Shown here piece after piece: positions 1-64,000 of a stretch of DNA of 64,000 nt (position 1 is the stretch's first letter; each line of letters opens with the position of its first letter). The notes beneath the pieces were generated by a model. It was not told the DNA's origin. It saw nothing but the letters and a program-made list of their open reading frames with translations, and searched no databases. The translations under genes and the position numbers were made by a program. This DNA is from Isoetes taiwanensis. Lineage: Eukaryota; Streptophyta; Lycopodiopsida; Isoetales; Isoetaceae. The stretch is taken from assembly GCA_021234155.1 (NCBI GenBank), contig JAJEKV010000017.1, forward strand, positions 18,858,372-18,922,371. Direction: 5' to 3'.

Positions 1-835
1 TATTAAGAGCTCGGTCATGTAACAAGACAAGCAATTCATATAAATTTGTTTTGGGATGCAGTTTATGTAAATCCAAAGTATATTGAAGCAGAGGACAATC
101 TCCAACAGTAATAACTTGCAGCCTTACTGTGTTTCTATCATCTCTGCAGCCTGCTTGGACTCCTATTTCATCTGCGTTCCAGATTCTAGATGGATCAAAC
201 TTGTGGGTTTCTAAGATAGACTTCAAGGTGGAATAAAAAGCTTGTAAATTGTTTGTGGTCATGGCTTTTACTCTAGCAGCCTCAACACATTGAGTGGACC
301 TTAAGGAAATTGTCGGGTGTCGTTTCTTGAATCCTCTCCACCACTTGAGGCCTGGCATACCATCCTTGAAGCAGGTTTGTCTTAATTTTGTCATTTCAAA
401 GACCTTGTGTCTTAAAATGAGAAGCGTAACAGGAGTCCCTTCATCACAAAGTTTCAAACTCCACTCTACAAGGCTTTCCTCTTCTTCAATGGTCAGGCCT
501 TTAGATTTACTTCCAAACTTGCTTTCAAATAGGCCATAGAGATGGTTACGCGATGTGGTTTGTGGTATACCAAAATGAAGTGCTGATTTCTTAATGGACA
601 TAAGATTATCTTCAACAGCCTCAATAGCTTTGTTCAAATTGTCTAGAGTCCATGCACCCCTTGCCATGGACCTGACCACTTTAGACCCAACTTCTGGGAC
701 AGTTTGCTGCATGACTATGGCCTTGGCTTTTGATGTTTTCTTCTGCTTGGCATGAGATGGAGGGACAAGTATGCTGGAAGACTCATTGGCTGTCGTAGGT
801 GACATTGCAACATTCCTATTCCTCCAAAGATTCAT
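1..835 (-). CDS. pogo/Tigger-like transposase, N-terminal part (runs off the left edge)
   Basis: The minus strand is open from an ATG at 835 to base 1, about 278 codons, so the gene continues outside the window. Seen: a pipsqueak-type helix-turn-helix near residues 65-105 (WTLDNLNKAIEAVEDNLMS, then ALHFGIPQTT), then a CENP-B/Tc5-type second HTH near residues 115-190 (GMPGLKWWRGFKKRHPTISL), then FDPSRIWNADEIGVQ, the usual context of the first catalytic Asp of DDE_1 transposases. This order is typical of pogo/Tigger/jerky proteins, which bind terminal inverted repeats and cut and paste DNA. After NADE the similarity fades; a GTAAGG donor lies near 106, so an intron may begin there. No stop breaks the visible part. 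It could also be a domesticated CENP-B-like gene; the sequence shown cannot decide. Confidence 0.75.
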   Translation of the reverse strand, partial: MNLWRNRNVAMSPTTANESSSILVPPSHAKQKKTSKAKAIVMQQTVPEVGSKVVRSMARGAWTLDNLNKAIEAVEDNLMSIKKSALHFGIPQTTSRNHLYGLFESKFGSKSKGLTIEEEESLVEWSLKLCDEGTPVTLLILRHKVFEMTKLRQTCFKDGMPGLKWWRGFKKRHPTISLRSTQCVEAARVKAMTTNNLQAFYSTLKSILETHKFDPSRIWNADEIGVQAGCRDDRNTVRLQVITVGDCPLLQYTLDLHKLHPKTNLYELLVLLHDRALN

Positions 836-2783
836 GTTGGCTGGTCAAAACTAGTGAGGAATAAGAGGATTTGATGATGATAGTTTATTTAACCTGTTCT
901 GCAAAAACATGTGACAAGATCAGAATCAAAGAAATGCTAAGATAATGCAATATGATCAGAACCAAAAAATGCTACGACATAAAAGAAAAGGACATAAAAG
1001 ATCATAAACAAGAATATTAAAGTCAATAGAATTAGTTTTTTAGTATGATTGCAATCAACTAATGCAGAAGCTTTATATACATAATATGAAAGAATAGAAA
1101 GGTTAAACAAGAATATATTCTTTGCTTAAACTAGAATATCAGTGATTAAATGATGAGAATATATGACAATCAGCTTAAAGAATAATATCAAAATGAATTG
1201 AGAAAGGTTTCTTACTTGCAACAAATTTTAAATAACAATACTTCTACCCTGTAAATGAAAAGATCACTTATCAATATAATAGATAAACTCCTCTACATTA
1301 CACATTGATGCATAGATAAATTATATGAACTCACCTCCATTTCTGAAATGCCTCAATCTCCAAGATTTATGGTCCTAAGAGTACAAACATAAATCAGGAA
1401 AAAGAAAGAGAACAATATGCTCGTTCTGACTTCTGTTTGCCCTTTTATACCTGCAATATCATACATAACAGATGTATCCAATGGTGGATTCGCTTACCAT
1501 ACTGGGCAAGAAAAGATCCTGGCGGGAAAAGATCCCGTCATAGCTGGGACTAACAGTCTTCTATGCGGTGGACAGAGGCGCCATTTACGGTTCTAACAGA
1601 AACGATTTAGGTTCACGACAACCGTTTAGGGTTTTAAGAATAGCCAGGCATAAAAATTGGGTCGCGCATATTCGATTAGGGTAACGGCAACTGCTTTCTC
1701 TAAACATGGGCACGTCACCATTCACGGCCCACCTCCGTTATCTTTTTTTCGATCTGTTGCCTCAGAGGCCTATAAAATGGGTTTGGTGCAGATAATTCTC
1801 GTGTCATAGTATTCTTGCATCCTTTTGCAAGAAATCACCCATCTCAGCTCTAGCTATGGCGCTGGATTTGGGCCAAAAGTGTGCAGTATAGCACTTTTTC
1901 TTGTAATACAATGAGAGGATCGGTCGATAGCCCACATGCAGAAATGGCATTGGATATGAATGATTAGGTAGGGCTAGTTAGAACATGGCTGGAGCAGCTG
2001 ATATGATAATAGTATTAATGGAAGGTCTAGCTATGGCATCATAACAGAAAACTCAGTGCTTTAGAGCGACGTTATTTAACAAAAAATTTAATTGCGACGC
2101 ATTTATTGCAATCGTGTGAGCTGTCCCAGATTTCATGGTAGCTATCATGGATATCGAATTGCATCAAATAGGTGGAGTGACTTAGATCGACGCGAACAAA
2201 AGATTCCCTTCAATTTTCTACTTGCTGGGTAGTTTACTTGAAACAGAGCATTTTGGCAATAAAAAATAGAGTTCAAATTTTCTACTTGTTGGACAATTCT
2301 GATTCCTCACTAGCCCAGAAAGACTATTCATATCTGATTCTGCAATAGCCCAGAAAGACTATTTTGTGAGCAAAATTGGAATTCCACACTAGCCCAGTTC
2401 TGTCTGATTAAACATGGTAAAAAAGTAAACTGGAAACAGTTAGATGAGACATGTAAATTTTGTACCTTTTATCTGATTAAAAAACTTTTTGGCTTTTGTC
2501 CTTGAAAAAAAAATAAAAAAAAATAAACTGGAAACAGAGCAAGATCAGATATGCTTCTTACATTTTCAGAGGCTTCCTTTCCTGCATATTTGATGAATCT
2601 TGTTGCGAGCCATCACATCATGTTACTACCTGGATATATGCTCACTACCTGGATATATCATCAATATTTAAGATACATTTAGGATAATGCTTCGCCTTCC
2701 ACTATAGCCACCGATTGACTTGGTTTCCTCCACATTTTATTATGTTGGCTCCCAATACTACGAACACTGCCATCAAAATCGCC
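836..2783. other. AT-rich intergenic stretch, no gene recognised
   Basis: No coding region is convincing. A TATA-like TATAAAATGG lies at 1771-1780, about 85 bases before a short ATG GCG GCT-like start at 1856 that stops after a few codons, so it may be a dead promoter or LTR remnant. Short direct repeats containing AGCCCAGAAAGACTATT occur around 2309-2366. Confidence 0.4.
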
Positions 2784-3359
2784 CATGTAATGACCAGTAC
2801 CTTTAAGCGGCGTCGCTTGTCTCTTCTATGGAGCCTTTTTTCAGAGGAGATTGCCGGAGATTGCTCGCAGAGCTTTTCTGTGGCAGAGAAGCTTGTAGAG
2901 TTTTTTTTTTTTCTTTGCAGATGACCTTGCTTACCGGAGTTGAGGCGCAGATGGACATGCTACTTGGTGTCATAGTTTTTTATTTGAGTAGGTTTAAAAC
3001 AGGGCAAGAATAGGTTTGAATAGGTTTAAAATAGGGCAGACCAGGCGCAACTATTGAAGGACTTCAATTATAACCAGTTCAGTTTGCATCTCTGGTCAGT
3101 TCTTCACTGCAGCCGCTTCTTGAGCTTGGAAGATTTAACAAAGAAATTTCATCTGGACAGTTGAGCGGTTCTTCAAAAATGGTTCTTAAAAAATTCACGT
3201 TCTTCACTATAGCCGCTTCTTGATCTTGGAAGATCACATAAACCAACTATTTTTTTGAAGATTCAACAAGGAAATTTCATCTAACCAGCTTCCATTCATG
3301 CAAAGGATATGTCGGATCAAAGCAGAGGAGTGGAAATTTAAAGGTACTGGTCATTACAT
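2784..3359. repeat. 22-bp perfect inverted-repeat pair, possible MITE-sized element
   Basis: ATGTAATGACCAGTACCTTT at about 2785 is repeated in inverted orientation at about 3338-3359, spacing the arms roughly 530 bases apart. The interior has no coding capacity. Size and arrangement suggest a non-autonomous DNA transposon, but I see no clear target-site duplication, so the element borders are uncertain. Confidence 0.5.
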
Positions 3360-3378
3360 CCGGTAATCGCCATGAGTC

Positions 3379-3476
3379 GGGCACTCCGCCTGTAAAGGGC
3401 ACCGGTGGCGGCGCCAAACTCGGCAACGCACTCGCGGCTCCACTCATTTGGCGCCCTTTACAGCGCGGAATGCCCC
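3379..3476. repeat. GC-rich foldback hairpin
   Basis: GGGCACTCCGCCTGTAAAGG at 3379 pairs with the inverse of the segment ending at 3476 (25-27-base arms, few mismatches, loop about 46 bases). It is much more GC-rich than its surroundings and starts only 20 bases after the inverted repeat ending at 3359. Probably a small foldback element. Confidence 0.5.
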
Positions 3477-4501
3477 TCCTCCTAGTAATTACCTAGTACA
3501 TAAATTTTGCCATCACCATTTTGTTTTTGCTCCAATCTTGCCTGCCCCTTTGATTTATATTTGTTTTTTTCTCTACATCTGTCATGTAACATACTGAAAA
3601 ACCAGCTTTGACTTCCACCTAGTGATATAAGATAATTTACTAGATAATTGTTTACTAGAAAAACTATCACACATTATTATGAATTTATAAAAGTGCACCT
3701 TGGATTTACTTTGGAAAAAAGCCCCTCAACATTAGAAATTATTACTTTGGATATGAAGGAAGCAGATCCAAAAGGTTAGGGCTTGAAATTCTCGAAGGAA
3801 AAATTAAGTTTAATAATAAAGATTAGGGCTTGAAATTCTCGATGTAAAAATTGAGTTTAATAGTAGCATGGGAGCACAAGGCAATAATGCGGGACCAACT
3901 CCCAAAGGCGCTCAAATTGATACACATTCGCTACGACACAAAATTCTAGTCAGTAAATGAGGCGAGAAAGAGAAATGTTAGCGGTGGCCTTGGCAATTGC
4001 GATAATTATTTAATAGTAAATATTAATATTAAATATGATTTTGCATAGAAAAAAAAAGTATATGTCGCAAAACGTGTAGTCTAATTAATCAATCCATTAT
4101 GTACACATCACTATGTAAAGCTTTGGCAAGGCCCAATGCATTCGCCACAAATATGTTCAAACGTTTAAGTAGCATGCTTTGTATGCTGGAGACTAATTCA
4201 AGTTCGAGGCTTGAAGCCTAGCACATTTGCTGCAACTAAAACTTCGTATTAACCTGAGGTACTTGTAGATAGATGCTAGAAAAATATAAATGCAATATAT
4301 GCTAGCAATGATTGGTCAATTCTACACAACTAAACGAAGCATTTAGAAACTCTTGAAGCGCATCTGCTTATTCATGATTAAACTAGTTTTTATAAGATTT
4401 CTGGGAGTTTTATAAAAGTGGCCATTATTTATTAACTGAATCATAGATCAACAATGTATTTGATGTTATTATCATCCTACTGGCTTTTCATAAGGAAGAG
4501 G
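3477..4501. other. AT-rich intergenic stretch, nothing recognised
   Basis: Low-complexity AT-rich sequence with many stops in all frames. I see no gene, RNA or repeat of note. Confidence 0.4.
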
Positions 4502-4506
4502 ATGCA

Positions 4507-5152
4507 TGATACAAACAGTCTTCTCTGTCTGCAAAACTATCAAACACGGTTAATCCAAAACAACCTGGAAACTCCAGATAAGATCTTCTGGCACTACTTA
4601 TCCACCCAACCGGGTCTGATTTGCAAACACGGCAAGTCTGGGCTCAAATTCTTCATGAGAGTCTGCTAACCAGCTGGATAGCCTCTCTGGGACTCCTTGG
4701 AATACTCCAAAACTAAGGAAAACATTCAATCAACAATTTTACTAGTGAATCTATGGCAAGATTGGCGATCAGACCATCAAACACTTCCGGCTTCCCCTTT
4801 GGTTCTGCTGATCGATGGCTTCTTATACTACTTTAAAAAGGTATTGCATAGCTAAATCGGGATCTTCCCTTACCTTTTATGCCAAATCCGACACCTTTTT
4901 TGCAGATCCGAGCTGATACGTTTGCATTCCGGACAGCCATTCGTTTCTGCCTTTTCTACGTTGTACTTTAATTTTAACTATTTCGTTCTTTACTAGTTTT
5001 TAACATTGCGATATTTCAGTGGTTCCTTTCTTTTACAAGTTATAACTTAAAAACTCCTAACAGTCAATCAAAATATTCATCCAAGCCCTTGCTCTGTGTT
5101 TGTCTCTGCAAATCCATCCTCTGAGCCACGCCCCCAAGCTAGTGCCGTATCA
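4507..5152 (-). repeat. 3' LTR of copy A
   Basis: 646 bp with TGATA...TATCA ends. It is the 3' LTR because the polypurine tract adjoins it on the interior side. Confidence 0.9.
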
Positions 5153-5429
5153 ATTCCTTCCCTTCCCAAGGCTGATCGTCCTCGATCATCTGCCTTAGCT
5201 AGTCGACTGACTATCGGCTTTGCTGGAATAACCACCTTTCTTTCCAAGCTAGTCACCTGACTATCTGCTTTGAAAGGATTTCTTCTAGGCTGGTAAACTT
5301 ACCATCTGCCTGACAATTCTAAGGGTCTGGCTTCTGTGCTGCAGTCACAGTTGCCCCCTTCTAAACTCTAAGCACATTCATTTGAAAAACTTTCATTATC
5401 CTAAACCAAATGAATACAGACGTTTAGCT

Positions 5430-5645
5430 TTACTTATCTTTCAGATAATCAGTCTGAATTCGTACTCTCTTCCTTAGGCTTCTACCTTCTCTTTGTCCAC
5501 TTAAGGATGTATCTTTCTGCTCATTTGCAAAGCATGCCTTTCTTGCTCCATATCTTCTAAACTCCAACTGCTGAGGACAATTTTTTTCATCTCTTGTCCT
5601 TTTTAATTTCCCTGCATCAAGAACAACAACAGTTCTTCCTTCCAT
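5430..5645 (-). CDS. Short ORF inside the TRIM-like element
   Basis: A 71-codon ORF, basic and charged (MEGRTVVVLDAGKLKRTRDE at its start). The same reading is recognisable, but broken by stops, in the sister element around 7880-8060, so the peptide predates the split of the two copies. It may be a remnant of the start of gag from an autonomous ancestor. I recognise no domain and cannot say that it is translated. Confidence 0.3.
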   Translation of the reverse strand: MEGRTVVVLDAGKLKRTRDEKNCPQQLEFRRYGARKACFANEQKDTSLSGQREGRSLRKRVRIQTDYLKDK

Positions 5646-5795
5646 CTCTAAGAGTCTGTTAAACCAACCGGTTAACCTCTCTGGAACTTTCTAGTCATTA
5701 GGTAACATTGAATTGGCTAATTCAAAATCTCGAAACGTGTTAAAGGGCTAACGCAGGATTATTTTAATAGGATCAACTTACGCTCTGATACCAAT

Positions 5796-6437
5796 TGATA
5801 TAAACAGTGTTCTCTGTCTGCAAAACCATCAAACACGGTTAATCCAAAACAACCTGGAAACTCCAGATAAGATCTTCTGGCACTACGTATCCACCCAACT
5901 AGGCTCTGATTTGCAAACATGGCAAGTCTGGGCTCAAATTCTTCCCAATTCTGAGAGTCTGCTAACCAGCTGGATAGCCTCTCTGGGACTCCTTGGAATA
6001 CTCCAAAACTAAGGAAAACATTCAATCAACAATTTTACTAGTGAATCTATGGCAAGATTAGACCATCAAACACTTCCGGCTTCTCCTTTGGTTCTGCTGA
6101 TCAATGGCTTCTTATACTACTTTAAAAAGGTATTGCATAGCTAAATCGGGATCTCCCCTTACCTTTTACGCCAAATCTGGCACCTTTTTTGCAAATCCGA
6201 GCTGATACGTTTGCATTCCGGACAGCCATTCGTTTCTGCCTTTTCTACGTTGTACTTTAATTTTGACTATTTCGTTCTTTACTAGTTTTTAACATTGCGA
6301 TACTTCAATGGTTCCTTTCTTTTACAAGTTATAACTTAAAAACTCCTAACAATCAATCAAAACATTCATCCAAGCCCTTGCCTCTGTGCTCTGCAAATCC
6401 ATCCTCTGAGCCACGCCCCCAAGCTAGTGCCATATCA
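5796..6437 (-). repeat. 5' LTR of copy A
   Basis: 642 bp with TGATA...TATCA ends. It lies next to the primer-binding site at 5782-5793. It lacks a 7-base stretch found in the other LTR and differs by a small indel in the GAATTCTTC/GAGAGTCTGC region. Confidence 0.9.
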
Positions 6438-6442
6438 ATGCA

Positions 6443-7436
6443 CAGTATCCATAAGTTCTAGAATGGATTGCAATTGAATCTTTATGGCATGTGTAACTGA
6501 CAGGACTCCAAAAATGTAATTGTACTCCTTTCCAAATCGATTGATGTTTTTGTATGCATGGGCATCATGATTGGGTTTATTGTGATATAGCATGCATGTG
6601 ATCGAACATTCTAGGTAGCCGGCATCAAAACAAAATTGAAGCTCTAGCATTAAAAAGAAAAACTAAAATACCTGAGTTAACTATTGTGAGCAGATTGCTT
6701 TCTGCACCTTGTTTTTTTACAGAACCATATACGAGTTATCATAATTGCTATCAACATTAGAATATGAAAAATGATAGAAAGAGAGCTTGCAAACTCTATG
6801 ACAGTGTGTCTGTGAGTAGTATCTACTTTCTTAAAGATGATGGAATCAGCAAAATGGTGCTTCTAATCCCTAGAAGTGCAGTCCGTCTAGTGTACAAAGT
6901 ATTTAAATATTTGGCCTGTAGCTTGTGAAAATAACAAGACAAATCATGTTCTAGTACCTAGATGGAAGAATACTTGCACGAATTCTATGTGCATGGAGCT
7001 TTAGAACAGATTGAAATGTCTAGCATTTATTTGGAGTTGTTCTCTACCCATCAGTCAGCAAAAACGAAATGGGATCTTGTATCAAAAGCATGAAAAGATC
7101 TATCAAAACTGTAATGGCATCACTGTAAAATCAATTGGTGCTCTATGTCTGCAAAATTGTGAAATGACGAATTTCTAGAGAAATCTTAAAACCAAATTTG
7201 AATGGCAGATGAATGCCTGCAATGCATGCAGCATGAAACATTGAGATTCTAGAAGTTGGTCGAAGTACAAATTAACTTATCAATTTTGCTCCATAGAATT
7301 TAAAGTCCAGATCTGATAGCTAGTGAGCTCTTGAGAAAGAATTACAACTAAATGTGAGCATATTATGCAGACCCTTATGGAACTATACATATCTATACTT
7401 GGCAAGTTATAGTTTTGGCAAATATGCAGCATTTCA
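6443..7436. other. Intergenic stretch between the two TRIM-like copies
   Basis: AT-rich, no convincing reading frame or RNA gene. It ends where the truncated 5' LTR of copy B begins. Confidence 0.4.
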
Positions 7437-9094
7437 TACGAGAGAGTAATAGCCAAAAACGTGACAAGGGGTCACAAATTACTGCGGCAGTGACATCACA
7501 GTTTTGTAACCAAGTCTTTATGATTTGCAGTTGATCCCGAAGAAGTTGTTCAGTTGAACAACAGAATTTCAGTTTTGGGAAGAGCCACAGAGATCCTTTG
7601 CAGAGTTCGCAAATCTGGGCCCGGTTGGGTGGTGAATTTGTGCCACAAGATCCTGTTCTTGGGTTTTAAAGTTGTTTGGATTGGCTGTGACTGCTAGTTT
7701 TGCAGGTAGAAAAGACGGTTCATATCAATTGGTATCAGAGCATAAGTTGATCTTGTTAAAATAATCTTGTGTTAGGCCTTTAACACATTTCGAGATTTTG
7801 CTTTAGCCAATTCGATGCTGTAATATATACCTGATGCTTAGAAAGTTCCAGAGAGGTTAAGCGGTTGGTTTAACAGACTCTCAGAGAAGGAAGGAAGAAA
7901 CCGTTGTTGTTCTTGATGCAGGGAAAGTAAGAAAGGACAAGAGACGAAAAGGATTGTCCTGAGCAGTTGGAGTCTAGAAGATATTGGGCAAGAAAAACAT
8001 GCTTTGCAAATGATTAGAAAGATCCATCCCCAATTTGACAAAGAGAAGGCGGAGAAGTTTGTATATGCTTGTGATGATTAGTTAACTGAGCGTAGTTTTT
8101 GATTTGACTTAGAAAAGGGTTTTTTTTTACTCAAATATTGTTGTAGAGTTTAGAAGTAAGGAGATGATTGTGACTGCAGCACAGAAGGCAGATCCTTAGA
8201 ATAACGTTTTATAGGCAGATGGTAAGTCTACACCTTAGGAGAAATCCTTTCAAAGCAGATAGTCAGACGACTAGCTTAGAACGAAAGGTGGATTATTCCA
8301 GCAAAGCAGATAGTCAGGTGACTAACTTTGAGAAAAGATAGTTGTTTCTGCAAGACAGATGATCGACTATGATCAGTCTTGAGATGGGAAGGAATTGTTA
8401 TGGCCCGTAAGGCAGATGATCGAGTACGATCGATCTTGAGACGGGAAGGAATTGTAAGACACCAGCAAGGCAGATGATCGAGGACGATCAATCTTGAGAC
8501 GGGAAGGAATGATTACGGCACGAGCTGGGGGGAGCGAGTCGAGTCGGAGAATTTGCAGAGATGAATACAGAGACAAAGGTGTTAGTTAGCATTTTGAAAT
8601 CTGGATATGTGGTGGAATTAAAGGAAGGAGACAACTGCCTGCTAAAAAAGGCTAAAGTCATAAAGAGATCTAAAAATAGAAGTTGAACTTTAATTGGACA
8701 TATCTCCGCAACCAGAGCTGCGATTGAAGCGATTTCTACTTCTTTGTACCGGCTCGGAGTCTAGTTTCCGAATTCGGGGCGGCACATTCCGTAGTTCGTC
8801 CGTACGAGAGAGTAATGGCCAAAAACGTGACAAGGGGTCACAAGTTACTGCGGCAGCAACATCACAATTTTGTAACCAAGTCTTTATGATTCCCAGTTGA
8901 TCCCAGGGAAATTGTTAAATTGAACAACGGAATTCTCAGTTTTGGGAAGAGCCACAGAGATCCTTTGCAGTATTCGCAAATTTGAGCCCGGTTGGGTAGT
9001 GAATTTCTACCAGAAAACCCTGTTTCTGTGTTTTAAAGTTGTTTAGATTAGCTGTGACTGCTAGTTTTGCAGGTAGAAAAGATGGTTCGTATCA
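7437..9094 (+). mobile_element. TRIM-like LTR element, copy B (5'-truncated)
   Basis: Same family as copy A but plus-oriented. A partial 5' LTR (7437-7727, similarity starts at TACGAGAGAG) is followed by the PBS TGGTATCAGAGC at 7730-7741. The interior carries degraded relics of the copy-A ORF. A purine tract ends at 8509, and a full-length 3' LTR of about 585 bp follows (8510-9094, starts TGATTACGGC, ends GTATCA). The LTR start aligns with that of copy A (TGATACGGCACTAGC against TGATTACGGCACGAGC). The 5' half of the left LTR is missing, so no target duplication can be tested. No protein-coding capacity remains. Confidence 0.85.
8349..8509 (+). repeat. Three tandem copies of the polypurine-tract region
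   Basis: A unit of roughly 60 bp containing GGCAGATGATCGAGTACGAT and ending CTTGAGACGGGAAGGAATT occurs three times immediately before the 3' LTR. Only the last copy abuts the LTR and can act as the plus-strand primer. Confidence 0.8.
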
Positions 9095-10263
9095 ATTACC
9101 AGCGCTTATCTGGAAAGAGAATTCATGTTTTTGGTAACATGAGTATAATATTGCTAGTATAATGATTAACTATGCTGATACATTATTTATTAATCACATA
9201 ACATTAATCAGATAAACAAAGATCTGCTGCATTCATTATTTGAAATAAGATCCTCAGGCATTCAAGAGTAGCTACAACTGTTTTGGCAAATCCTCCAGCA
9301 ACATCACCTACAATAAGTTCTTTGATATAAAGAGGCAAGTTATTCGTTATTGACAAAGTACTCTTGACCTTTTTCCATTTCATGAGTTATTGTAGATGTA
9401 GCCGTCAAAGCAGGTATTGTGATTCCATGTTTTCTTCTTAACTTTCCCACAAAAGACTTGTTCTAGTTACAAACGTACCAACCTTAAAGATTACGATGGT
9501 TATAGCTTCAGTGATACCACGAGCGCGATTCGTTCAGCCCCTAAAATGATATGCACCTCTACAGCTGCATTCTCTACAGCCTATTTCAGCCTCTCATTTA
9601 AAATATGCCACGAATATTCTTCACCCCTCACCTCCATGCCTAGGGATTGCCCGTCGGGCAACCCAAAAAGGGCCAAAGCTTTATTTGCTAAAGTTTTGTT
9701 GGCCGAAGCTTGTTACTTAGCCAACCATTCTAACTTGGATGTTGAAATCTACATACAACCAACATGGATGGCATGCATATGCCTCTTCAATTTCTTGGGT
9801 GGATAGTCTAGTTAGTTAGATCCTAATTTCTTTATTTGCATCCAATCCATATCGATTGCAAAAGAAACCCCGCCACTAGAAGCTTTGAAGGCGGAAAGAG
9901 AAGGATCATGGGCATCGCCAGACCTCGAGCCAACGGAAGGAAAAATGAAGGAAAAAAATGTTCGCATAATATTTCCAAGGTTGTTTCCGCATAAGGCTGG
10001 GTTCACATGCATCTTCACGACCCTCACTATCACGTAAAAGGGCTCACCGTTTTAGGCCACCATCAAAACAGGCCCCCTCTCCGGCGATGGTTGCATGTGA
10101 ACCGGCCCAAGGGAAATGTTCAGTTAATGACCGTAGAGGCGTGGGTGACACGTGAGAATGTTGACAAGTGGGAATGTCACGTAACTGGACATTCCCTATT
10201 ATTGAGATGTTCAACGAATCGAATAATTTTTTGACGTAGGTCGAAGCAAAAAAGGGTTTATTA
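9095..10263. other. Upstream region of the HDH gene
   Basis: No gene recognised. A perfect CACGTG (G-box core) sits near 10148, about 115 bases before the HDH start codon, and could be a regulatory site. A short palindrome TTGCCCGTCGGGCAA lies near 9648. Confidence 0.4.
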
Positions 10264-13200
10264 ATGGAGACCCTTCTCAGCTGTTCTGTTTCCAGCAGCT
10301 GCAGGTGCTTGTCGTCGAATCCACTTCCTCAAATATACGCTCTTAGGTTGCACCACCGGCGGCAACTGAAGATGGTAGCATCCGCTGGTAGAGTGTCTAT
10401 GTCTCCGTTGATTTGGGCATATATTACATGTCGTAGATTAATCACAATGTTTTTATTCCATAGCCGAGGTTCTATGTCTTCCCTTTGTCATGCAAATGAA
10501 CAAGACTTGATTTCGGAAATGTGATCCTCTTCCGGCTTCGTTTTCGCAATTTTAAAATATTGTATGCTACTAGCTTAATTTGCATAGCTCTGAATTTCTC
10601 TGGGTAATGTTATGCAGCAAGTTTAGAGAAAACCACATTGAAGATGCAGAAGTATCACTTAAAGGAGCTGAGTTCTGACAAATTGAAGCAGTTGCAAGCT
10701 CGTCCTCGAATAGATTTTTCTTCGATATTGAAAATTGTAGGGCTTACCAGCTCTACGTAGAGAACTATAAGATTATCTAGTTCTTCTTATGACACACTAA
10801 TATATCGGGCATAACTGCGTGAAACATTGGGTCCCTACTAATACTAGTATTTGGTATGGTAATAAAGGTTGATCCAATTATTGAAGGCGTACATAACTCC
10901 GGTGATGCAGCTCTTATCGAGTACGTTCTTTGATTCAATAGTTCATTATGTGTTTGCAATCAATTTGCATCATTCTTAAATGACTGTTGATGTTTGCTAA
11001 ACGGGAACAGCTACACACTAAAGTTTGACAAAGTCAAATTGTCTAAGGTGGTTGAAAATGTTTCAGATCTACCTGACCCCGAGGTATCCACCATTGCATC
11101 CTTTCCATATAAACAAGTAGCTTCTGATTGTCCTTGACCCCTTAATTCAGCTAGAACCAGCAGCCATACACGCATTTGACACAGCATACCAAAATATCCG
11201 CGCATTTCATATTGCACAACAGAAATCTCAAGAGATGCAAGTAGAGACCATGCCTGTATGTCTTTCTTCTCTTGTCCTTTTGCTTGGAGCCTGACCAAAG
11301 AAAGCTGTACTCTCTCTTACCATGCTGGTGTAGTAGGGTGTGAATTGCAGAAGAGTGGCTAGAAGCATTAAATCTGTTGGTCTGTACGTTCCTGGGGGAA
11401 CAGCAATTCTTCCATCAACAGCACTTATGCTTGCAGTGGTATAATTCTATACTCTGTACGCTCTGCATTGTTGTTGTGCAGAACACTCATTCCATGCTAA
11501 CTTTGGATGGACTAACAGCCTGCCCAGATTGCTGAGTGTGAAGTTGTTGTTATGGCTACGCCTCCTCGGCCTGATGGCTCGATATGCCCTGTGAGTATGT
11601 GTTGTCAGATGGGAATAATGTTTTGTGTTAAAGCCAAAAGGATGCTAAACTGAATTTCAAAAAGTTTGAGCTGACTGGTGCTTTGATTATCACTATTCAG
11701 GAAGTGGTGTATTGCGCTAAGAAATCAGGCGTCACACATATACTGAAGGCTGGAGGCGCACAGGTAATTCACTTCCAGTTTTAAAGCAAAAGCTAGCACT
11801 TTCTGAATTTGAGATGTGCTTCCCGTGTAGGCAATATCAGCAATGGCATGGGGGACGGAATCATGCCCAAAGGTATGGATTTCCGTGCACAGCATTTCAT
11901 GTGTCAACTTATGTTTGTTTTAATTTACTATCTTCATCTCTGGTTTAGCACATCCTACTTGGCTTATTTACTGTTGCCCTGCCAGTAGTGTTACTATGTG
12001 TACATGGAGTTCACAAATGCCGCGGATATACTTTTGAATTTCTTAAGCCTGTTATAAAGATTCGATATTCATACACACAAAAACTGATCCTTAAGTAAAT
12101 TATGAGGATAATCTAGATTCCTGAGCCCAAGACAAATGTGATTTGCATGGAAAATAGATAAACCATATGGCTTTAAGCAAATCTGTTCCCCAGCTGAAGA
12201 CTTTGGCACAGATTCTTAGAGTAATGTTGGGCAATCAACCTTTTTAATATCCCATCTTTTATATCTCTTCCTAGGCGAAGGCATTTAACTAGGCTATGGT
12301 CCTAGTGCAATCCAACTTAAAGTCTACACTATTTTGCTTGCTTTTGCATAATGATAGAGTTCATGCACATGCGAAATTTGAAAAATGTTGCTTCTTTCAT
12401 TCCCTTTTCTACAAACATCATGTTCTTGTATTCGTGATGAAATTAAGGGGTCATTTGGGTATACAGGTTGATAAAATTTTAGGACCTGGAAACCAATATG
12501 TGACAGCTGCAAAAATGTTATTACAGGTATGATTTTATGAAACAAAAAGTTATTCTTGTACATATGTAGCTTGGGTATTTCTGCTCTAGTTTTAGAAGAG
12601 GTAGCTTGGGTATTCCTGAGTAAATGCTTGTTGTCCATAAATTGAACTAACTGTTACTAGTTAGCACTTTTTGTTTCCAGGGTTTCTAGATGTCTACCTT
12701 AGCAGGTGTCCTTGTCTCTTACTGTCAGTTAGACATCTTTCCTGTGTGTATACTCACACTATTGCCTGTTCTTGTTCCCTTCATTTGTTGGATTTTGTAC
12801 ATGCAGCTTGTGTGGAACTGCCTTCATATAATTTACTCAGGGAACATGTGCATTCACATATGAATATCTGCAAACTTGGCATATGCCCTCCTCTGCTTCT
12901 TGCTCTTGACCGGAACGTGTTCCTATGCATCTGGAACGAAACAGAACAAAGAGAGGAACGGAACATGTATCGGAACAGTAACGCAACAAAAACAAATTAT
13001 TTACTAGTAAAGTTTATCATCATATATGATGCAGAAATTGACATAACAGTAGGACTAACAGTTTTATAACAGTCCAAAACTCATATACTTTGCCTATTTC
13101 TTATGCATTCGTCCAGCTTGTGTTAGTTAATTTCCCTTGTTTCATCTTTTTGGAAAGATGCTCTTTAACTGTCATATCTCTGCCAGCAAAATCTCTATCA

Positions 13201-14792
13201 TCTCTATTAGCAGGATCTTGTTCTATAAGGTTTGCGATTTCTGCTGGTGCTTCAGCATCTTCAAATGGAGAAGATGATCCTAACTTTTCATGTATTTTCT
13301 TGACAATATTTTTCGGAATGACTAAGCAACATCCCTTCTTTTTTGGAGCAGCTCCATGTATATGCTCTCTCAATCTGGTGAGATTTGAAGTCTGCACCTT
13401 CTCACAGTAGTTACACTGCCATTTTCTTGCTCCAGTACCTGCTGTAGACTGGTGTGCTCCTTGAACAACCAATGAAGCTCTTTCCCCATCTTGTTCAACC
13501 TTAGAATTGATCTGAGAAGGAGCCGGCTTGGACAAAGAAGAAAGAAAATGAGAAGGAATAAGGCAGGGATAGGAAGATTTAGGAAAGATTGAAGGCAAGC
13601 TAAATTTGGTTAAATTTGATCGTTATTGGAAAAAGATCAAAAGGGACCTTTTTTTGGCCAAAAATAAAATATTTTGATTCGGAAGGGGTCTGATCCGCAT
13701 GCATGCGTGTTGTGTTGCTTTTTCCTGACTTTTCCGTTCCGTTTTGTTCTGATCCGATGTTCCGGTGCAACAATGCTTGTTAGTTATGGCTGTCTCAACG
13801 GTGTCACTGTATTCAGTAACATCTCCAGATTGCATTGGCATTTAATGCAGGCCAAGGAGATGCTTAAACCTTGTGAGGTCTCTAAGTTACGGCTATTTAT
13901 TTTTTATTTTTTTTGGATTATGTTATCAGAACAGTGAAGCCATGATCTCAATAGACATGCCAGCTGGTCCTTCAGAGGTGCTGGTAATTGCTGATAAAAA
14001 TGCCAACCCTGTTCATGTTGCTGCTGATCTACTGTCTCAGGTAAATAAAGTTTTTTTTTGAAATAAGAGGCAACTCTCTCCTGTCTTTAGTCACCTGATA
14101 TGTAAAACGTTTTCTGTGCAGGCAGAACATGGACCAGATAGTCAGGTGGTTCTTGTGGCTGTTGGAAATGAGACTAGTGTGGAAGCAATAGAGGATGAAT
14201 TGGAGAGACAATTAAATGAACTTCCTCGACAAGTCATTGCTACAAAGGCCTTAGAACACAGCTATGCTGTTACTGTGGCAGACATGAATGAGGTTTTGTA
14301 GCTGCATCTAACTTCTAGGTCTAACCCATTGCCTAACTCAAAAATGCAGTCTTAATTCCTTATATTGTTGTGCAGGCATGCATGTTCTCTAATCTTTATG
14401 CTCCAGAGCATCTCATTGTGAATGTTGACAACTCAGAAGATTGGCTGCAACATCTCTACAATGCAGGTACCCCCTTTTTTTTCCCCTTTTATATTGGCTC
14501 CAAGAAGAAATATATAATGCTAGATATACTTGCAGGGTCTGTTTTCTTAGGTAGATGGACACCTGAAAGTGTTGGGGACTATGCCAGTGGAACAAATCAC
14601 GTCCTTCCAACATATGGCTATGCAAGAATGTATGGTGGCGTTTCTCTTGATTCTTTTGTCAAATATATGACTGTTCAATCGCTTACAGAGGAGGGGCTTC
14701 GAGCCTTAGCTCCTTCGGTAACAAAGATGGCAGAAATTGAAGGGCTTGATGCACATAAGCGTGCAGTCACCTTGCGTCTTGAGACCCGATAA
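10264..14792 (+). CDS. HISN8/HDH: Histidinol dehydrogenase, plastid (14 exons)
   Basis: Catalyses the last two steps of histidine synthesis, L-histidinol to L-histidine with 2 NAD+, in plastids. Exons: 10264-10387, 10618-10736, 10868-10920, 11011-11083, 11151-11255, 11337-11438, 11519-11590, 11701-11763, 11831-11872, 12467-12526, 13930-14040, 14122-14292, 14376-14466, 14536-14792. All introns are GT-AG and the frame closes: 1443 nt, 480 aa. Residues 1-45 are Ser/Arg-rich and look like a transit peptide. Active-site residues are present with the spacing of the bacterial enzyme: zinc ligands Q308 and H311 ([12 protein letters not shown]), E376/H377 (LYAPEHLIV), D410 ([14 protein letters not shown]) and H469 (EGLDAHKRA); [11 protein letters not shown] is at 257-267. 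Intron 10 carries a transposon fragment. The one mild doubt is exon 3/4, where the junction gives Asp in place of the usual Glu (I-D-Y-T). It converges with CFAP298 downstream. Confidence 0.95.
12902..13773 (-). mobile_element. hAT-like non-autonomous insertion in HDH intron 10
   Basis: Inferred borders: ACCGGAAC-type sequence at about 12908 is mirrored at about 13755-13765, and both ends are crowded with GGAAC motifs (GAGGAACGGAACATG left; the inverse of TTCCGTTCCGTTTTGTTC right), like hAT subterminal repeats. Flanking octamers TGCTTCTT (12894-12901) and TGCTTGTT (13774-13781) differ by one base and could be the 8-bp target duplication typical of hAT. Inside lies a minus-strand ORF with a BED zinc finger. 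No catalytic hAT domain is present, so the copy cannot move by itself. Borders are approximate. Confidence 0.55.
13101..13598 (-). CDS. BED-type zinc-finger ORF (hAT transposase N-terminal fragment)
   Basis: 165 codons. The BED signature is near residues 58-85: [20 protein letters not shown] followed by HIHG, that is C-x2-C and a spaced H-x-H. Then comes a Lys-rich stretch with a CCLVIPK-like motif common in plant hAT proteins. The RNase-H-like catalytic core and the C-terminal dimerisation region are absent. Antisense to and wholly inside an HDH intron. Could be expressed from its own promoter or be a dead relic. Confidence 0.6.
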   Translation of the reverse strand: MPSIFPKSSYPCLIPSHFLSSLSKPAPSQINSKVEQDGERASLVVQGAHQSTAGTGARKWQCNYCEKVQTSNLTRLREHIHGAAPKKKGCCLVIPKNIVKKIHEKLGSSSPFEDAEAPAEIANLIEQDPANRDDRDFAGRDMTVKEHLSKKMKQGKLTNTSWTNA

Positions 14793-15985
14793 CAATTTTG
14801 ATGAGGTGTTTATAACATCTAGGCAAGTTGAAAATGAAACAAGAATAAACTTGTTTAACGAATTTTCCATTGTAACATCTGAAAGGCATATAGTTGTTAC
14901 TGAGGGTAAGGTTTTGAATAATATCAGAGCACATGAGAGTACATCAGAACGCTGATGGAAATTGTGCGAGTGAGGTTTTAAATGTGGCGAATGAAGTATT
15001 TGGCTTGGAAATTGATCCCCACGGACCCCTTTTGTGTCCTAACAGGCTTGCACCCCAGGAAGTGTCCGTGTACAGGAAAGACCTGGATTCCTGGATCCAG
15101 GAATCCAAGTGGTCTTTCCTGTAAAGTGGAAGCAAAGCAAGTTAGTTGCCATTTTGCGACCAACAATGGAGGTAAATGCAACGCCCAGGATTGCAACTGT
15201 AAGTAAAATTAATGCGTCGAACGTTGCACCTCTAGACCTTCTACTAGGTCTTTCGTGACACCCTCGGGTGCTTGCAAACTACCCGTGAGGCCTGAAAGTA
15301 CTTGCTTGCCCGTGGTGCCCCATGATGCATCTTGCAATCTCAACAACAAACATAAATTTGGGAATAATGAAGGCAAATGCATTGATAATCTGTGTATCAT
15401 ACTCTGATTTAACGACAAGAAGAGCCTTTCTATTTGGTTTATTTCCATGATTCTTGAGTGATATTTGTAACTCTTTACCATACGAACATGGAAAATTTTA
15501 GGGTTCAATGTTGATTGATTTATTGTCAAACTCATCCATAGGAGAATGCATTTGGCAATCAAAACATGGTGAAATCTTTCTTTCTTGATGTTATTTCGGT
15601 AGCAGCATTGTTAATTGCATCCCATCTGTTGTGCACTTTTACCAGCAATGTTCTGTAAACTTAGACATAGTTCAATTCATCTTTAGTAAATTTTCGAAGA
15701 AAAACCATTGATAAGACTTTTGATCACGTATTTAGTATTGTTTTCTTAAAGAACTATCTAGATTTATTGGTTATCAAGAGTGTCATTGCAAGGACATACA
15801 TTTCATTCAAACAAGCTTCTTCATCCAGTAACATCCCTGGATATGGGTGCTCAATGGTTCATTGTGGTGGGATGATATAAGTATTGCCCTTTTGCACTCA
15901 TATATTGAATCTTGTGATTACTACAAAGGACAAGGAATCTATTTTTCCTTCTGTCAATTCTTACTCTCCAATTCATATCACAAAA
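14793..15985. other. Intergenic space between the convergent HDH and CFAP298 genes
   Basis: Holds both genes' 3' flanks and one large palindrome (listed separately). The frames around 15.2-15.5 kb contain a minus-strand open stretch with no recognisable domain. Confidence 0.4.
15072..15122. repeat. 51-bp near-perfect palindrome
   Basis: ACAGGAAAGACC at the left is the exact inverse of GGTCTTTCCTGT at the right. The centre TGGATTCCTGGATCCAGGAA plus TCCA is itself self-complementary. Only a 3-base bulge (AGT) breaks the symmetry. It lies about 280 bp beyond the HDH stop and could form a cruciform or a very stable RNA hairpin in the HDH 3' region. Confidence 0.85.
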
Positions 15986-18881
15986 TCATCTGTAGCGGAT
16001 GTGAGAAGTTCCCTGAAAATGTGCCTTCAGAGATCTTGTATTTGCCCATTCCGAGTTTGTGTAGCGATCATCTTCGTCCTCACCAAGTTTCTACCACAAC
16101 AGATAATGCAAAGAATAGAGCTGGCTGGCATCACATATACAAGTAATCAAATTTAATACGTACCTTTTGTTCTTGCTGCCTTTTATGGTACCAGGCCATC
16201 ATAGCCTTTTGAGTTTCTGCATCTATGGGCTGGAAAACCCAAGGCATTGCGTCAGAGTACAATGTTGAATGATAAATAACACTTTGGACTTACTGGCTCT
16301 CGAGGTGGGGCGCCCCGTCCTTTTTCTTGCAGCTTGACTATAATCTGCTATAACCAATCAACATATTGACTATATGTCCGCCATAGATGTAACTTAATGC
16401 AAACAGAAAGCAAAACATAACCTTGGTCTTATCGTTCTTCCCAACATGATCTGACAGCTTCTTATCCCGCATTAACTCCTTTCCAGCCCACCATAGCTGT
16501 GCAGTTAATGGATCCAATGTATCTTTATCTGGCAGTCACAACAGTTCAGTCTTGTATACTTATTTAGCAACACACTCCATCTTTTCTTTTTCCAGGAAAG
16601 ATATATAAGATAAACAAAGAGATGCACATACATCCTGTTAATGGATCCAATGTATCTTTATCAGGCAGTCACAACAGTTCAGTCTTCTATACTTATTTAG
16701 CAACAGACTCCATGTCTTTCTTTTCCAGGAAAGATATACAAGATAAACAAAGAGATGAACATAGATCCTTTACCATCAAACGTCCCCAATAGAAGTTTCT
16801 GTACGGGATCATGTGTAGGTATTCCCATGGGGTAACATATCATAACAGCACCCTTAATGTTCTGAACAGCCTCTTTCAACATAGATGATGTAAGAGGGAC
16901 CTTATGAAGCACCTGGTTCTGCTTCAAAAAAATTTCAAATATGTTAATTCCTTGAAAACTAAAATCTTAAGATGTGTGAGAATATTAAATGAAGCTTAGA
17001 CTATCACTTGTATCAGCTAATATTGGCTTGTCTCATAACAAAAGGCCATGCACAGCCATTTTTACTAAGGCTCAAAAAGTCCTAGTGGCCCTCCTATTTC
17101 ATCCTGATTAGTCATTATATTGATTTACTTCAGTTTTCAAGCAAGATGCAATATGAAGTAAGCAAATCCTAGAACGGTGGTCTTACTACTGAGATGCATG
17201 TCTTAGCCTCCGATAAAGCCTTTATCAGCACTTCTGCTAATGTTGGGTCACAAGCTGAAAACAGGCAAGCAAATACGTGAGATGATAAGAAAAACAAACA
17301 AATGAAATTTTTAATACAAAATTAATGAAAAATATTTAACTTTGATGCACCTGTATGAGCTTTTTGACAGTACAAAATTTATGCAGCTTAATGAGAAGCC
17401 AAAATACTGCAAAACTACAAAATGGAACATCCTAAGAGATAATTCATGTTTGTCCTACCACATGTGCAGATTTCTGGTGCTTATAAGGATCCGTGTTGAA
17501 ATTGCTTTTCTGAATACTACGTCCAAGTTGTTTGAACAATTTGTTTTTTCTCCTTTGCTTTATCTTCAGGGACGAGAGGGCATTGCTAAATTTAATAGCA
17601 GTAAATACGTTTTGCCTTCTTGTTGTACACCATATAGTGGCTGGCGCAAAAAGCTAAGGGCAGTTATTTTGAAGGAGGCCAGTATGGAACTCCTTGGATG
17701 ACATAAAACAATAGTCTATGCTCTTTAAGCAAGTAGAAGATGCCAGAGCTGAGGATAGTATTAGTAGATAAAACGTGTTATCATCATAAAAGGGACCTGG
17801 GAACAGTTAGGAAGCAATGAAAATGGGATTTTTGCTAATTGCATTGATACTAGACAGTCTACAGACAAATGAGGCTATGGGCTCTACAGAAAAATGAGAT
17901 ATCAACACGGAGAAACCAATCCTGATCAATGCAAATGAATCTTTTCATACTAGTCAAAGTCTAAAAGGTAAGGCAGAGATGAATATGCTTTGGAAATCAA
18001 AATCCCAAAGCGACTGTCTTCACATCCTAAGCCTCCATCAATTATCAACTAAAAGACTCTTTTATGGCTCCAGCAAACAACCTAATGTCCAAATTCTTAT
18101 TACCAATTCTCACTTCTTAACTGATTAGAGCTTTCTGATATCTTGTGGTAAGTGCATCTCATACAAACCTTCTTGACAATATCATTAGTGTGTCTCTCCT
18201 CGCCGTAAGATGGATGTAGCAATGTGCCTACCAGAAAAATCTTGAAAATTCTCTAAATCGGGGTGACAATCTCGTAAATTGGACACTTCGTCACTAAAAG
18301 ACTTTTTGCATGCAACTGTCTGGGAACTTGGATTAGGACTTATAAGGTATCTATGCACATGGTCCAGGTGATAACCTATTGCAGGTTATAATGAGCACCA
18401 AGATATGATATAGTAGCCATAATGCCAGATCGTGTTCACAGAGAGAACACGAGCTTTTTTGGGAAATGGGAGTGTGGAAGAGGAAGACCCTTGTTCTCTA
18501 CAAAGCTCCACTCAAATTTGATGCTTTTGTTGAGACATGGACTTGGTCTTAAAATGATATTATTTACTTCAATATACAAAACATACCTTCGCCTGTGCGA
18601 CGGCCGGATGGATCCTTCCTGTAAAATGGACCCCTTTCTTTGCAAATTTTTACCGAACTACTGACAGTTTCATCATCGCTATCAGTGTCACAATCGTTAT
18701 CACAAGGTTTGGCAGGCCCATGTGAGGCCAATTGTTCAGCCTCTTCAACAAGACGAAGTATTCTGCATTGGAAGTTGGTAATAGAGACCAATTCTCTGAT
18801 GAGAAGGTCGATGTTTTGGGAGGATGGAGCCTCGAACAAAAACTGACGATCATCGCCTTGTTTGACATGCAGCAGGACCAT
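15986..18881 (-). CDS. CFAP298: CFAP298 / Kurly (C21orf59) homolog, axonemal dynein assembly factor (7 exons)
   Basis: Needed in other eukaryotes for dynein-arm assembly and motile cilia, so here probably for sperm flagella. Exons in gene order: 18881-18587, 17254-17187, 16918-16774, 16528-16422, 16344-16294, 16229-16164, 16090-15986; all introns GT-AG, 837 nt, 278 aa against about 290 in human. Family landmarks seen: start MVLLHVKQGDDRQFLFEAP; KGAVMICYPMGIPTHDPVQ; LTAQLWWAGKELMRDKKLSD then HVGKNDKTK; VKLQEKGRGAPPREP; AETQKAMMAWYHKRQQEQK; and the acidic tail LGEDEDDRYTNSEWANTRSL then KAHFQG. The middle acidic stretch CDTDSDDE replaces a longer loop in animals. The exon 2 donor could be GTAGTA or the next GTAAGA; the latter is used here. 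Intron 3 holds a 133-bp tandem duplication that copies the start of exon 4. Confidence 0.93.
16504..16769. repeat. 133-bp tandem duplication spanning the exon 4 acceptor of CFAP298
   Basis: 16504-16636 and 16637-16769 are two direct copies, about 90% identical. Each contains the first 25 bases of exon 4 and the preceding intron. In the upstream copy the acceptor reads CCTG instead of CCAG before ATAAAGATACATTGG, so only the real exon 4 should splice. Confidence 0.85.
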
Positions 18882-19248
18882 CTTGCCCAACAACGGTTTT
18901 CCATAACCATTGTTCTGGAAGGAAATCAATTAGGGCCAAATCAGCAAAGAGATTTAGAAATTTGTTATTTTTTTTGTGTAGTTTTTGAATGTTTGTGGTG
19001 TGGAAGCAATGCCGACCCACGTTAGCGTGCGAAGGCATTGTTGACACGCCAGAATGTTTGGTAAACATACATTTTTGTAATGTGGAAATCGGTTATGTTA
19101 TATTATGCAATAAAAAAAGTCTTCCAAATGCTTCTAGATCTTCAAAAGTTGTGTAGATTCGCTAGAAATCAGTAGAATAGTAGAATCGCTCAAATCATGG
19201 CTAAAATGGCTGGAAATTGTGGCTAGAATCGTTAGAACAGCTGCCAGA
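18882..19248. other. CFAP298 5' flank up to the gypsy LTR
   Basis: No gene seen. Presumably the CFAP298 promoter, now with only about 370 bp left between the start codon and the retrotransposon LTR. Confidence 0.4.
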
Positions 19249-20978
19249 TGTGATGGTATAAATATGTATATTTTAAGGCCATGTCATTATACAAGCCTAC
19301 TATGGTAGCCTTGTATTGTGAATAGAGAAGCACAGCCAAGTTATATTACATAACTTTACCAACCTTAGGATGGAACCATTTCCACATGGCCCCATCTTAT
19401 TGGGCAACCCACCACACGGTCGCAACCTAGTGGAGACATGTGGCATGACATGGCAATCCCTAATATATTTATGGCCTAACCCTAAGCCACTTTTCTGGCT
19501 CCTACTGTCTTGGAACCCTGATTTGCTCGAAACTCCGTTTCGAAAACCGTTTGTTGCAACATAGCACAGATCAGCAGCCCCAATATTGTGTTCACATTAG
19601 AAGGAGTGGGAGTTATTCCGAATTGCTTGCAAGCCATGGAGACACCAGGAGCAGGTGGAAGTTCTTCCGGAGCAGGTATTTGGAGTTGTTTTCTTGATAG
19701 ATCATCTGGAAGTTAGGACTCCAGATGAGCTAGTATCTCGTATTTCTAGTAGAGCCCTTCTAGAACCCTCAGTTCAAATCTTGAACCCTACTCAATGAAT
19801 CCTAACTGTAAGTTAGATGCATGTGATTAGGATTAGATGTTATTCTCATTATTTATCATGTTATGACGATATATGATATTGGTTGATCATGTTTGCATCT
19901 CTTGAGTTGGGAAGGGGGGGTAGGGACCTAGTAGCCTTGTCTAGATGATGTTTCTAGTTTAGACCCTTTAGTTTCTATTATATGCGGCCTGTGCATAGAG
20001 CCTACTAAGCTACGGAAGTTCTGAAGTAACTGAGCACCATATAACGAGGTCATTGGCAAGATAGAGGTGGTCCCTGCTGTGAGTGCGGCTACTGGAGACC
20101 CGGCACGAGCTAGGCTTATAGTCGGTCACTTCGTGAGGGCCGGGTATGGGTCCGACACTTTTGGGATCGATGGTGTCGCCCTGATCCTCAGGAGTTGCAG
20201 GGTTTGACCTGGCTCCTATTTCGGGAAGTTCAGCCGGGTACGAACGTGTGTCGCCACCTTCTCTAGCTGCTTATCGAACCATTGTGCTCTGGGAAGGGGG
20301 ATTCTTCCCTTCCTACCTTATCATACCAGAGAGATAAAACCTGGAGTAGCCTCGTAGGGTGATACCTCGAGATTGCGTATCTGGCAGGTTACAGTCATCT
20401 CGGAGCTTGTTCTAGCCCATCTGCAAAGCATGCACAGGAGGGGCAGATGGAGTGGTCAACCCTATCCATTGTCTATAGGCAACCCCGCCATTATTATATC
20501 TCGGTATGCTCTATCTTGAGACCCAGCGTCAGTCTATTTTCCCTATGAGTTTGAGCGTGGGTAGGAGCTTATATGTTTTACGATATGTCCATGGATGCAT
20601 ATGCTACCCTTAGTGGTAGTTGATTATATTGTATTGTTTTGCTAGTGCTGATGTTGTAGTATGCTTCTGCTGGTATAGGAGCCTATAGCGACGAGCACGC
20701 AAGACACTTCCATGTCTCCCTACCCGCATCTTGGTCATTCCATGAACATTGCAGACGGCGGAGGGCCCATATAGCAGACGATACTGGATGGGGAATTTCC
20801 TGTAGAGTATATGGCGGGGCATCGTATACGTTGTGGAGAGCATCACATCCCTACCCACGTCCTGGTCATTCCATGAACATGGCAGACAGCGGAGGGCCCA
20901 TATAGTAGATGATACTGGATGGGGAATTTCTCGTAGAGTATACGGAGGGGCATCGTATACATTGTGCAGAGCATCACA
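19249..20978 (+). repeat. 5' LTR of a Ty3/gypsy element (1.73 kb)
   Basis: Begins TGTGATG and ends CATCACA, perfect 7-bp inverted ends. It has a TATA-like TATAAATATG right after the start and is followed at once by the tRNA-iMet primer-binding site. The last 262 bp are two direct copies of a 131-bp unit (20717-20847 and 20848-20978), each with GTCATTCCATGAACAT and GCATCGTATAC. The GGGGCAGATGGAGTGG segment near 20438 is also found in the LTRs at 45.1 and 46.8 kb, so all belong to one broad family. No partner 3' LTR was found in the window. Confidence 0.85.
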
Positions 20979-20979
20979 A

Positions 20980-20991
20980 TGGTATCAGAGC
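20980..20991 (+). other. Primer-binding site (tRNA-iMet)
   Basis: TGGTATCAGAGC, complementary to the 3' end of plant initiator Met-tRNA, one base after the LTR end. Confidence 0.9.
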
Positions 20992-21499
20992 AATGTTCTT
21001 CGTTGACCAAGAGCTAGCACTGGCTATAACCTTGATTAGGTAGATTAACTGGCCTAGTAAGGTACGAATAAAAATTCCAACCTTGAACCTCGATAGTGGG
21101 AGAAATTTTTTTTTCCCAAGTAGTAGGATTATAGAATTATGCTAAATTATAGTCTCAGGGGAAAAGAACGAGTCAAATGAACAAATTAGTAAATTTGGAG
21201 TGGGAATTATGCATTAACATCAAATTCCATATAAAAAGGGTTGAAGAATCGTCCAAATCGGAGATCTTGTTAAACACCCAAGAACCATTAGAAATTTAAA
21301 AATTCAAAAAAATTATATGGGGATCACCATTAATAACGGTGGCTCATTAATAATGGTAATAGAATATTCCTTTGCATGTGCGAGCATCTTTCCTTTTTAA
21401 ACCCTAATTTAGCCTCATCTTCTAAGTCACCCTAAACCTACTTTCTTAGCCCTAAGGAGGTCTCTAGTTTAAAGTAATCAGTTTTTACAACTAAAAGAT

Positions 21500-21841
21500 A
21501 TGGCACATATTAAAAGCACAGCTAGGGTGGTTCTAGACCCGGGATCCTGCATCCACATGGCGGAGTTAGCAGCTTGGGCTAGGAAGAAGATCTTGGAACA
21601 CCTGTGGCTGGCACCCCCTCGTGACGAAGAGCCAGGCAGTTCCGACTTGTCAGACGAGTCGTACCACACCATACACGAGCAAGAACCTAGCAGGTCATCT
21701 GACTCATCACGAAGAATGGGCGAGACAGTTGAGCTAGTATCGAACCGTGAAGGGGAGGAGGAGCAGTGGCACCCAGGTCATGTAAAGGAAAGAAAAAGTA
21801 GCAGAATGACAGGAGGAAAGGGAGACAAGGAAGAGCATTAG
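21500..21841 (+). pseudogene. Start of Ty3/gypsy gag, cut by the TIR element
   Basis: 113 codons beginning MAHIKSTARVVLDPGSCIHM, then a Lys/Arg patch (WARKK), then a long acidic and Ser-rich tract. It starts about 510 bp after the PBS, a normal leader length, and is stopped by a TAG formed at the TIR junction. The gag core is absent; gag resumes beyond the TIR element at 36,711 near the zinc knuckle. The first residues echo the H3 tail (A-x-x-K-x-T-A-R). Assignment to gag rests on position more than on motifs. Confidence 0.6.
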
Positions 21842-21867
21842 GGCGGATTTGGGGTCTCAAAATGGCC
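21841..21867 (+). repeat. Left terminal inverted repeat of the 14.9-kb element
   Basis: 27 bp starting GGGCGGATTTGGGGTCT. One mismatch to the inverse of the right end. Confidence 0.85.
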
Positions 21868-22650
21868 TCCTATCAGCCATTCCACGTCATATTTCCGCTC
21901 CTTTTTTCCCATGCCACCTAGGATACCAAACTCTCATAATTACAGATTTGCTTGGAATATTCTTTCAGAATAAGGGGGATTGCGCATTCATGGCGCCATA
22001 TGTATTTAATTCTGTTGGTTGTCAGACGGGCTGATGCAACACGTAGCGCTTCTAAAATGCCACTTGCATTATAGCATACCGGCAACTCATGACGGTGTCT
22101 CTTGGTTTGTCAGATATCAAGCGTGCGCGTCACCGCCTTCTACATTTCAAAATTTGAATGTGTAGGTTGAAGCTTTGTATCAGATCAGACTTTCATTTTG
22201 AGGCGCTGCGGCTGCGCCTTAACCGATCTTCACTTCATCCTAATACAGGCTTCCCGCCCCCTACAATTCGAAATTTGAATTTGCTTAATGTATAAAAGCA
22301 TGGATTGTAGGAGAATGGACTTTTCGATTTCCATATGCACGTTGCAAATTTCAAAAACGAAGTTAGTACGGACGTTCGCTCACACGGCTTAATTGTGTTG
22401 GGGCATAAAAATACCACACCTTCATTTCGCATACCGTCACGATCTACACAAGATGGAAGTTGCTTGTTGTCAAATTACACTTAAACACAAGTGAGGTCGG
22501 CACTTACGTGGTTTTCTCGAGGAGGGTTTGGAGTTTTTTTTTTTAATCCCAATTATCGACATAGTGTGACGTAGCATCTTGGTATTAAATAGTATGTTAA
22601 ATTCGAATTATATCGGTGTTCATTTTCAGGTTAAACTCAAATCATATAGG

Positions 22651-22758
22651 TTTAGGAATAAGGCTAAAAAAGGAAGATATTGGATATTTAGGAATAAGGT
22701 TAAAAAAGAAAGATATTGGATATTTAGGAATAAGGTTAAAAAAGGAAGATATTGGATA
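22651..22758 (+). repeat. Three tandem 36-bp repeats
   Basis: Unit TTTAGGAATAAGGCTAAAAA plus 16 more bases, at 22651, 22687 and 22723, with one or two differences. The length is a multiple of three, so any frame through it repeats 12 residues. Confidence 0.9.
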
Positions 22759-23679
22759 TGGCTCAAATTTCGAGATATGCACATAATGGCATGTAATGAT
22801 GGCTGATAGGACTGGAATACGAATCATTCCTACGATTTTCATGTCTAATCCAGCCTATATCTATTCCAGCCTAGATTGGCGCCCATTCTCCCCCCAATCT
22901 CCGCCCAATCTTCGCTAGATCCTCCACCCAATTTCTCTAGTCCATCGCCATGAAGAGATCAGCTACGGAAGAGCCGGAGGTGTCCTCCAAGAGGCGCCTA
23001 TTACGGCTGGAAGAGATGTTCCCTCTGCAGTTCCCTCCGCTGCCCACGGTTCTTGCTCTGAATGCCTCTGATTCCTCTGATTCCTTTGACGAGGAATCAG
23101 AGAATGAGGAATCAGAGGAAATTTCGGAGCAGGAGTTCATCACGGTGTGTTCTTGAAGGTCGGATAGGAGATTCTTCGAGAGAATGAGTGGTCTACCGAA
23201 GGAGAAGAAACCGAAGATGATGAAGAAGATGAAGAAGTTGAAGACGAATCCGCTGACTTCGAGGAGCTCATGGCGTTAGTTCATGGTACATGCATGTTTT
23301 CTTTCTTTTCTTAAGCATTCAACTAACGGTTATTTCTTATTTTTTTTTTTGCGATGGTGAAGCGGATGAATGAAATTTGTTAGGCAGAGCACCTCTTATT
23401 TTTTTCCTTGTTCTTAGCCTCCAAATTGCCTCCAACTTCTTACCATATGACCTGCAAGCCTCCCGGCTTTTTCGTTTGAATAGTTGAAGCCTCCCAGGGC
23501 ATTTAAATTTACAAAATGATGTTCTCATGTAAAGCCATACCGCCATAAAAAATTTTGAATGTAAAAAGTTTTGCTTCTAATTCCATTTGAATACCTAACT
23601 TGTTTTTTTTACATGTGTTTACCACTCTTAAGTACATAAGTCATTATCCCTTTTCAAAGAGCATATTATTTTTCAAGAA

Positions 23680-23747
23680 GGATCACACCAAGCGAATAGT
23701 ACATATGCAACAAAAATGGAACACACTAAATTTGCATCGTGTGATCC
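23680..23747. repeat. TCACACGA-type hairpin Hb
   Basis: Arms GGATCACACCAAGCGAAT (23680-23697) and ATTTGCATCGTGTGATCC (23730-23747), with two mismatched pairs and a 32-base loop. A more degenerate pair lies at 22381-22444, and its duplicate at 24468-24534. Confidence 0.75.
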
Positions 23748-23903
23748 ACTTTCTTATTTGTTGTCAAATTAAAATTAAACACAAGTCCCTCATCAATAGT
23801 CTCTCATTTGCATATAAAATATCTATCATTCCAAGTTATATTATGTTTTATGAACTAAAATGGCCTCCTATCAGCCATTCCACGTCATATTTCCGCTCCT
23901 TGG

Positions 23904-24540
23904 GATTTGGGGTCTCAAAATGGCCTCCTATCAGCCATTCCACGTCATATTTCCGCTCCTTTTTTCCCGTCAGATTTGCTTGGAATATTCTCCCGGAATA
24001 AGGGGTATCGCACATTTATGGCGCCATATGTATTTAATTACGTTGGTTGTCGACAGATTGACGCAACACGCGCGAAAGCTTCTAAAAGCCACTTGCATTA
24101 TAGCATACCGGCAACTCATGACGGTGTCTCTTGGTTTGTCAGATACCAAGCATGCGCATCACCGATTCTTGTCTTGCCCTATTTTCATTTAGAGTCCATG
24201 GCCATACAAGCTTCCCGCCTTCTACATTTCAAAATTTGAATGTGTAGGTTGAAGCTTTGTATCGACTTTTCGTTTAGTTTGCCACGATTATTGCCTTTTA
24301 AAAGTTCGTAACCGGGATCTTTACTTCATCCCAATACAGGCTTCCCGCCCCCCTACAATTCGAATTTTGAATTTGCTTTTGTATAAAAGCATGGATTGTA
24401 GGAGAATGGACTTTTCGATTTCCATATGCACGTTGCAAATTTCAAAACGAGGTTAGTACGGACGTTCGGCTCAAACGAAGCGAATTGTGCTGGGGCATAC
24501 AAATTGTACACCTTCATTTCGCGCCGTGCGATCCACGCGG
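23904..24540 (+). repeat. Internal copy of the element's left end
   Basis: Matches about 21848-22450 (GGATTTGGGGTCTCAAAATG, the ATTTCCGCTCC block, GGCGCCATATGTATTTAATT, CTTGGTTTGTCAGAT, the TTCCCGCC blocks). A third, short copy of the GGCCTCC...CGCTCCTT block lies at 23860-23902. It suggests insertion of one family member into another, or terminal slippage. Confidence 0.85.
24468..24534. repeat. Degenerate TCACACGA-type hairpin Hc
   Basis: Left arm GGCTCAAACGAAGCGAATT, right arm CATTTCGCGCCGTGCGATCC. It is the duplicate, through the internal copy of the element's left end, of the pair at 22381-22444. Confidence 0.55.
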
Positions 24541-27184
24541 TATGGAAGCTCCAAATGATGTGTGGATAAGGATCCAACTGACTCACGAATATGCTCCAGT
24601 CTTCAATCGCAAAAAAGGAGGTCTAAAAAATAAGAACTTAGACCTCGACATGTTGCGCCTTGCGTGCTCAAAAGTGTCGACATCATCCGGGCGATGGCGG
24701 TTTATATCCATTGGATCCGTTGAGTGGCAAGAAACCGTCATTTCGGGACGTTTCAAGTTTAGTCTGATTTTGTGGTGACGGTAACTCTGGCCTTTTGGGA
24801 TATTGTGAGAGATTGAGAGAGGATGAAGGCATTCGAATCGAATACGATTCCTTGAGATGAGCCGCTCGATTGTCACAAGAGAATTATAACTTAAACCAAA
24901 GCTCTTTTTTCTCTCGCTTCATTACTCCAATCGTGAGGAAGGAAAGGAATGACGGCTTGGGGAGGGAAACTTCTTTGAGATAATGGCGGGACAAGTCCAA
25001 ATTGGTGATAGGGCAGCTGCAAGAAAAGATCAAAGAGCTCGAAAGAGCAAACTTTGGGCTTCAATGTAGGTTAAAGAATTTGAAGAAAACACCCCTTGGC
25101 TTGCGAAAGGAAGAAGCACTATCGAATCGATAGAGGAACCGAAGTTTGGATCAGGTGCATTCAGACGCCAGGTCACGACCACAAGGTCCGTTTACAACAC
25201 TAGCAAAGGCCAATTAAGATCTGGAGAAACTAGAAGCAATCTTGGTTACGTAGTGAAGAACCTAGCGACAAACAGGGAGATAGTGGACATGATTTGTCAG
25301 CCCTACAACGCTCCTCTCAAGAAGATGGTAGGAGAGATCTACAAGAAGTTAGAAGCGACAGATGTACAGACTGTTTGTGATGATGTAGGCATCGGTGGGC
25401 TTGGTTACCGTTCTCTATTCAAGCCATTCCACGAAGCGTTGAAAAGAATGGGCACAAAAAGTATTCGCCCACGCCCACAAATTGTCGAGAATACAAGGGT
25501 TACTAGGACAAAGATGGTGTATGCCATATTAGGAGAGATGCACCACGTTGAATGTGCTGGTCCCGCCATAGCCATAAAAAGATAAGAATGGCAAGGATTG
25601 TTGTGATATAGTTGAAATGAATGAACGCAAATAATCTTTGGGTTGACCTCAGTTACTCTCTTACAATTCCTTGTCAAATATTATGACTTAACAATTCAGA
25701 AAACTAATGGTGAGATTGAAGTTTGCATAAAATTGGATGAAATAGAACCCGACCAAGTTTGAGAAGTATGAGAGGGTATCCGTTGTCATCATGAATAGAG
25801 CAATTGAGAATGCAATTGCACATGCTAAATCAAAGAGCAACAAGAATAATAAAAAGATGTAGAGGTGACTGGACGAGGAGAAGAAGCGTCTTAAAAAAAT
25901 GGTTCTCATGTCAATCAAGATGATACCGGTGGTTAGGTCTCTTTAAAAGTTCGAAAAGAAACCCACGAGGTATTGAAATGGGTGTTCAATCAAACCCGAC
26001 ATCCCGAGTCTAATATCTAGATTCGAGGGAGGGAAAAATTGCAAGTAGATCACTATGGATCTTACAAAGTAATTTTTCACTTGGCGTCTGATTTAAAAAC
26101 TGAGAAAGCAATGTACAACATAAGTGGAGGAGGACAAGGAACATGCAAAAGTTGTCTGTACTGCAATCATGCAAGGAAGTCAAGTACTGGGAAGACTGTT
26201 TCAACCTTGTCCCTTAACCAAGCAAATGCTCCTAATAGAGGAGAAGAAGATCCCAAGTTCCATGGCATTTTCCCCATTCCATTAGAGAGGGTTCATATCT
26301 GCACTTTGCACGGCTTTGTGAGAATCATCGACAAGATGATATTTTTGAGTCGCAGATTCGTGGAACACATTTCGCACAAGAAGAAAGAGAGGAAGGAATT
26401 CAGAGTTGAACATGTTCTATCGAGCGTGGTTTGCATGGTGGCAATGTAAGATTAGAGCTCGATGAGAAACGGGCAGGAAGAACAAGTGTGCCTCGTAAGG
26501 TGTCAATTGGAGGGGTGAAAGCTCGACGCTTCGTAAAGAATCATAGAGAGGCTCTGAACGGAAACCAGATGGGAGAAAAGGTCTATGAATTTGAAAAATT
26601 GCTGGTTGATGCGGGCGCAGACCGCACGAGATGGCGCTCGCTTACGGCATTGAGGAAAAAAAAGCATGGGATGCATTGTCTGAATTGTTCCCATACATTC
26701 AGAGAATGGACCTCACAAGAGAAGATGCAGAAATGTTCGTGCAAGCGAATAACAAATTTATTAAAGCTTTCATAGACGCATGGGGAGAGAGTGAAGTCAC
26801 GCACTACTTGCACATCTTTTTGGGCTCATGCACCTTGGTTTTTAGGAAGTATGGAAGCCTAGCAAAGGTGGAGTGCACAAGGCATGGAGAAGTCGCATAA
26901 ACAAGCTAAAATAGCCTTTCATCGTAACACTCAAAGAGGGGGTGGAAATGTGGGAACCAACCCTCTAAGACAGATGACAGAGTGGTTTTATAGAAGGGCG
27001 ATGGCTAAATACGACAAGAAGGTCGCTTTAAGGAGCAACCCATGAAGTCGTAAACACCATTGGCATAATGTCAAGAGAAAAAAACGGAGTGTTGCTTGGC
27101 AAAATTCTAGGGCCCCACTAGCATCGCAACAGTGGAGATCTAAGAGACAAAGAATCGGTAAAGTATACTTGTAATGTGTAGCAT

Positions 27185-27250
27185 GTTCACACGACGCGAA
27201 GTACTTGCCTCCAACCTTGTTTGCACAACTGTAGCTTCGCGTCGTGTGAT
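27185..27250. repeat. Hairpin Hd between the transposase and cargo gene A
   Basis: TTCACACGACGCGAAG (27185-27200) and CTTCGCGTCGTGTGAT (27235-27250), one mismatch in 16, loop 34. It is 142 nt past the transposase stop. A further right-arm copy CTTCGCGTCGTGTGAAG at 27309-27325 has only a weak left partner; that one is 27 nt past the end of gene A. Confidence 0.9.
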
Positions 27251-27351
27251 CTTATTTGTATCATCTGGTACGAGCAAAGGGAGTTCGCTATTGCTTGCAT
27301 TTATGTGGCTTCGCGTCGTGTGAAGCTTTACAAGATAATAATAAAAAAGGG

Positions 27352-27894
27352 TTACTTTTGATTAAAGTTGTGAAAGATGTTACATTGAAAAACAAAATAC
27401 AACGACTCATTGTTGCTCCAGTGCGAGCTCTTCTTCATTATCTTCATCATCATCATCAGCTCTCGGTCCTCGTCTTCGCCTTCTTCATCTCTTCTCCTCA
27501 AGCGAGCAATCACCCTATCCAAACGTTCCTCCAATCTGTCCACCATCTCTTTGTACATGTCCCGCTCTGTCCCAATAGCACAACGTGTTCTTACTCGCTT
27601 CGAATTAGCAACCTCGTTGTTTCATAACCACCTCGGTCTGCGGGTTGTTGGGGCATGTCATCCCGTCCGACCTTCTATTCAACCACTTTGATTTGCCTCT
27701 CTCCGCTCTACTGAAGCATGAGAAGGTTGAATTCATTCTCTTCTTCTTTACTGCTGAATTGTAACGGCATTTTTCTTTAGAAGATTATCTTGCTCCTTCA
27801 ACCTCTTCATTAGAACACCCAACACTATGTCGGATGGGAGTTCTATCCTCTTCTAACTTTTCCCTTATCACCGGGTTGAGGATGTGGAGGCCAT
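27352..27894 (-). pseudogene. Cargo gene A, coiled-coil paralog (decayed)
   Basis: The start MASTSSTR at 27894 and the motif ELPSDIVLGVLMKRLKEQDN align with genes C and D (MASSSS..KRPR, ELPxDITLAVVMKRFKE). The frame is broken by two stops right after MASTSSTR and further stops or shifts in the middle. An in-frame C-terminal part follows (MYKEMVDRLEERLDRVIARL, then an acidic run). A TATA box on the minus strand at 27981-27990 (ATGTATAAAT) is about 90 nt before the ATG. Function unknown; heptad-like pattern suggests a coiled coil. Confidence 0.6.
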
Positions 27895-28138
27895 AGATGA
27901 CAAATGGGAGGGACGTTAAGATTATAGAAGTGAGGAGCAAAGACTCTAACCGGCGGAAGGAGCACAATGCAAGGACCTTAATTTATACATATTAGTGCTC
28001 ATATTAAACACAGTCAGCTGCTGTCGCACGTGTCGAGCGGATTCTGTCGGTTGTCCGCTAGAACACATTAATGGTACTGTCCGCTGGAACACATTAATAA
28101 CTATTCTAACTACACTGTATCGCACCACGCAAAATCTG

Positions 28139-28180
28139 CACACGAGCTTTAAAACCCTATGAAGGGTTTCGCTTCGTGTG
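28139..28180. repeat. Hairpin Hf, 3' of cargo gene B
   Basis: CACACGAGCTTTAAAACCC and GGGTTTCGCTTCGTGTG with a 6-base loop. It is a tighter version of the family with the same outer CACACGA, and lies about 155 nt past the stop of gene B. Just upstream (28052-28100) GTCCGCTGGAACACATTAAT occurs twice. Confidence 0.75.
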
Positions 28181-28333
28181 ATCTATCTTGTCATTCTCTC
28201 TACCACGGATATTGAAAATTAAAAATAGGAAACGTAATATTCGGCACATTTGTCAAAAACTTTTCCCATTGAGAAATAAAACCATTACAAACATTAAAAA
28301 AAAAAACGGGCCCCTCTAGGAGGAGCCCGATGC

Positions 28334-28747
28334 CTATGATCGCCGGGCAAGCTCTTCCTGGAGGGCAGTGATAATTGTTTTCTGCTCCTCCAACATGATT
28401 GCCTGCCCTGCAACCACGTTCTCATATTCCGCAACCTTATCTTCCCGCTCATCGAGTTGAGCTCGGGCAGCCTCTCCCGCTGATTAGGCCCTAAGCCTCT
28501 CTTGGAGGTTATATCTCGTGGCGCGCAATTCGCGGTCTAAGGCAGCCCGCTGATTGTCGCGCACTAAAATCACCTCCCTATAGAAGGCGGCCTTCTCCTC
28601 TGCCGCAACCAGCTTGGCGACGTCTGCATCATTCTTTTCTTTTAGAAGGCGGATCCGTTCCTCCGCTTCAGCACGAATGTTCTGAATTTCCTTGACCAGA
28701 ACTTGAGACAAGATCTCGGCAGGGATGGAACTGGAGCTGGAGGCCAT
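28334..28747 (-). pseudogene. Cargo gene B, coiled-coil paralog (one in-frame stop)
   Basis: The frame starts MASSSSSIPAEILSQVLVKE at 28747 and runs 87 codons to a TAA at 28484-28486, then continues in the same frame for 49 more codons (AARAQLDEREDKVAEYENVV, then ALQEELARRS) to TAG at 28334. Nearly all of it is a charged heptad pattern. IPAEILSQVLVKEIQNI corresponds to the ELPxDITLAVVMKRFKE block of A, C and D. Minus-strand TATA at 28837-28846 (CTATATAAAA), about 90 nt before the ATG; hairpin Hf downstream. The single stop could be a recent mutation or be read through. No known function. Confidence 0.65.
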
Positions 28748-29210
28748 TGAAAGTGATGGGAGAACAAGAGAGATGGCTGAGGGCGGATGTGGTAGAACAG
28801 GAGATGGCGGATAGGAGAAGACAAAGGCCTCCGACGTTTTATATAGAAACTAGAGGATACGTTGGAATCTACGGTTGTGAGTACCGATAAAGTTGTGTAA
28901 TAATCCTACAAGGCGAAATTATAGCATGCAATTAGGCAACGGTAGCCTATGTTCGCATCATGGGATCCGTCATATCCTAGCCGTACTGTATGCATGCCGT
29001 ACAAAAGACAGTGTTATTGTGGCAGCGCATGCCACGTCCTTGGCATGACGTTGTCATCCACATGCCACGTATGTGAATAGACGTTGTCATCCACATGCAA
29101 ATTCGCATTTACCTGCAAGTTATCACATAATCTAGCTAGATATTTGTGTTACATATACTTTTCCATTAATAAATTAGGAATTTATACATACAACAAGGTG
29201 TACGTTGTGG

Positions 29211-29279
29211 AGATCATACGACGCGAAATCCATTGATTGCTACCTAATTGCAAGCATGGCATTTCGCATCGTGTGATCT
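29211..29279. repeat. Hairpin Hg, 3' of cargo gene C
   Basis: AGATCATACGACGCGAAAT and ATTTCGCATCGTGTGATCT, two mismatches in 19, loop 31. It lies 84 nt beyond the stop of gene C. The loop is almost identical to that of Hi, so gene and hairpin were duplicated together. Confidence 0.9.
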
Positions 29280-29362
29280 TTTAATAAAACAAAACAAGAG
29301 AACAGACAGAAGCAAGAAATAGAGCAAATTTTTCTTTATAACAAAAAATATATATACAATGG

Positions 29363-29719
29363 CTAGGGATCTTCATGATCTAGTAGCTGAAGCCGTAAAG
29401 CTGCGTTCTCATCCTCCGCAGCTCGAAGCTTCTTCTCCATATCTTCTAGCGCCTGCGAAATATTGTGTGCAGTTAAAACTGCCTCCACCCTACGGCTATT
29501 GGCCTCTCGGTACCTGGTTAATGTTGCCGCAAGCTCAAGGTCTCGCTCATGCAGCATCCCCCTCGTGAATTCTAACCTGTCCACCGCCTCCATCTTCTCG
29601 GCGACGAGACGGCTGTTTTCCTCGTGAACTTCCTTGAACCTCTTCATCACCACAGCAAGGGTGATGTCCGCGGGCAGCTCTGGGCGCGGTCGCTTGGTGG
29701 AGGAGGATGAAGATGCCAT
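29363..29719 (-). CDS. Cargo gene C, intact coiled-coil paralog
   Basis: 118 codons, uninterrupted. Basic Ser-rich start (MASSSSSTKRPRPELPADIT), block AVVMKRFKEVHEENSRLVAE, then a long heptad-rich helix with NISQALEDMEKKLRAAEDEN near the C-terminus. The start is chosen because the paralog D has the same start and both have TATA boxes (here TTATAAATAG on the minus strand at 29813-29822, about 95 nt before the ATG). Hairpin Hh lies just upstream of the TATA, Hg just after the stop. Small, probably dimeric coiled-coil protein; KRPRPE could be a nuclear signal. I do not recognise the family. Confidence 0.7.
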   Translation of the reverse strand: MASSSSSTKRPRPELPADITLAVVMKRFKEVHEENSRLVAEKMEAVDRLEFTRGMLHERDLELAATLTRYREANSRRVEAVLTAHNISQALEDMEKKLRAAEDENAALRLQLLDHEDP

Positions 29720-29845
29720 CGGAGGAAAAGGCGGAAGGCGGAAGGTGGAGAAGATGAGCAGAAGGCGGAAGGCGGAAGAGGATCGGAGGTCGAAGGCAAG
29801 ATAGAAGGTCTTCTATTTATAACAGGGATTTCATAGTAGCTTGAG

Positions 29846-29907
29846 TCACACGACGCGAAGGATGCCGTCGGTCAGGAAAATGGACCGTTACTTCTCGCAT
29901 CGTGTGA
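29846..29907. repeat. Hairpin Hh, 5' of cargo gene C
   Basis: TCACACGACGCGAAG (29846-29860) and CTTCTCGCATCGTGTGA (29891-29907). It sits immediately upstream of the TATA box of gene C. A shortened version with a very small loop (30736-30764) has the same place before gene D. Confidence 0.85.
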
Positions 29908-30067
29908 GGAAAAAGGACCATTACTTCTTCTAACGTCTTTTCTTCCAGAGAAAGCTCGTGTGATAATTTTTATTGATAATTTCGGTAATACAATCTATAC
30001 ATAAGTAATTTTACTGATACATAACTAAAGATAGAACTTCTCATTGAAGCAAAGTAGAACGGCATGG

Positions 30068-30136
30068 AGATCACACGATGCGAAATCCATTGATTGCTAC
30101 CTAATTGCAAGCAAGGCATTTCGCGTCGTGTGATAT
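30068..30136. repeat. Hairpin Hi, 3' of cargo gene D
   Basis: AGATCACACGATGCGAAAT and ATTTCGCGTCGTGTGATAT, loop 31, near-copy of Hg. About 120 nt past the stop of gene D. Confidence 0.9.
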
Positions 30137-30254
30137 TTTAATAAAACAGAACATACATTGGAACAAGAGGATAGATAGAAGCAAAAAATAGAGAAAACTT
30201 TGCTTTGAAGCAAAAAAATAGATAGATACAACGGCTAGGGATCTTCATGATTCT

Positions 30255-30634
30255 CTAGCTGATTTTCATGTCCTGCAGCTGAAGCCGTAAGGCTGTGTTC
30301 TCATCCTCCGCAGCTCGGAGCTTCTTCTCCATATCTTCTAAGGCCTCAAAAATCCGTGGAGCGGTTTCAACCGCCGCCCCTGCGGCTCGTCGCCTCTTGG
30401 TACATGGCTTAATGTTTCCGCCGAGCTCAATGTCTCGCTTCGTCGCAGCCCCTCCCTCGTGAAGGCTAATCTGTCGACCGCCTCCATATTCTCGGCGACG
30501 AGACGGTTGTTTTCATCATGGATCTCCTTGAATCTCTTCATCACCACTGCAAGGGTGATGTCCACGGGCAGCTCTGGGCGCTGGGGAGTGCTATCTTGGC
30601 GTGGTCGCTTGCTAGAGGAAGATGATGATGCCAT
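30255..30634 (-). pseudogene. Cargo gene D, coiled-coil paralog with frameshift
   Basis: Closest to C. Starts MASSSSSSKRPRQDSTPQRP at 30634, then ELPVDITLAVVMKRFKE, then shifts frame near the middle (after AFTREG). In the next frame the C-terminus ALEDMEKKLRAAEDENTALR then LQLQDMKIS runs to TAG at 30255. Minus-strand TATA GTTATAAATA at 30721-30730, about 90 nt before the ATG. The hairpin at 30736-30764 lies before it and Hi after it, repeating the layout of C. Confidence 0.7.
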
Positions 30635-30735
30635 CGGAGCGTAAGGTGGAAGGCGAAGCCGGAAGTAGAAGATGAGCAGTATATGAAGGCGATCGGAGGT
30701 CAGAGTGGACATCGATCTTCTATTTATAACATGAG

Positions 30736-30764
30736 TCACACGAGTTGCTTCTCGCGTCGTGTGA
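30736..30764. repeat. Hairpin Hj, 5' of cargo gene D (shortened)
   Basis: TCACACGAG and CTTCTCGCGTCGTGTGA nearly abut. It looks like a deletion derivative of Hh, in the same position upstream of the TATA. Confidence 0.7.
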
Positions 30765-30820
30765 GGAATAAATAAATTAATTGTTTTTTTCCAATAATAT
30801 TTCATTTCTTCGAGATAAAT

Positions 30821-30885
30821 ATCACACGACGCGAAAACCTAGATATGACAGAAAATCAGACTGATGTATTTCGCGTGATGTGAAT
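30821..30885. repeat. Hairpin Hk, 3' of cargo gene E
   Basis: ATCACACGACGCGAAA (30821-30836) and ATTTCGCGTGATGTGAAT (30868-30885) with a loop unlike the others. About 100 nt past the stop of gene E. Confidence 0.85.
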
Positions 30886-30985
30886 TAATACAAATAAAAT
30901 AATTTTTATTAGGAATTTCGGAAGGACAATCTGTACATAAATAATTTTACCGATACAAGTTGGAAAATATTTAACTTCCAATTTT

Positions 30986-31560
30986 TCAAGCTTCGTCGTC
31001 AATTTCATGCTCTTTCAATCCCCTGCCGCACTGATCCAACAAGGCAATGGCTTCCATGTTATCGACCCCAGCTTCCAACCTTGGGTGAGTCAAGCCAGCA
31101 GCTAAAAAATTTAACATATTGCTCGCCCGCAGATCACGGAGACGCTGGAATTCTTCTTCCGTTGGTAGATTCGCCTCATCTTGAGCAAATCGAGACTCCA
31201 GCCTCTCATAGGCTTCTTTAAGCTTTATAGCATTGCCGGTATAATTAGACACTTCAAACATCTCTTTGTCCAAATCCTCTTCAAAATCTAGGCCTAAGTT
31301 TACCCATTCGGCCAAGGTACTGATAAGCTCGTCTTCCCTAGCACACATATTCGTAACAAAGACGGGTTCCTCAGTATATCACTTAGCAATAGGTATTCTT
31401 TGCCTTCCACTAAAATTGGCGTTATGTCAGACAACTTCTTTTCATCCTCATCCCCATCCTCATCACCTTCAGAATCATCTCCCTCCTCCTGGTTCACCCA
31501 AGGCCAATGCGTCGGCTAAAACTCCTACATTCTTGCTCTTCTTCTTGTAGATCTATCTCC
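30986..31560 (-). pseudogene. Cargo gene E, acidic plus helical protein (frameshifted)
   Basis: The 3' part, 30986-31348, is open for 120 codons (DELISTLAEWVNLGLDFEED, then LKEAYERLESRFAQDEANLP, ending GLKEHEIDDEA): acidic, helical, no known domain. Upstream in another frame, 31300-31497 gives an acidic run (NQEEGDDSEGDEDGDEDEKK) then LSDITPILVEGKEYLLLSDI. The two look like one gene broken by a shift near 31340. A possible start MEIDLQEEEQE lies at about 31560. Hairpin Hk follows the stop. Not recognised. Confidence 0.5.
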
Positions 31561-31619
31561 ATTTCTACGCCATAGTCAAAGATCATCACACATAACCGAC
31601 CCCCCTTGGCTTAAAGATT

Positions 31620-32160
31620 TCATTGTTTCGGTGTATCTTCGGTTTTGGCCGAAAGAATGCAATAACTAGCAAATGCAAACGGCAAAGAGAAATAAGATAC
31701 CTTCTTAAGCACAAGGACGCAGCCGAGAGGAGCTCTGTTGCAAAGATTCTTGAAAAACATCTTCCCCGCTTGCAAATGGGAAGCCGCCTCCTCTAGAGCT
31801 GGTTTTGGAATGCACGCAGCCGGGGACATCTGCAAAGGACGTCTTGGCAGACCAAGCGGTCCGGGTGAAAGCTAAGGCAACCTCGCGATAGCATCCAAGC
31901 TCGCCATCGCTTTGCCATGATGTCCAACTCCTTGCAATAGAACGGATAAATCGCAATGGGCGAACTTCCTCGTTGTCATGAGGGGCGGATGCATACCATT
32001 CCGTGAACTTCACATAACAATCCATGGCGAAGCACGACGAAAGCAAGAAGATGTTTAGGAGCCGTAAGGCCGGCCACTCTCCGAACTCAAGTAGCCGTTG
32101 TCGATTATGAAAGGGGACACACCGTTGTGGGGAGATTTGTCCGGTACATTTTAGGGTTAG
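31620..32160 (-). other. Cargo region F, open but unassigned frames
   Basis: Two overlapping minus-strand frames are open. One contains FGEWPALRLLNIFLLSSCFA then MDCYVKFTEWYASAPHDNEE; the other contains LEEAASHLQAGKMFFKNLC. Neither gives a recognised domain; they may be one frameshifted gene. Four tandem TTAGGG units at about 32155-32178 border it. Confidence 0.3.
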
Positions 32161-32176
32161 GGTTAGGGTTAGGGTT

Positions 32177-32246
32177 GGATCATACGACGCGAAGACTACT
32201 ATGTGCAACAAAAAGCACAATGCTTAACAGCTGCGTCGTGTGATCC
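32177..32246. repeat. Hairpin Hl, 3' of the H3-like gene
   Basis: GGATCATACGACGCGAAG and CTGCGTCGTGTGATCC, loop about 36 with its own sequence. Begins right after the TTAGGG run and ends 168 nt past the end of the H3-like gene. Confidence 0.85.
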
Positions 32247-32413
32247 TCACGTATAACATTAAAAAAAAATACAAAGTGCGGCTAGGCTTCTAAGAAAGAA
32301 ATGGACTAAGAGATTAAACTTATAAAGCCATTACATTAAGAAATATTATACATATGAAAAAAACACAAAGGCACTTCACGGCCTTTTTTCGGGGGTCTTT
32401 CTTCTTGTTGTAT

Positions 32414-33238
32414 TCACCATAAAATTTTGACCATAGTACTTTCGGATCCCTTATGCGTAAGACGCAGGCGCATGTCCTTGGGCATGACAACACCCAATTT
32501 GGCATGTATTGTTGCAAAGTCGCGAGTCCTCGAACAGTCAATCGATACCAACCGCTTCAAGCCATTTGAAGAGCATTTAAAGGCGCTTGCTTGAATTCTC
32601 AGAATCGGTATGATGTATCGCACCACACTCTTGCGTAATCTCTTTCACGAGCCCGGCAAATGGGAGACACCTGAATGACCATCTCGGTGCTCTTCTGATA
32701 CTTCTTAATCTCGCTGCGCTTTTAATGCCGGCTTCGTCTTCCGCTTCCGGCCACTACCCTCACCCACCCCCATTTGGAGCACATTGCTTTCAGCCGACTC
32801 TTCCGCCGCCTCTCACCCCAAAGATTTCGAGTGTTCCTACCGACTCTTCCTGCCGTCTCCTCACATTTCTAGTCGCCTTCCCCTTCCGGGCGTTGGGCCT
32901 CCTCCTTTGATTTGAAGGTTTTGGCGCATCCACAGGAGGAGCAGGAGGAGCAGTAAGAGCAAGAAGAGGCGGCTGCCCAATAATTAATCCGCGTCATATT
33001 CTCGCTTCGCCGGTCTCTCACATTTTCATCCTCCGCCTCTCAACCGGTGCACCTCCCTACTTACTCCGGAGTCGCTTCTCCGCCGTCCCATCATGCGGTT
33101 TCTTTTCCGGTCTTCATTAGGCATGGTCGGAGGAGGAGAATCTCTATCGAGACTTCATTCGGATGAAGGAGGCGGACTAATGTAATCACCGGCCTTACAC
33201 CACCGGATGGGTCCTTGCGGTTGCTTAGTTCTTGCCAT
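32414..33238 (-). pseudogene. Histone H3-like cargo gene, frameshifted
   Basis: The ATG at 33238 opens MARTKQPQGPIRW, the H3 tail start ARTKQ. After a long degraded Ser/Pro/Arg-rich tail, GRKRKTKPALKAQ is followed (frame change) by EIKKYQKSTEMVIQ, matching the H3 alpha-N helix (EIRRYQKSTELLIR). Next come FAGLVKEITQE, KQAPLNALQMA (alpha 2, compare SSAVMALQEA) and GID.LFEDSRLCNN. The end HAKLGVVMPKDMRL matches H3 HAKRVTIMPKDIQL. The pieces are in order but spread over several frames with stops, so this copy is dead. The tail is much longer than in canonical H3, as in CENH3-like variants. H3 family membership is strong; subtype is open. Hairpin Hl lies 3'. Confidence 0.8.
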
Positions 33239-33738
33239 GGCTTCTCAGCGGATGGCGCTTTATACTACGAACACTGACAAAAATAGACAACTGGCAAGAG
33301 ATAAATAGTAAAAAACAGAAGTTAAAGTAAAATATGATGGTAACGTTTTTAAATAATTGTACGGAACCCTAGAAAAATATCGGACAAAATATGGAACCCT
33401 AAAAAAACATCGGACAAAAACACAAATAAAAAACCGAGATTCAAAGCGCTAGGCGATAGACAATTTCTTGTTGATCGCGAACTCACTAAACTTTACATTT
33501 TCCTCTTGCCTGTAACCAACCCTAATGCCATCAATAAAATAATAAGATAAGATAAGATAAATTTTTACGTCCACGGGAACCCAACGGGTTATGGGACGGC
33601 ACATGCAAGGGCAACAACCCATCTAAAACCTGGGGACTAGACCCCATCACCAAACACAATAACCAAATATTAAAAGGCTACCAAGAATAAGATAAGATAA
33701 TGCTAATGCTAGTAGTAAATTTATGCTTCTAAAATTAT

Positions 33739-34140
33739 CTAGACATAGCCAGTCCAAGGATTGGAAGGCCATTGATCTAGAATAATTGCTGCGCCTCCCC
33801 ACATTACACCGCCCATTTCTTTTGCGCAGCGGGCTGCCCTCACCTTGCAGAGCTCCTCCTTACGGTTACACAATTGAAGAGGGGAGAGGTCCTCCTGTAC
33901 TGAGAAACTAGTCCCTCTGAGATGGTTTCCATGCTGAAGAACATGTAAGTGGCTAAGAGTGTCTTGAAACCGAACCAAAAGATGGCGAGGACGATCATGT
34001 CTTGCCGCTCCCACCCTAGTAGCGGAGACAACTCCACCAGCCTTCACATGCATGACATCAGTGAAAAAATGCAAAGCAAAGCATCCATATCGAAAGGGCA
34101 TCATCTTCTCGCCTCGCAACCCCTATAATACGCAGTTCGG
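33739..34140 (-). pseudogene. ORF1p/Transposase_22-like RNA-binding fragment
   Basis: The reading frame to the stop at 33739 contains VVSATRVGAARHDRPRHLLV then RFQDTLSHLHVLQHGNHLRG, TSFSVQEDLSPLQLCNRKEE. The order PRxLLVRF, VL, LRGTxFxVxEDLxPLQxxxRK resembles the C-terminal domain of L1 ORF1p-type proteins. In another frame just upstream ELRIIGVARRED resembles the start of their RRM. It is not clear whether it is element cargo or an inserted LINE piece. Confidence is limited by frame breaks. Confidence 0.45.
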
Positions 34141-34186
34141 GCTCCAAGAATGTAAGATACCGAGGTAGCCTGCTCCTCGTCATAAG

Positions 34187-34627
34187 CTAGCATGACGCTG
34201 CGACTCTGGTCCCCTTGGGATTGTGGAGATGTCCATCAGCGCCCACCTCAACATGTTCCCTTTCCAATGTCCGCACTTCCGCTTCAACACAATGTTTCTT
34301 CTGTGGCTGTAATTCTGTATCTAGTGTCTGTACTGAGGCATCACTTGTGCCCACATACTGGGCTTTAGGGTCTGGAAGGAAGGCATGTATTAACTGTAAT
34401 AAGTGTGTCCATCTCTCAATAGACACGATCATAGATGTGGCCGCCATTCCTCCCTCGGAATGAATGAGTCGTGCACTGTCACGGGAAGTGTAGGCGGCAA
34501 ACACCGAACTTGCGGTGTCTAGAGCACTTTGGAGATCCTCCCGATCTTGGAAGGTAAATGTACCAGACTTGCTTGTGCCGATATGAAGAGGCCGCTGGGG
34601 ACCAAAAAGAGAAGATGGCAAATCCAT
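34187..34627 (-). CDS. Cargo ORF H, unknown
   Basis: 146 codons from MDLPSSLFGPQRPLHIGTSK, with a C-terminal charged stretch EAEVRTLEREHVEVGADGHL that could be the coiled coil ahead of the ORF1p-like fragment to its left, in which case both are one broken gene. No known domain. No hairpin lies directly beside it. Confidence 0.4.
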   Translation of the reverse strand: MDLPSSLFGPQRPLHIGTSKSGTFTFQDREDLQSALDTASSVFAAYTSRDSARLIHSEGGMAATSMIVSIERWTHLLQLIHAFLPDPKAQYVGTSDASVQTLDTELQPQKKHCVEAEVRTLEREHVEVGADGHLHNPKGTRVAASC

Positions 34628-35120
34628 TATTACACTGGAATTAGCTTGCCCCTGACCATGGAGCTGTATGCTAGACCGAAAGCACTTGTGGGGACGAGGG
34701 ACCTCCCCGTGGCAAACAATGATTCCCCGAAAGGTGAGGCTTTTTCTTTTCCCTGGCCATCCTTACACCAAATCTCTCCTTATTACTGGCCCTTTCTGTC
34801 ATGGTGAAGCTCTTTAAATGAAATCAAAGTGGCTATATACAAAATTTAAATCAAAGCAGAAGCCTGAATCTAAAAGATCTGAAACACAATATCCAATACT
34901 GCAAACCCTACCAAAGCCGGCCGGAACAGGACTGTTTTGACACAGAAAACGTAACCAAAGATGGGCATACCATACACCATCAGAAAGATCCCGGAAAGAG
35001 CTTTCCAACGCAATAAGCCTCACCTGAAACGTAGTCCTGGATCAAAAGTTATGCTAGAAACTGTGTTGCCGGCGAAAAGCTGCACTACATGGCGCCTAGG
35101 AATGAAGATCAATAGTATTC

Positions 35121-35591
35121 TTAGGAGCAATGGAAGTCGTCAGCAATCTCCTCTGTCTCCATTAGCACTCTTAGCTCTGATAATGGCCATTCGCTTTCCA
35201 TGGTGGCTGTATAAATGACTTCCTCCCCTCTCCATACTCGAATATCCACCGCATCGGAGTGTCTGTTATGGTCCTCAAACGGCTCCCAAAAAGTTGTGCA
35301 GCCTCTCTTTTTCTGTTTCCTTCGTTCTAGTTGACAATTAACGTATAAATATTGTTTTGGAAGAAAATATCTGAACTTAAAGGAGGACTTAACTACGCGG
35401 ACCTCTGTTAGTTGACCGGATGATTCGTGGAATCGAACATCCCAGGTCGGAACCAAAAATAAGCCATCCATAAAATCGGCAGGGGGGAGAAAGCACGTAT
35501 ATGTCTTGAGCTTTTTTCCAACTTCCTGCGCCATCTGGAATATGTTAGCAAATACCTCAAACGGTGTGAAGATTTTGAAACTCATCCTCAC
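35121..35591 (-). CDS. Cargo ORF I, unknown
   Basis: 156 codons (MRMSFKIFTPFEVFANIFQM at the start; VRVVKSSFKFRYFLPKQYLY in the middle; acidic end). Mixed alpha/beta character, no membrane segment or signal peptide. Codon usage and length favour a real gene over chance, but I recognise no family. Hairpin Hm lies 360 nt upstream. Confidence 0.45.
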   Translation of the reverse strand: MRMSFKIFTPFEVFANIFQMAQEVGKKLKTYTCFLPPADFMDGLFLVPTWDVRFHESSGQLTEVRVVKSSFKFRYFLPKQYLYVNCQLERRKQKKRGCTTFWEPFEDHNRHSDAVDIRVWRGEEVIYTATMESEWPLSELRVLMETEEIADDFHCS

Positions 35592-35949
35592 GCCTCGCGT
35601 TTTCGGACATTCCCGCTTGCACCTCGTCGACCATGCATTTCTTCATTGCAATTACATTGTTCTCATTAGTGCGTGGCTTACAAAGTTCACTTAAAGGGGC
35701 AATTCAATCGGCCTCAAGCTCGGTTTCCTGACCTTTACGTTATAATCATGTCCGTAAAACCAGATGCCTATACCCCGCAAGGTCACGGCATCCATACCTT
35801 GGAAAAGGACAATTCCGATGTCTATGTGATACACGACAAGTACACTACTAATACTTTCGGCCGAATGACATCCACGTCGCCCGATAAACATAAACCCGCA
35901 CAATAAATTTGTTTGTAAACACGTGTCAACGAAAGAAATGAAAAGATAA

Positions 35950-36023
35950 GGAGATCACACGACGCCAAAACTATCTCTACGCAGCTAAGTAGTCGACAGC
36001 CTAGCTTCGCCGTCGTGTGATCC
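35950..36023. repeat. Hairpin Hm near the right end
   Basis: GGAGATCACACGACGCCAAA and CTTCGCCGTCGTGTGATCC, loop about 35 with its own sequence. Both arms carry the change that converts GCGAA to GCCAA/GCGAAG, a partly compensated difference. Confidence 0.85.
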
Positions 36024-36677
36024 GATTAAGGTGGTTACCATTTGCGGGCAATTTTGGGAAGTCGTTTTTGGTGGAGATTAGCTCTTTGGCCATATCGGAA
36101 GGGGTATATGCATGTCGTATTGTTATACTTTCCACTTTCCGCCGCTAGAATTCAACTTGAACTCTTTTATCCTACCTATCCAATGTGTCCGCATCGCCCG
36201 ATCGCTTTGTCGCTAACTCTATGCTCACCCTCGTTGATGGCGGCATACTCACCCACCTAACCTATTGAGACAAAACCTCCCACTTCTTGACCTTGGGAAT
36301 TCTGTAAATGGGGCAAGAACACGTAAATTACAGGAGACATGGATTGCGATGAGGAGTGAAGAAGCGGAGAGGATGCACGTAGAGCTACCGGAGTGACAAG
36401 ATGAAGTTTGGCACCAAAATTTGACAAGGGAGTTGGTGACGCCGACAAGTGGGGCGGTCAAAGTCACCATTATTTTGGGCGGCGACTCTCCTAAAAATAC
36501 GGGCCATTAAAATGGTTGCAATAAAAGCGCAGGCATCCCCTATGAAAATACGCCATGTGGATGCCAAGTAAGCCTGCTCATCCTTCTACCTGCCAAGTAA
36601 TACTGACTTTCGTAAAAAAGGCGCAAACCTGATTGGTCCTGGGGAATCTGACGTGGAAATCTTTAACCCAAGATAAG
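36024..36677. other. Right subterminal region of the 14.9-kb element
   Basis: No convincing gene. Contains GC-richer blocks and CCACGT motifs near the end that echo the left subterminal CCACGTCAT. Confidence 0.4.
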
Positions 36678-36704
36678 GGCCATTTTCAGACCCCAAATCC
36701 GCCC
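36678..36704 (-). repeat. Right terminal inverted repeat of the 14.9-kb element
   Basis: Ends AGACCCCAAATCCGCCC, followed by TAATG. Pairs with 21841-21867. Confidence 0.85.
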
Positions 36705-36710
36705 TAATGA

Positions 36711-39700
36711 AAGGCCATAGAAACAAAATCTGTTGCAGAGGCCGAGGCTAAGGCATTAAGCCTCGAGGAGGACATACCAAAGAACCAGTATCAGCGTCCC
36801 GCCTCTTATTCTCAGCCTCGCCCTTACACACCGTATAAGCCTCGTTCTCCAAGTCCTGGACCCCCTCAGCAAAATTCAAATGGGCGACAGGATAAGAAAG
36901 TTACCTTCAACGTGGCGGACAAGCCGAATAATATGAGCAGCTCAATTCGGGACCTCTTAAGTCCATTCCTAAAGAGGCTCGAGAACAGCTCCGCAAAGAT
37001 AAGGCATGTTTCAGGTGTATGCGGCCCGGGCACATGATGCAGAACTGCCCCTATGTCACACAAACCGCTCAGCTGGCAATGGGTGACCTCAATTGGGACG
37101 ATCTCGAGTCTCCACCACCTGTTGACGAGGAGGCCCACGAGTACATTCACGGTGCGTCTCATATTTTTGCAGCTATTGAAACCGGCAATGCTGAAAGTCA
37201 GCCTGCCGTTATTTCTGCTATAGGCCAGGTAGACAATAAGCCCTTTATTATTCTTATGGATAGGGTAGTACCCATAATTTTGCTTCTCCCAGAATGGCCC
37301 AGGTGTTGAAACTTGAGACTTTAAGATCCAGACCGCGACCGGTAACCTTAGCCAGTGGTAAGATCAGACATACAAATGGTCGTCGCATTAACCTCAATAT
37401 GCAGTTGCCGGGTGCACCAGTTGCCTTAGGTGCCGAGCTAATGGATATCGACAAATATGACCTTATTGTCGACATGGAATTCTTGGCATCTGCTAAAGCC
37501 AATATAGACTGCGAGAAACGAGAAGTGACCTTCAACGCAGCTAATGGAGCCCGAGTAACTATTAAAGGTGATCCATTAAACCCAATTATGCAGTCCATGT
37601 CTATCAGGCAGTTAGATAAGGCTATACGCAAGGATAAGATACTTTGCGTTATCAGACTTGCCTCCATTGAGTCGGACGCTAAACAGAAGGAAGTAGTGGA
37701 TGCATTGCCAGAGAACATTGCCAATCTTCTCAGAGAATTTAAGGATCTTTTCCCAGATGAGATCCAGAAGCTTCCTCCTTTCAGAGGGGTGGAATGTGAG
37801 ATATCTTTGGAACTGGGTACTAAGCCTACCAGTAAGGCGTCGTACTGCATGAGTCCTCCTGAGTTGGCGGAGCTTAAGAAGCAACTGCAGGAGCTATTGA
37901 ACCTAGGCTTCATTCGGCCTAGTGTTTCACCTTTTGGTGCTCCTATTCTCTTTGTTAAGAAGAAGGATGGCTCCATGAGGATGTGCATTGACTATAGGCA
38001 GCTCAACAAGCATACGATCAAGAATCGCTATGCTTTACCGACAACAGATGATATTATGGACCAATTGCAAGGGGCCAAATACTTCTCAAAGATCGACTTA
38101 CGCTCCGGGTATCATCAGATAAGAATTAAAGAGGAAGACATCCATAAATCTGCCTTTCGTACTAGATACGGGCATTATGAATTCACAGTTATGCCTTTTG
38201 GTTTAACTTTTGTTGTTATTTTCTTTGACGACATTCTCATCTACAGTAAAACCCTTGAGGAGCATGAGAATCACCTTAGGATGGCCTTTCAGAAACTGAG
38301 GTGTCACCAGCTCTTTGCAAAGTTCTCTAAGTGCAAATTCGCCACACCAAAGGTGGATTATTTGGGACTTATGATTTCAGCCGAAGGAATTGCTACAGAT
38401 CCCGCAAAAATAGTGGCAGGATATTACAGGAAATTTGTCAAGGATTTTGCCAAGATTGCAGGCCCTCTCACAGACCTTACAAAGCATGAGAAAGTGAAGG
38501 ATTGGGTAGATCACTGGAAGACGAAGGTCCAGACAAGCTTTTAGAAGCTCAAGGATGCTTTGACTTCAGCACTAGTCCTCACATTATCAGACCCGAGAAG
38601 GATAAGTTAGTAGCAACAGATGCCAGTAAAATTGCTACCGGGGGAGTCCTAATGCAGGAAGGTAGGGTTATTGCGTATGATTCTAAGAAGATGAATGAAA
38701 CCGAACAACGATACCCTACCCATGATCAGGAATTGTTAGCAGTTGTATGGAGACACTACCTTCTTGGTAGAAGATTCCAGTTAGATACGGATCACTAGAG
38801 TCTCCGTTATCTTTCTACCCAGCCATATCTCAATCTCCGTAAGAGAAGATGGATGGAGTTTCTTGAGGAGTATGATTTTGAGATTATGTATAAGCCGGGT
38901 AAGCACAATGTGGTTGCGGATGCTTTATCACGCCATCCCTTGGTAACCCGAACCCATTGTAATGCGATTTCCACGCTGTTGGCAAAGGAAATCTTCAGAT
39001 TACACGGGATGCCACGAGTGATAGTATCCGACAGGGATCCCAAGTTTGTAAGTGCATTCTAGAAAGATTTCTTTGCCACCATCCAGACCAAGCTTGCTAT
39101 GAGTACAGCATATCATCCTCAGACGGATGGACAGACAGAGCGCACCAACTGCATTATAGAGGATATGTTGCGAAGCTATGTGTGGAGTAAGCAATCTCAG
39201 TGGGCTGACTATATTTATTTAGTGGAGTTTGCCTATAACAGCATGAAATAGGAGTCTTCTAGAATGTCTCCCTTCATGATAAATTATGGTTACCAATGTC
39301 TTACTCCAGACACATGGCATAATCTTGTTTCTAAGGTGGAGGTTTCTCAGCAACTCCTCTTGGAAATGCAAGCTTTGGTTGAGGAAGTTCGTCGTTATTT
39401 ATTGGCTGCACGTAGTCGTCAGAAAAGTGTAGCTGATAAGCACAGGACCCCACGAGTGTTCCAAGTGGGCGATTCAGTTTGGCTCAAGATTAAGCAAGCC
39501 AAGCTTAAGATTGGTAACTGCAAGAAACTGGCACCCAGATGGGCTGGGCCGTTCAAGATCATTGAAAGCGTTGGAGAACAGGCATATCGATTGGATTTGC
39601 CACCCCGCTTGAAGATCCACAAGGTCTTTCATGTGAGTCTTCTGAAGCGACACACTCCTGATCCAGAGGAGATGTTGGATACACCCACCCTCCTTGAAAT

Positions 39701-39962
39701 GACAGAAGAGCATCTAGAGATAGTGCCTGAAGCTCTTCTTGATCGGGCCTATAAGCAGACCATAAGGACTCAAATGCTACAATATTTGGTCAAGTGGAAG
39801 CACTTGCCAGCTGAGGATGCTACGTGGGTGATGAAGATAGACCTTGAAAAACATTATCGGGACTTCATGCGGGAATCTCAAGGCCGCACCATCAATGATG
39901 TCATCAACCCCGCACCCGGCGGTAAGCTTGGAAGGCTTGATTCGGCACGGATCATGCAGTAG
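36711..39962 (+). pseudogene. Ty3/gypsy gag-pol, chromodomain type, multiply deleted
   Basis: Order: gag tail; zinc knuckle CFRCMRPGHMMQNC near 37012-37053; protease, where the D-S-G codons (37259-37266) have lost one base, shifting the frame; RT with [13 protein letters not shown] and FFDDILIYS; RNase H with TDAS and VVADALSRH; integrase pieces from IVSDRDPKF through TDGQTER; and a C-terminal chromodomain-like end with LQYLVKWKHLPAEDATWV. In-frame deletions remove about 20 residues between GLT and FVVIFFDD (about 38,218), the segment before GYYRKFV (about 38,412), and the zinc-binding part plus first catalytic Asp of integrase (about 38,975). Stops lie near 38,541, 38,798, 39,062 and 39,250. 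Non-functional. Confidence 0.92.
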
Positions 39963-42170
39963 GCTATGGGGGTAGATGCATCGTAAATAAGAGTGGTTAC
40001 CGATGATGAGATCACCTTGGTGTTCTCTAGAACGTGGTGCATTGTCAATGTCGGCATGACCGCGGATTGCTTGCAAAGCATGTAGTTGATAGGCCGCGTT
40101 CATCTCGGCTATAATGGGAACTTGGCCATTCCTTATGCCGCAATGAATTGCGAACCATAGGCATGATAGGTTCCCCTGTAGATAGCTTTTTCTTTTACTT
40201 TCTTATAGGGGGTGGTCCCTTCAACCACAACTTAATTAATATGTATATATACTGACGTATTGACATGTGCAGGCCAGTGAGCGGTACGTGACCTGCCCAT
40301 GTATAAAGGGTTGCTGATGGCCCAAGCTTTGGTGTTTACACGTTGTTTCATGAGTTTCATGAGTTTCATGTTACCTTCATAATCTTTGCTATTGGACTCC
40401 AGTCCTTGAAACTTTTATTGTCATAATCATGTGAAATGCACGATGGTGCTTAAACAGTTCTGTGTTTTTAAACTTAAATTATGTTACCTTCAAAAATAAG
40501 AAATTATTCTCGTATTTTCTGTGTAACTTACTATATTTTATACTACTAAGATGTTAGTCATTTTAAGTTGCATGCATTTGCAATGCAATGTTTTCCAACA
40601 TAAAGCCAAGTTTTAAAACCCATTATTTGCAAGACAAACCTTGTACTCATGCCCAAGTCCAAACCTTTACGCAAGGAGACCTTGTACATGCCAACCTGCA
40701 ACATTTGCCCTTACAATGTGTACAACTAAACAATAGGCATAAGATCTTGATTCAAAGATAAATCTTATTTTATCATAATAAAAAAACCCTTCCTCCGACC
40801 GTTGCTCTGGGGGCTTTTGCAAGCTTAGCGAATTAACTTGCAATCATTCAGCAAGGAGTGCAGGACCTTGCTGATGCTAGGCCCTGCCCTCACAATGCTG
40901 TTTATGGTACTGCACTTTATTTACATTACTTCATACTTACCATACCAAAATCTTTTTCTTGAGGGTATGTGTCATGTCTTTTACATTGTATAGTGTTCCA
41001 GGAAGCTGTTCCTCTTGTAGGTATTTTAGGACCGTTGTGTTGCGCAGACTTCCTTTTTTTCAAACCCATTATTGGTAAATGCTTCCATCAGTTTTAGAAT
41101 ATCTTCAGCAGTAGCCTCATGATTAGAATGTAAGTACACATATGGTACGAGTTGTGATACTATCACTTTGAGAGCGTGCCAATAAGGCCTGCAACTATCT
41201 GCCTTCCCCATGTAAATAATTTTGAGCAACACAAAAATCTTTATGTAAAAGAACTTACAATATTGTTTTCAGCATGTGGACCATGTCCAAAAGGTTGTAC
41301 AGTAGTCCAGGCTTTTAAACTCATGTCCAATTGTGTATCATGAAATCGCGAATGCATATTTAGAAAAATGTCATAGTCTACTGCAATAGTAGCATAGAAT
41401 CATTGTGATACTTGCACATAGTCCATCTCAATTGGTGTATTATCCCTCCAGGAGGACATTCTATTCTGTGTCCTATATGTCGACCAACAAAGGGATTAGT
41501 ATTTAAGCATCACCTATTAAATTATTCATCTTAGTCATGGTTTCTAATATAACTAGAAAACTGAATTTAAGAAAAAAAACTTTTAAAATCTGATAACAGA
41601 CTTTCATTCTTAGTACTCCTTGCAGGAATACCAAGTTTGCAATTTGCAGCCCTCGGACAACTTACAGGGCATAGTTACCTAGGCCAAGACTAGATGCAGG
41701 AACATTAACTTCATCATTGTATTTCATACGAAAAAATTCACTTACATTCTTTTACAGTGTCAAAGTGAACACAAAATTCAAATAAAACATCTTGAAATTA
41801 TTTTCCGTTTATAATATTCAGCATACATGACATTTTCAGATTGCCATAATGGCTTAAATTAATCTCGACATTTGTATCCCACTGGATATCAATATTAAAT
41901 GATTTTCCTTATTCAAAAACCATATGTTCAGCTATAACTTTACTCAGTATTCCATTTGGAAAATGCTTACATTGAAGTTCCGTATTTCGAACCATAAGCT
42001 TCAAAGTAATTCACCAAAGCATGGAGCAAGAAACCTGGTTACCTGCAGTAGAACCAGATGATAGTTAGCCTTCCTAAGCTACTAACAGGTACGCAGTAGG
42101 TATCTTGGGTTATCCCCTTCACCATGCATAAGGAAACATGAACATGCATATTTTATAGAGAACCTAAATG
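39963..42170. other. Intergenic stretch, one small unassigned ORF
   Basis: No 3' LTR matching the 19.2-kb LTR is seen after the gypsy pol. A minus-strand ORF at 41026-41232 (ADSCRPYWHALKVIVSQLVP, then EDILKLMEAF) looks protein-like and could be an exon of the gene starting at 42518, but I cannot show splicing. Confidence 0.35.
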
Positions 42171-42518
42171 CTAAGATATTAAGCTGAAACCCTGAATGTT
42201 TTGCGCTCCCATGATAACTCCAGCATGTTGCTTTGCTAATGCAGCAGGTGCACCTCCAGCAATGGGATTCAGATTCCCCTTTGTTGCAATTATATTTTGC
42301 TCATTGTTCTTGTCTGCTTGAGCAGCTACTCCATCCCTGGATTTGCAGTTTTGCCCCACCTCATTGGGGTCTAGATTTTCCAAGTTACCATCATTCTTAG
42401 ATTTGCTTCCACATCCTGCAGTAACTGAAGGCCCTTGTGCAGCCTTACGAAATTCAAATAGCTTCTTCCTCTTGGGAGCCTGACTATTCTCAAATTCAAG
42501 CCTCTTCTTGGTAGCCAT
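42171..42518 (-). CDS. Unknown basic protein, possible first exon
   Basis: From an ATG in good plant context (AACATGGC) at 42518: MATKKRLEFENSQAPKRKKL, a strong nuclear-signal-like start, then a low-complexity polar region and an Ala-rich end (AGGAPAALAKQHAGVIMG). 115 codons to a stop, but the gene may splice onward. The first third, with its leader, is duplicated in inverted orientation at 48,914-49,076. Not recognised. Confidence 0.4.
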   Translation of the reverse strand: MATKKRLEFENSQAPKRKKLFEFRKAAQGPSVTAGCGSKSKNDGNLENLDPNEVGQNCKSRDGVAAQADKNNEQNIIATKGNLNPIAGGAPAALAKQHAGVIMGAQNIQGFSLIS

Positions 42519-42608
42519 GTTCAGATCCCCTTTCTTCCTACCCGTGTTGATGAAGAAACTATTATGCAAGGGCATTCCCCTTGCACAAAGGAGCTTCAAA
42601 GCTAATGC
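42446..42608 (-). repeat. 163-bp segment, inverted copy 1
   Basis: Matches 48914-49076 from GCATTAGCTTTGAAGCTCC to GAATTTCGT with about five differences. Spans leader and first codons of the basic protein. Confidence 0.85.
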
Positions 42609-43212
42609 GTCTCCCTTTTCACGCTCGTTTCAAATTCAAAATAAAGTTGCCACGTGACCATTCACGTGATCGATCAACTTTTCCCCCTCAACTCAATACT
42701 GCAAACCATTTGCTATCTCTTCCACATTTTAAGCATCTCGGCATCCGTCATTGCGGCTCTTGACCAGGCGCTTTGCCTCCACAAGGTAACTTTTGGTCTT
42801 TTCACTAGCATCTTTCATGCGCTGGTGTAATGCGTTACTACCCCCATGCTTTGTTGTAGCTTTGATGCCATTCTGGAGTATTTTTAGTATAATTTTAATG
42901 TCTCATGGGGCATTCATCTCCTCTGGCTTTTCTTGGCGTATTACAGCCTGCATTGTTATAGACGTAACGTTAGGCTTCAAGATGAGGTAAGGAACTCTTA
43001 TTATTGAAATTAGTAATGAAGATGTGTAGGGTCTGAATTGGATTAGTAATCTAGTATGCTACTAGCTCGGGCCAGATGGGTGTTTGGAAGTGAACAGATA
43101 TGGTGCCTAATCTGCAAATGGTGATCACGTTCAAAAGTGTACATTTGGTGGCCAATTTGAGGGCCAAAAATCTAAGAAAAAAGGGCCCAATTTGAACTCC
43201 TAATTTGGCCAG
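42609..43212. other. Intergenic stretch, nothing recognised
   Basis: Several short frames, none with a recognisable domain. Confidence 0.35.
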
Positions 43213-43225
43213 CCGAAATTGGTGT

Positions 43226-43279
43226 CCGCCCAATTTGAGGGCCAAAAGAAAGAAAAAAAAAGGCCCTCAAATTGGGCGG
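43226..43279. repeat. Perfect 18-bp hairpin with A-rich loop
   Basis: CCGCCCAATTTGAGGGCC and its exact inverse flank an 18-base purine loop. The stem extends outward to about 30 bp with a few mismatches (CGAAATTGG on both sides). CCAATTTGAGGGCC also occurs alone near 43152. Confidence 0.9.
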
Positions 43280-45134
43280 GCGCCCAATTTCGACACACCA
43301 AATCCCAATTTGGGCTGACCAATGAGGGTCTCTCTCTCTTTCTGTTTTAAAGACATGATCACCAAGTTTTCATAGGATTTTCATGTGTTTTGTGCTTGAA
43401 ACAAGGCGGCCGCCCTATTTATAATGATATACCTTTCCCGTGTGTGACCAGTTTCTAAGATTGAAGATCCGCAACCAAAGGGTTCCTTATATTTAGATGG
43501 AGGGTGCAGACACTCTAGGGGAGGCAAAGGACTCTGCAACTATGACGTTGTGCATCAGATTGACTTTGAGCCAGCACCTTCGCGCTCTAAAGGAAGGCGG
43601 GTAGAAGATGTAATGGGGCAACACCATTAACCAGGTATATCTTGAATGATTAGAATGTGAAATCTGGCAGGCATGGCATCACAATACCTTCGGGGAAGGG
43701 TTTTGTATTCTTTTCAGTCCGGGATGTTACAATCTGTGACCAGTTTCTAGCATTGAACACTATGGGTGTGTTGAATACCCAAGGATTCCTATTTTTGGAC
43801 TATTTCATTATATGTGGACTATTGCAATGCCAAAGCTATATTGCCATTCAAGACTTGAGCTACTGAACTTTGTGATAAGAAAGGCATTTTCATTGACATT
43901 GGCAATATCTATTCTCAGTATACTGGTGAACTCGCTGTAAGAGTATGCAGATCCCCAAGACGAGCCATCCATAAAGGTCTTACAAATGAAATTTCTCTTG
44001 CAACTTGATGATTCATTTGTACAAAACAGAAATAGGTATGTGATTTCATATCTTTCATGTCTTTTATATCTTTCAAAAAATATGTGCACATGTTTGATGA
44101 TGATGAGAGGTTGACCGGCACATTGGGCCTATAGTTTTTGTTTGAGAATGGCCCGTCATGTACTACAAAGCATCAAGCCATTACCGCGAGGAACGTTGGT
44201 CCATGGAAGGATAAACCTATATCGAAATTGAATCGATTCAAAGATCTGAAGAAGGGTATGTTTATAGTAGCACATCCAATTATCTCAATTGAGAAGAGAT
44301 GGAGGCCAACGACTACTAGTAAACGCATTGAGATAGAGACTATCGATTATGCTTGGGCTTCTTCCAATAAGAAGTATCTACCCAACACTGTCAAGATTCC
44401 TGTGCTTTTTGCCGAAGCATATGCTGCACTCGCTATATGAAAATTGAGTCAAGGAATCAAGGTTCTCAAAAATACTCCACAAATTCAGTTATTGTCCAAA
44501 TTTAATGAAATTGTGCTTGAGTTAGACAGAGGGCCCTTCTAGGTGATGTAGTTGCCACGGGAGAGGAATTCCCGTATTTATATGATGGGAGCATCGTATG
44601 GATTCTAGGAGCGTCACACCTTATGTACTCTTATGCTGCCACGTCTGATATCGTCTCTCCCACATAGGAGTGCCGTTCTGCTACTTCCTGGGGAATTTCC
44701 TGATATGAGTAGTGAATAAAGTCTCATTGCCGTCCTTTTGCGATCGGACCTAAGAGCTCATCAATTCTTAACCCTTCCTCCAAGCAATATAGTAACTGGA
44801 GGATGAAGTTGGTGCAATATGATTGGTGCTGTTGTACCATTCGATGAAGTTGGTAGGGGACATTGAAGCAGAGACAGGGGTAGAAAATGGTTTGGGAGGA
44901 TTGCAAAAAGGTTGGAAAATCGCCTAGGCAAGAGGGGAACAAGCTTGGTGAAGAAAAAGATCAAATGAGGTCTCCTTATATAGGCCAAGGATGCCTAGGT
45001 TTCCATGCCGAAACTGCCTGCTCGAAAAACCTATGTTCTGGAAGCTATAATGGACCAATCCAACTGATTTGAAGCGCTACTCTAGCTAAAACAAGACAAG
45101 TAGCATGCTAGACTGGCTTATTGGGTGATTGTTA
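43280..45134 (+). other. Coding-like fragments of an unidentified gene, plus LTR scrap
   Basis: Plus-strand frames around 43500-43615 (YLDGGCRHSRGGKGLCNYDV then VHQIDFEPAPSRSKGRR), 43880-44015 (IYSQYTGELAVRVCRSPRRA) and 44138-44440 (KGMFIVAHPIISIEKRWRPT, DYAWASSNKKYLPNTVKIPV) look like exons or a decayed ORF of one protein I cannot name. 44531-44612 is a fragment of the LTR family found at 45.1 kb. Confidence 0.35.
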
Positions 45135-46534
45135 TGACATTCCATGTATTTATACGAGGTACATATACATACTATGACACGTCACTAGGGTATAAGTAGA
45201 CTCTTATGGGTCGTTAGGGATTTAGTAAAAATCAGCTAATTAGGGAGTGCCACCTGGCCCAAATTGATTGGCCAGAATAGGGTCCAAATTGGGTCCCTAC
45301 CCCTAATTCTGCCCCAAATCGATGTGGGAAGAGTTGGAGGAAGGAGGAGCCATCAGCCGCTGCAACGAGACCAGAAGAATGGAAGCCTTCCGTGACAATG
45401 GTTCTAGCCAAGAGACTGGTTAGCCCCTAGATAGCTTGTGCTTCAGCTAACCCTTGTATGATTAGATGAATGGTTAATTCCTCTATTATGTACTATTAAG
45501 ATGATGATGGATACTTTACTGATAATTATGTTCTCTCTTTCTATTTCTCCCCTGTGTCTGGGGTTAAGGGTGGGTAGAGACCTGAAAGATCCCTAGAAGT
45601 AGATATGTCTCTAGCTAGGACCTTTAAGACCCAGTAATTGCGGTCTGTGCACAAGAGCCCACTTGGCTGTAGGGGCTATGATGTGACTGAGCACCAGATA
45701 ATGGGTACTGTGGTGAAGCGGGGATGGAGCCTTGTTGAGCGTGGCTACTGGGGCTCCTACAATATGCTAGGCTTATAGTCGATCCTCGCATTGGGGTCAG
45801 GTATGGGTCTGACACCTCCTGGGTCGCAGGATACGTGCCTATATGGATGTTATGGGCTCGATGGATGCGCAGAGGTGGCCCATGGATTTTGGGGGGTTAA
45901 AGTCAGGTACGGATGCGTGTGCACCGAGGTGGCACGTATCCTCTAGCACACCTAAGAATCCATTGTGCCCAAGAAGGGGACGTCTCCCTAACCTGCCTCA
46001 TCGAACTGGGGAGATGTAACCCGGAGTAGTCTCATAGGGTGAGTCCATGAGATTGCATCTCTGGAAGGCTACAGTCACGTCATAGCATGTTTCATCCTAT
46101 CTGCAAAGTGTGAACAGGAGGGGCGGATGGAGTGGACTATCCTAGCCATTCTTCTGTTTGCTGTCAACTTGAGGCTTTGACCATTAGTCGACCCCCTAGA
46201 GTCTGAGCCGGGGTATAGTCCTTGTTTGTGGTATATTGCCTATGTTATCTTGTACTTGTATTGCTATTTATATGATGATGGATGAGCCACCGCGTGGTAG
46301 TACATTATTTTGAGCATGATTGTTGTATGCTAACATGTATGAATGCTTCCGCTGTATAGGACTCCCATAGAGGAAGTGGAACAAATGACACCTCCGCGTT
46401 CCTCGCCTGGACACTTGGCTATCCCAAGTGGTCCGAGTTAGATGGAGGGCCTTCCCATGGTGATGTGATTGCCAAGGGAGGGGAATTCCCCGTATTTGTA
46501 TGATGGGAGCATAGTATAGATTCAGGGAGCGCCA
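45135..46534 (+). repeat. Long gypsy LTR, plus orientation
   Basis: About 1.4 kb, TGACATTCC...GGGAGCGCCA. Shares the GAGGGGCGGATGGAGTGG segment, the GGGCCTTCCC...ATGATGGGAGCAT tail and the GATTGCATCTCTGG block with the LTRs at 19.2 and 46.8 kb. No PBS or gag follows, so it is a solo LTR or cut copy. Confidence 0.7.
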
Positions 46535-46564
46535 GAATTATTTAGTCAATTTTAGGTCAAATAG

Positions 46565-46805
46565 TGCACCGCGCAGATGGCCTTTCCGAGATTCTCAAGG
46601 ATGCGTTTGGAGCAGAGTGACCAGAAATTGGCTCCTTTTTGCTACTGTTATAAGTTACTAAATTGTGTTATTTAGTCAAAATTATTCTATCTAAAACTTT
46701 ACTTACTAAAAATATGTTCATCCCAAGCAATTTTCTATCGAACTTCGGTTGCTCCGCGCGAATGGCCTTTTCGAGACTCTCAAAAATGCGCTTGGTGCGG
46801 AATGA
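46565..46805 (+). repeat. Pair of 58-bp direct repeats between two LTRs
   Basis: 46565-46622 and 46748-46805, about 80% identical, each with ATGGCCTTTTCGAGACTCTC followed by a GCGCTTGGTGCGGA-like end. Could be two copies of a coding repeat or a small insertion; unassigned. Confidence 0.6.
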
Positions 46806-46811
46806 CCGGTG

Positions 46812-48363
46812 TGACGCTCCCTGAACATATACGGCGCTCTGGACGTATACATACGGGGACTTTCCCCTCCCATGTCGATCAGCTCACCATGAGCAGGGCC
46901 CTCCGTCTAACTCGGACCATCTATAGGAAGATGCCCGGGTGAAGGACACGGAGGTGTCATTCGGCCCACGCCTTCGATGGGACTCCTATGTCGCGGAAGC
47001 GTGAATACAAGTTAGCATACAGCATAATCATATCATAAATAACCACCACGAAGGGTGACACATCCATCCAACTGATGATAACAGAGAAGATACATCTAAT
47101 GCTAAGGAAAACACCCCAAACCCAAGGTTCTACCCCGGCTCAGACTCCAATGGGGATCGACTGACGGCTAGGTCTCAGGGGATCAGCAGATAGAATCTTG
47201 GCATGGCGTTGGCTGGCATAGAACATCGGCTAGGGTTGTCCACTCCATCCGCCCCTCCTGTGCACACTTTGCAGACGAGCTGAGTCAAGCTATGGCGTCA
47301 TTGTAGCCTTCCGGAGATGCAATCCCAAGGCATCACCCTTCGGGACTACTCCGGGTTACATCTCCCCGGGATGAAGCAGGTCAGGGAAGTGTCCCTTCCC
47401 AGGGTCGCAGTGATTCCATGGGTGAGCTAGAGAATACGTGCCGCATCAGCGACCCCCGCATCCGTACCCGACCTACTCCCCTAACTTTATCTTCAAAGTA
47501 CAGGACGATAACACCACTGTACCCAGGGAGTGTCAGACCCATACCCGGCCCTCTACGTGACCGGCTATTAGGCCTAGCTCACTGAAGGAGTCCCCGTAGC
47601 CTTTTATGCTCAGGCGGGACCCCACCCCACACTTCATCACTACGGCCCCTTATCTGGTGCTTCAATCATGCCATAGATTCCACAGCTCGGTGGGATCTTG
47701 TGCACAGGCCGCAAGTACTGGGTACTACGGGAGCTACTAGGAGCATACTAATGAACATAGGTTACAGAGGTCTCTACCCCCCGTAATCCCTGCTTTCTGG
47801 AAGAACTAACAGAGATACTACCAAAGATACATCCATCCATCCACCACAGAGCATAATCAAAAGTTGAGAACAGTTCTAACTATCAAACAAGGGTTAATCA
47901 TCATCAGAGACAAGCAAAGAAGCCTGACAGAGGGGCTGGCCCTAGGAATACCAAATTAATCTATCCACTAACCCGAATTCCGGCTGGAACCATTGTCATG
48001 TGGGATCTCCATCTTCAAGTAGCCTGGGCGCCCAGTAGCTCCTCTTCCTGGGTTCGATTTGGGGCAAATTGGGATAGGGATCCAATTTGCTGCCCCAAAT
48101 TAGCATTCTCCTACTGGCCAATCGAGTTTGGCCAGATGTCCTCTTCCTAATTAATTAATTAACTTAACTTAATTAGCTTAATTAAGTTACTTAGATAATT
48201 ATCCCTTAATTATAGGTAATTAACCTTTAATTAAACCCTTATTAATTTATCATAGCTAAATTAATCCTTTGTGGTTAGGTTACATACCCCCATGATGGCG
48301 TATCCTCGGCCGGTGATGTGTCAGTATATTTATACGCACACCGTATAAATATGTGGAACGTCA
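46812..48363 (-). repeat. Long gypsy LTR, minus orientation
   Basis: About 1.55 kb, TGACGCTCCC on the left and GGAACGTCA on the right (inverted TGACG/CGTCA ends). On the minus strand it is preceded by the purine tract AAGGGGGGGAGAATA (48364-48378), so it is a 3' LTR. Next to it the minus strand reads like the end of a gypsy pol (NAEDNIISKGG), but the rest of that element is missing. Confidence 0.75.
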
Positions 48364-48378
48364 TATTCTCCCCCCCTT

Positions 48379-48913
48379 AGAAATAATGTTGTCCTCAGCA
48401 TTGGGGTTAATTTATGGGTGCATGCAAGGCACTTGTCACATGCTTGAACAAAAAGTTCTTGCATGGGGTTAATATTTGCATGTGGTTATTATATGCATGT
48501 TTGCATGAACTTGAATAACCAAGACAAAGCAATAGTTGCCATGGTATTTTCATATTAATGGTTGAAATACTTTCATGCATAGTGATACTGGAAAATGGCA
48601 TCTATTTTTTTCTAACATCATTTGATAAAAAAATGACTAAGGGTTTGATTTTAGGGTTTTCGGACAGTTAGGGTGACCCTCTAACCGTGAAGAGAGACGG
48701 ATGGAAACAGAAACGGATGGAAATGTACCTGCATTCCGTGCATTCCGTCAAGAAGACAGACTGGTAAGGCATTTGTTGAACTTCCTAATTTCTACGAAAA
48801 AGAAAATAGCAGAAAAGAAATGGTCGTAGAACACTACCAATCTGAAGGAACGGTAGTAAGGACAGGGATTCCAACAGATAAATAGGCATGAGCCCGAGAT
48901 TAAAATGCCGAGA
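48379..48913. other. Short spacer, nothing recognised
   Basis: Only the 3' tail of the lost minus-strand gypsy element beside the LTR. No gene. Confidence 0.35.
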
Positions 48914-49076
48914 TGCATTAGCTTTGAAGCTCCTTTGTGCAAGGGGAACGCCCTTGCATAATAGTTTCTTCATGAACATGGGTAGGAAGAAAGGGGATCT
49001 GAACATGGCTACCAGGAAGAGGCTTGAATTTGAGAATAGTCAGGCTCCCAAGAGGAAGAAGCTATTTGAATTTCGT
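48914..49076 (+). repeat. 163-bp segment, inverted copy 2, cut by an LTR
   Basis: Carries ATGGCTACCAGGAAGAGGC and the same basic N-terminus as 42171-42518. Similarity stops exactly at the LTR border at 49076, so the retrotransposon inserted into, or joined to, this copy. Confidence 0.85.
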
Positions 49077-49835
49077 GACGGATTGTGCTACTTAGAACTC
49101 CTAGAGCTCGCCTCAACCGCGAGTTCCTAGAACTCCCCACGCACAATCATTACTAATCCCCAGGATTAGCCTAAAGCCCAGCTTCAAAAGTTCTATCACA
49201 AGAATTGAATACTGCAATAGCAGTATTGCTCAAAGAAGAGTCAAGAACGCTCCAAGAACGGAACAACTCCACAAGTTAAGACCAAATTATGGAGAAACTC
49301 AGAACAGCCCGAATTGATTCACAATTAATTTGAAATGGATTAAAACCCTCAGAAACAGAAGATTAAGCAGTAAGGAAGAGCAAGGCGCTCCAATTTCTTG
49401 ACCCAAGTAGCAAAACTATCCTTTCCAAAACCGTCTCCAATTCCTTATACAAGGCCACTAAGGCTAAGAATACACCCCAAAAGGTATGTGGGCCTTTTCT
49501 CAGCCTAAATCAAGCTCTGGAGGATCAGTTCTGATCCCTTTTATAGGATGCGATAGCTTCTATCACTCCGCGATGCCACAAACCCAATTTTGCCCTTTTA
49601 AATACTAATGATGCCACCTCATACCCCCAAGTCCAATGGTTAATTGGTTTTTAAGGAGGCCCTTTATAATTTATTTAATTGCCACCTTACGAAACAAATG
49701 CCATTTAAAAAAACCCATACGCCGCCCCTAGGCAGTAACCGCCTTTTAGAACATTCCCAGCCCACCCGGTGGCACTTCCAAGGCAAACTCCCAGTCCCAA
49801 GGCTTGCAAGCGCAACTTGCCCTTGGACCGTAACA
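49076..49835 (-). repeat. 3' LTR of a minus-strand gypsy element
   Basis: 760 bp. On the minus strand it starts TGTTACGGTCC and ends CCGTCA, preceded by the purine tract AAGGGGAGGAGAGGAAAT (49836-49853). Confidence 0.85.
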
Positions 49836-50149
49836 ATTTCCTCTCCTCCCCTTAGACCTTGTCCTCAAGGTCTAGAGTTTTAAATGAGGAAAATGTTGCA
49901 CAAACTCATCCGTCTCCCAAGTGGCATCTGTGAAAGACTGGCCTCGCCACAAGACCAGATATTCACGAATATCTCTATTGCGCAACTAGGGAACACGAGT
50001 ATCTAGAATCCATTTGGGTGTTACAGCGGAGCTTAACACTAGCGGTAAACTCTCAGGACTAACCATATTGTCCGTATCTAGTATAGCTCGCTTAAGCTGG
50101 CTTACATGAAATACACGATGGATCCCAATATTCTGCGGTAATTTGTGTT

Positions 50150-52185
50150 ACCTAACCTTTTAACAATTTTAAAAGTTCCAGCATATCTCGGGTTAGCTTA
50201 GGCACACGCCCCTTAACCAATGGTTTTAGGGTGTTGATTCGTAAGGATGAAGGATACACAATCCGCAAGAACACATAGTCACCTTCCTCATAGGTAACAT
50301 TACGTCTATGCTTATTAGCATAAACTTGAGCATGATGTTGCACTCTACGCAAGTTTTGTCGACACTGAAGCAAAATTGCGTTCATGTCATCCAACATATT
50401 CACGACGACATCCGTCTTTAGATACTTATGCATACCGGCATAAGTTTTAGGCCCATCCTAGCAACAAAGGGAGTCATCTTAATCCACGTATGATGGTGGT
50501 TGTTATACGCAAACTCTAGGTAAGGCAAATACTCCTCCCAACGAGTTTGGCGTTCATGGACAAAACTTCTCAACATATCCTCCAGGATTATGTTGATTCT
50601 CTCAGTTTGGCCATCAGTTTATGGGTGGTTACCACTACTCATTCTTAATCGTACCTTAAGACCTTTCATAAGATCCTTCCAAAAGTGACGTGTAAATTTG
50701 GTATCACTATCACTTATGATAGACAATGGCAAACCAAACATGGGAAAAACATATCTCATATATGCAGTTGCTACATTTGGATCAGTAGCATCTTTCTTTA
50801 AGGCCACAAATTTGGCATACTTAGTTAGACAATCCACAATTACCAATACCTGAGTGTTTTGCCTTATGATTCTAGGCAAAGCGATTATAAAGTCCATACT
50901 TATACACTCCCATCTTTGCAATGGTATAGGTATAGATTGCAATAGTCCCGGGGTATGACCATGGTCAGCTTTAACAGCTTGACATGTCAAGCAATGTGAA
51001 ACCAAGTCCCGGACTTGATCCTTCATGTCTGGCCAATAGTAATGGCGTTTGACCAACTCATAGATCTTCCACTCACCCCCGTGCCCAGATTGCGGGGTTT
51101 CATTATGGTCACACAATATCAATTCTCGAAGATTAGCATGCAATAGAACATAAATCCTTGTATTATAAACGTATAACCCATCTTGCTCAATCCACCAATC
51201 CCCAGATTTGGTTACTGCGTGTTGTTGCTTATCATCTTAATATGCGCCTTTAACCCTTTGGAAGAGATCATTCTCCCCTACCATCAAAGTATCCAAATGC
51301 TTAATCCTGGATAAGGCATCCGCAACCAGATTATTCTTTCCAGGGGTATGCTCAATACTAAAATGGAACTCATGCAAAAAGTCAAGCCACCTAGCTTGCC
51401 TAGGGCTAATCTCAGCTTGGCTTTGCAATAATCTCAGAGGCTTGTGGTCAGTATATACCACAAACTTGCGTGGCTTTTTACTGGTACCACATCTCAAGTA
51501 GTGCCTCTAAGTCTTCAATGCATGAACTATAGCCAATAGTTCTTGCTCGTATGTCGCATAATTCCGTTCCGCTTGGTTAAGCTTGTGGCTTTCATATGCA
51601 ATCACACGACCTTGTTGCATAGGCATAGCTCCCAGAGCTTGCCTACAAGCATCTGTGTATACCTCAAATGACTCATTGATGTCAGGTACCTTTAGTACTG
51701 GACTACTCATCAAAAGACTTTTGATCCTTTCAAAGGCCTCTTGTTGAGCTTGACCCCACACATACTCTTGATCTTTTCTCAAAAGATCAGTGAGCAGGGC
51801 TACTAGCTTAGAAAACTTAGGCACAAATTTTCGGTAAGAGGTAGCCAACCCAAGAAAACTTCTCAACTCATGAACATTCTCAGTTTGAATCCATTCTTGT
51901 ACTGCTCGTACCTTGTTAGGGTCTGGAGACACTCCCTCCCCCGACAAGATGTGGCCTAAATAAGCAACCCTTTGCTTGAGAAAATCATACTTGGAGATTT
52001 TGGCATACAACTTATTGGATCGCAACACTTGAAGCACTTGCTCTAGATGCTGAAAGTGTTCTTCCCATGAGCTCGAGTAGACAAGTATACCATCCAAGAA
52101 TACTTCAACTGATTTATCTAAGTAATCAGCGAATACTCGGTTCATTAATCTCATGAACGTAGCTGGCGCATTGGTGAGACCAAAA
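50150..52185 (-). pseudogene. Ty3/gypsy pol (RT to integrase), decayed and 5'-truncated
   Basis: Begins abruptly inside RT at FGLTNAPATFMRLMNRVFAD. The catalytic FLDD box reads FLDG (EVFLDGILVYSSS), so RT is dead. RNase H runs across a stop near 51,507 (FVVYTDHKPLRLLQ, LVADALSRI). Integrase has the zinc region (HCLTCQ), MDFIIALPR, IISDSDTKF and TDGQTERIN with a stop just before TDGQ. The C-terminal part ends at about 50,152. Gag, protease and the start of RT are absent; at 52,185 the sequence switches to a plus-strand chromodomain fragment. Confidence 0.92.
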
Positions 52186-52457
52186 ATATTTTTCTGGATC
52201 GTGTTCCTCTGCCGCCGCCACCAGTGGAAATTGATGATCATGAGGAGTTCGAGGTCCGAGAGATTCTGGACTCTAAGTTTCTTTGTTGGCGATTGCATTA
52301 CTTTGTCGATTGGGAAGGGTACTCACCAAGCAATAGAACCTGGAAGCCCGCCGAGAATCTGTCTAATGCTCCATATTTACTGTCCACTAGAAGCCAGCTG
52401 GAAGGATTGAAGGGAATAATGTCCTTTTTGAGCTGGGGGGTAGCCTCCTGCTTTTGA
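52186..52457 (+). pseudogene. Chromodomain fragment of another Ty3/gypsy pol
   Basis: The plus strand reads LDRVPLPPPPVEIDDHEEFE then VREILDSKFL...LHYFVDWEGYSPSNRTWKPAENL, a typical chromovirus C-terminal chromodomain (EVREILDS, aromatic W-x-G-Y, TWxPxENL). Head-on to the minus-strand RT at 52,185. Confidence 0.85.
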
Positions 52458-55400
52458 AGTGTCAGTCAAATATAACAAAAATCACCTCCATCCTATAGAT
52501 TTTTTAGGTTTATCAGACATTCCTGTTCCAAAGGATGCCAATTTATAATGCATTTGTGTCTCATTCTTGAATGTGTTTTACTTCTGAGAAATGATGTTTT
52601 TATTGTTTCTTTCTATATGTTTCAATTGCTAGTGGAATGAGCGTCCATGTTGTCTTTTAAACTTGTGTATTATATAGATATTCTGAATTCCTCTTTCTGT
52701 TAGAAAATTTATTTCTATCTTTTGTTTATGATGTACTTCAAGAATGAGGAAAGATTTAAAACTGGTTGCCAGTCTTACGCAATTAAAATTGCCAATACTG
52801 TGATTGCATTTTGCCCTCACTATTTTCTTACCAAACTGTTGCCATCAATTGATATTTTCCAAAACCACACTTCAAAAATGCTCTTCAGTTATTTGCTTCT
52901 ACTTTAGTCAAATTGGGGGCTGGCCGCATTTGTATTTGGAAAACAGGGATTTCAGCAGAAAAAAGTTATTTTGGGTAGACGTCTTTGGTACATCCAAGGT
53001 GAAAGGTGTGGATCATGTGAGAAGATTGTACCTTATGGAAAAGGAAGGTGCTAGTTTATATGCAAGTACTATTCCCTAGATAAAGAACTGTTCAATTCAT
53101 ATGTACAAATGATCTTTTACTAAAAAATCGTAGTCAAATCACATTTTTGGGCCCGTCTTTTCAAACTTGCCAATTGTGCATATGATGATACAATTTGTAT
53201 AGGAGAATGACCTCATCCTCATGATCTTCCATGAACTAAAAGCCACACATTAAGTCCATCCTTTATAAAGAGGCTGTGTAATATCCCCCTTATATTATAG
53301 CTGACAGCCCATATATAACATAAATCGTCCTACAGTCCATCCTCGCCGAGGCGCCAACTTTGATTGCCATAAATATAGCTTGTATGGAAACTTCAATCTC
53401 CATCATTGGGAGTCCTTAGTTGCTATCGATAGGCAACTTCCTGGGGAACCAGTCCATGTAGTGAAGATGTGTTATATAATCCAATACTTCTTGCTTCGGC
53501 AAGTCAAGATTGCAGGCATCTGATACTGAAAGGCCAAGAAGTTTGGAAAACCTTCTCATCTTTTCTGGAGGATGCCAACCATTTTCAAGCTACAGGTAAG
53601 ATTATTCTGTTAGCGATATCCATGATCTCCATGGCCATTTATAAGCAATGCTACAATGCAAGAAAATTGCAATTCAGATAGATGGATAAGCTGAACTTAG
53701 TTATCTTGGCAATACTCTACCAAACTATTTTTCTTGTATAGGGCCCTTAAAGGAAACTTGTACCAGTATCCCCTGCAGCAAGACTGTTACTAATTTTCAA
53801 TCTTGATATTTTTGGGGATAGAATGTGTACAGCTATAGAACATGATTGTAATGGAAAACAAAAACACAGCAAAACAAAATAGCACAGGACCACCTAACAT
53901 AGGGGAGCAACTAGAAAAACCCCAACTAGGGGTAAATTTCAATTCTCTATTATAAGGGAGAGATTACTTACATTGTTAATCCTATGATTACTAACGTTGT
54001 TGATCCCATATCCACCAACTTTAAAAGACAAAGACTTTTTATTTAGGAAGCTATTGCCATAGTTTCCCCCCTTTTTAATATATAAAAACTAAAATGAATT
54101 TCCAGCTTTTGTATATTGGAGTGTTAGGTGGCACATACAAGTTGTAGTTCGATTATACGAATATGCATCTATTATGATGATATTCATGCTGGAAAAGATG
54201 GTATTTTTGTCACATTATGATATTTAAAATTAAGGAAAAAGCAATTTCTAGTATAGTACGATGTGAGAAAGAGCCACTTTATTTGTCAAAAGAGGTGCTT
54301 GTTCTAGAAACTAAACTGGAAAAAATTCGACAATAATCCGCATGATCGCGTATTCAAAAAACATATAACCTGAATTTACTGAACAAACACCATTTGTATT
54401 GTTCAGAAAGTCTAAAAAGGTCAATTTGAAAGTTTCAAAGACAATCGACTCTTGCTCTATGCAACAAAATAAGTTACATGCACTTCTTACTTTCAAAAAC
54501 ATCACATCATGTGATTGAGAGCATCTTTCGCATTTACACATGAAACTATTTTCATATCATTGCATTCCATGAAATAATGACTTGTCTAAATATACTGTTA
54601 AATACATAGTTCGCATATCTACAGTAGCATATACACATGCTTAGAAATGAAGTGAAGAAACAATGCCTCTAGTTGTTACAAAAAACCATATGCTATGACT
54701 GACCCTATGACAACAAAAAATGTGTGGCGACACAAACATTACATGCCCTCTTTAGTATTCAAAATGAACCGGGTATGCACTTCCATTCCTACTTCTTTCC
54801 CGACTCTTTTGTATGCTGCCACTCGCCCAACGACGTTATAGATGAAGATATAAAATACATTCATACATTTCTACAACACTCAACTACTCAGTTGTATACA
54901 CAATTCGATCGAGGGGCACTTGTAGACGGGCTTGTAGATGAATGTACAGGATCTACAAACTGATTATAAGAACATGGTAGGTGTCTACTTTAATTTAAAC
55001 ATTGCATCAGCAGATATGGTGGGGGGTTTGAAATATAAATTTTGATTCCACACGGTTTAATTTAAGCCACTTTACCCACAGGAAACTGGAGGGCAACCTC
55101 TGTGCGCAGCACCTTGTGTTCGAGCGCACCTTGTTTCTAGTAGTCTCAAATATCAAGCAGCATTTCTACTTGCTAGGCATATTGCTATTTTTGACCCCTG
55201 TTCAATAGGTTTCTCCGTGAGGAACCCTCGTACTCAGGCCTTAAATTTGAACATTGCAATGCCATTCAAGAGGCCTTTGGCCCTTCAAAGAACGATGGTC
55301 TTTTTTTCGGCCATGCAAATGAACTTCCCCATCTTGGTATGCCATTCAACTTGAACGGCTTTGGCAAATTTCACCCTTCAATTGAATGGCAAGTTAAAAA

Positions 55401-56448
55401 AAAATATATTTTCTAGTATATATATTTTCTATTATTCATGTATTTCCCCACACTAATTGGAACAAGATACCATTATTAATTTATAATTAATAGAATAGAA
55501 TAGGATTTTTATAATTAATGAGATACTTCTTTGTAATAGCAAACCAACCAACATTAAACATGGAAATGGAAGACCAAACAGATAAGTGAACTAGCACTTT
55601 ATGTAACAATTTTGCGGTTCCAATATGCATTTTTTGATATTGAAAAGTGCAAAGGGCAAGCATATTCATTTGTAGTATAAGATTACAAGTGCAACAAAGT
55701 CGTAAGAACATGAAGACTTTATGGGATGCTTGTAGAGTGTGTGATTTCCATTTTGATGTCTATGATGGCATTGATGAAGTTAGTTCTTCCAACATCTTCG
55801 GCAAGTTGATAAAGGATGATGATCGAGAATCTTTGAATTAAAATGCCTTTAAATGTGGGTCTCATCCAACATCTAAAAAATTGGATGGATCCTTGGAATA
55901 AATCCAAAAGGAAGACTTTAAGCTTTAAGGATGATGATGAAAATTGCAAAATATAAAAGAATGGCATCTTTAAATGTTGATGTTTGACAAGACACACTTG
56001 CTTGGTTTGTTTTCTTTGGTTGACCATCCAAGCCCTCTTGTTTGACCTTGCCTCTGAGATCCAAACCTCCTTTGCTTCCCATCTTGGTAGATGATCTATG
56101 CTTTTGATGGATGAGGGGATTGTCTCAAGAACTGGTGGAATCGGAAAATTATTGGGTTTTAATCATAATCAGAAAATTCCTGCCATAGTTTTCCCACAGA
56201 GATTAGATATAGGATGTACAATTAGCACATCTGCTTTAATGCACTTCTGAAGTCATGAATGCCTTTGATATCCTGCATGAACCTTGTTTAAATCCAGTTT
56301 CTTTCTTTTATTCATGTGAAAACAAAATATAATAAGCAATTTTATACCTCGTCCATGCTTGTTTATTGCAGCTTTTTTGAATGGCTAAAACGAACAAATT
56401 TATCTACCTTCAAAAGATCATTTTTGATTCACACGTTGAACCCCTTAC
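52458..56448. other. 4-kb stretch downstream of CLC, no confident gene
   Basis: I looked here on the minus strand for the missing CLC exon(s) and found none. A plus-strand open segment ending at a splice-like ACAG/GTAAG near 53,594 (LILKGQEVWKTFSSFLEDAN) and a 79-codon ORF at 54724-54963 are coding-like but unassigned. Confidence 0.35.
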
Positions 56449-59275
56449 TAGAAGCCTTCTACTGTCAAGAAGCTCTAAAATGTGTGATCTCAATACTAGC
56501 CCAAATAGAACTGGTTTTCCAGAAGGATCAAAAGCTGTCACTGGAAAAGCATTATGCCCTGTGCAGTTCAATACTTCCAGAATTCTTTCTAGTCTTTCAA
56601 CTTTTAAAAGCTTCACCAAAGGCTTTCTTACCACATCTCCTGCAGTTAAGAATGAATAGCATGATTCGGGGACAACATCAAGGAATGGAAATCCCTTTAT
56701 GCGAATATGAAGTCGGAATATTCCATGGTTGAATAGATCTCCAACTACCTTGGCAATAAGCAATGAAAACATTATGAGGGGTAGTAAAGTGTAGTTGTCA
56801 GTCAGTTCAAGTAAAATAATGCAAAGAGAAACTGTCGTTCTCATAGATCCTCCCATGAATGAGGCTGCACCTAGTATAGCGTAGACACTTTCATCCATTC
56901 GTTCGTGTCCAAAAAATCTTGCCATTATCATTCCTACAATCCTGCCATATGTTGCTCCAAACAGAATAGCAGGTACAAATAGGCCAGATGGGACCAAAAT
57001 ACCATAGGTCATCAAGGCAAGTCCATATGCTGCAACAGTAAAAATCAGAAGTGAAGTATACTGGAACTCTGATGGAGTGCCAATGCTAAAAAGGTTCCGA
57101 ATAGCATCTTCACTTGTGTTAAAAATCAATCCTGCAAGATCATTGTAGTGACCAGAGGGACAGTTAAATCTCTTAAAGTTTCCAACACGGCCATGTGTAG
57201 GACATTCCACATGTATGCCCTTCGGGCAAGGCCTGCAAGGTGCTAACCATGGGAGGCCAAAACTGCATATTGAAGTCACAAAAGCTATGCCACTAGCATG
57301 TAGTAACTTCAGAGACCACCCCTTCCTTGTCAAACAAATATGTAAAACAAGTTCAACTTAATATCTGAGACAAATACTACTAAAACCAAAATGGATAACA
57401 GATGCTTACTGATTTTGCCATCTTGTGTTGAATAAGAAAAAATGTGCATTAAGGTGATTATATGAACTCCCTAGAATACCGCCTATTAGTCCTAAAATGA
57501 TAATTGGAACTAGATCCACGAATCCATAAGGAACCTTTAGATGCTGGACATCAAAAATGATTAAGCCGCCTTGCCAAAGTCCACATTTTCCACTTCTGCA
57601 CAGCTTATTTCCTACTCTCAGTACAACAGCCACTACAGTAGTTGTGAAGGATAACCTCCATATCAAAGAACTCCTCCACCTGTTCAATACATGTGAAGAT
57701 TTGAAAATGCTAATTATCAATGTCAAGTTCGAATTTCGAACTCTGCCTACCAGGATGACATCTCTTCTAGAGCAAATAAAACGCCACCTATGGGACTCCG
57801 GAACGCCCCTGCGAGTCCTGCAGCTGCTCCACAAGTAACTAAGTCTCGCCTATCTTTGTCACTGGCTAGAAGATTAAGTGGTTTGATGCTTCCCAATGTA
57901 GATGCTATTTGACCAAAGATATATCCTATGCAGGAACCCATATGCACAAGAGGGCCTGCCTTCCCACATATTAAGCCACTTGAAACTGCACCCACGATCC
58001 CCATCACCTGCATTCACATGCATCCAAAATTTTAAACCAGCTATTAAGTTTTTGCAACTGCCTTCGAACATGCTACTTATATGTTTCTCATCTGCGTACA
58101 TGTTTTTCCTTACGTTAATAGAGCATCCTCAACAAAAAAAAAATAAAAAAAAAATCCTGATGATGCTATTACTTGTGTTTTTCAATGTGTAGTATTGCGA
58201 GCTGTTATACTATGTGAGAAATTAGAATCTTCAGTCTTGATTTTCTAGTTTCTTATTATTTCCATATGTACTTGATGGATCAGCCAGTAACTTTTCAGGT
58301 ATATGATAATTAGCATATTGCTCTTTCAGAGACTCTAAGGGCCTCATTGTTTCAAAATCTGCAATCGGTAAGTCAAATGCTGACATATCAAAGGCTCACG
58401 AGGCATCAAATATTAGTCAGTAATTGTCAATGTGTAAGATAATGTTCGCCTAGACTTTGAGAGCCAGGATGGTACCAGGAATGCAGTAGTTACAAGCTGA
58501 TCTTCACATGGGCATAAATATTTTCACCAGAAGTGCAATGGGAAGACACCGTGAACTTTAAATCTACAATATAAATAAATTGTTACTCTAAGGTTTACCT
58601 TTATAACAAGAACTTTTAGGGACAGCATCTCAGATGCATCAACACCATTAAGATATGCTTTTACTTCAGGAACCCCAGATCCAACTGCTGCAGGTGCAAA
58701 AGAGATGCAAAGTAGTGCAGAAAGCACAACTAGTGCAACATTGCTTCCTGAGTAAACTGCAAAAGCTGATGCATATCTGCCCTAATAATTTAAATTTGCC
58801 AAATGCAGCATCAAATCTGTACATGGATTTGGATGACTCAAATAAAAGCTTAAAACAATTACCTCTTTGAATCCATTAGATCAGTAGTAGCTAGAAATCG
58901 GACGCCAGCAGTATTCTCTATAGCAACATTAATAATAAGTGCAACCACAGCAGTTGAGAAACCAATTAGGCATGCTACAACCCATTTGCTGACAGTATAA
59001 CAAAATATCACGCCCCCAGAACGAGAGCGCCAATCCTGTTTATACAGCTCATTTTCTACCAATCTGCATCAAAACATATGATGAGAAATGAGGGCAGTTG
59101 GTTTTGGTTCATTTCAAGAAAACAAAAGAGAAAGGAAAAGAGATTACTCGTAGTTTAAGCTCTCCAGTCTACGAAGACTATGGCCGTGAGGCTTCTCCTC
59201 TGTTTCGGATTGCTCCTCTGCATTCTTCCTTTGAAGTAAATGTTCTGTAATTCCAAGTCCATTCTGGGTCGCCAT
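56449..59275 (-). CDS. CLC: Vacuolar-type CLC chloride channel/exchanger (6 exons found, C-terminal end missing)
   Basis: Moves anions across an endomembrane, often in exchange for H+. Exons: 59275-59148, 59063-58863, 58776-58599, 58007-57751, 57679-57410, 57325-56449; all GT-AG, 637 codons without a stop. Landmarks: LESLNYELVENELYKQDWRS (N-terminal plant signature), GSGVPEVKAYLNG at 142-154, GKAGPLVHMGSCIG from 184, FALEE at 247-251, SGLFVPAILFGATYGR, LGAASFMGGSMR, and the first CBS domain ending GLVLRSHILELLDSRRLL. The Ser in GSGVPE is the residue linked to chloride rather than nitrate preference. The gating Glu is Ala (A186). The second CBS domain (about 130-150 residues) is not found; without the GTAAGG donor the frame would stop at 56,410. 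Either a distant last exon or a truncated gene. Confidence 0.9.
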
Positions 59276-61726
59276 ATCAACCTACAGAATCTTCAGTAGC
59301 TTCGCATTGCAGACAAACAGGAAATTCCAAGGACGCCCAAAATTATGAACACTCATCTCCCAGACTCTGAGATCACAGATTTGCATCTTCGAGCAGGTGG
59401 GTCTAAACCTGTAGTAGGCGACATTCATGACTGCATAATGTATTTTGTTTGTTCTTCCACACATTAATATTAAGGCCAGATTTGACCATATCCTTTAGGG
59501 GATTTTGATTTCCACGTAATTAACAATCCCAAATACTCAATTCCACTACAGCCGGGGGAGTTTAATACATATATCCTACAGACATTTCTGCGCCGAGCAC
59601 ATGTGCTTCATTTAAACCTGGAATGGCTGTTACCTTTGTTTTCTTCATTTCATTTAAAAAGGGTGATCTTGATCTGCCTCATACCATTTTTTCAGTAGCA
59701 ACAGAGATCTGTCTCGGCAGCCACTGAGTTTTCGTGCCGATCCTTGGGTCTGTAGGCTGTAGCAATGCCTCGCTACTTGGATAGAAGATTCAGAATTTCA
59801 GACGTCTAACATTTGAAAATGTTACGATCAATAAGAAAACTATAAGTTTCTACTGATCTATTCATAAATACAAAATGAGTGAAACACAAAATTATCATTA
59901 TTAACAAAGCAACTGCTGCAGCTCATTCAATTTGCTGGTGCGGAACTTGTAACTTGTTCTGCAACTTTATCAGAGATGAATGAGAGAAGAGACGAGATTA
60001 TAAAATAATAAAGTCCATCAAAGTTGCTTTCCAATGAATGAAGACAATATCATTCTTGCAAAGTGAATATCTTATAGTTTTTATAGGAGCTGCTATGTCT
60101 ACCTCTTGTGGTATTCCAAATTTTCGCAATCACTGTTTCTGCAAGCACATCTAAATACAAATATTAATTCAACTCTTACCTTAATTGTATGATATGTGGT
60201 TTTTAATAAGTGATTTTGAAGTTTATTATTAGTTAGGTTGGGGCCCTTTTCTACTGTTGTTTATGGGGATGAAAATGTTACTACTATCTATTTTCATGTT
60301 TATTATATAGGGTTTGGAATTATGATGCCAAAATAGGGTCTGCTCTGCAGGAGCTCCTCTTAGATGGATATAGAGTTCTAATGCAGTTCATGTTTGAAGA
60401 TGGGTTGAAGCGGGACAAGTCTCTTTCTTTTTTTTGAGGTGCAAAACTGAGATGTTCTAAATGTGATGATAATAAGAAGATAATATATGCATAAAGCTCT
60501 ATAAAACAACAGCATATGCAGAAAATGAAGGTAGATCGGATAACATGAAATGTTTTGACAACTTTCCAGTCCATGATACAGTATCATGGACCATAATGAT
60601 TGGAGAGCATGCTAGAAATAGCTTCAACATTAAGGTGTTGAAATCTTTCAAAGAGACATAAATAAAAAAAGGATATCGTATTGAGCTTTAGAGCACAGAG
60701 AGATCTTAAGGCCATAGAAAAAGACTGAGAAATACAAAGTGAAATTGAACAAAAGGAATTTCTCTGGTCCACTTATTGATCATGTAATGGTTCATTTATT
60801 CGGAGGCACAAAGGTTTTTTTAACAAGCTTGCACATCCAGACATATACTGAAAATGGAGATGTTCAACAATGCTATGAATTCAACGTATGTTTAAGAAGG
60901 AAACCTGAGCAATTCCTTGCAAATGCTTAAATAAATGGGTCAACCGCCAACTTAGGCTTTAGGCGGCAATGTTGGCTCCGGGCGGTCATATGCTGCAAAA
61001 GCGGAGCCGGGGCGGAAAAATGCGGGGAGCCTAGACAAAAACCAGACGAGCAATGTCCTCCAAGGCCGGATCAAAATCGTGCATTTTTCGCTACATTTTT
61101 ACGCCACATTTGTAGTGCGTGTAGTGCGTGGGAGTGGTTTAGTGTGGGCTGAAAGTTACGGAAGAGGTAGTTATAATGATGCCAGGTTCAGGTTGATTAA
61201 GCAAATTCAAATTATCACGCCACGTGTCCAAGTACTTCAATTTTTCCCTCTTCCCGAAACTCTTCCTCTCCTGCTACCGGATTCAGGAGAAACCACAACA
61301 GAAATTTGTGCAAATGGATTCAAAGCTAGAGCTCAACATCATCGGACATACTTACAGATAACTTTACAAACTTGTTGAACAATATGCTTCACCAGATTAG
61401 TTAAAGTCGGTTTGGGGTGAAGAGTACAAAAAAACATGCAACATGTATTGTAGTTTACTCTTAATGTCAGTGTTTCAATGTCTTTGAATAATTTCCTTCC
61501 AGATTAAAGAATCTCAACCCGAACCAATACCGAGAGGTAGTCATGTTGAACAAACAGATTACTGGGAAGCCAAATGCTTAGCGAGACATGGTACCTCTAA
61601 CTTTTGCGACAACATACTATTTACATAAGAAAGGGGAGCAAGTTAATTTGTTAAGTTTTATGGGAGCAACATGAGATGGACAAGCACCAAAAAGCCTTGG
61701 GAGCAGGAAACAAAGCTAATTGTTCA
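59276..61726. other. Upstream of CLC, no gene recognised
   Basis: Contains the presumed CLC promoter, a GC-rich island at 60,940-61,040 with GGCGG motifs, and small frames without a recognisable domain. Confidence 0.35.
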
Positions 61727-62005
61727 AGAAAACGTAGATAGCTAGGGTCATCACCACCTGCTGGAGATGGAAGTGAAAATGAAAGTGAGGAGGATGAAAA
61801 TTGTAGAGCTACCCTAGCATCTACAAAAAATCTTCAAAGCAATTGTTTCAGGGTCCATGTATCGAACGTGACAAACAGAACAGAAAAACAGAGTGATGGG
61901 AAGCCAACGTGCAGAAAGAAAGCAAAGATTTTTACTGAATCAGGTATTTCAAAACAAGTAGAAGAAAGTGAAATTGCTTCTAAATCAGGTTACTGGGTTG
62001 ATTGA
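61727..62005 (+). other. Coding-like open segment, acidic/basic tail
   Basis: The frame after TAG at about 61,742 reads SSPPAGDGSENESEEDENCR then a Lys-rich end to TGA near 62,005. The composition suggests the end of a nuclear or transposon ORF1-like protein. No start or domain is visible. Confidence 0.3.
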
Positions 62006-62029
62006 ATGGGAATAAGTGTGTTCTGTATT

Positions 62030-62570
62030 TGTTGTCATGTGCTATGCTAATATGTGGTGCGTCATGTGGTATGGTGATAAAATAAGAGTTAGCATCTTAT
62101 GCAGTAGCAATACTGTAGTTTTAACATTTTAGGTAGTATGTAGTTGGTAGGATGTGATGTTGCATAGTGTAAATATTGTGAGATGATTCTTCTTATCATA
62201 GTGTTGAGAGATGCAGCAATAAGAACGCGTGGTATGAAGAGGCAGCATAGTCTGTGTGTTGGTCTAATGTGGGTGGAATATATTATAAATTAATGTGATG
62301 GATTGACATGTTTGTGTTATGTGAGGCTAATATAATGTTATATAGCATCACAAGTATGGTGGCAATTTATGATGTCAAATATGATGAGTTGTTTTACGAG
62401 GCAGATAGGATGACAAGTATGATGTCAAATATGGTGTGTTGTAGCAAGGTTGGTATGATGAACAACGTGATGGCAAATATGATGTGTGGTCTCGTGTTGT
62501 GTGCTGATATGTGGTGTTGTTGTATGATGGCAAATGTGATGTATATCGAGTTGTGTTATGATACAACTCA
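62030..62570 (+). repeat. Degenerate ATGATG/TGTTGT minisatellite-like tract
   Basis: Repeated ATGATGTCAAATATGATG-like and TATGATGGCAAATATGATG-like blocks with GTTGTG spacers, irregular in length. It directly abuts the copia LTR. Confidence 0.7.
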
Positions 62571-62578
62571 CTAACACA

Positions 62579-62923
62579 TGTCTCTTACATGTCAAGGTTG
62601 CACCAAGAAAGGGAGAGAAGGGGATGCACACCAATATCCGAGAGCGCAAGCTCCCAAAACAAAGCAAAAAGGAATTGTATTCAATGCTCTGTATCAATAC
62701 ATGAAGTACAATGATATAAACAAAACGGTGATACTAAGAATAGTATTAGCCGTTCACCCACCGCCCACTAATAACAGCCGTTACTTAGTTAGGTCGGTGC
62801 TCGATCTTGATAAAGTCTGACTGTTTGCTTCGGCAAGACTTTCTCGGCAAAGACCACCTTGAAGTCTTTGTCGATCTTTGTCAAAGCGAAAAGATGGTGA
62901 TCTCGATATCATATATCTCGACA
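62579..62923 (-). repeat. 3' LTR of a copia-type element
   Basis: 345 bp. The minus strand starts TGTCGAGATATATGATATCG and ends AGAGACA (TGTC/GACA ends). Just before it is the purine tract AAGGAGGAG. A promoter-like TATATC and ATACAGAGCATTGAATACAA lie inside, as in many plant copia LTRs. The element continues beyond the right edge. Confidence 0.85.
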
Positions 62924-63007
62924 CTCCTCCTTGATGAGAGATCGACATCTCCATGCTCAGCCTCCTCCTCCTGGAGATAAGATCTGAATCTTGGTCTAGA
63001 CTGTCAC

Positions 63008-63994
63008 TTAATCAGGATCATCTGAAAAGCTCAAAAGCCAAGTTTGCATGAAGAGATCAGCTCTATTCTCTCTGATAGGTAAATAGACCTGTTGATCAAC
63101 CACTCTATCAGGAACAGTAAGTCGATAGAGGTTGTCTTTGATATCCATTGTTTTGCCAAGAGGAACATGAAAACTATTTTCATGCATAGCCTCAATATAG
63201 GCAATAGAAGTATCAAAGATGATTACTCCGTTGTTAAGGCTTATGGATTCAATAACCACAAATGCAGCTACTCCAACAATGCTAGGTCGAAATTCTCCAT
63301 GAAAATCAAACCTTAGTACCTTCGCTTGACCTTGATCAAGTGTTGCTAGAAGTAAAGAGTCAACTGCTCCTCCTTGCTTTAGAATCATGATCATATATGA
63401 TGCATATTCAACTTCTTCACAATCAAGTGAATTAAGATCTCCTCCTTGATCTAGAAACAGAAAAGAGTTGAGTGCCATAACAGGTGCTGGAAGTGTTGGG
63501 AGTGCTGTAAGTGCTGAAAGCTTCTGTAATCCGAACAGAAAAATCAGTTGATCAGGTGTTAGAACCTGAGTGCGTCCTCGCATAAATGCCACCAAAGTAT
63601 CAGAAATGAATGCCACTTGATGAAGTGTTGCCACATTGCCTGAAAATGGGGAGACAAAGGCCACATCAAGATATCCTAGCTCAATGGCTGAGGTATCTAT
63701 TAAAACCTGCTTGGAAGGTGCTGGAATATCAGAAATTGACATCCATTTATTGGGTGCTACTACATCATCTGATATCCAGAAAGTAGAAGGATCTAAATCC
63801 ACTACTTCATGCTTAATAGGAAGAGATAATCTGCTGCCAATGTGCTTCTCCTCCTCGTCGTGCTCATCCCCATTTAGGGTAGATTGAGTCTTTGAATGCC
63901 CTGCTGCAAAGAGAGTGGCATGATCATCTTTACCTGCATCTTGCCTCATCATGATCTCCTCCTTAATAGAAGCGATTACTTGATGGAAGCCCAT
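63008..63994 (-). CDS. Last ORF of the copia-type element, unknown, protease-like part
   Basis: An uninterrupted 328-codon ORF ending about 70 bp before the purine tract, where an autonomous copia would have RNase H. No RT, RNase H or integrase motif is visible. Near residues 70-125, STFWISDDVVAPNKWMSISD then a beta-rich stretch resembles by position and pattern a copia aspartic protease (W-I-x-D-S-G-A) but with DDV where DSG belongs. The acidic stretch DEHDEEE precedes it. The rest (about 200 residues, for example ASYMIMILKQGGAVDSLLLA) is not recognised. It may be a gag-protease-derived or captured ORF of a non-autonomous element. The ATG at 63994 may be internal. Confidence 0.5.
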   Translation of the reverse strand: MGFHQVIASIKEEIMMRQDAGKDDHATLFAAGHSKTQSTLNGDEHDEEEKHIGSRLSLPIKHEVVDLDPSTFWISDDVVAPNKWMSISDIPAPSKQVLIDTSAIELGYLDVAFVSPFSGNVATLHQVAFISDTLVAFMRGRTQVLTPDQLIFLFGLQKLSALTALPTLPAPVMALNSFLFLDQGGDLNSLDCEEVEYASYMIMILKQGGAVDSLLLATLDQGQAKVLRFDFHGEFRPSIVGVAAFVVIESISLNNGVIIFDTSIAYIEAMHENSFHVPLGKTMDIKDNLYRLTVPDRVVDQQVYLPIRENRADLFMQTWLLSFSDDPD

Positions 63995-64000
63995 ATCTTT

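Follow-up and report, generated by a model that had tools for sequence, protein, structure and literature searches.

A 64,000-nucleotide stretch of DNA from Isoetes taiwanensis, referred to here as the window, carries a transposon in which short arms recur in facing pairs, and the locus raises the question of what these pairs are for. The first-pass annotation had described about a dozen hairpins with shared arms and offered three options: 3'-end processing signals, sites for a dimeric protein or transposase, or small-RNA precursors. The family proved to be real. Allowing up to 3 mismatches, the arm TCACACGACGCGAA was matched 23 times in the 64-kb window compared to 1.85 matches expected (shuffle mean; shuffle maximum 5), and all 23 fell at 23.68-36.02 kb, inside the 14.9-kb transposon. 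The element and its genes are as follows (strand is given for the genes, the intron and the terminal repeats).

21836..36709, DNA transposon copy bearing the pairs, 14,874 bp; ends set by comparison with other copies and by the inverted ends
21836..21867, plus strand, left terminal inverted repeat, starting CATTAGGGCGGATTTGGGGTCT
24542..27174, plus strand, RAG1/Transib-like transposase gene, broken; limits set by homology to relative L047; TAA at 27172-27174
29363..29719, minus strand, small ORF MASSSSSTKRPR..., 118 aa; no domain above cutoff
35121..36440, minus strand, accessory gene also present in relative L047, without a recognised domain; approximate at its upstream limit
35896..36038, minus strand, putative 143-nt intron of the accessory gene; GT...AG in copy C1018, acceptor altered in the window copy
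36678..36709, minus strand, right terminal inverted repeat

Fourteen sites were recognised in the window copy, and the analyses below use the 11 pairs having both arms readable.

22381..22440, HP0, degenerate pair at the left end, duplicate of HP2
23683..23744, HP1, pair, span 62
24471..24531, HP2, pair, span 61, ending 10 nt before the putative transposase ATG (24542)
27187..27249, HP3, perfect arms, span 63, 12 nt 3' of the transposase stop
27262..27323, HP3b, left arm degenerate in the window, readable in copy L010
28120..28181, HP4, pair, span 62
28904..28965, HPx, degenerate pair, span 62, ~60 nt upstream of a predicted minus-strand TATA (28845)
29214..29276, HP5, pair, span 63, 86 nt past the stop of the small minus-strand ORF
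29846..29907, HP6, pair, span 62, ~25 nt upstream of a predicted minus-strand TATA (29821)
30071..30133, HP7, pair, span 63, duplicate of HP5
30738..30764, HPy, shortened HP6-type pair, ~10 nt upstream of a predicted minus-strand TATA (30728)
30822..30883, HP8, pair, span 62
32180..32243, HP9, pair, span 64
35955..36020, HP10, pair in the putative intron, span 66 in the window copy, 63 in C1018 and L041

The site placed at 28.14 kb corresponds to HP4, and HPx and HP3b are additional pairs. The site at 30.74 kb is a shortened version of the 29846-type pair, and is full-length at the same place in copies L015, L019 and L020. The 22.38-kb site, described as degenerate, is so in the window, and copy L025 has a readable form. 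A covariance model built from the 11 window pairs, which it recovers by construction, also returned the short pair (30734-30766, E 0.0095), matched 27259-27325 poorly (E 1.3) and had a single chance match outside the element, at 54500 (E 0.85); it did not detect HP0 in the window.

The earlier statement that no copy lies outside the element is true of the window, but the motif recurs genome-wide: the genome holds 1,369 exact arms compared to 2 for a reversed control, and 168 perfect pairs compared to 0. All 23 of the arm or hairpin loci fetched from it lie within sequence of the one element, in other copies or in fragments (locus L012 is a 320-bp fragment). Target duplications next to the pairs were not seen on inspection by eye, and a MITE, the reading under which such hairpins would be dispersed independently through the genome and carry duplications of their own, was rejected on both grounds. 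The viral contigs searched contained 0 perfect pairs. At up to 3 mismatches the arm was likewise absent from 6 of 6 other superfamily loci (L046-L051, 7-10 kb each, with L047 and a 5.2-kb element within L046 near-complete), and the idea that the pairs are common to the entire superfamily was rejected; no 10-mer recurred at 4 or more places in L047-L051. L046 has a different palindrome array (GATCGCGGCCGCGATC), located outside its 5.2-kb element.

The conserved unit is a half-site, (R)GATCACACGACGCGAA, in facing pairs whose half-sites lie ~49 bp apart. The outer span is 61-64 bp in 10 of the 11 window pairs and 61-66 bp over all eleven. Positions T1, C2, A5 and G10 are invariant in 22/22 half-sites, A3 and C4 are kept in 18/22, position 9 is almost free, and conservation is slight beyond about -3 and +15. 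The loops had been given as 31-36 bases and mostly different. Most do differ while the span stays near-constant, but they measure 33-38 nt in ten listed pairs; the 29214 loop duplicates the 30071 loop, and some further loops are alike at z of at least 3 (23683 with 24471 and with 32180; the reverse of 28904 with both 29214 and 30071). Substitutions between copies numbered 2.2 per 100 in the five outermost arm bases compared to 4.5 in the flanks. The inner nine showed 8.8 per 100 against the same 4.5, with no sign of constraint; this excess may stem from CpG-linked read errors or from decay.

We slightly favor the view that the apparent hairpins are sites, used in pairs, at which a protein docks to control the element or lift its silencing, a protein probably encoded by the element itself. 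Several observations argue for this reading: the arms are in excess and confined to the element among the loci examined; sequence is kept within every half-site, the arms lacking mutual compensation; the span is near-constant although most loops differ; the loops are unstructured; the outer five arm bases change less than the flanks; and the pairs, in DNA that looks non-coding, occur ahead of predicted TATA boxes, within a 5' leader and the putative intron, and downstream of ORFs, locations that suit no single RNA-processing role. Precedents also exist. In PMC2613891, En/Spm subterminal repeats are recognised by TNPA, and the soybean element Tgmt* has its motif in direct and inverted order, able to form 12 and 2 stem-loops at its two ends, protein binding by these repeats being left undecided there; PMC5735166 and PMC10398659 describe VANC binding to short motifs in non-coding DNA. 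By analogy with TNPA at En/Spm ends and VANC on VANDAL non-coding DNA, a candidate element protein would bridge both half-sites of a facing pair, and, by holding the pairs, would regulate the element's genes jointly or free them from silencing, whether by activation, demethylation or insulation. Of the three original options, dimer-protein sites fit best. Against the docking-site reading stand the lack of a known DNA-binding domain above cutoff in the element's ORFs, the inner arm bases, which differ between copies more than the flanks do, and three results given below: one compensation test at P 0.035, the double change in HPx, and 3 of 7 junctions lying near pairs.

The leading alternative, which we consider improbable, is that RNA hairpins act in the element's transcripts, in 3'-end processing, stability or translation control. 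In its favor, complete hairpins (arms plus loop) fold strongly, the genome holds its many perfect pairs, and several pairs lie ~12-150 nt past stop codons of gene models that are approximate. However, pairs also lie upstream of predicted TATA boxes and in the putative intron, and one stem stands 10 nt before the transposase start codon, which argues against 3'-end processing signals. The covariation check suggested at the outset likewise spoke against a structural hairpin. Among the unpicked window pairs, 28 within-pair mismatches were counted compared to 29.8 on re-pairing (P 0.23), or 24 compared to 23.8 without HPx; RNA pairing of arm cells was 83.5% in both the observed and shuffled sets (280/500 shuffles as high), and 1 pair had a double change compared to 1.8 in shuffles. 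Four hand-picked representative sets, in which HPx has a double change, gave P values of 0.035 to 0.56, the weak compensation at P 0.035 arising in one set with HP1 taken from L018. The loops showed no excess of structure over shuffles (12 loops of 10 types, mean z 0.07 and -0.31), with 1 of 24 strand tests at p 0.027. Compensatory stem changes, as expected of a structural RNA, were not found, and with arm changes uncompensated and loops unstructured a structural RNA was rejected.

A little less probable still are non-functional palindromes, spread by duplication within the element and kept alike by conversion. Unit duplications inside the element do carry pairs with them, and some loops appear related. 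Most loops, however, are unlike each other, and the arms of one pair are no more alike than arms of different pairs; conversion is disfavored because conversion of palindromes should raise within-pair likeness.

We regard as unlikely the proposal that the RAG1-like transposase itself binds the pairs as internal sites, serving synapsis, rearrangement or self-limitation. The predicted fold of the relative L047 transposase contains the RAG1/Transib core, with P element and coiled-coil rows ranking below RAG1/Transib in the VIA-align comparison, and its D401, D506, C527/C530, H742/H747 and E767 give the order D, D, CxxC, HxxxxH, E, which by comparison with RAG1 residue numbers is that of RAG1. Fold and residue order suggest that the element's transposase belongs to the RAG1/Transib superfamily. 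Pfam gave no match above cutoff for the ORFs of the element or its relatives (below cutoff were a RAG1 match for P0002, E 0.0038, and a zinc finger match for the L046 transposase, 0.0095), and recognised no RAG2-like gene. For two accessory proteins homologs were not found, a sequence search of solved structures gave two weak coiled-coil matches and further searches none, and the predicted fold of P0003 is poor (pLDDT 53.4). The putative intron has no counterpart in L047.

Recombinases of RAG1-like fold bind bipartite terminal sites, and the half-site contains CACAC, resembling the CACACC with which Aureococcus RAG-like termini start (PMC9435367). The CAC of the half-site is not invariant, however; the arm is missing from the terminal repeats, with the nearest pairs ~545 and ~690 bp from the element ends, and from the six other superfamily loci. 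Element termini are CATTAGGGCGG (CATTAG type), and those of L046 and L047 are CATTAGAG. An exact target duplication of at least 3 bp was found in 0 of 10 copies (2 copies had 2 bp), and copy C1035 showed an imperfect flank likeness of ~12 bp. The right flank of the window copy is Ty3/gypsy DNA (multicopy gypsy gag) matched by many gypsy copies, the left flank matches itself alone, and 0 of 40 scored flank matches cross the join as an empty insertion site would; the insertion in the window may be rearranged. Of 7 junctions between the window copy and two other copies, 3 touch a pair on a side or come within 14 nt of it (22430; 27249 and 27314; 28979), and 4 do not. These junctions leave room for a role of the pairs in rearrangement, but the pairs as recombination cassettes were reduced to a side remark because deletion between repeats would give like junctions.

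Least probable are small-RNA precursors with a common mature sequence, serving the element or the host against it: a plant host and a common 14-16-nt arm at fixed spacing would suit them, but all six Rfam matches fell far below gathering score, arm mismatches are frequent and uncompensated, and the arms are shorter than those of usual plant precursors.

The docking-site reading leads to a broader scenario, offered tentatively as a possibility we think rather unlikely to hold in full: a lycophyte RAG1/Transib-superfamily transposon may have evolved its own control system, in which a protein of the element recognises GATCACACGACGCGAA pairs at promoters, in leaders, within an intron and in downstream regions, and so prevents the host from silencing the element, as an independent counterpart of VANC. 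Self-marking of non-coding DNA by a protein-read motif is known in detail from few plant transposon families. If true, this unrelated further case, with strict paired geometry, would indicate repeated origins of systems of this kind, and the paired site offers a sharp handle for finding its protein. The element's transposase resembles the recombinase that builds antibody genes in humans, and the abundant RAG1/Transib-fold transposases with long open frames in Isoetes taiwanensis bear on the spread of these recombinases outside animals.

Compared to known systems, the element recalls the hairpin rule of giant viruses in having hairpins after several genes. That rule for transcript 3' ends depends on structure whatever the sequence, whereas the element keeps sequence, not structure, and has pairs before genes and in a putative intron as well. 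Its transposase shares the RAG1/Transib core fold, D-D-E order, CxxC and HxxxxH; unlike RAG1/Transib elements, the element has further genes and paired motif sites, its 10 copies showed no 5-bp target duplication, and its ends are CATTAG rather than CAC-type and bipartite. Like CACTA elements, it is a gene-carrying plant DNA transposon with short motif repeats able to form stem-loops, but its pairs are near-fixed in spacing and spread throughout, whereas CACTA repeats are packed at the ends, and in place of the CACTA terminus, 3-bp target duplication and Tnp2-type transposase of that group it has a CATTAG terminus, a RAG1/Transib-fold transposase and no 3-bp duplication. No VANC-like protein was found. 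With the VANDAL/VANC system of Arabidopsis the element shares a short motif that is specific to a single transposon family and sits in its non-coding DNA; the motifs of VANC measure 8-9 nt and stand in tandem repeats, in contrast to the 14-16-nt half-site arranged here in facing pairs.

The arm TCACACGACGCGAA was matched 23 times within the window at ≤3 mismatches, compared to 1.85 times in shuffles (largest 5), and every match was confined to 23.68-36.02 kb. A covariance model, trained on 11 window pairs so that recovery of those 11 is by construction, also picked a shortened pair (30734-30766) and a weak one (27259-27325). The site at 22381 is degenerate in the window and has a readable form in L025, another copy of the element; with this degenerate site included, the window copy holds 14 sites in total. 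These counts bear out the recurrent family with shared arms described in the first-pass annotation. Its statement that the loops mostly differ likewise stands: a few of the 65 loop pairs compared were related (z ≥ 3) and most were unlike, with no difference between mean z for the same (0.63) and the opposite (0.44) orientation (P 0.46).

Across the 22 half-sites of the 11 window pairs, T1, C2, A5 and G10 were invariant, position 9 was nearly free, and information dropped past about -3 and +15. The outer span was 61-64 bp for 10 of the 11 pairs; that of the eleventh was 66 bp in the window copy and 63 bp in copies C1018 and L041.

The covariance model had a single match in the window beyond the element (E 0.85). 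The window's other features include:
36710-39962 and 50619-52298, fragments of Ty3/gypsy retrotransposons (RT, integrase, chromodomain), adjoining the element and further right
56410-57333, minus strand, ORF with a voltage-gated chloride channel domain

In the genome (1,658,258,908 bases in 1110 contigs) we counted 706+663 exact arms and, at loop lengths of 25-50, 168 perfect pairs; the corresponding counts for the reversed pattern were 1+1 and 0. We fetched 23 arm or hairpin loci, several overlapping, from 15 contigs, and in all 23 the match lay in sequence of the same element. One such locus, L012, holds a 320-bp element piece (1356-1678) that carries a full pair plus half of a second, surrounded by DNA without further element sequence. 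Thus, the earlier claim that no copy lies outside the element holds for the window, bar the one chance match at E 0.85, and for the fetched loci, while arms and pairs do recur genome-wide.

For REARRANGEMENT, when the window copy was compared with C1018 or C1044, 3 of 7 junctions had a side at or ≤14 nt from a pair, and HPy, whose counterpart in other copies is a full pair, is shortened by deletion. Facing repeats are prone to deletion anyway, so we give this evidence little weight, but the pairs may still have a part in recombination. A left-end segment of the element, about 600 bp long, occurs twice in the window (21845-22430 and 23903-24522) and once in C1018, and a 1.6-kb stretch (33543-35129) is missing from C1018 and C1044.

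In 60 inter-copy alignments the inner nine arm bases varied more than the flanks (8.8 vs 4.5 substitutions per 100), while the outer five varied less (2.2 per 100). In the element outside the pairs, transversions (4.65% vs 1.76%) and deletions (2.85% vs 1.13%) were raised at CpG sites, as were transitions; since the first two are involved, deamination alone is insufficient. According to PMC8566536, the assembly was made from Nanopore reads, with both Nanopore and Illumina data used for polishing. We suspect that the pattern represents read errors at (methylated) CpG, a cause that would break frames as well. The compensation tests are subject to this CpG-linked noise.

If RNA structure were the conserved feature, with an important stem, arms of one pair would be expected to match better than arms across pairs. 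Among window pairs, mismatches within pairs numbered 28 compared to 29.8 after re-pairing (P 0.23), and 24 compared to 23.8 with HPx left out. In the RNA pair count, 83.5% of cells paired, the same as in shuffles, and two-sided arm changes were rarer than in shuffles. Loops alone (12 loops, 10 types, both strands) folded no better than shuffles, with 1 of 24 tests at p 0.027. HPx does carry a double change in its arms, and four hand-picked representative sets gave compensation P values of 0.13, 0.56, 0.035 and 0.23, the low one being traced to one choice of copy for HP1. Taken together, the lack of compensation between the arms, which the earlier annotation named as a refuting outcome, argues against a structural hairpin.

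The transposase gene is flanked by HP2, ending 10 nt ahead of its ATG, and by HP3, beginning 12 nt past its stop; gene limits, here set by homology with the letters of the ATG/stop region checked, are approximate, since the majority of frames are broken. Three pairs sit upstream of minus-strand sites judged TATA-like from a consensus match alone (HP6 by ~25 nt, HPy by ~10 nt, HPx by ~60 nt). HP5 is placed 86 nt past a small ORF, and HP10 falls within a putative intron of the accessory gene. At this position the element has a 143-nt insert where L047, a relative, has an unbroken frame; the aligned frame resumes beyond, and the insert ends GT...AG in C1018, with the acceptor altered in the window copy. 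The suggested 3'-end processing signal is disfavored, as at HP10 it would cut the gene. Judged from these placements, the pairs appear to occupy several sorts of non-coding DNA. Four telomere-like TTAGGG copies (32151-32176) lie a few bases from HP9 and are partly seen there in other copies.

Several RAG1/Transib-like transposase families occur in the genome (open frames of 864-930 aa); fold prediction covered L047 alone among them. Their frames include:
L046, 6745-9537, transposase frame
L047, 6923-9517, transposase frame
L050, 1932-4667, transposase frame

L046 and L047 have CATTAG termini. The nearly complete L047 (10 kb) carries the accessory gene that our element also has (28% over 133 aa, 36% in the next part). 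The arm at ≤3 mismatches was absent from all 6 superfamily loci (L046-L051), and none of the five loci L047-L051 had a 10-mer recurring at four places or more, their stem-loop counts lying inside the shuffled range; the 5.2-kb element in L046 had 1 stem-loop compared to 0.125 (largest 1). With four of the six loci partial, the array looks like an addition in this element's family rather than a trait of the transposase group. Beside the 5.2-kb element, not inside it, lies another palindrome array (~12) around GATCGCGGCCGCGATC (L046 325-3751), with 90 perfect 20-mers genome-wide. Unlike known RAG1/Transib elements, which have a target-site duplication, none of 10 complete copies (window ends 21836 and 36709 included) had an exact one of ≥3 bp at paired ends; in C1035 an inexact resemblance extended over about 12 bp.

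Paired recognition sites bound by a protein would account for the per-arm constraint, for a spacing that hardly varies and for sites lying in several kinds of non-coding DNA. Of the options raised earlier, dimer-protein sites thus fit best, and we infer an element-encoded protein as the candidate binder. We claim membership in neither of two comparable systems. Among CACTA elements, repeated sites are likewise read by a protein in En/Spm, where TNPA recognises subterminal repeats, and the repeats of Tgmt* are able to form 14 stem-loops (PMC2613891). In VANDAL elements, according to PMC5735166 and PMC10398659, VANC proteins bind to short non-coding motifs, with loss of methylation as a consequence.
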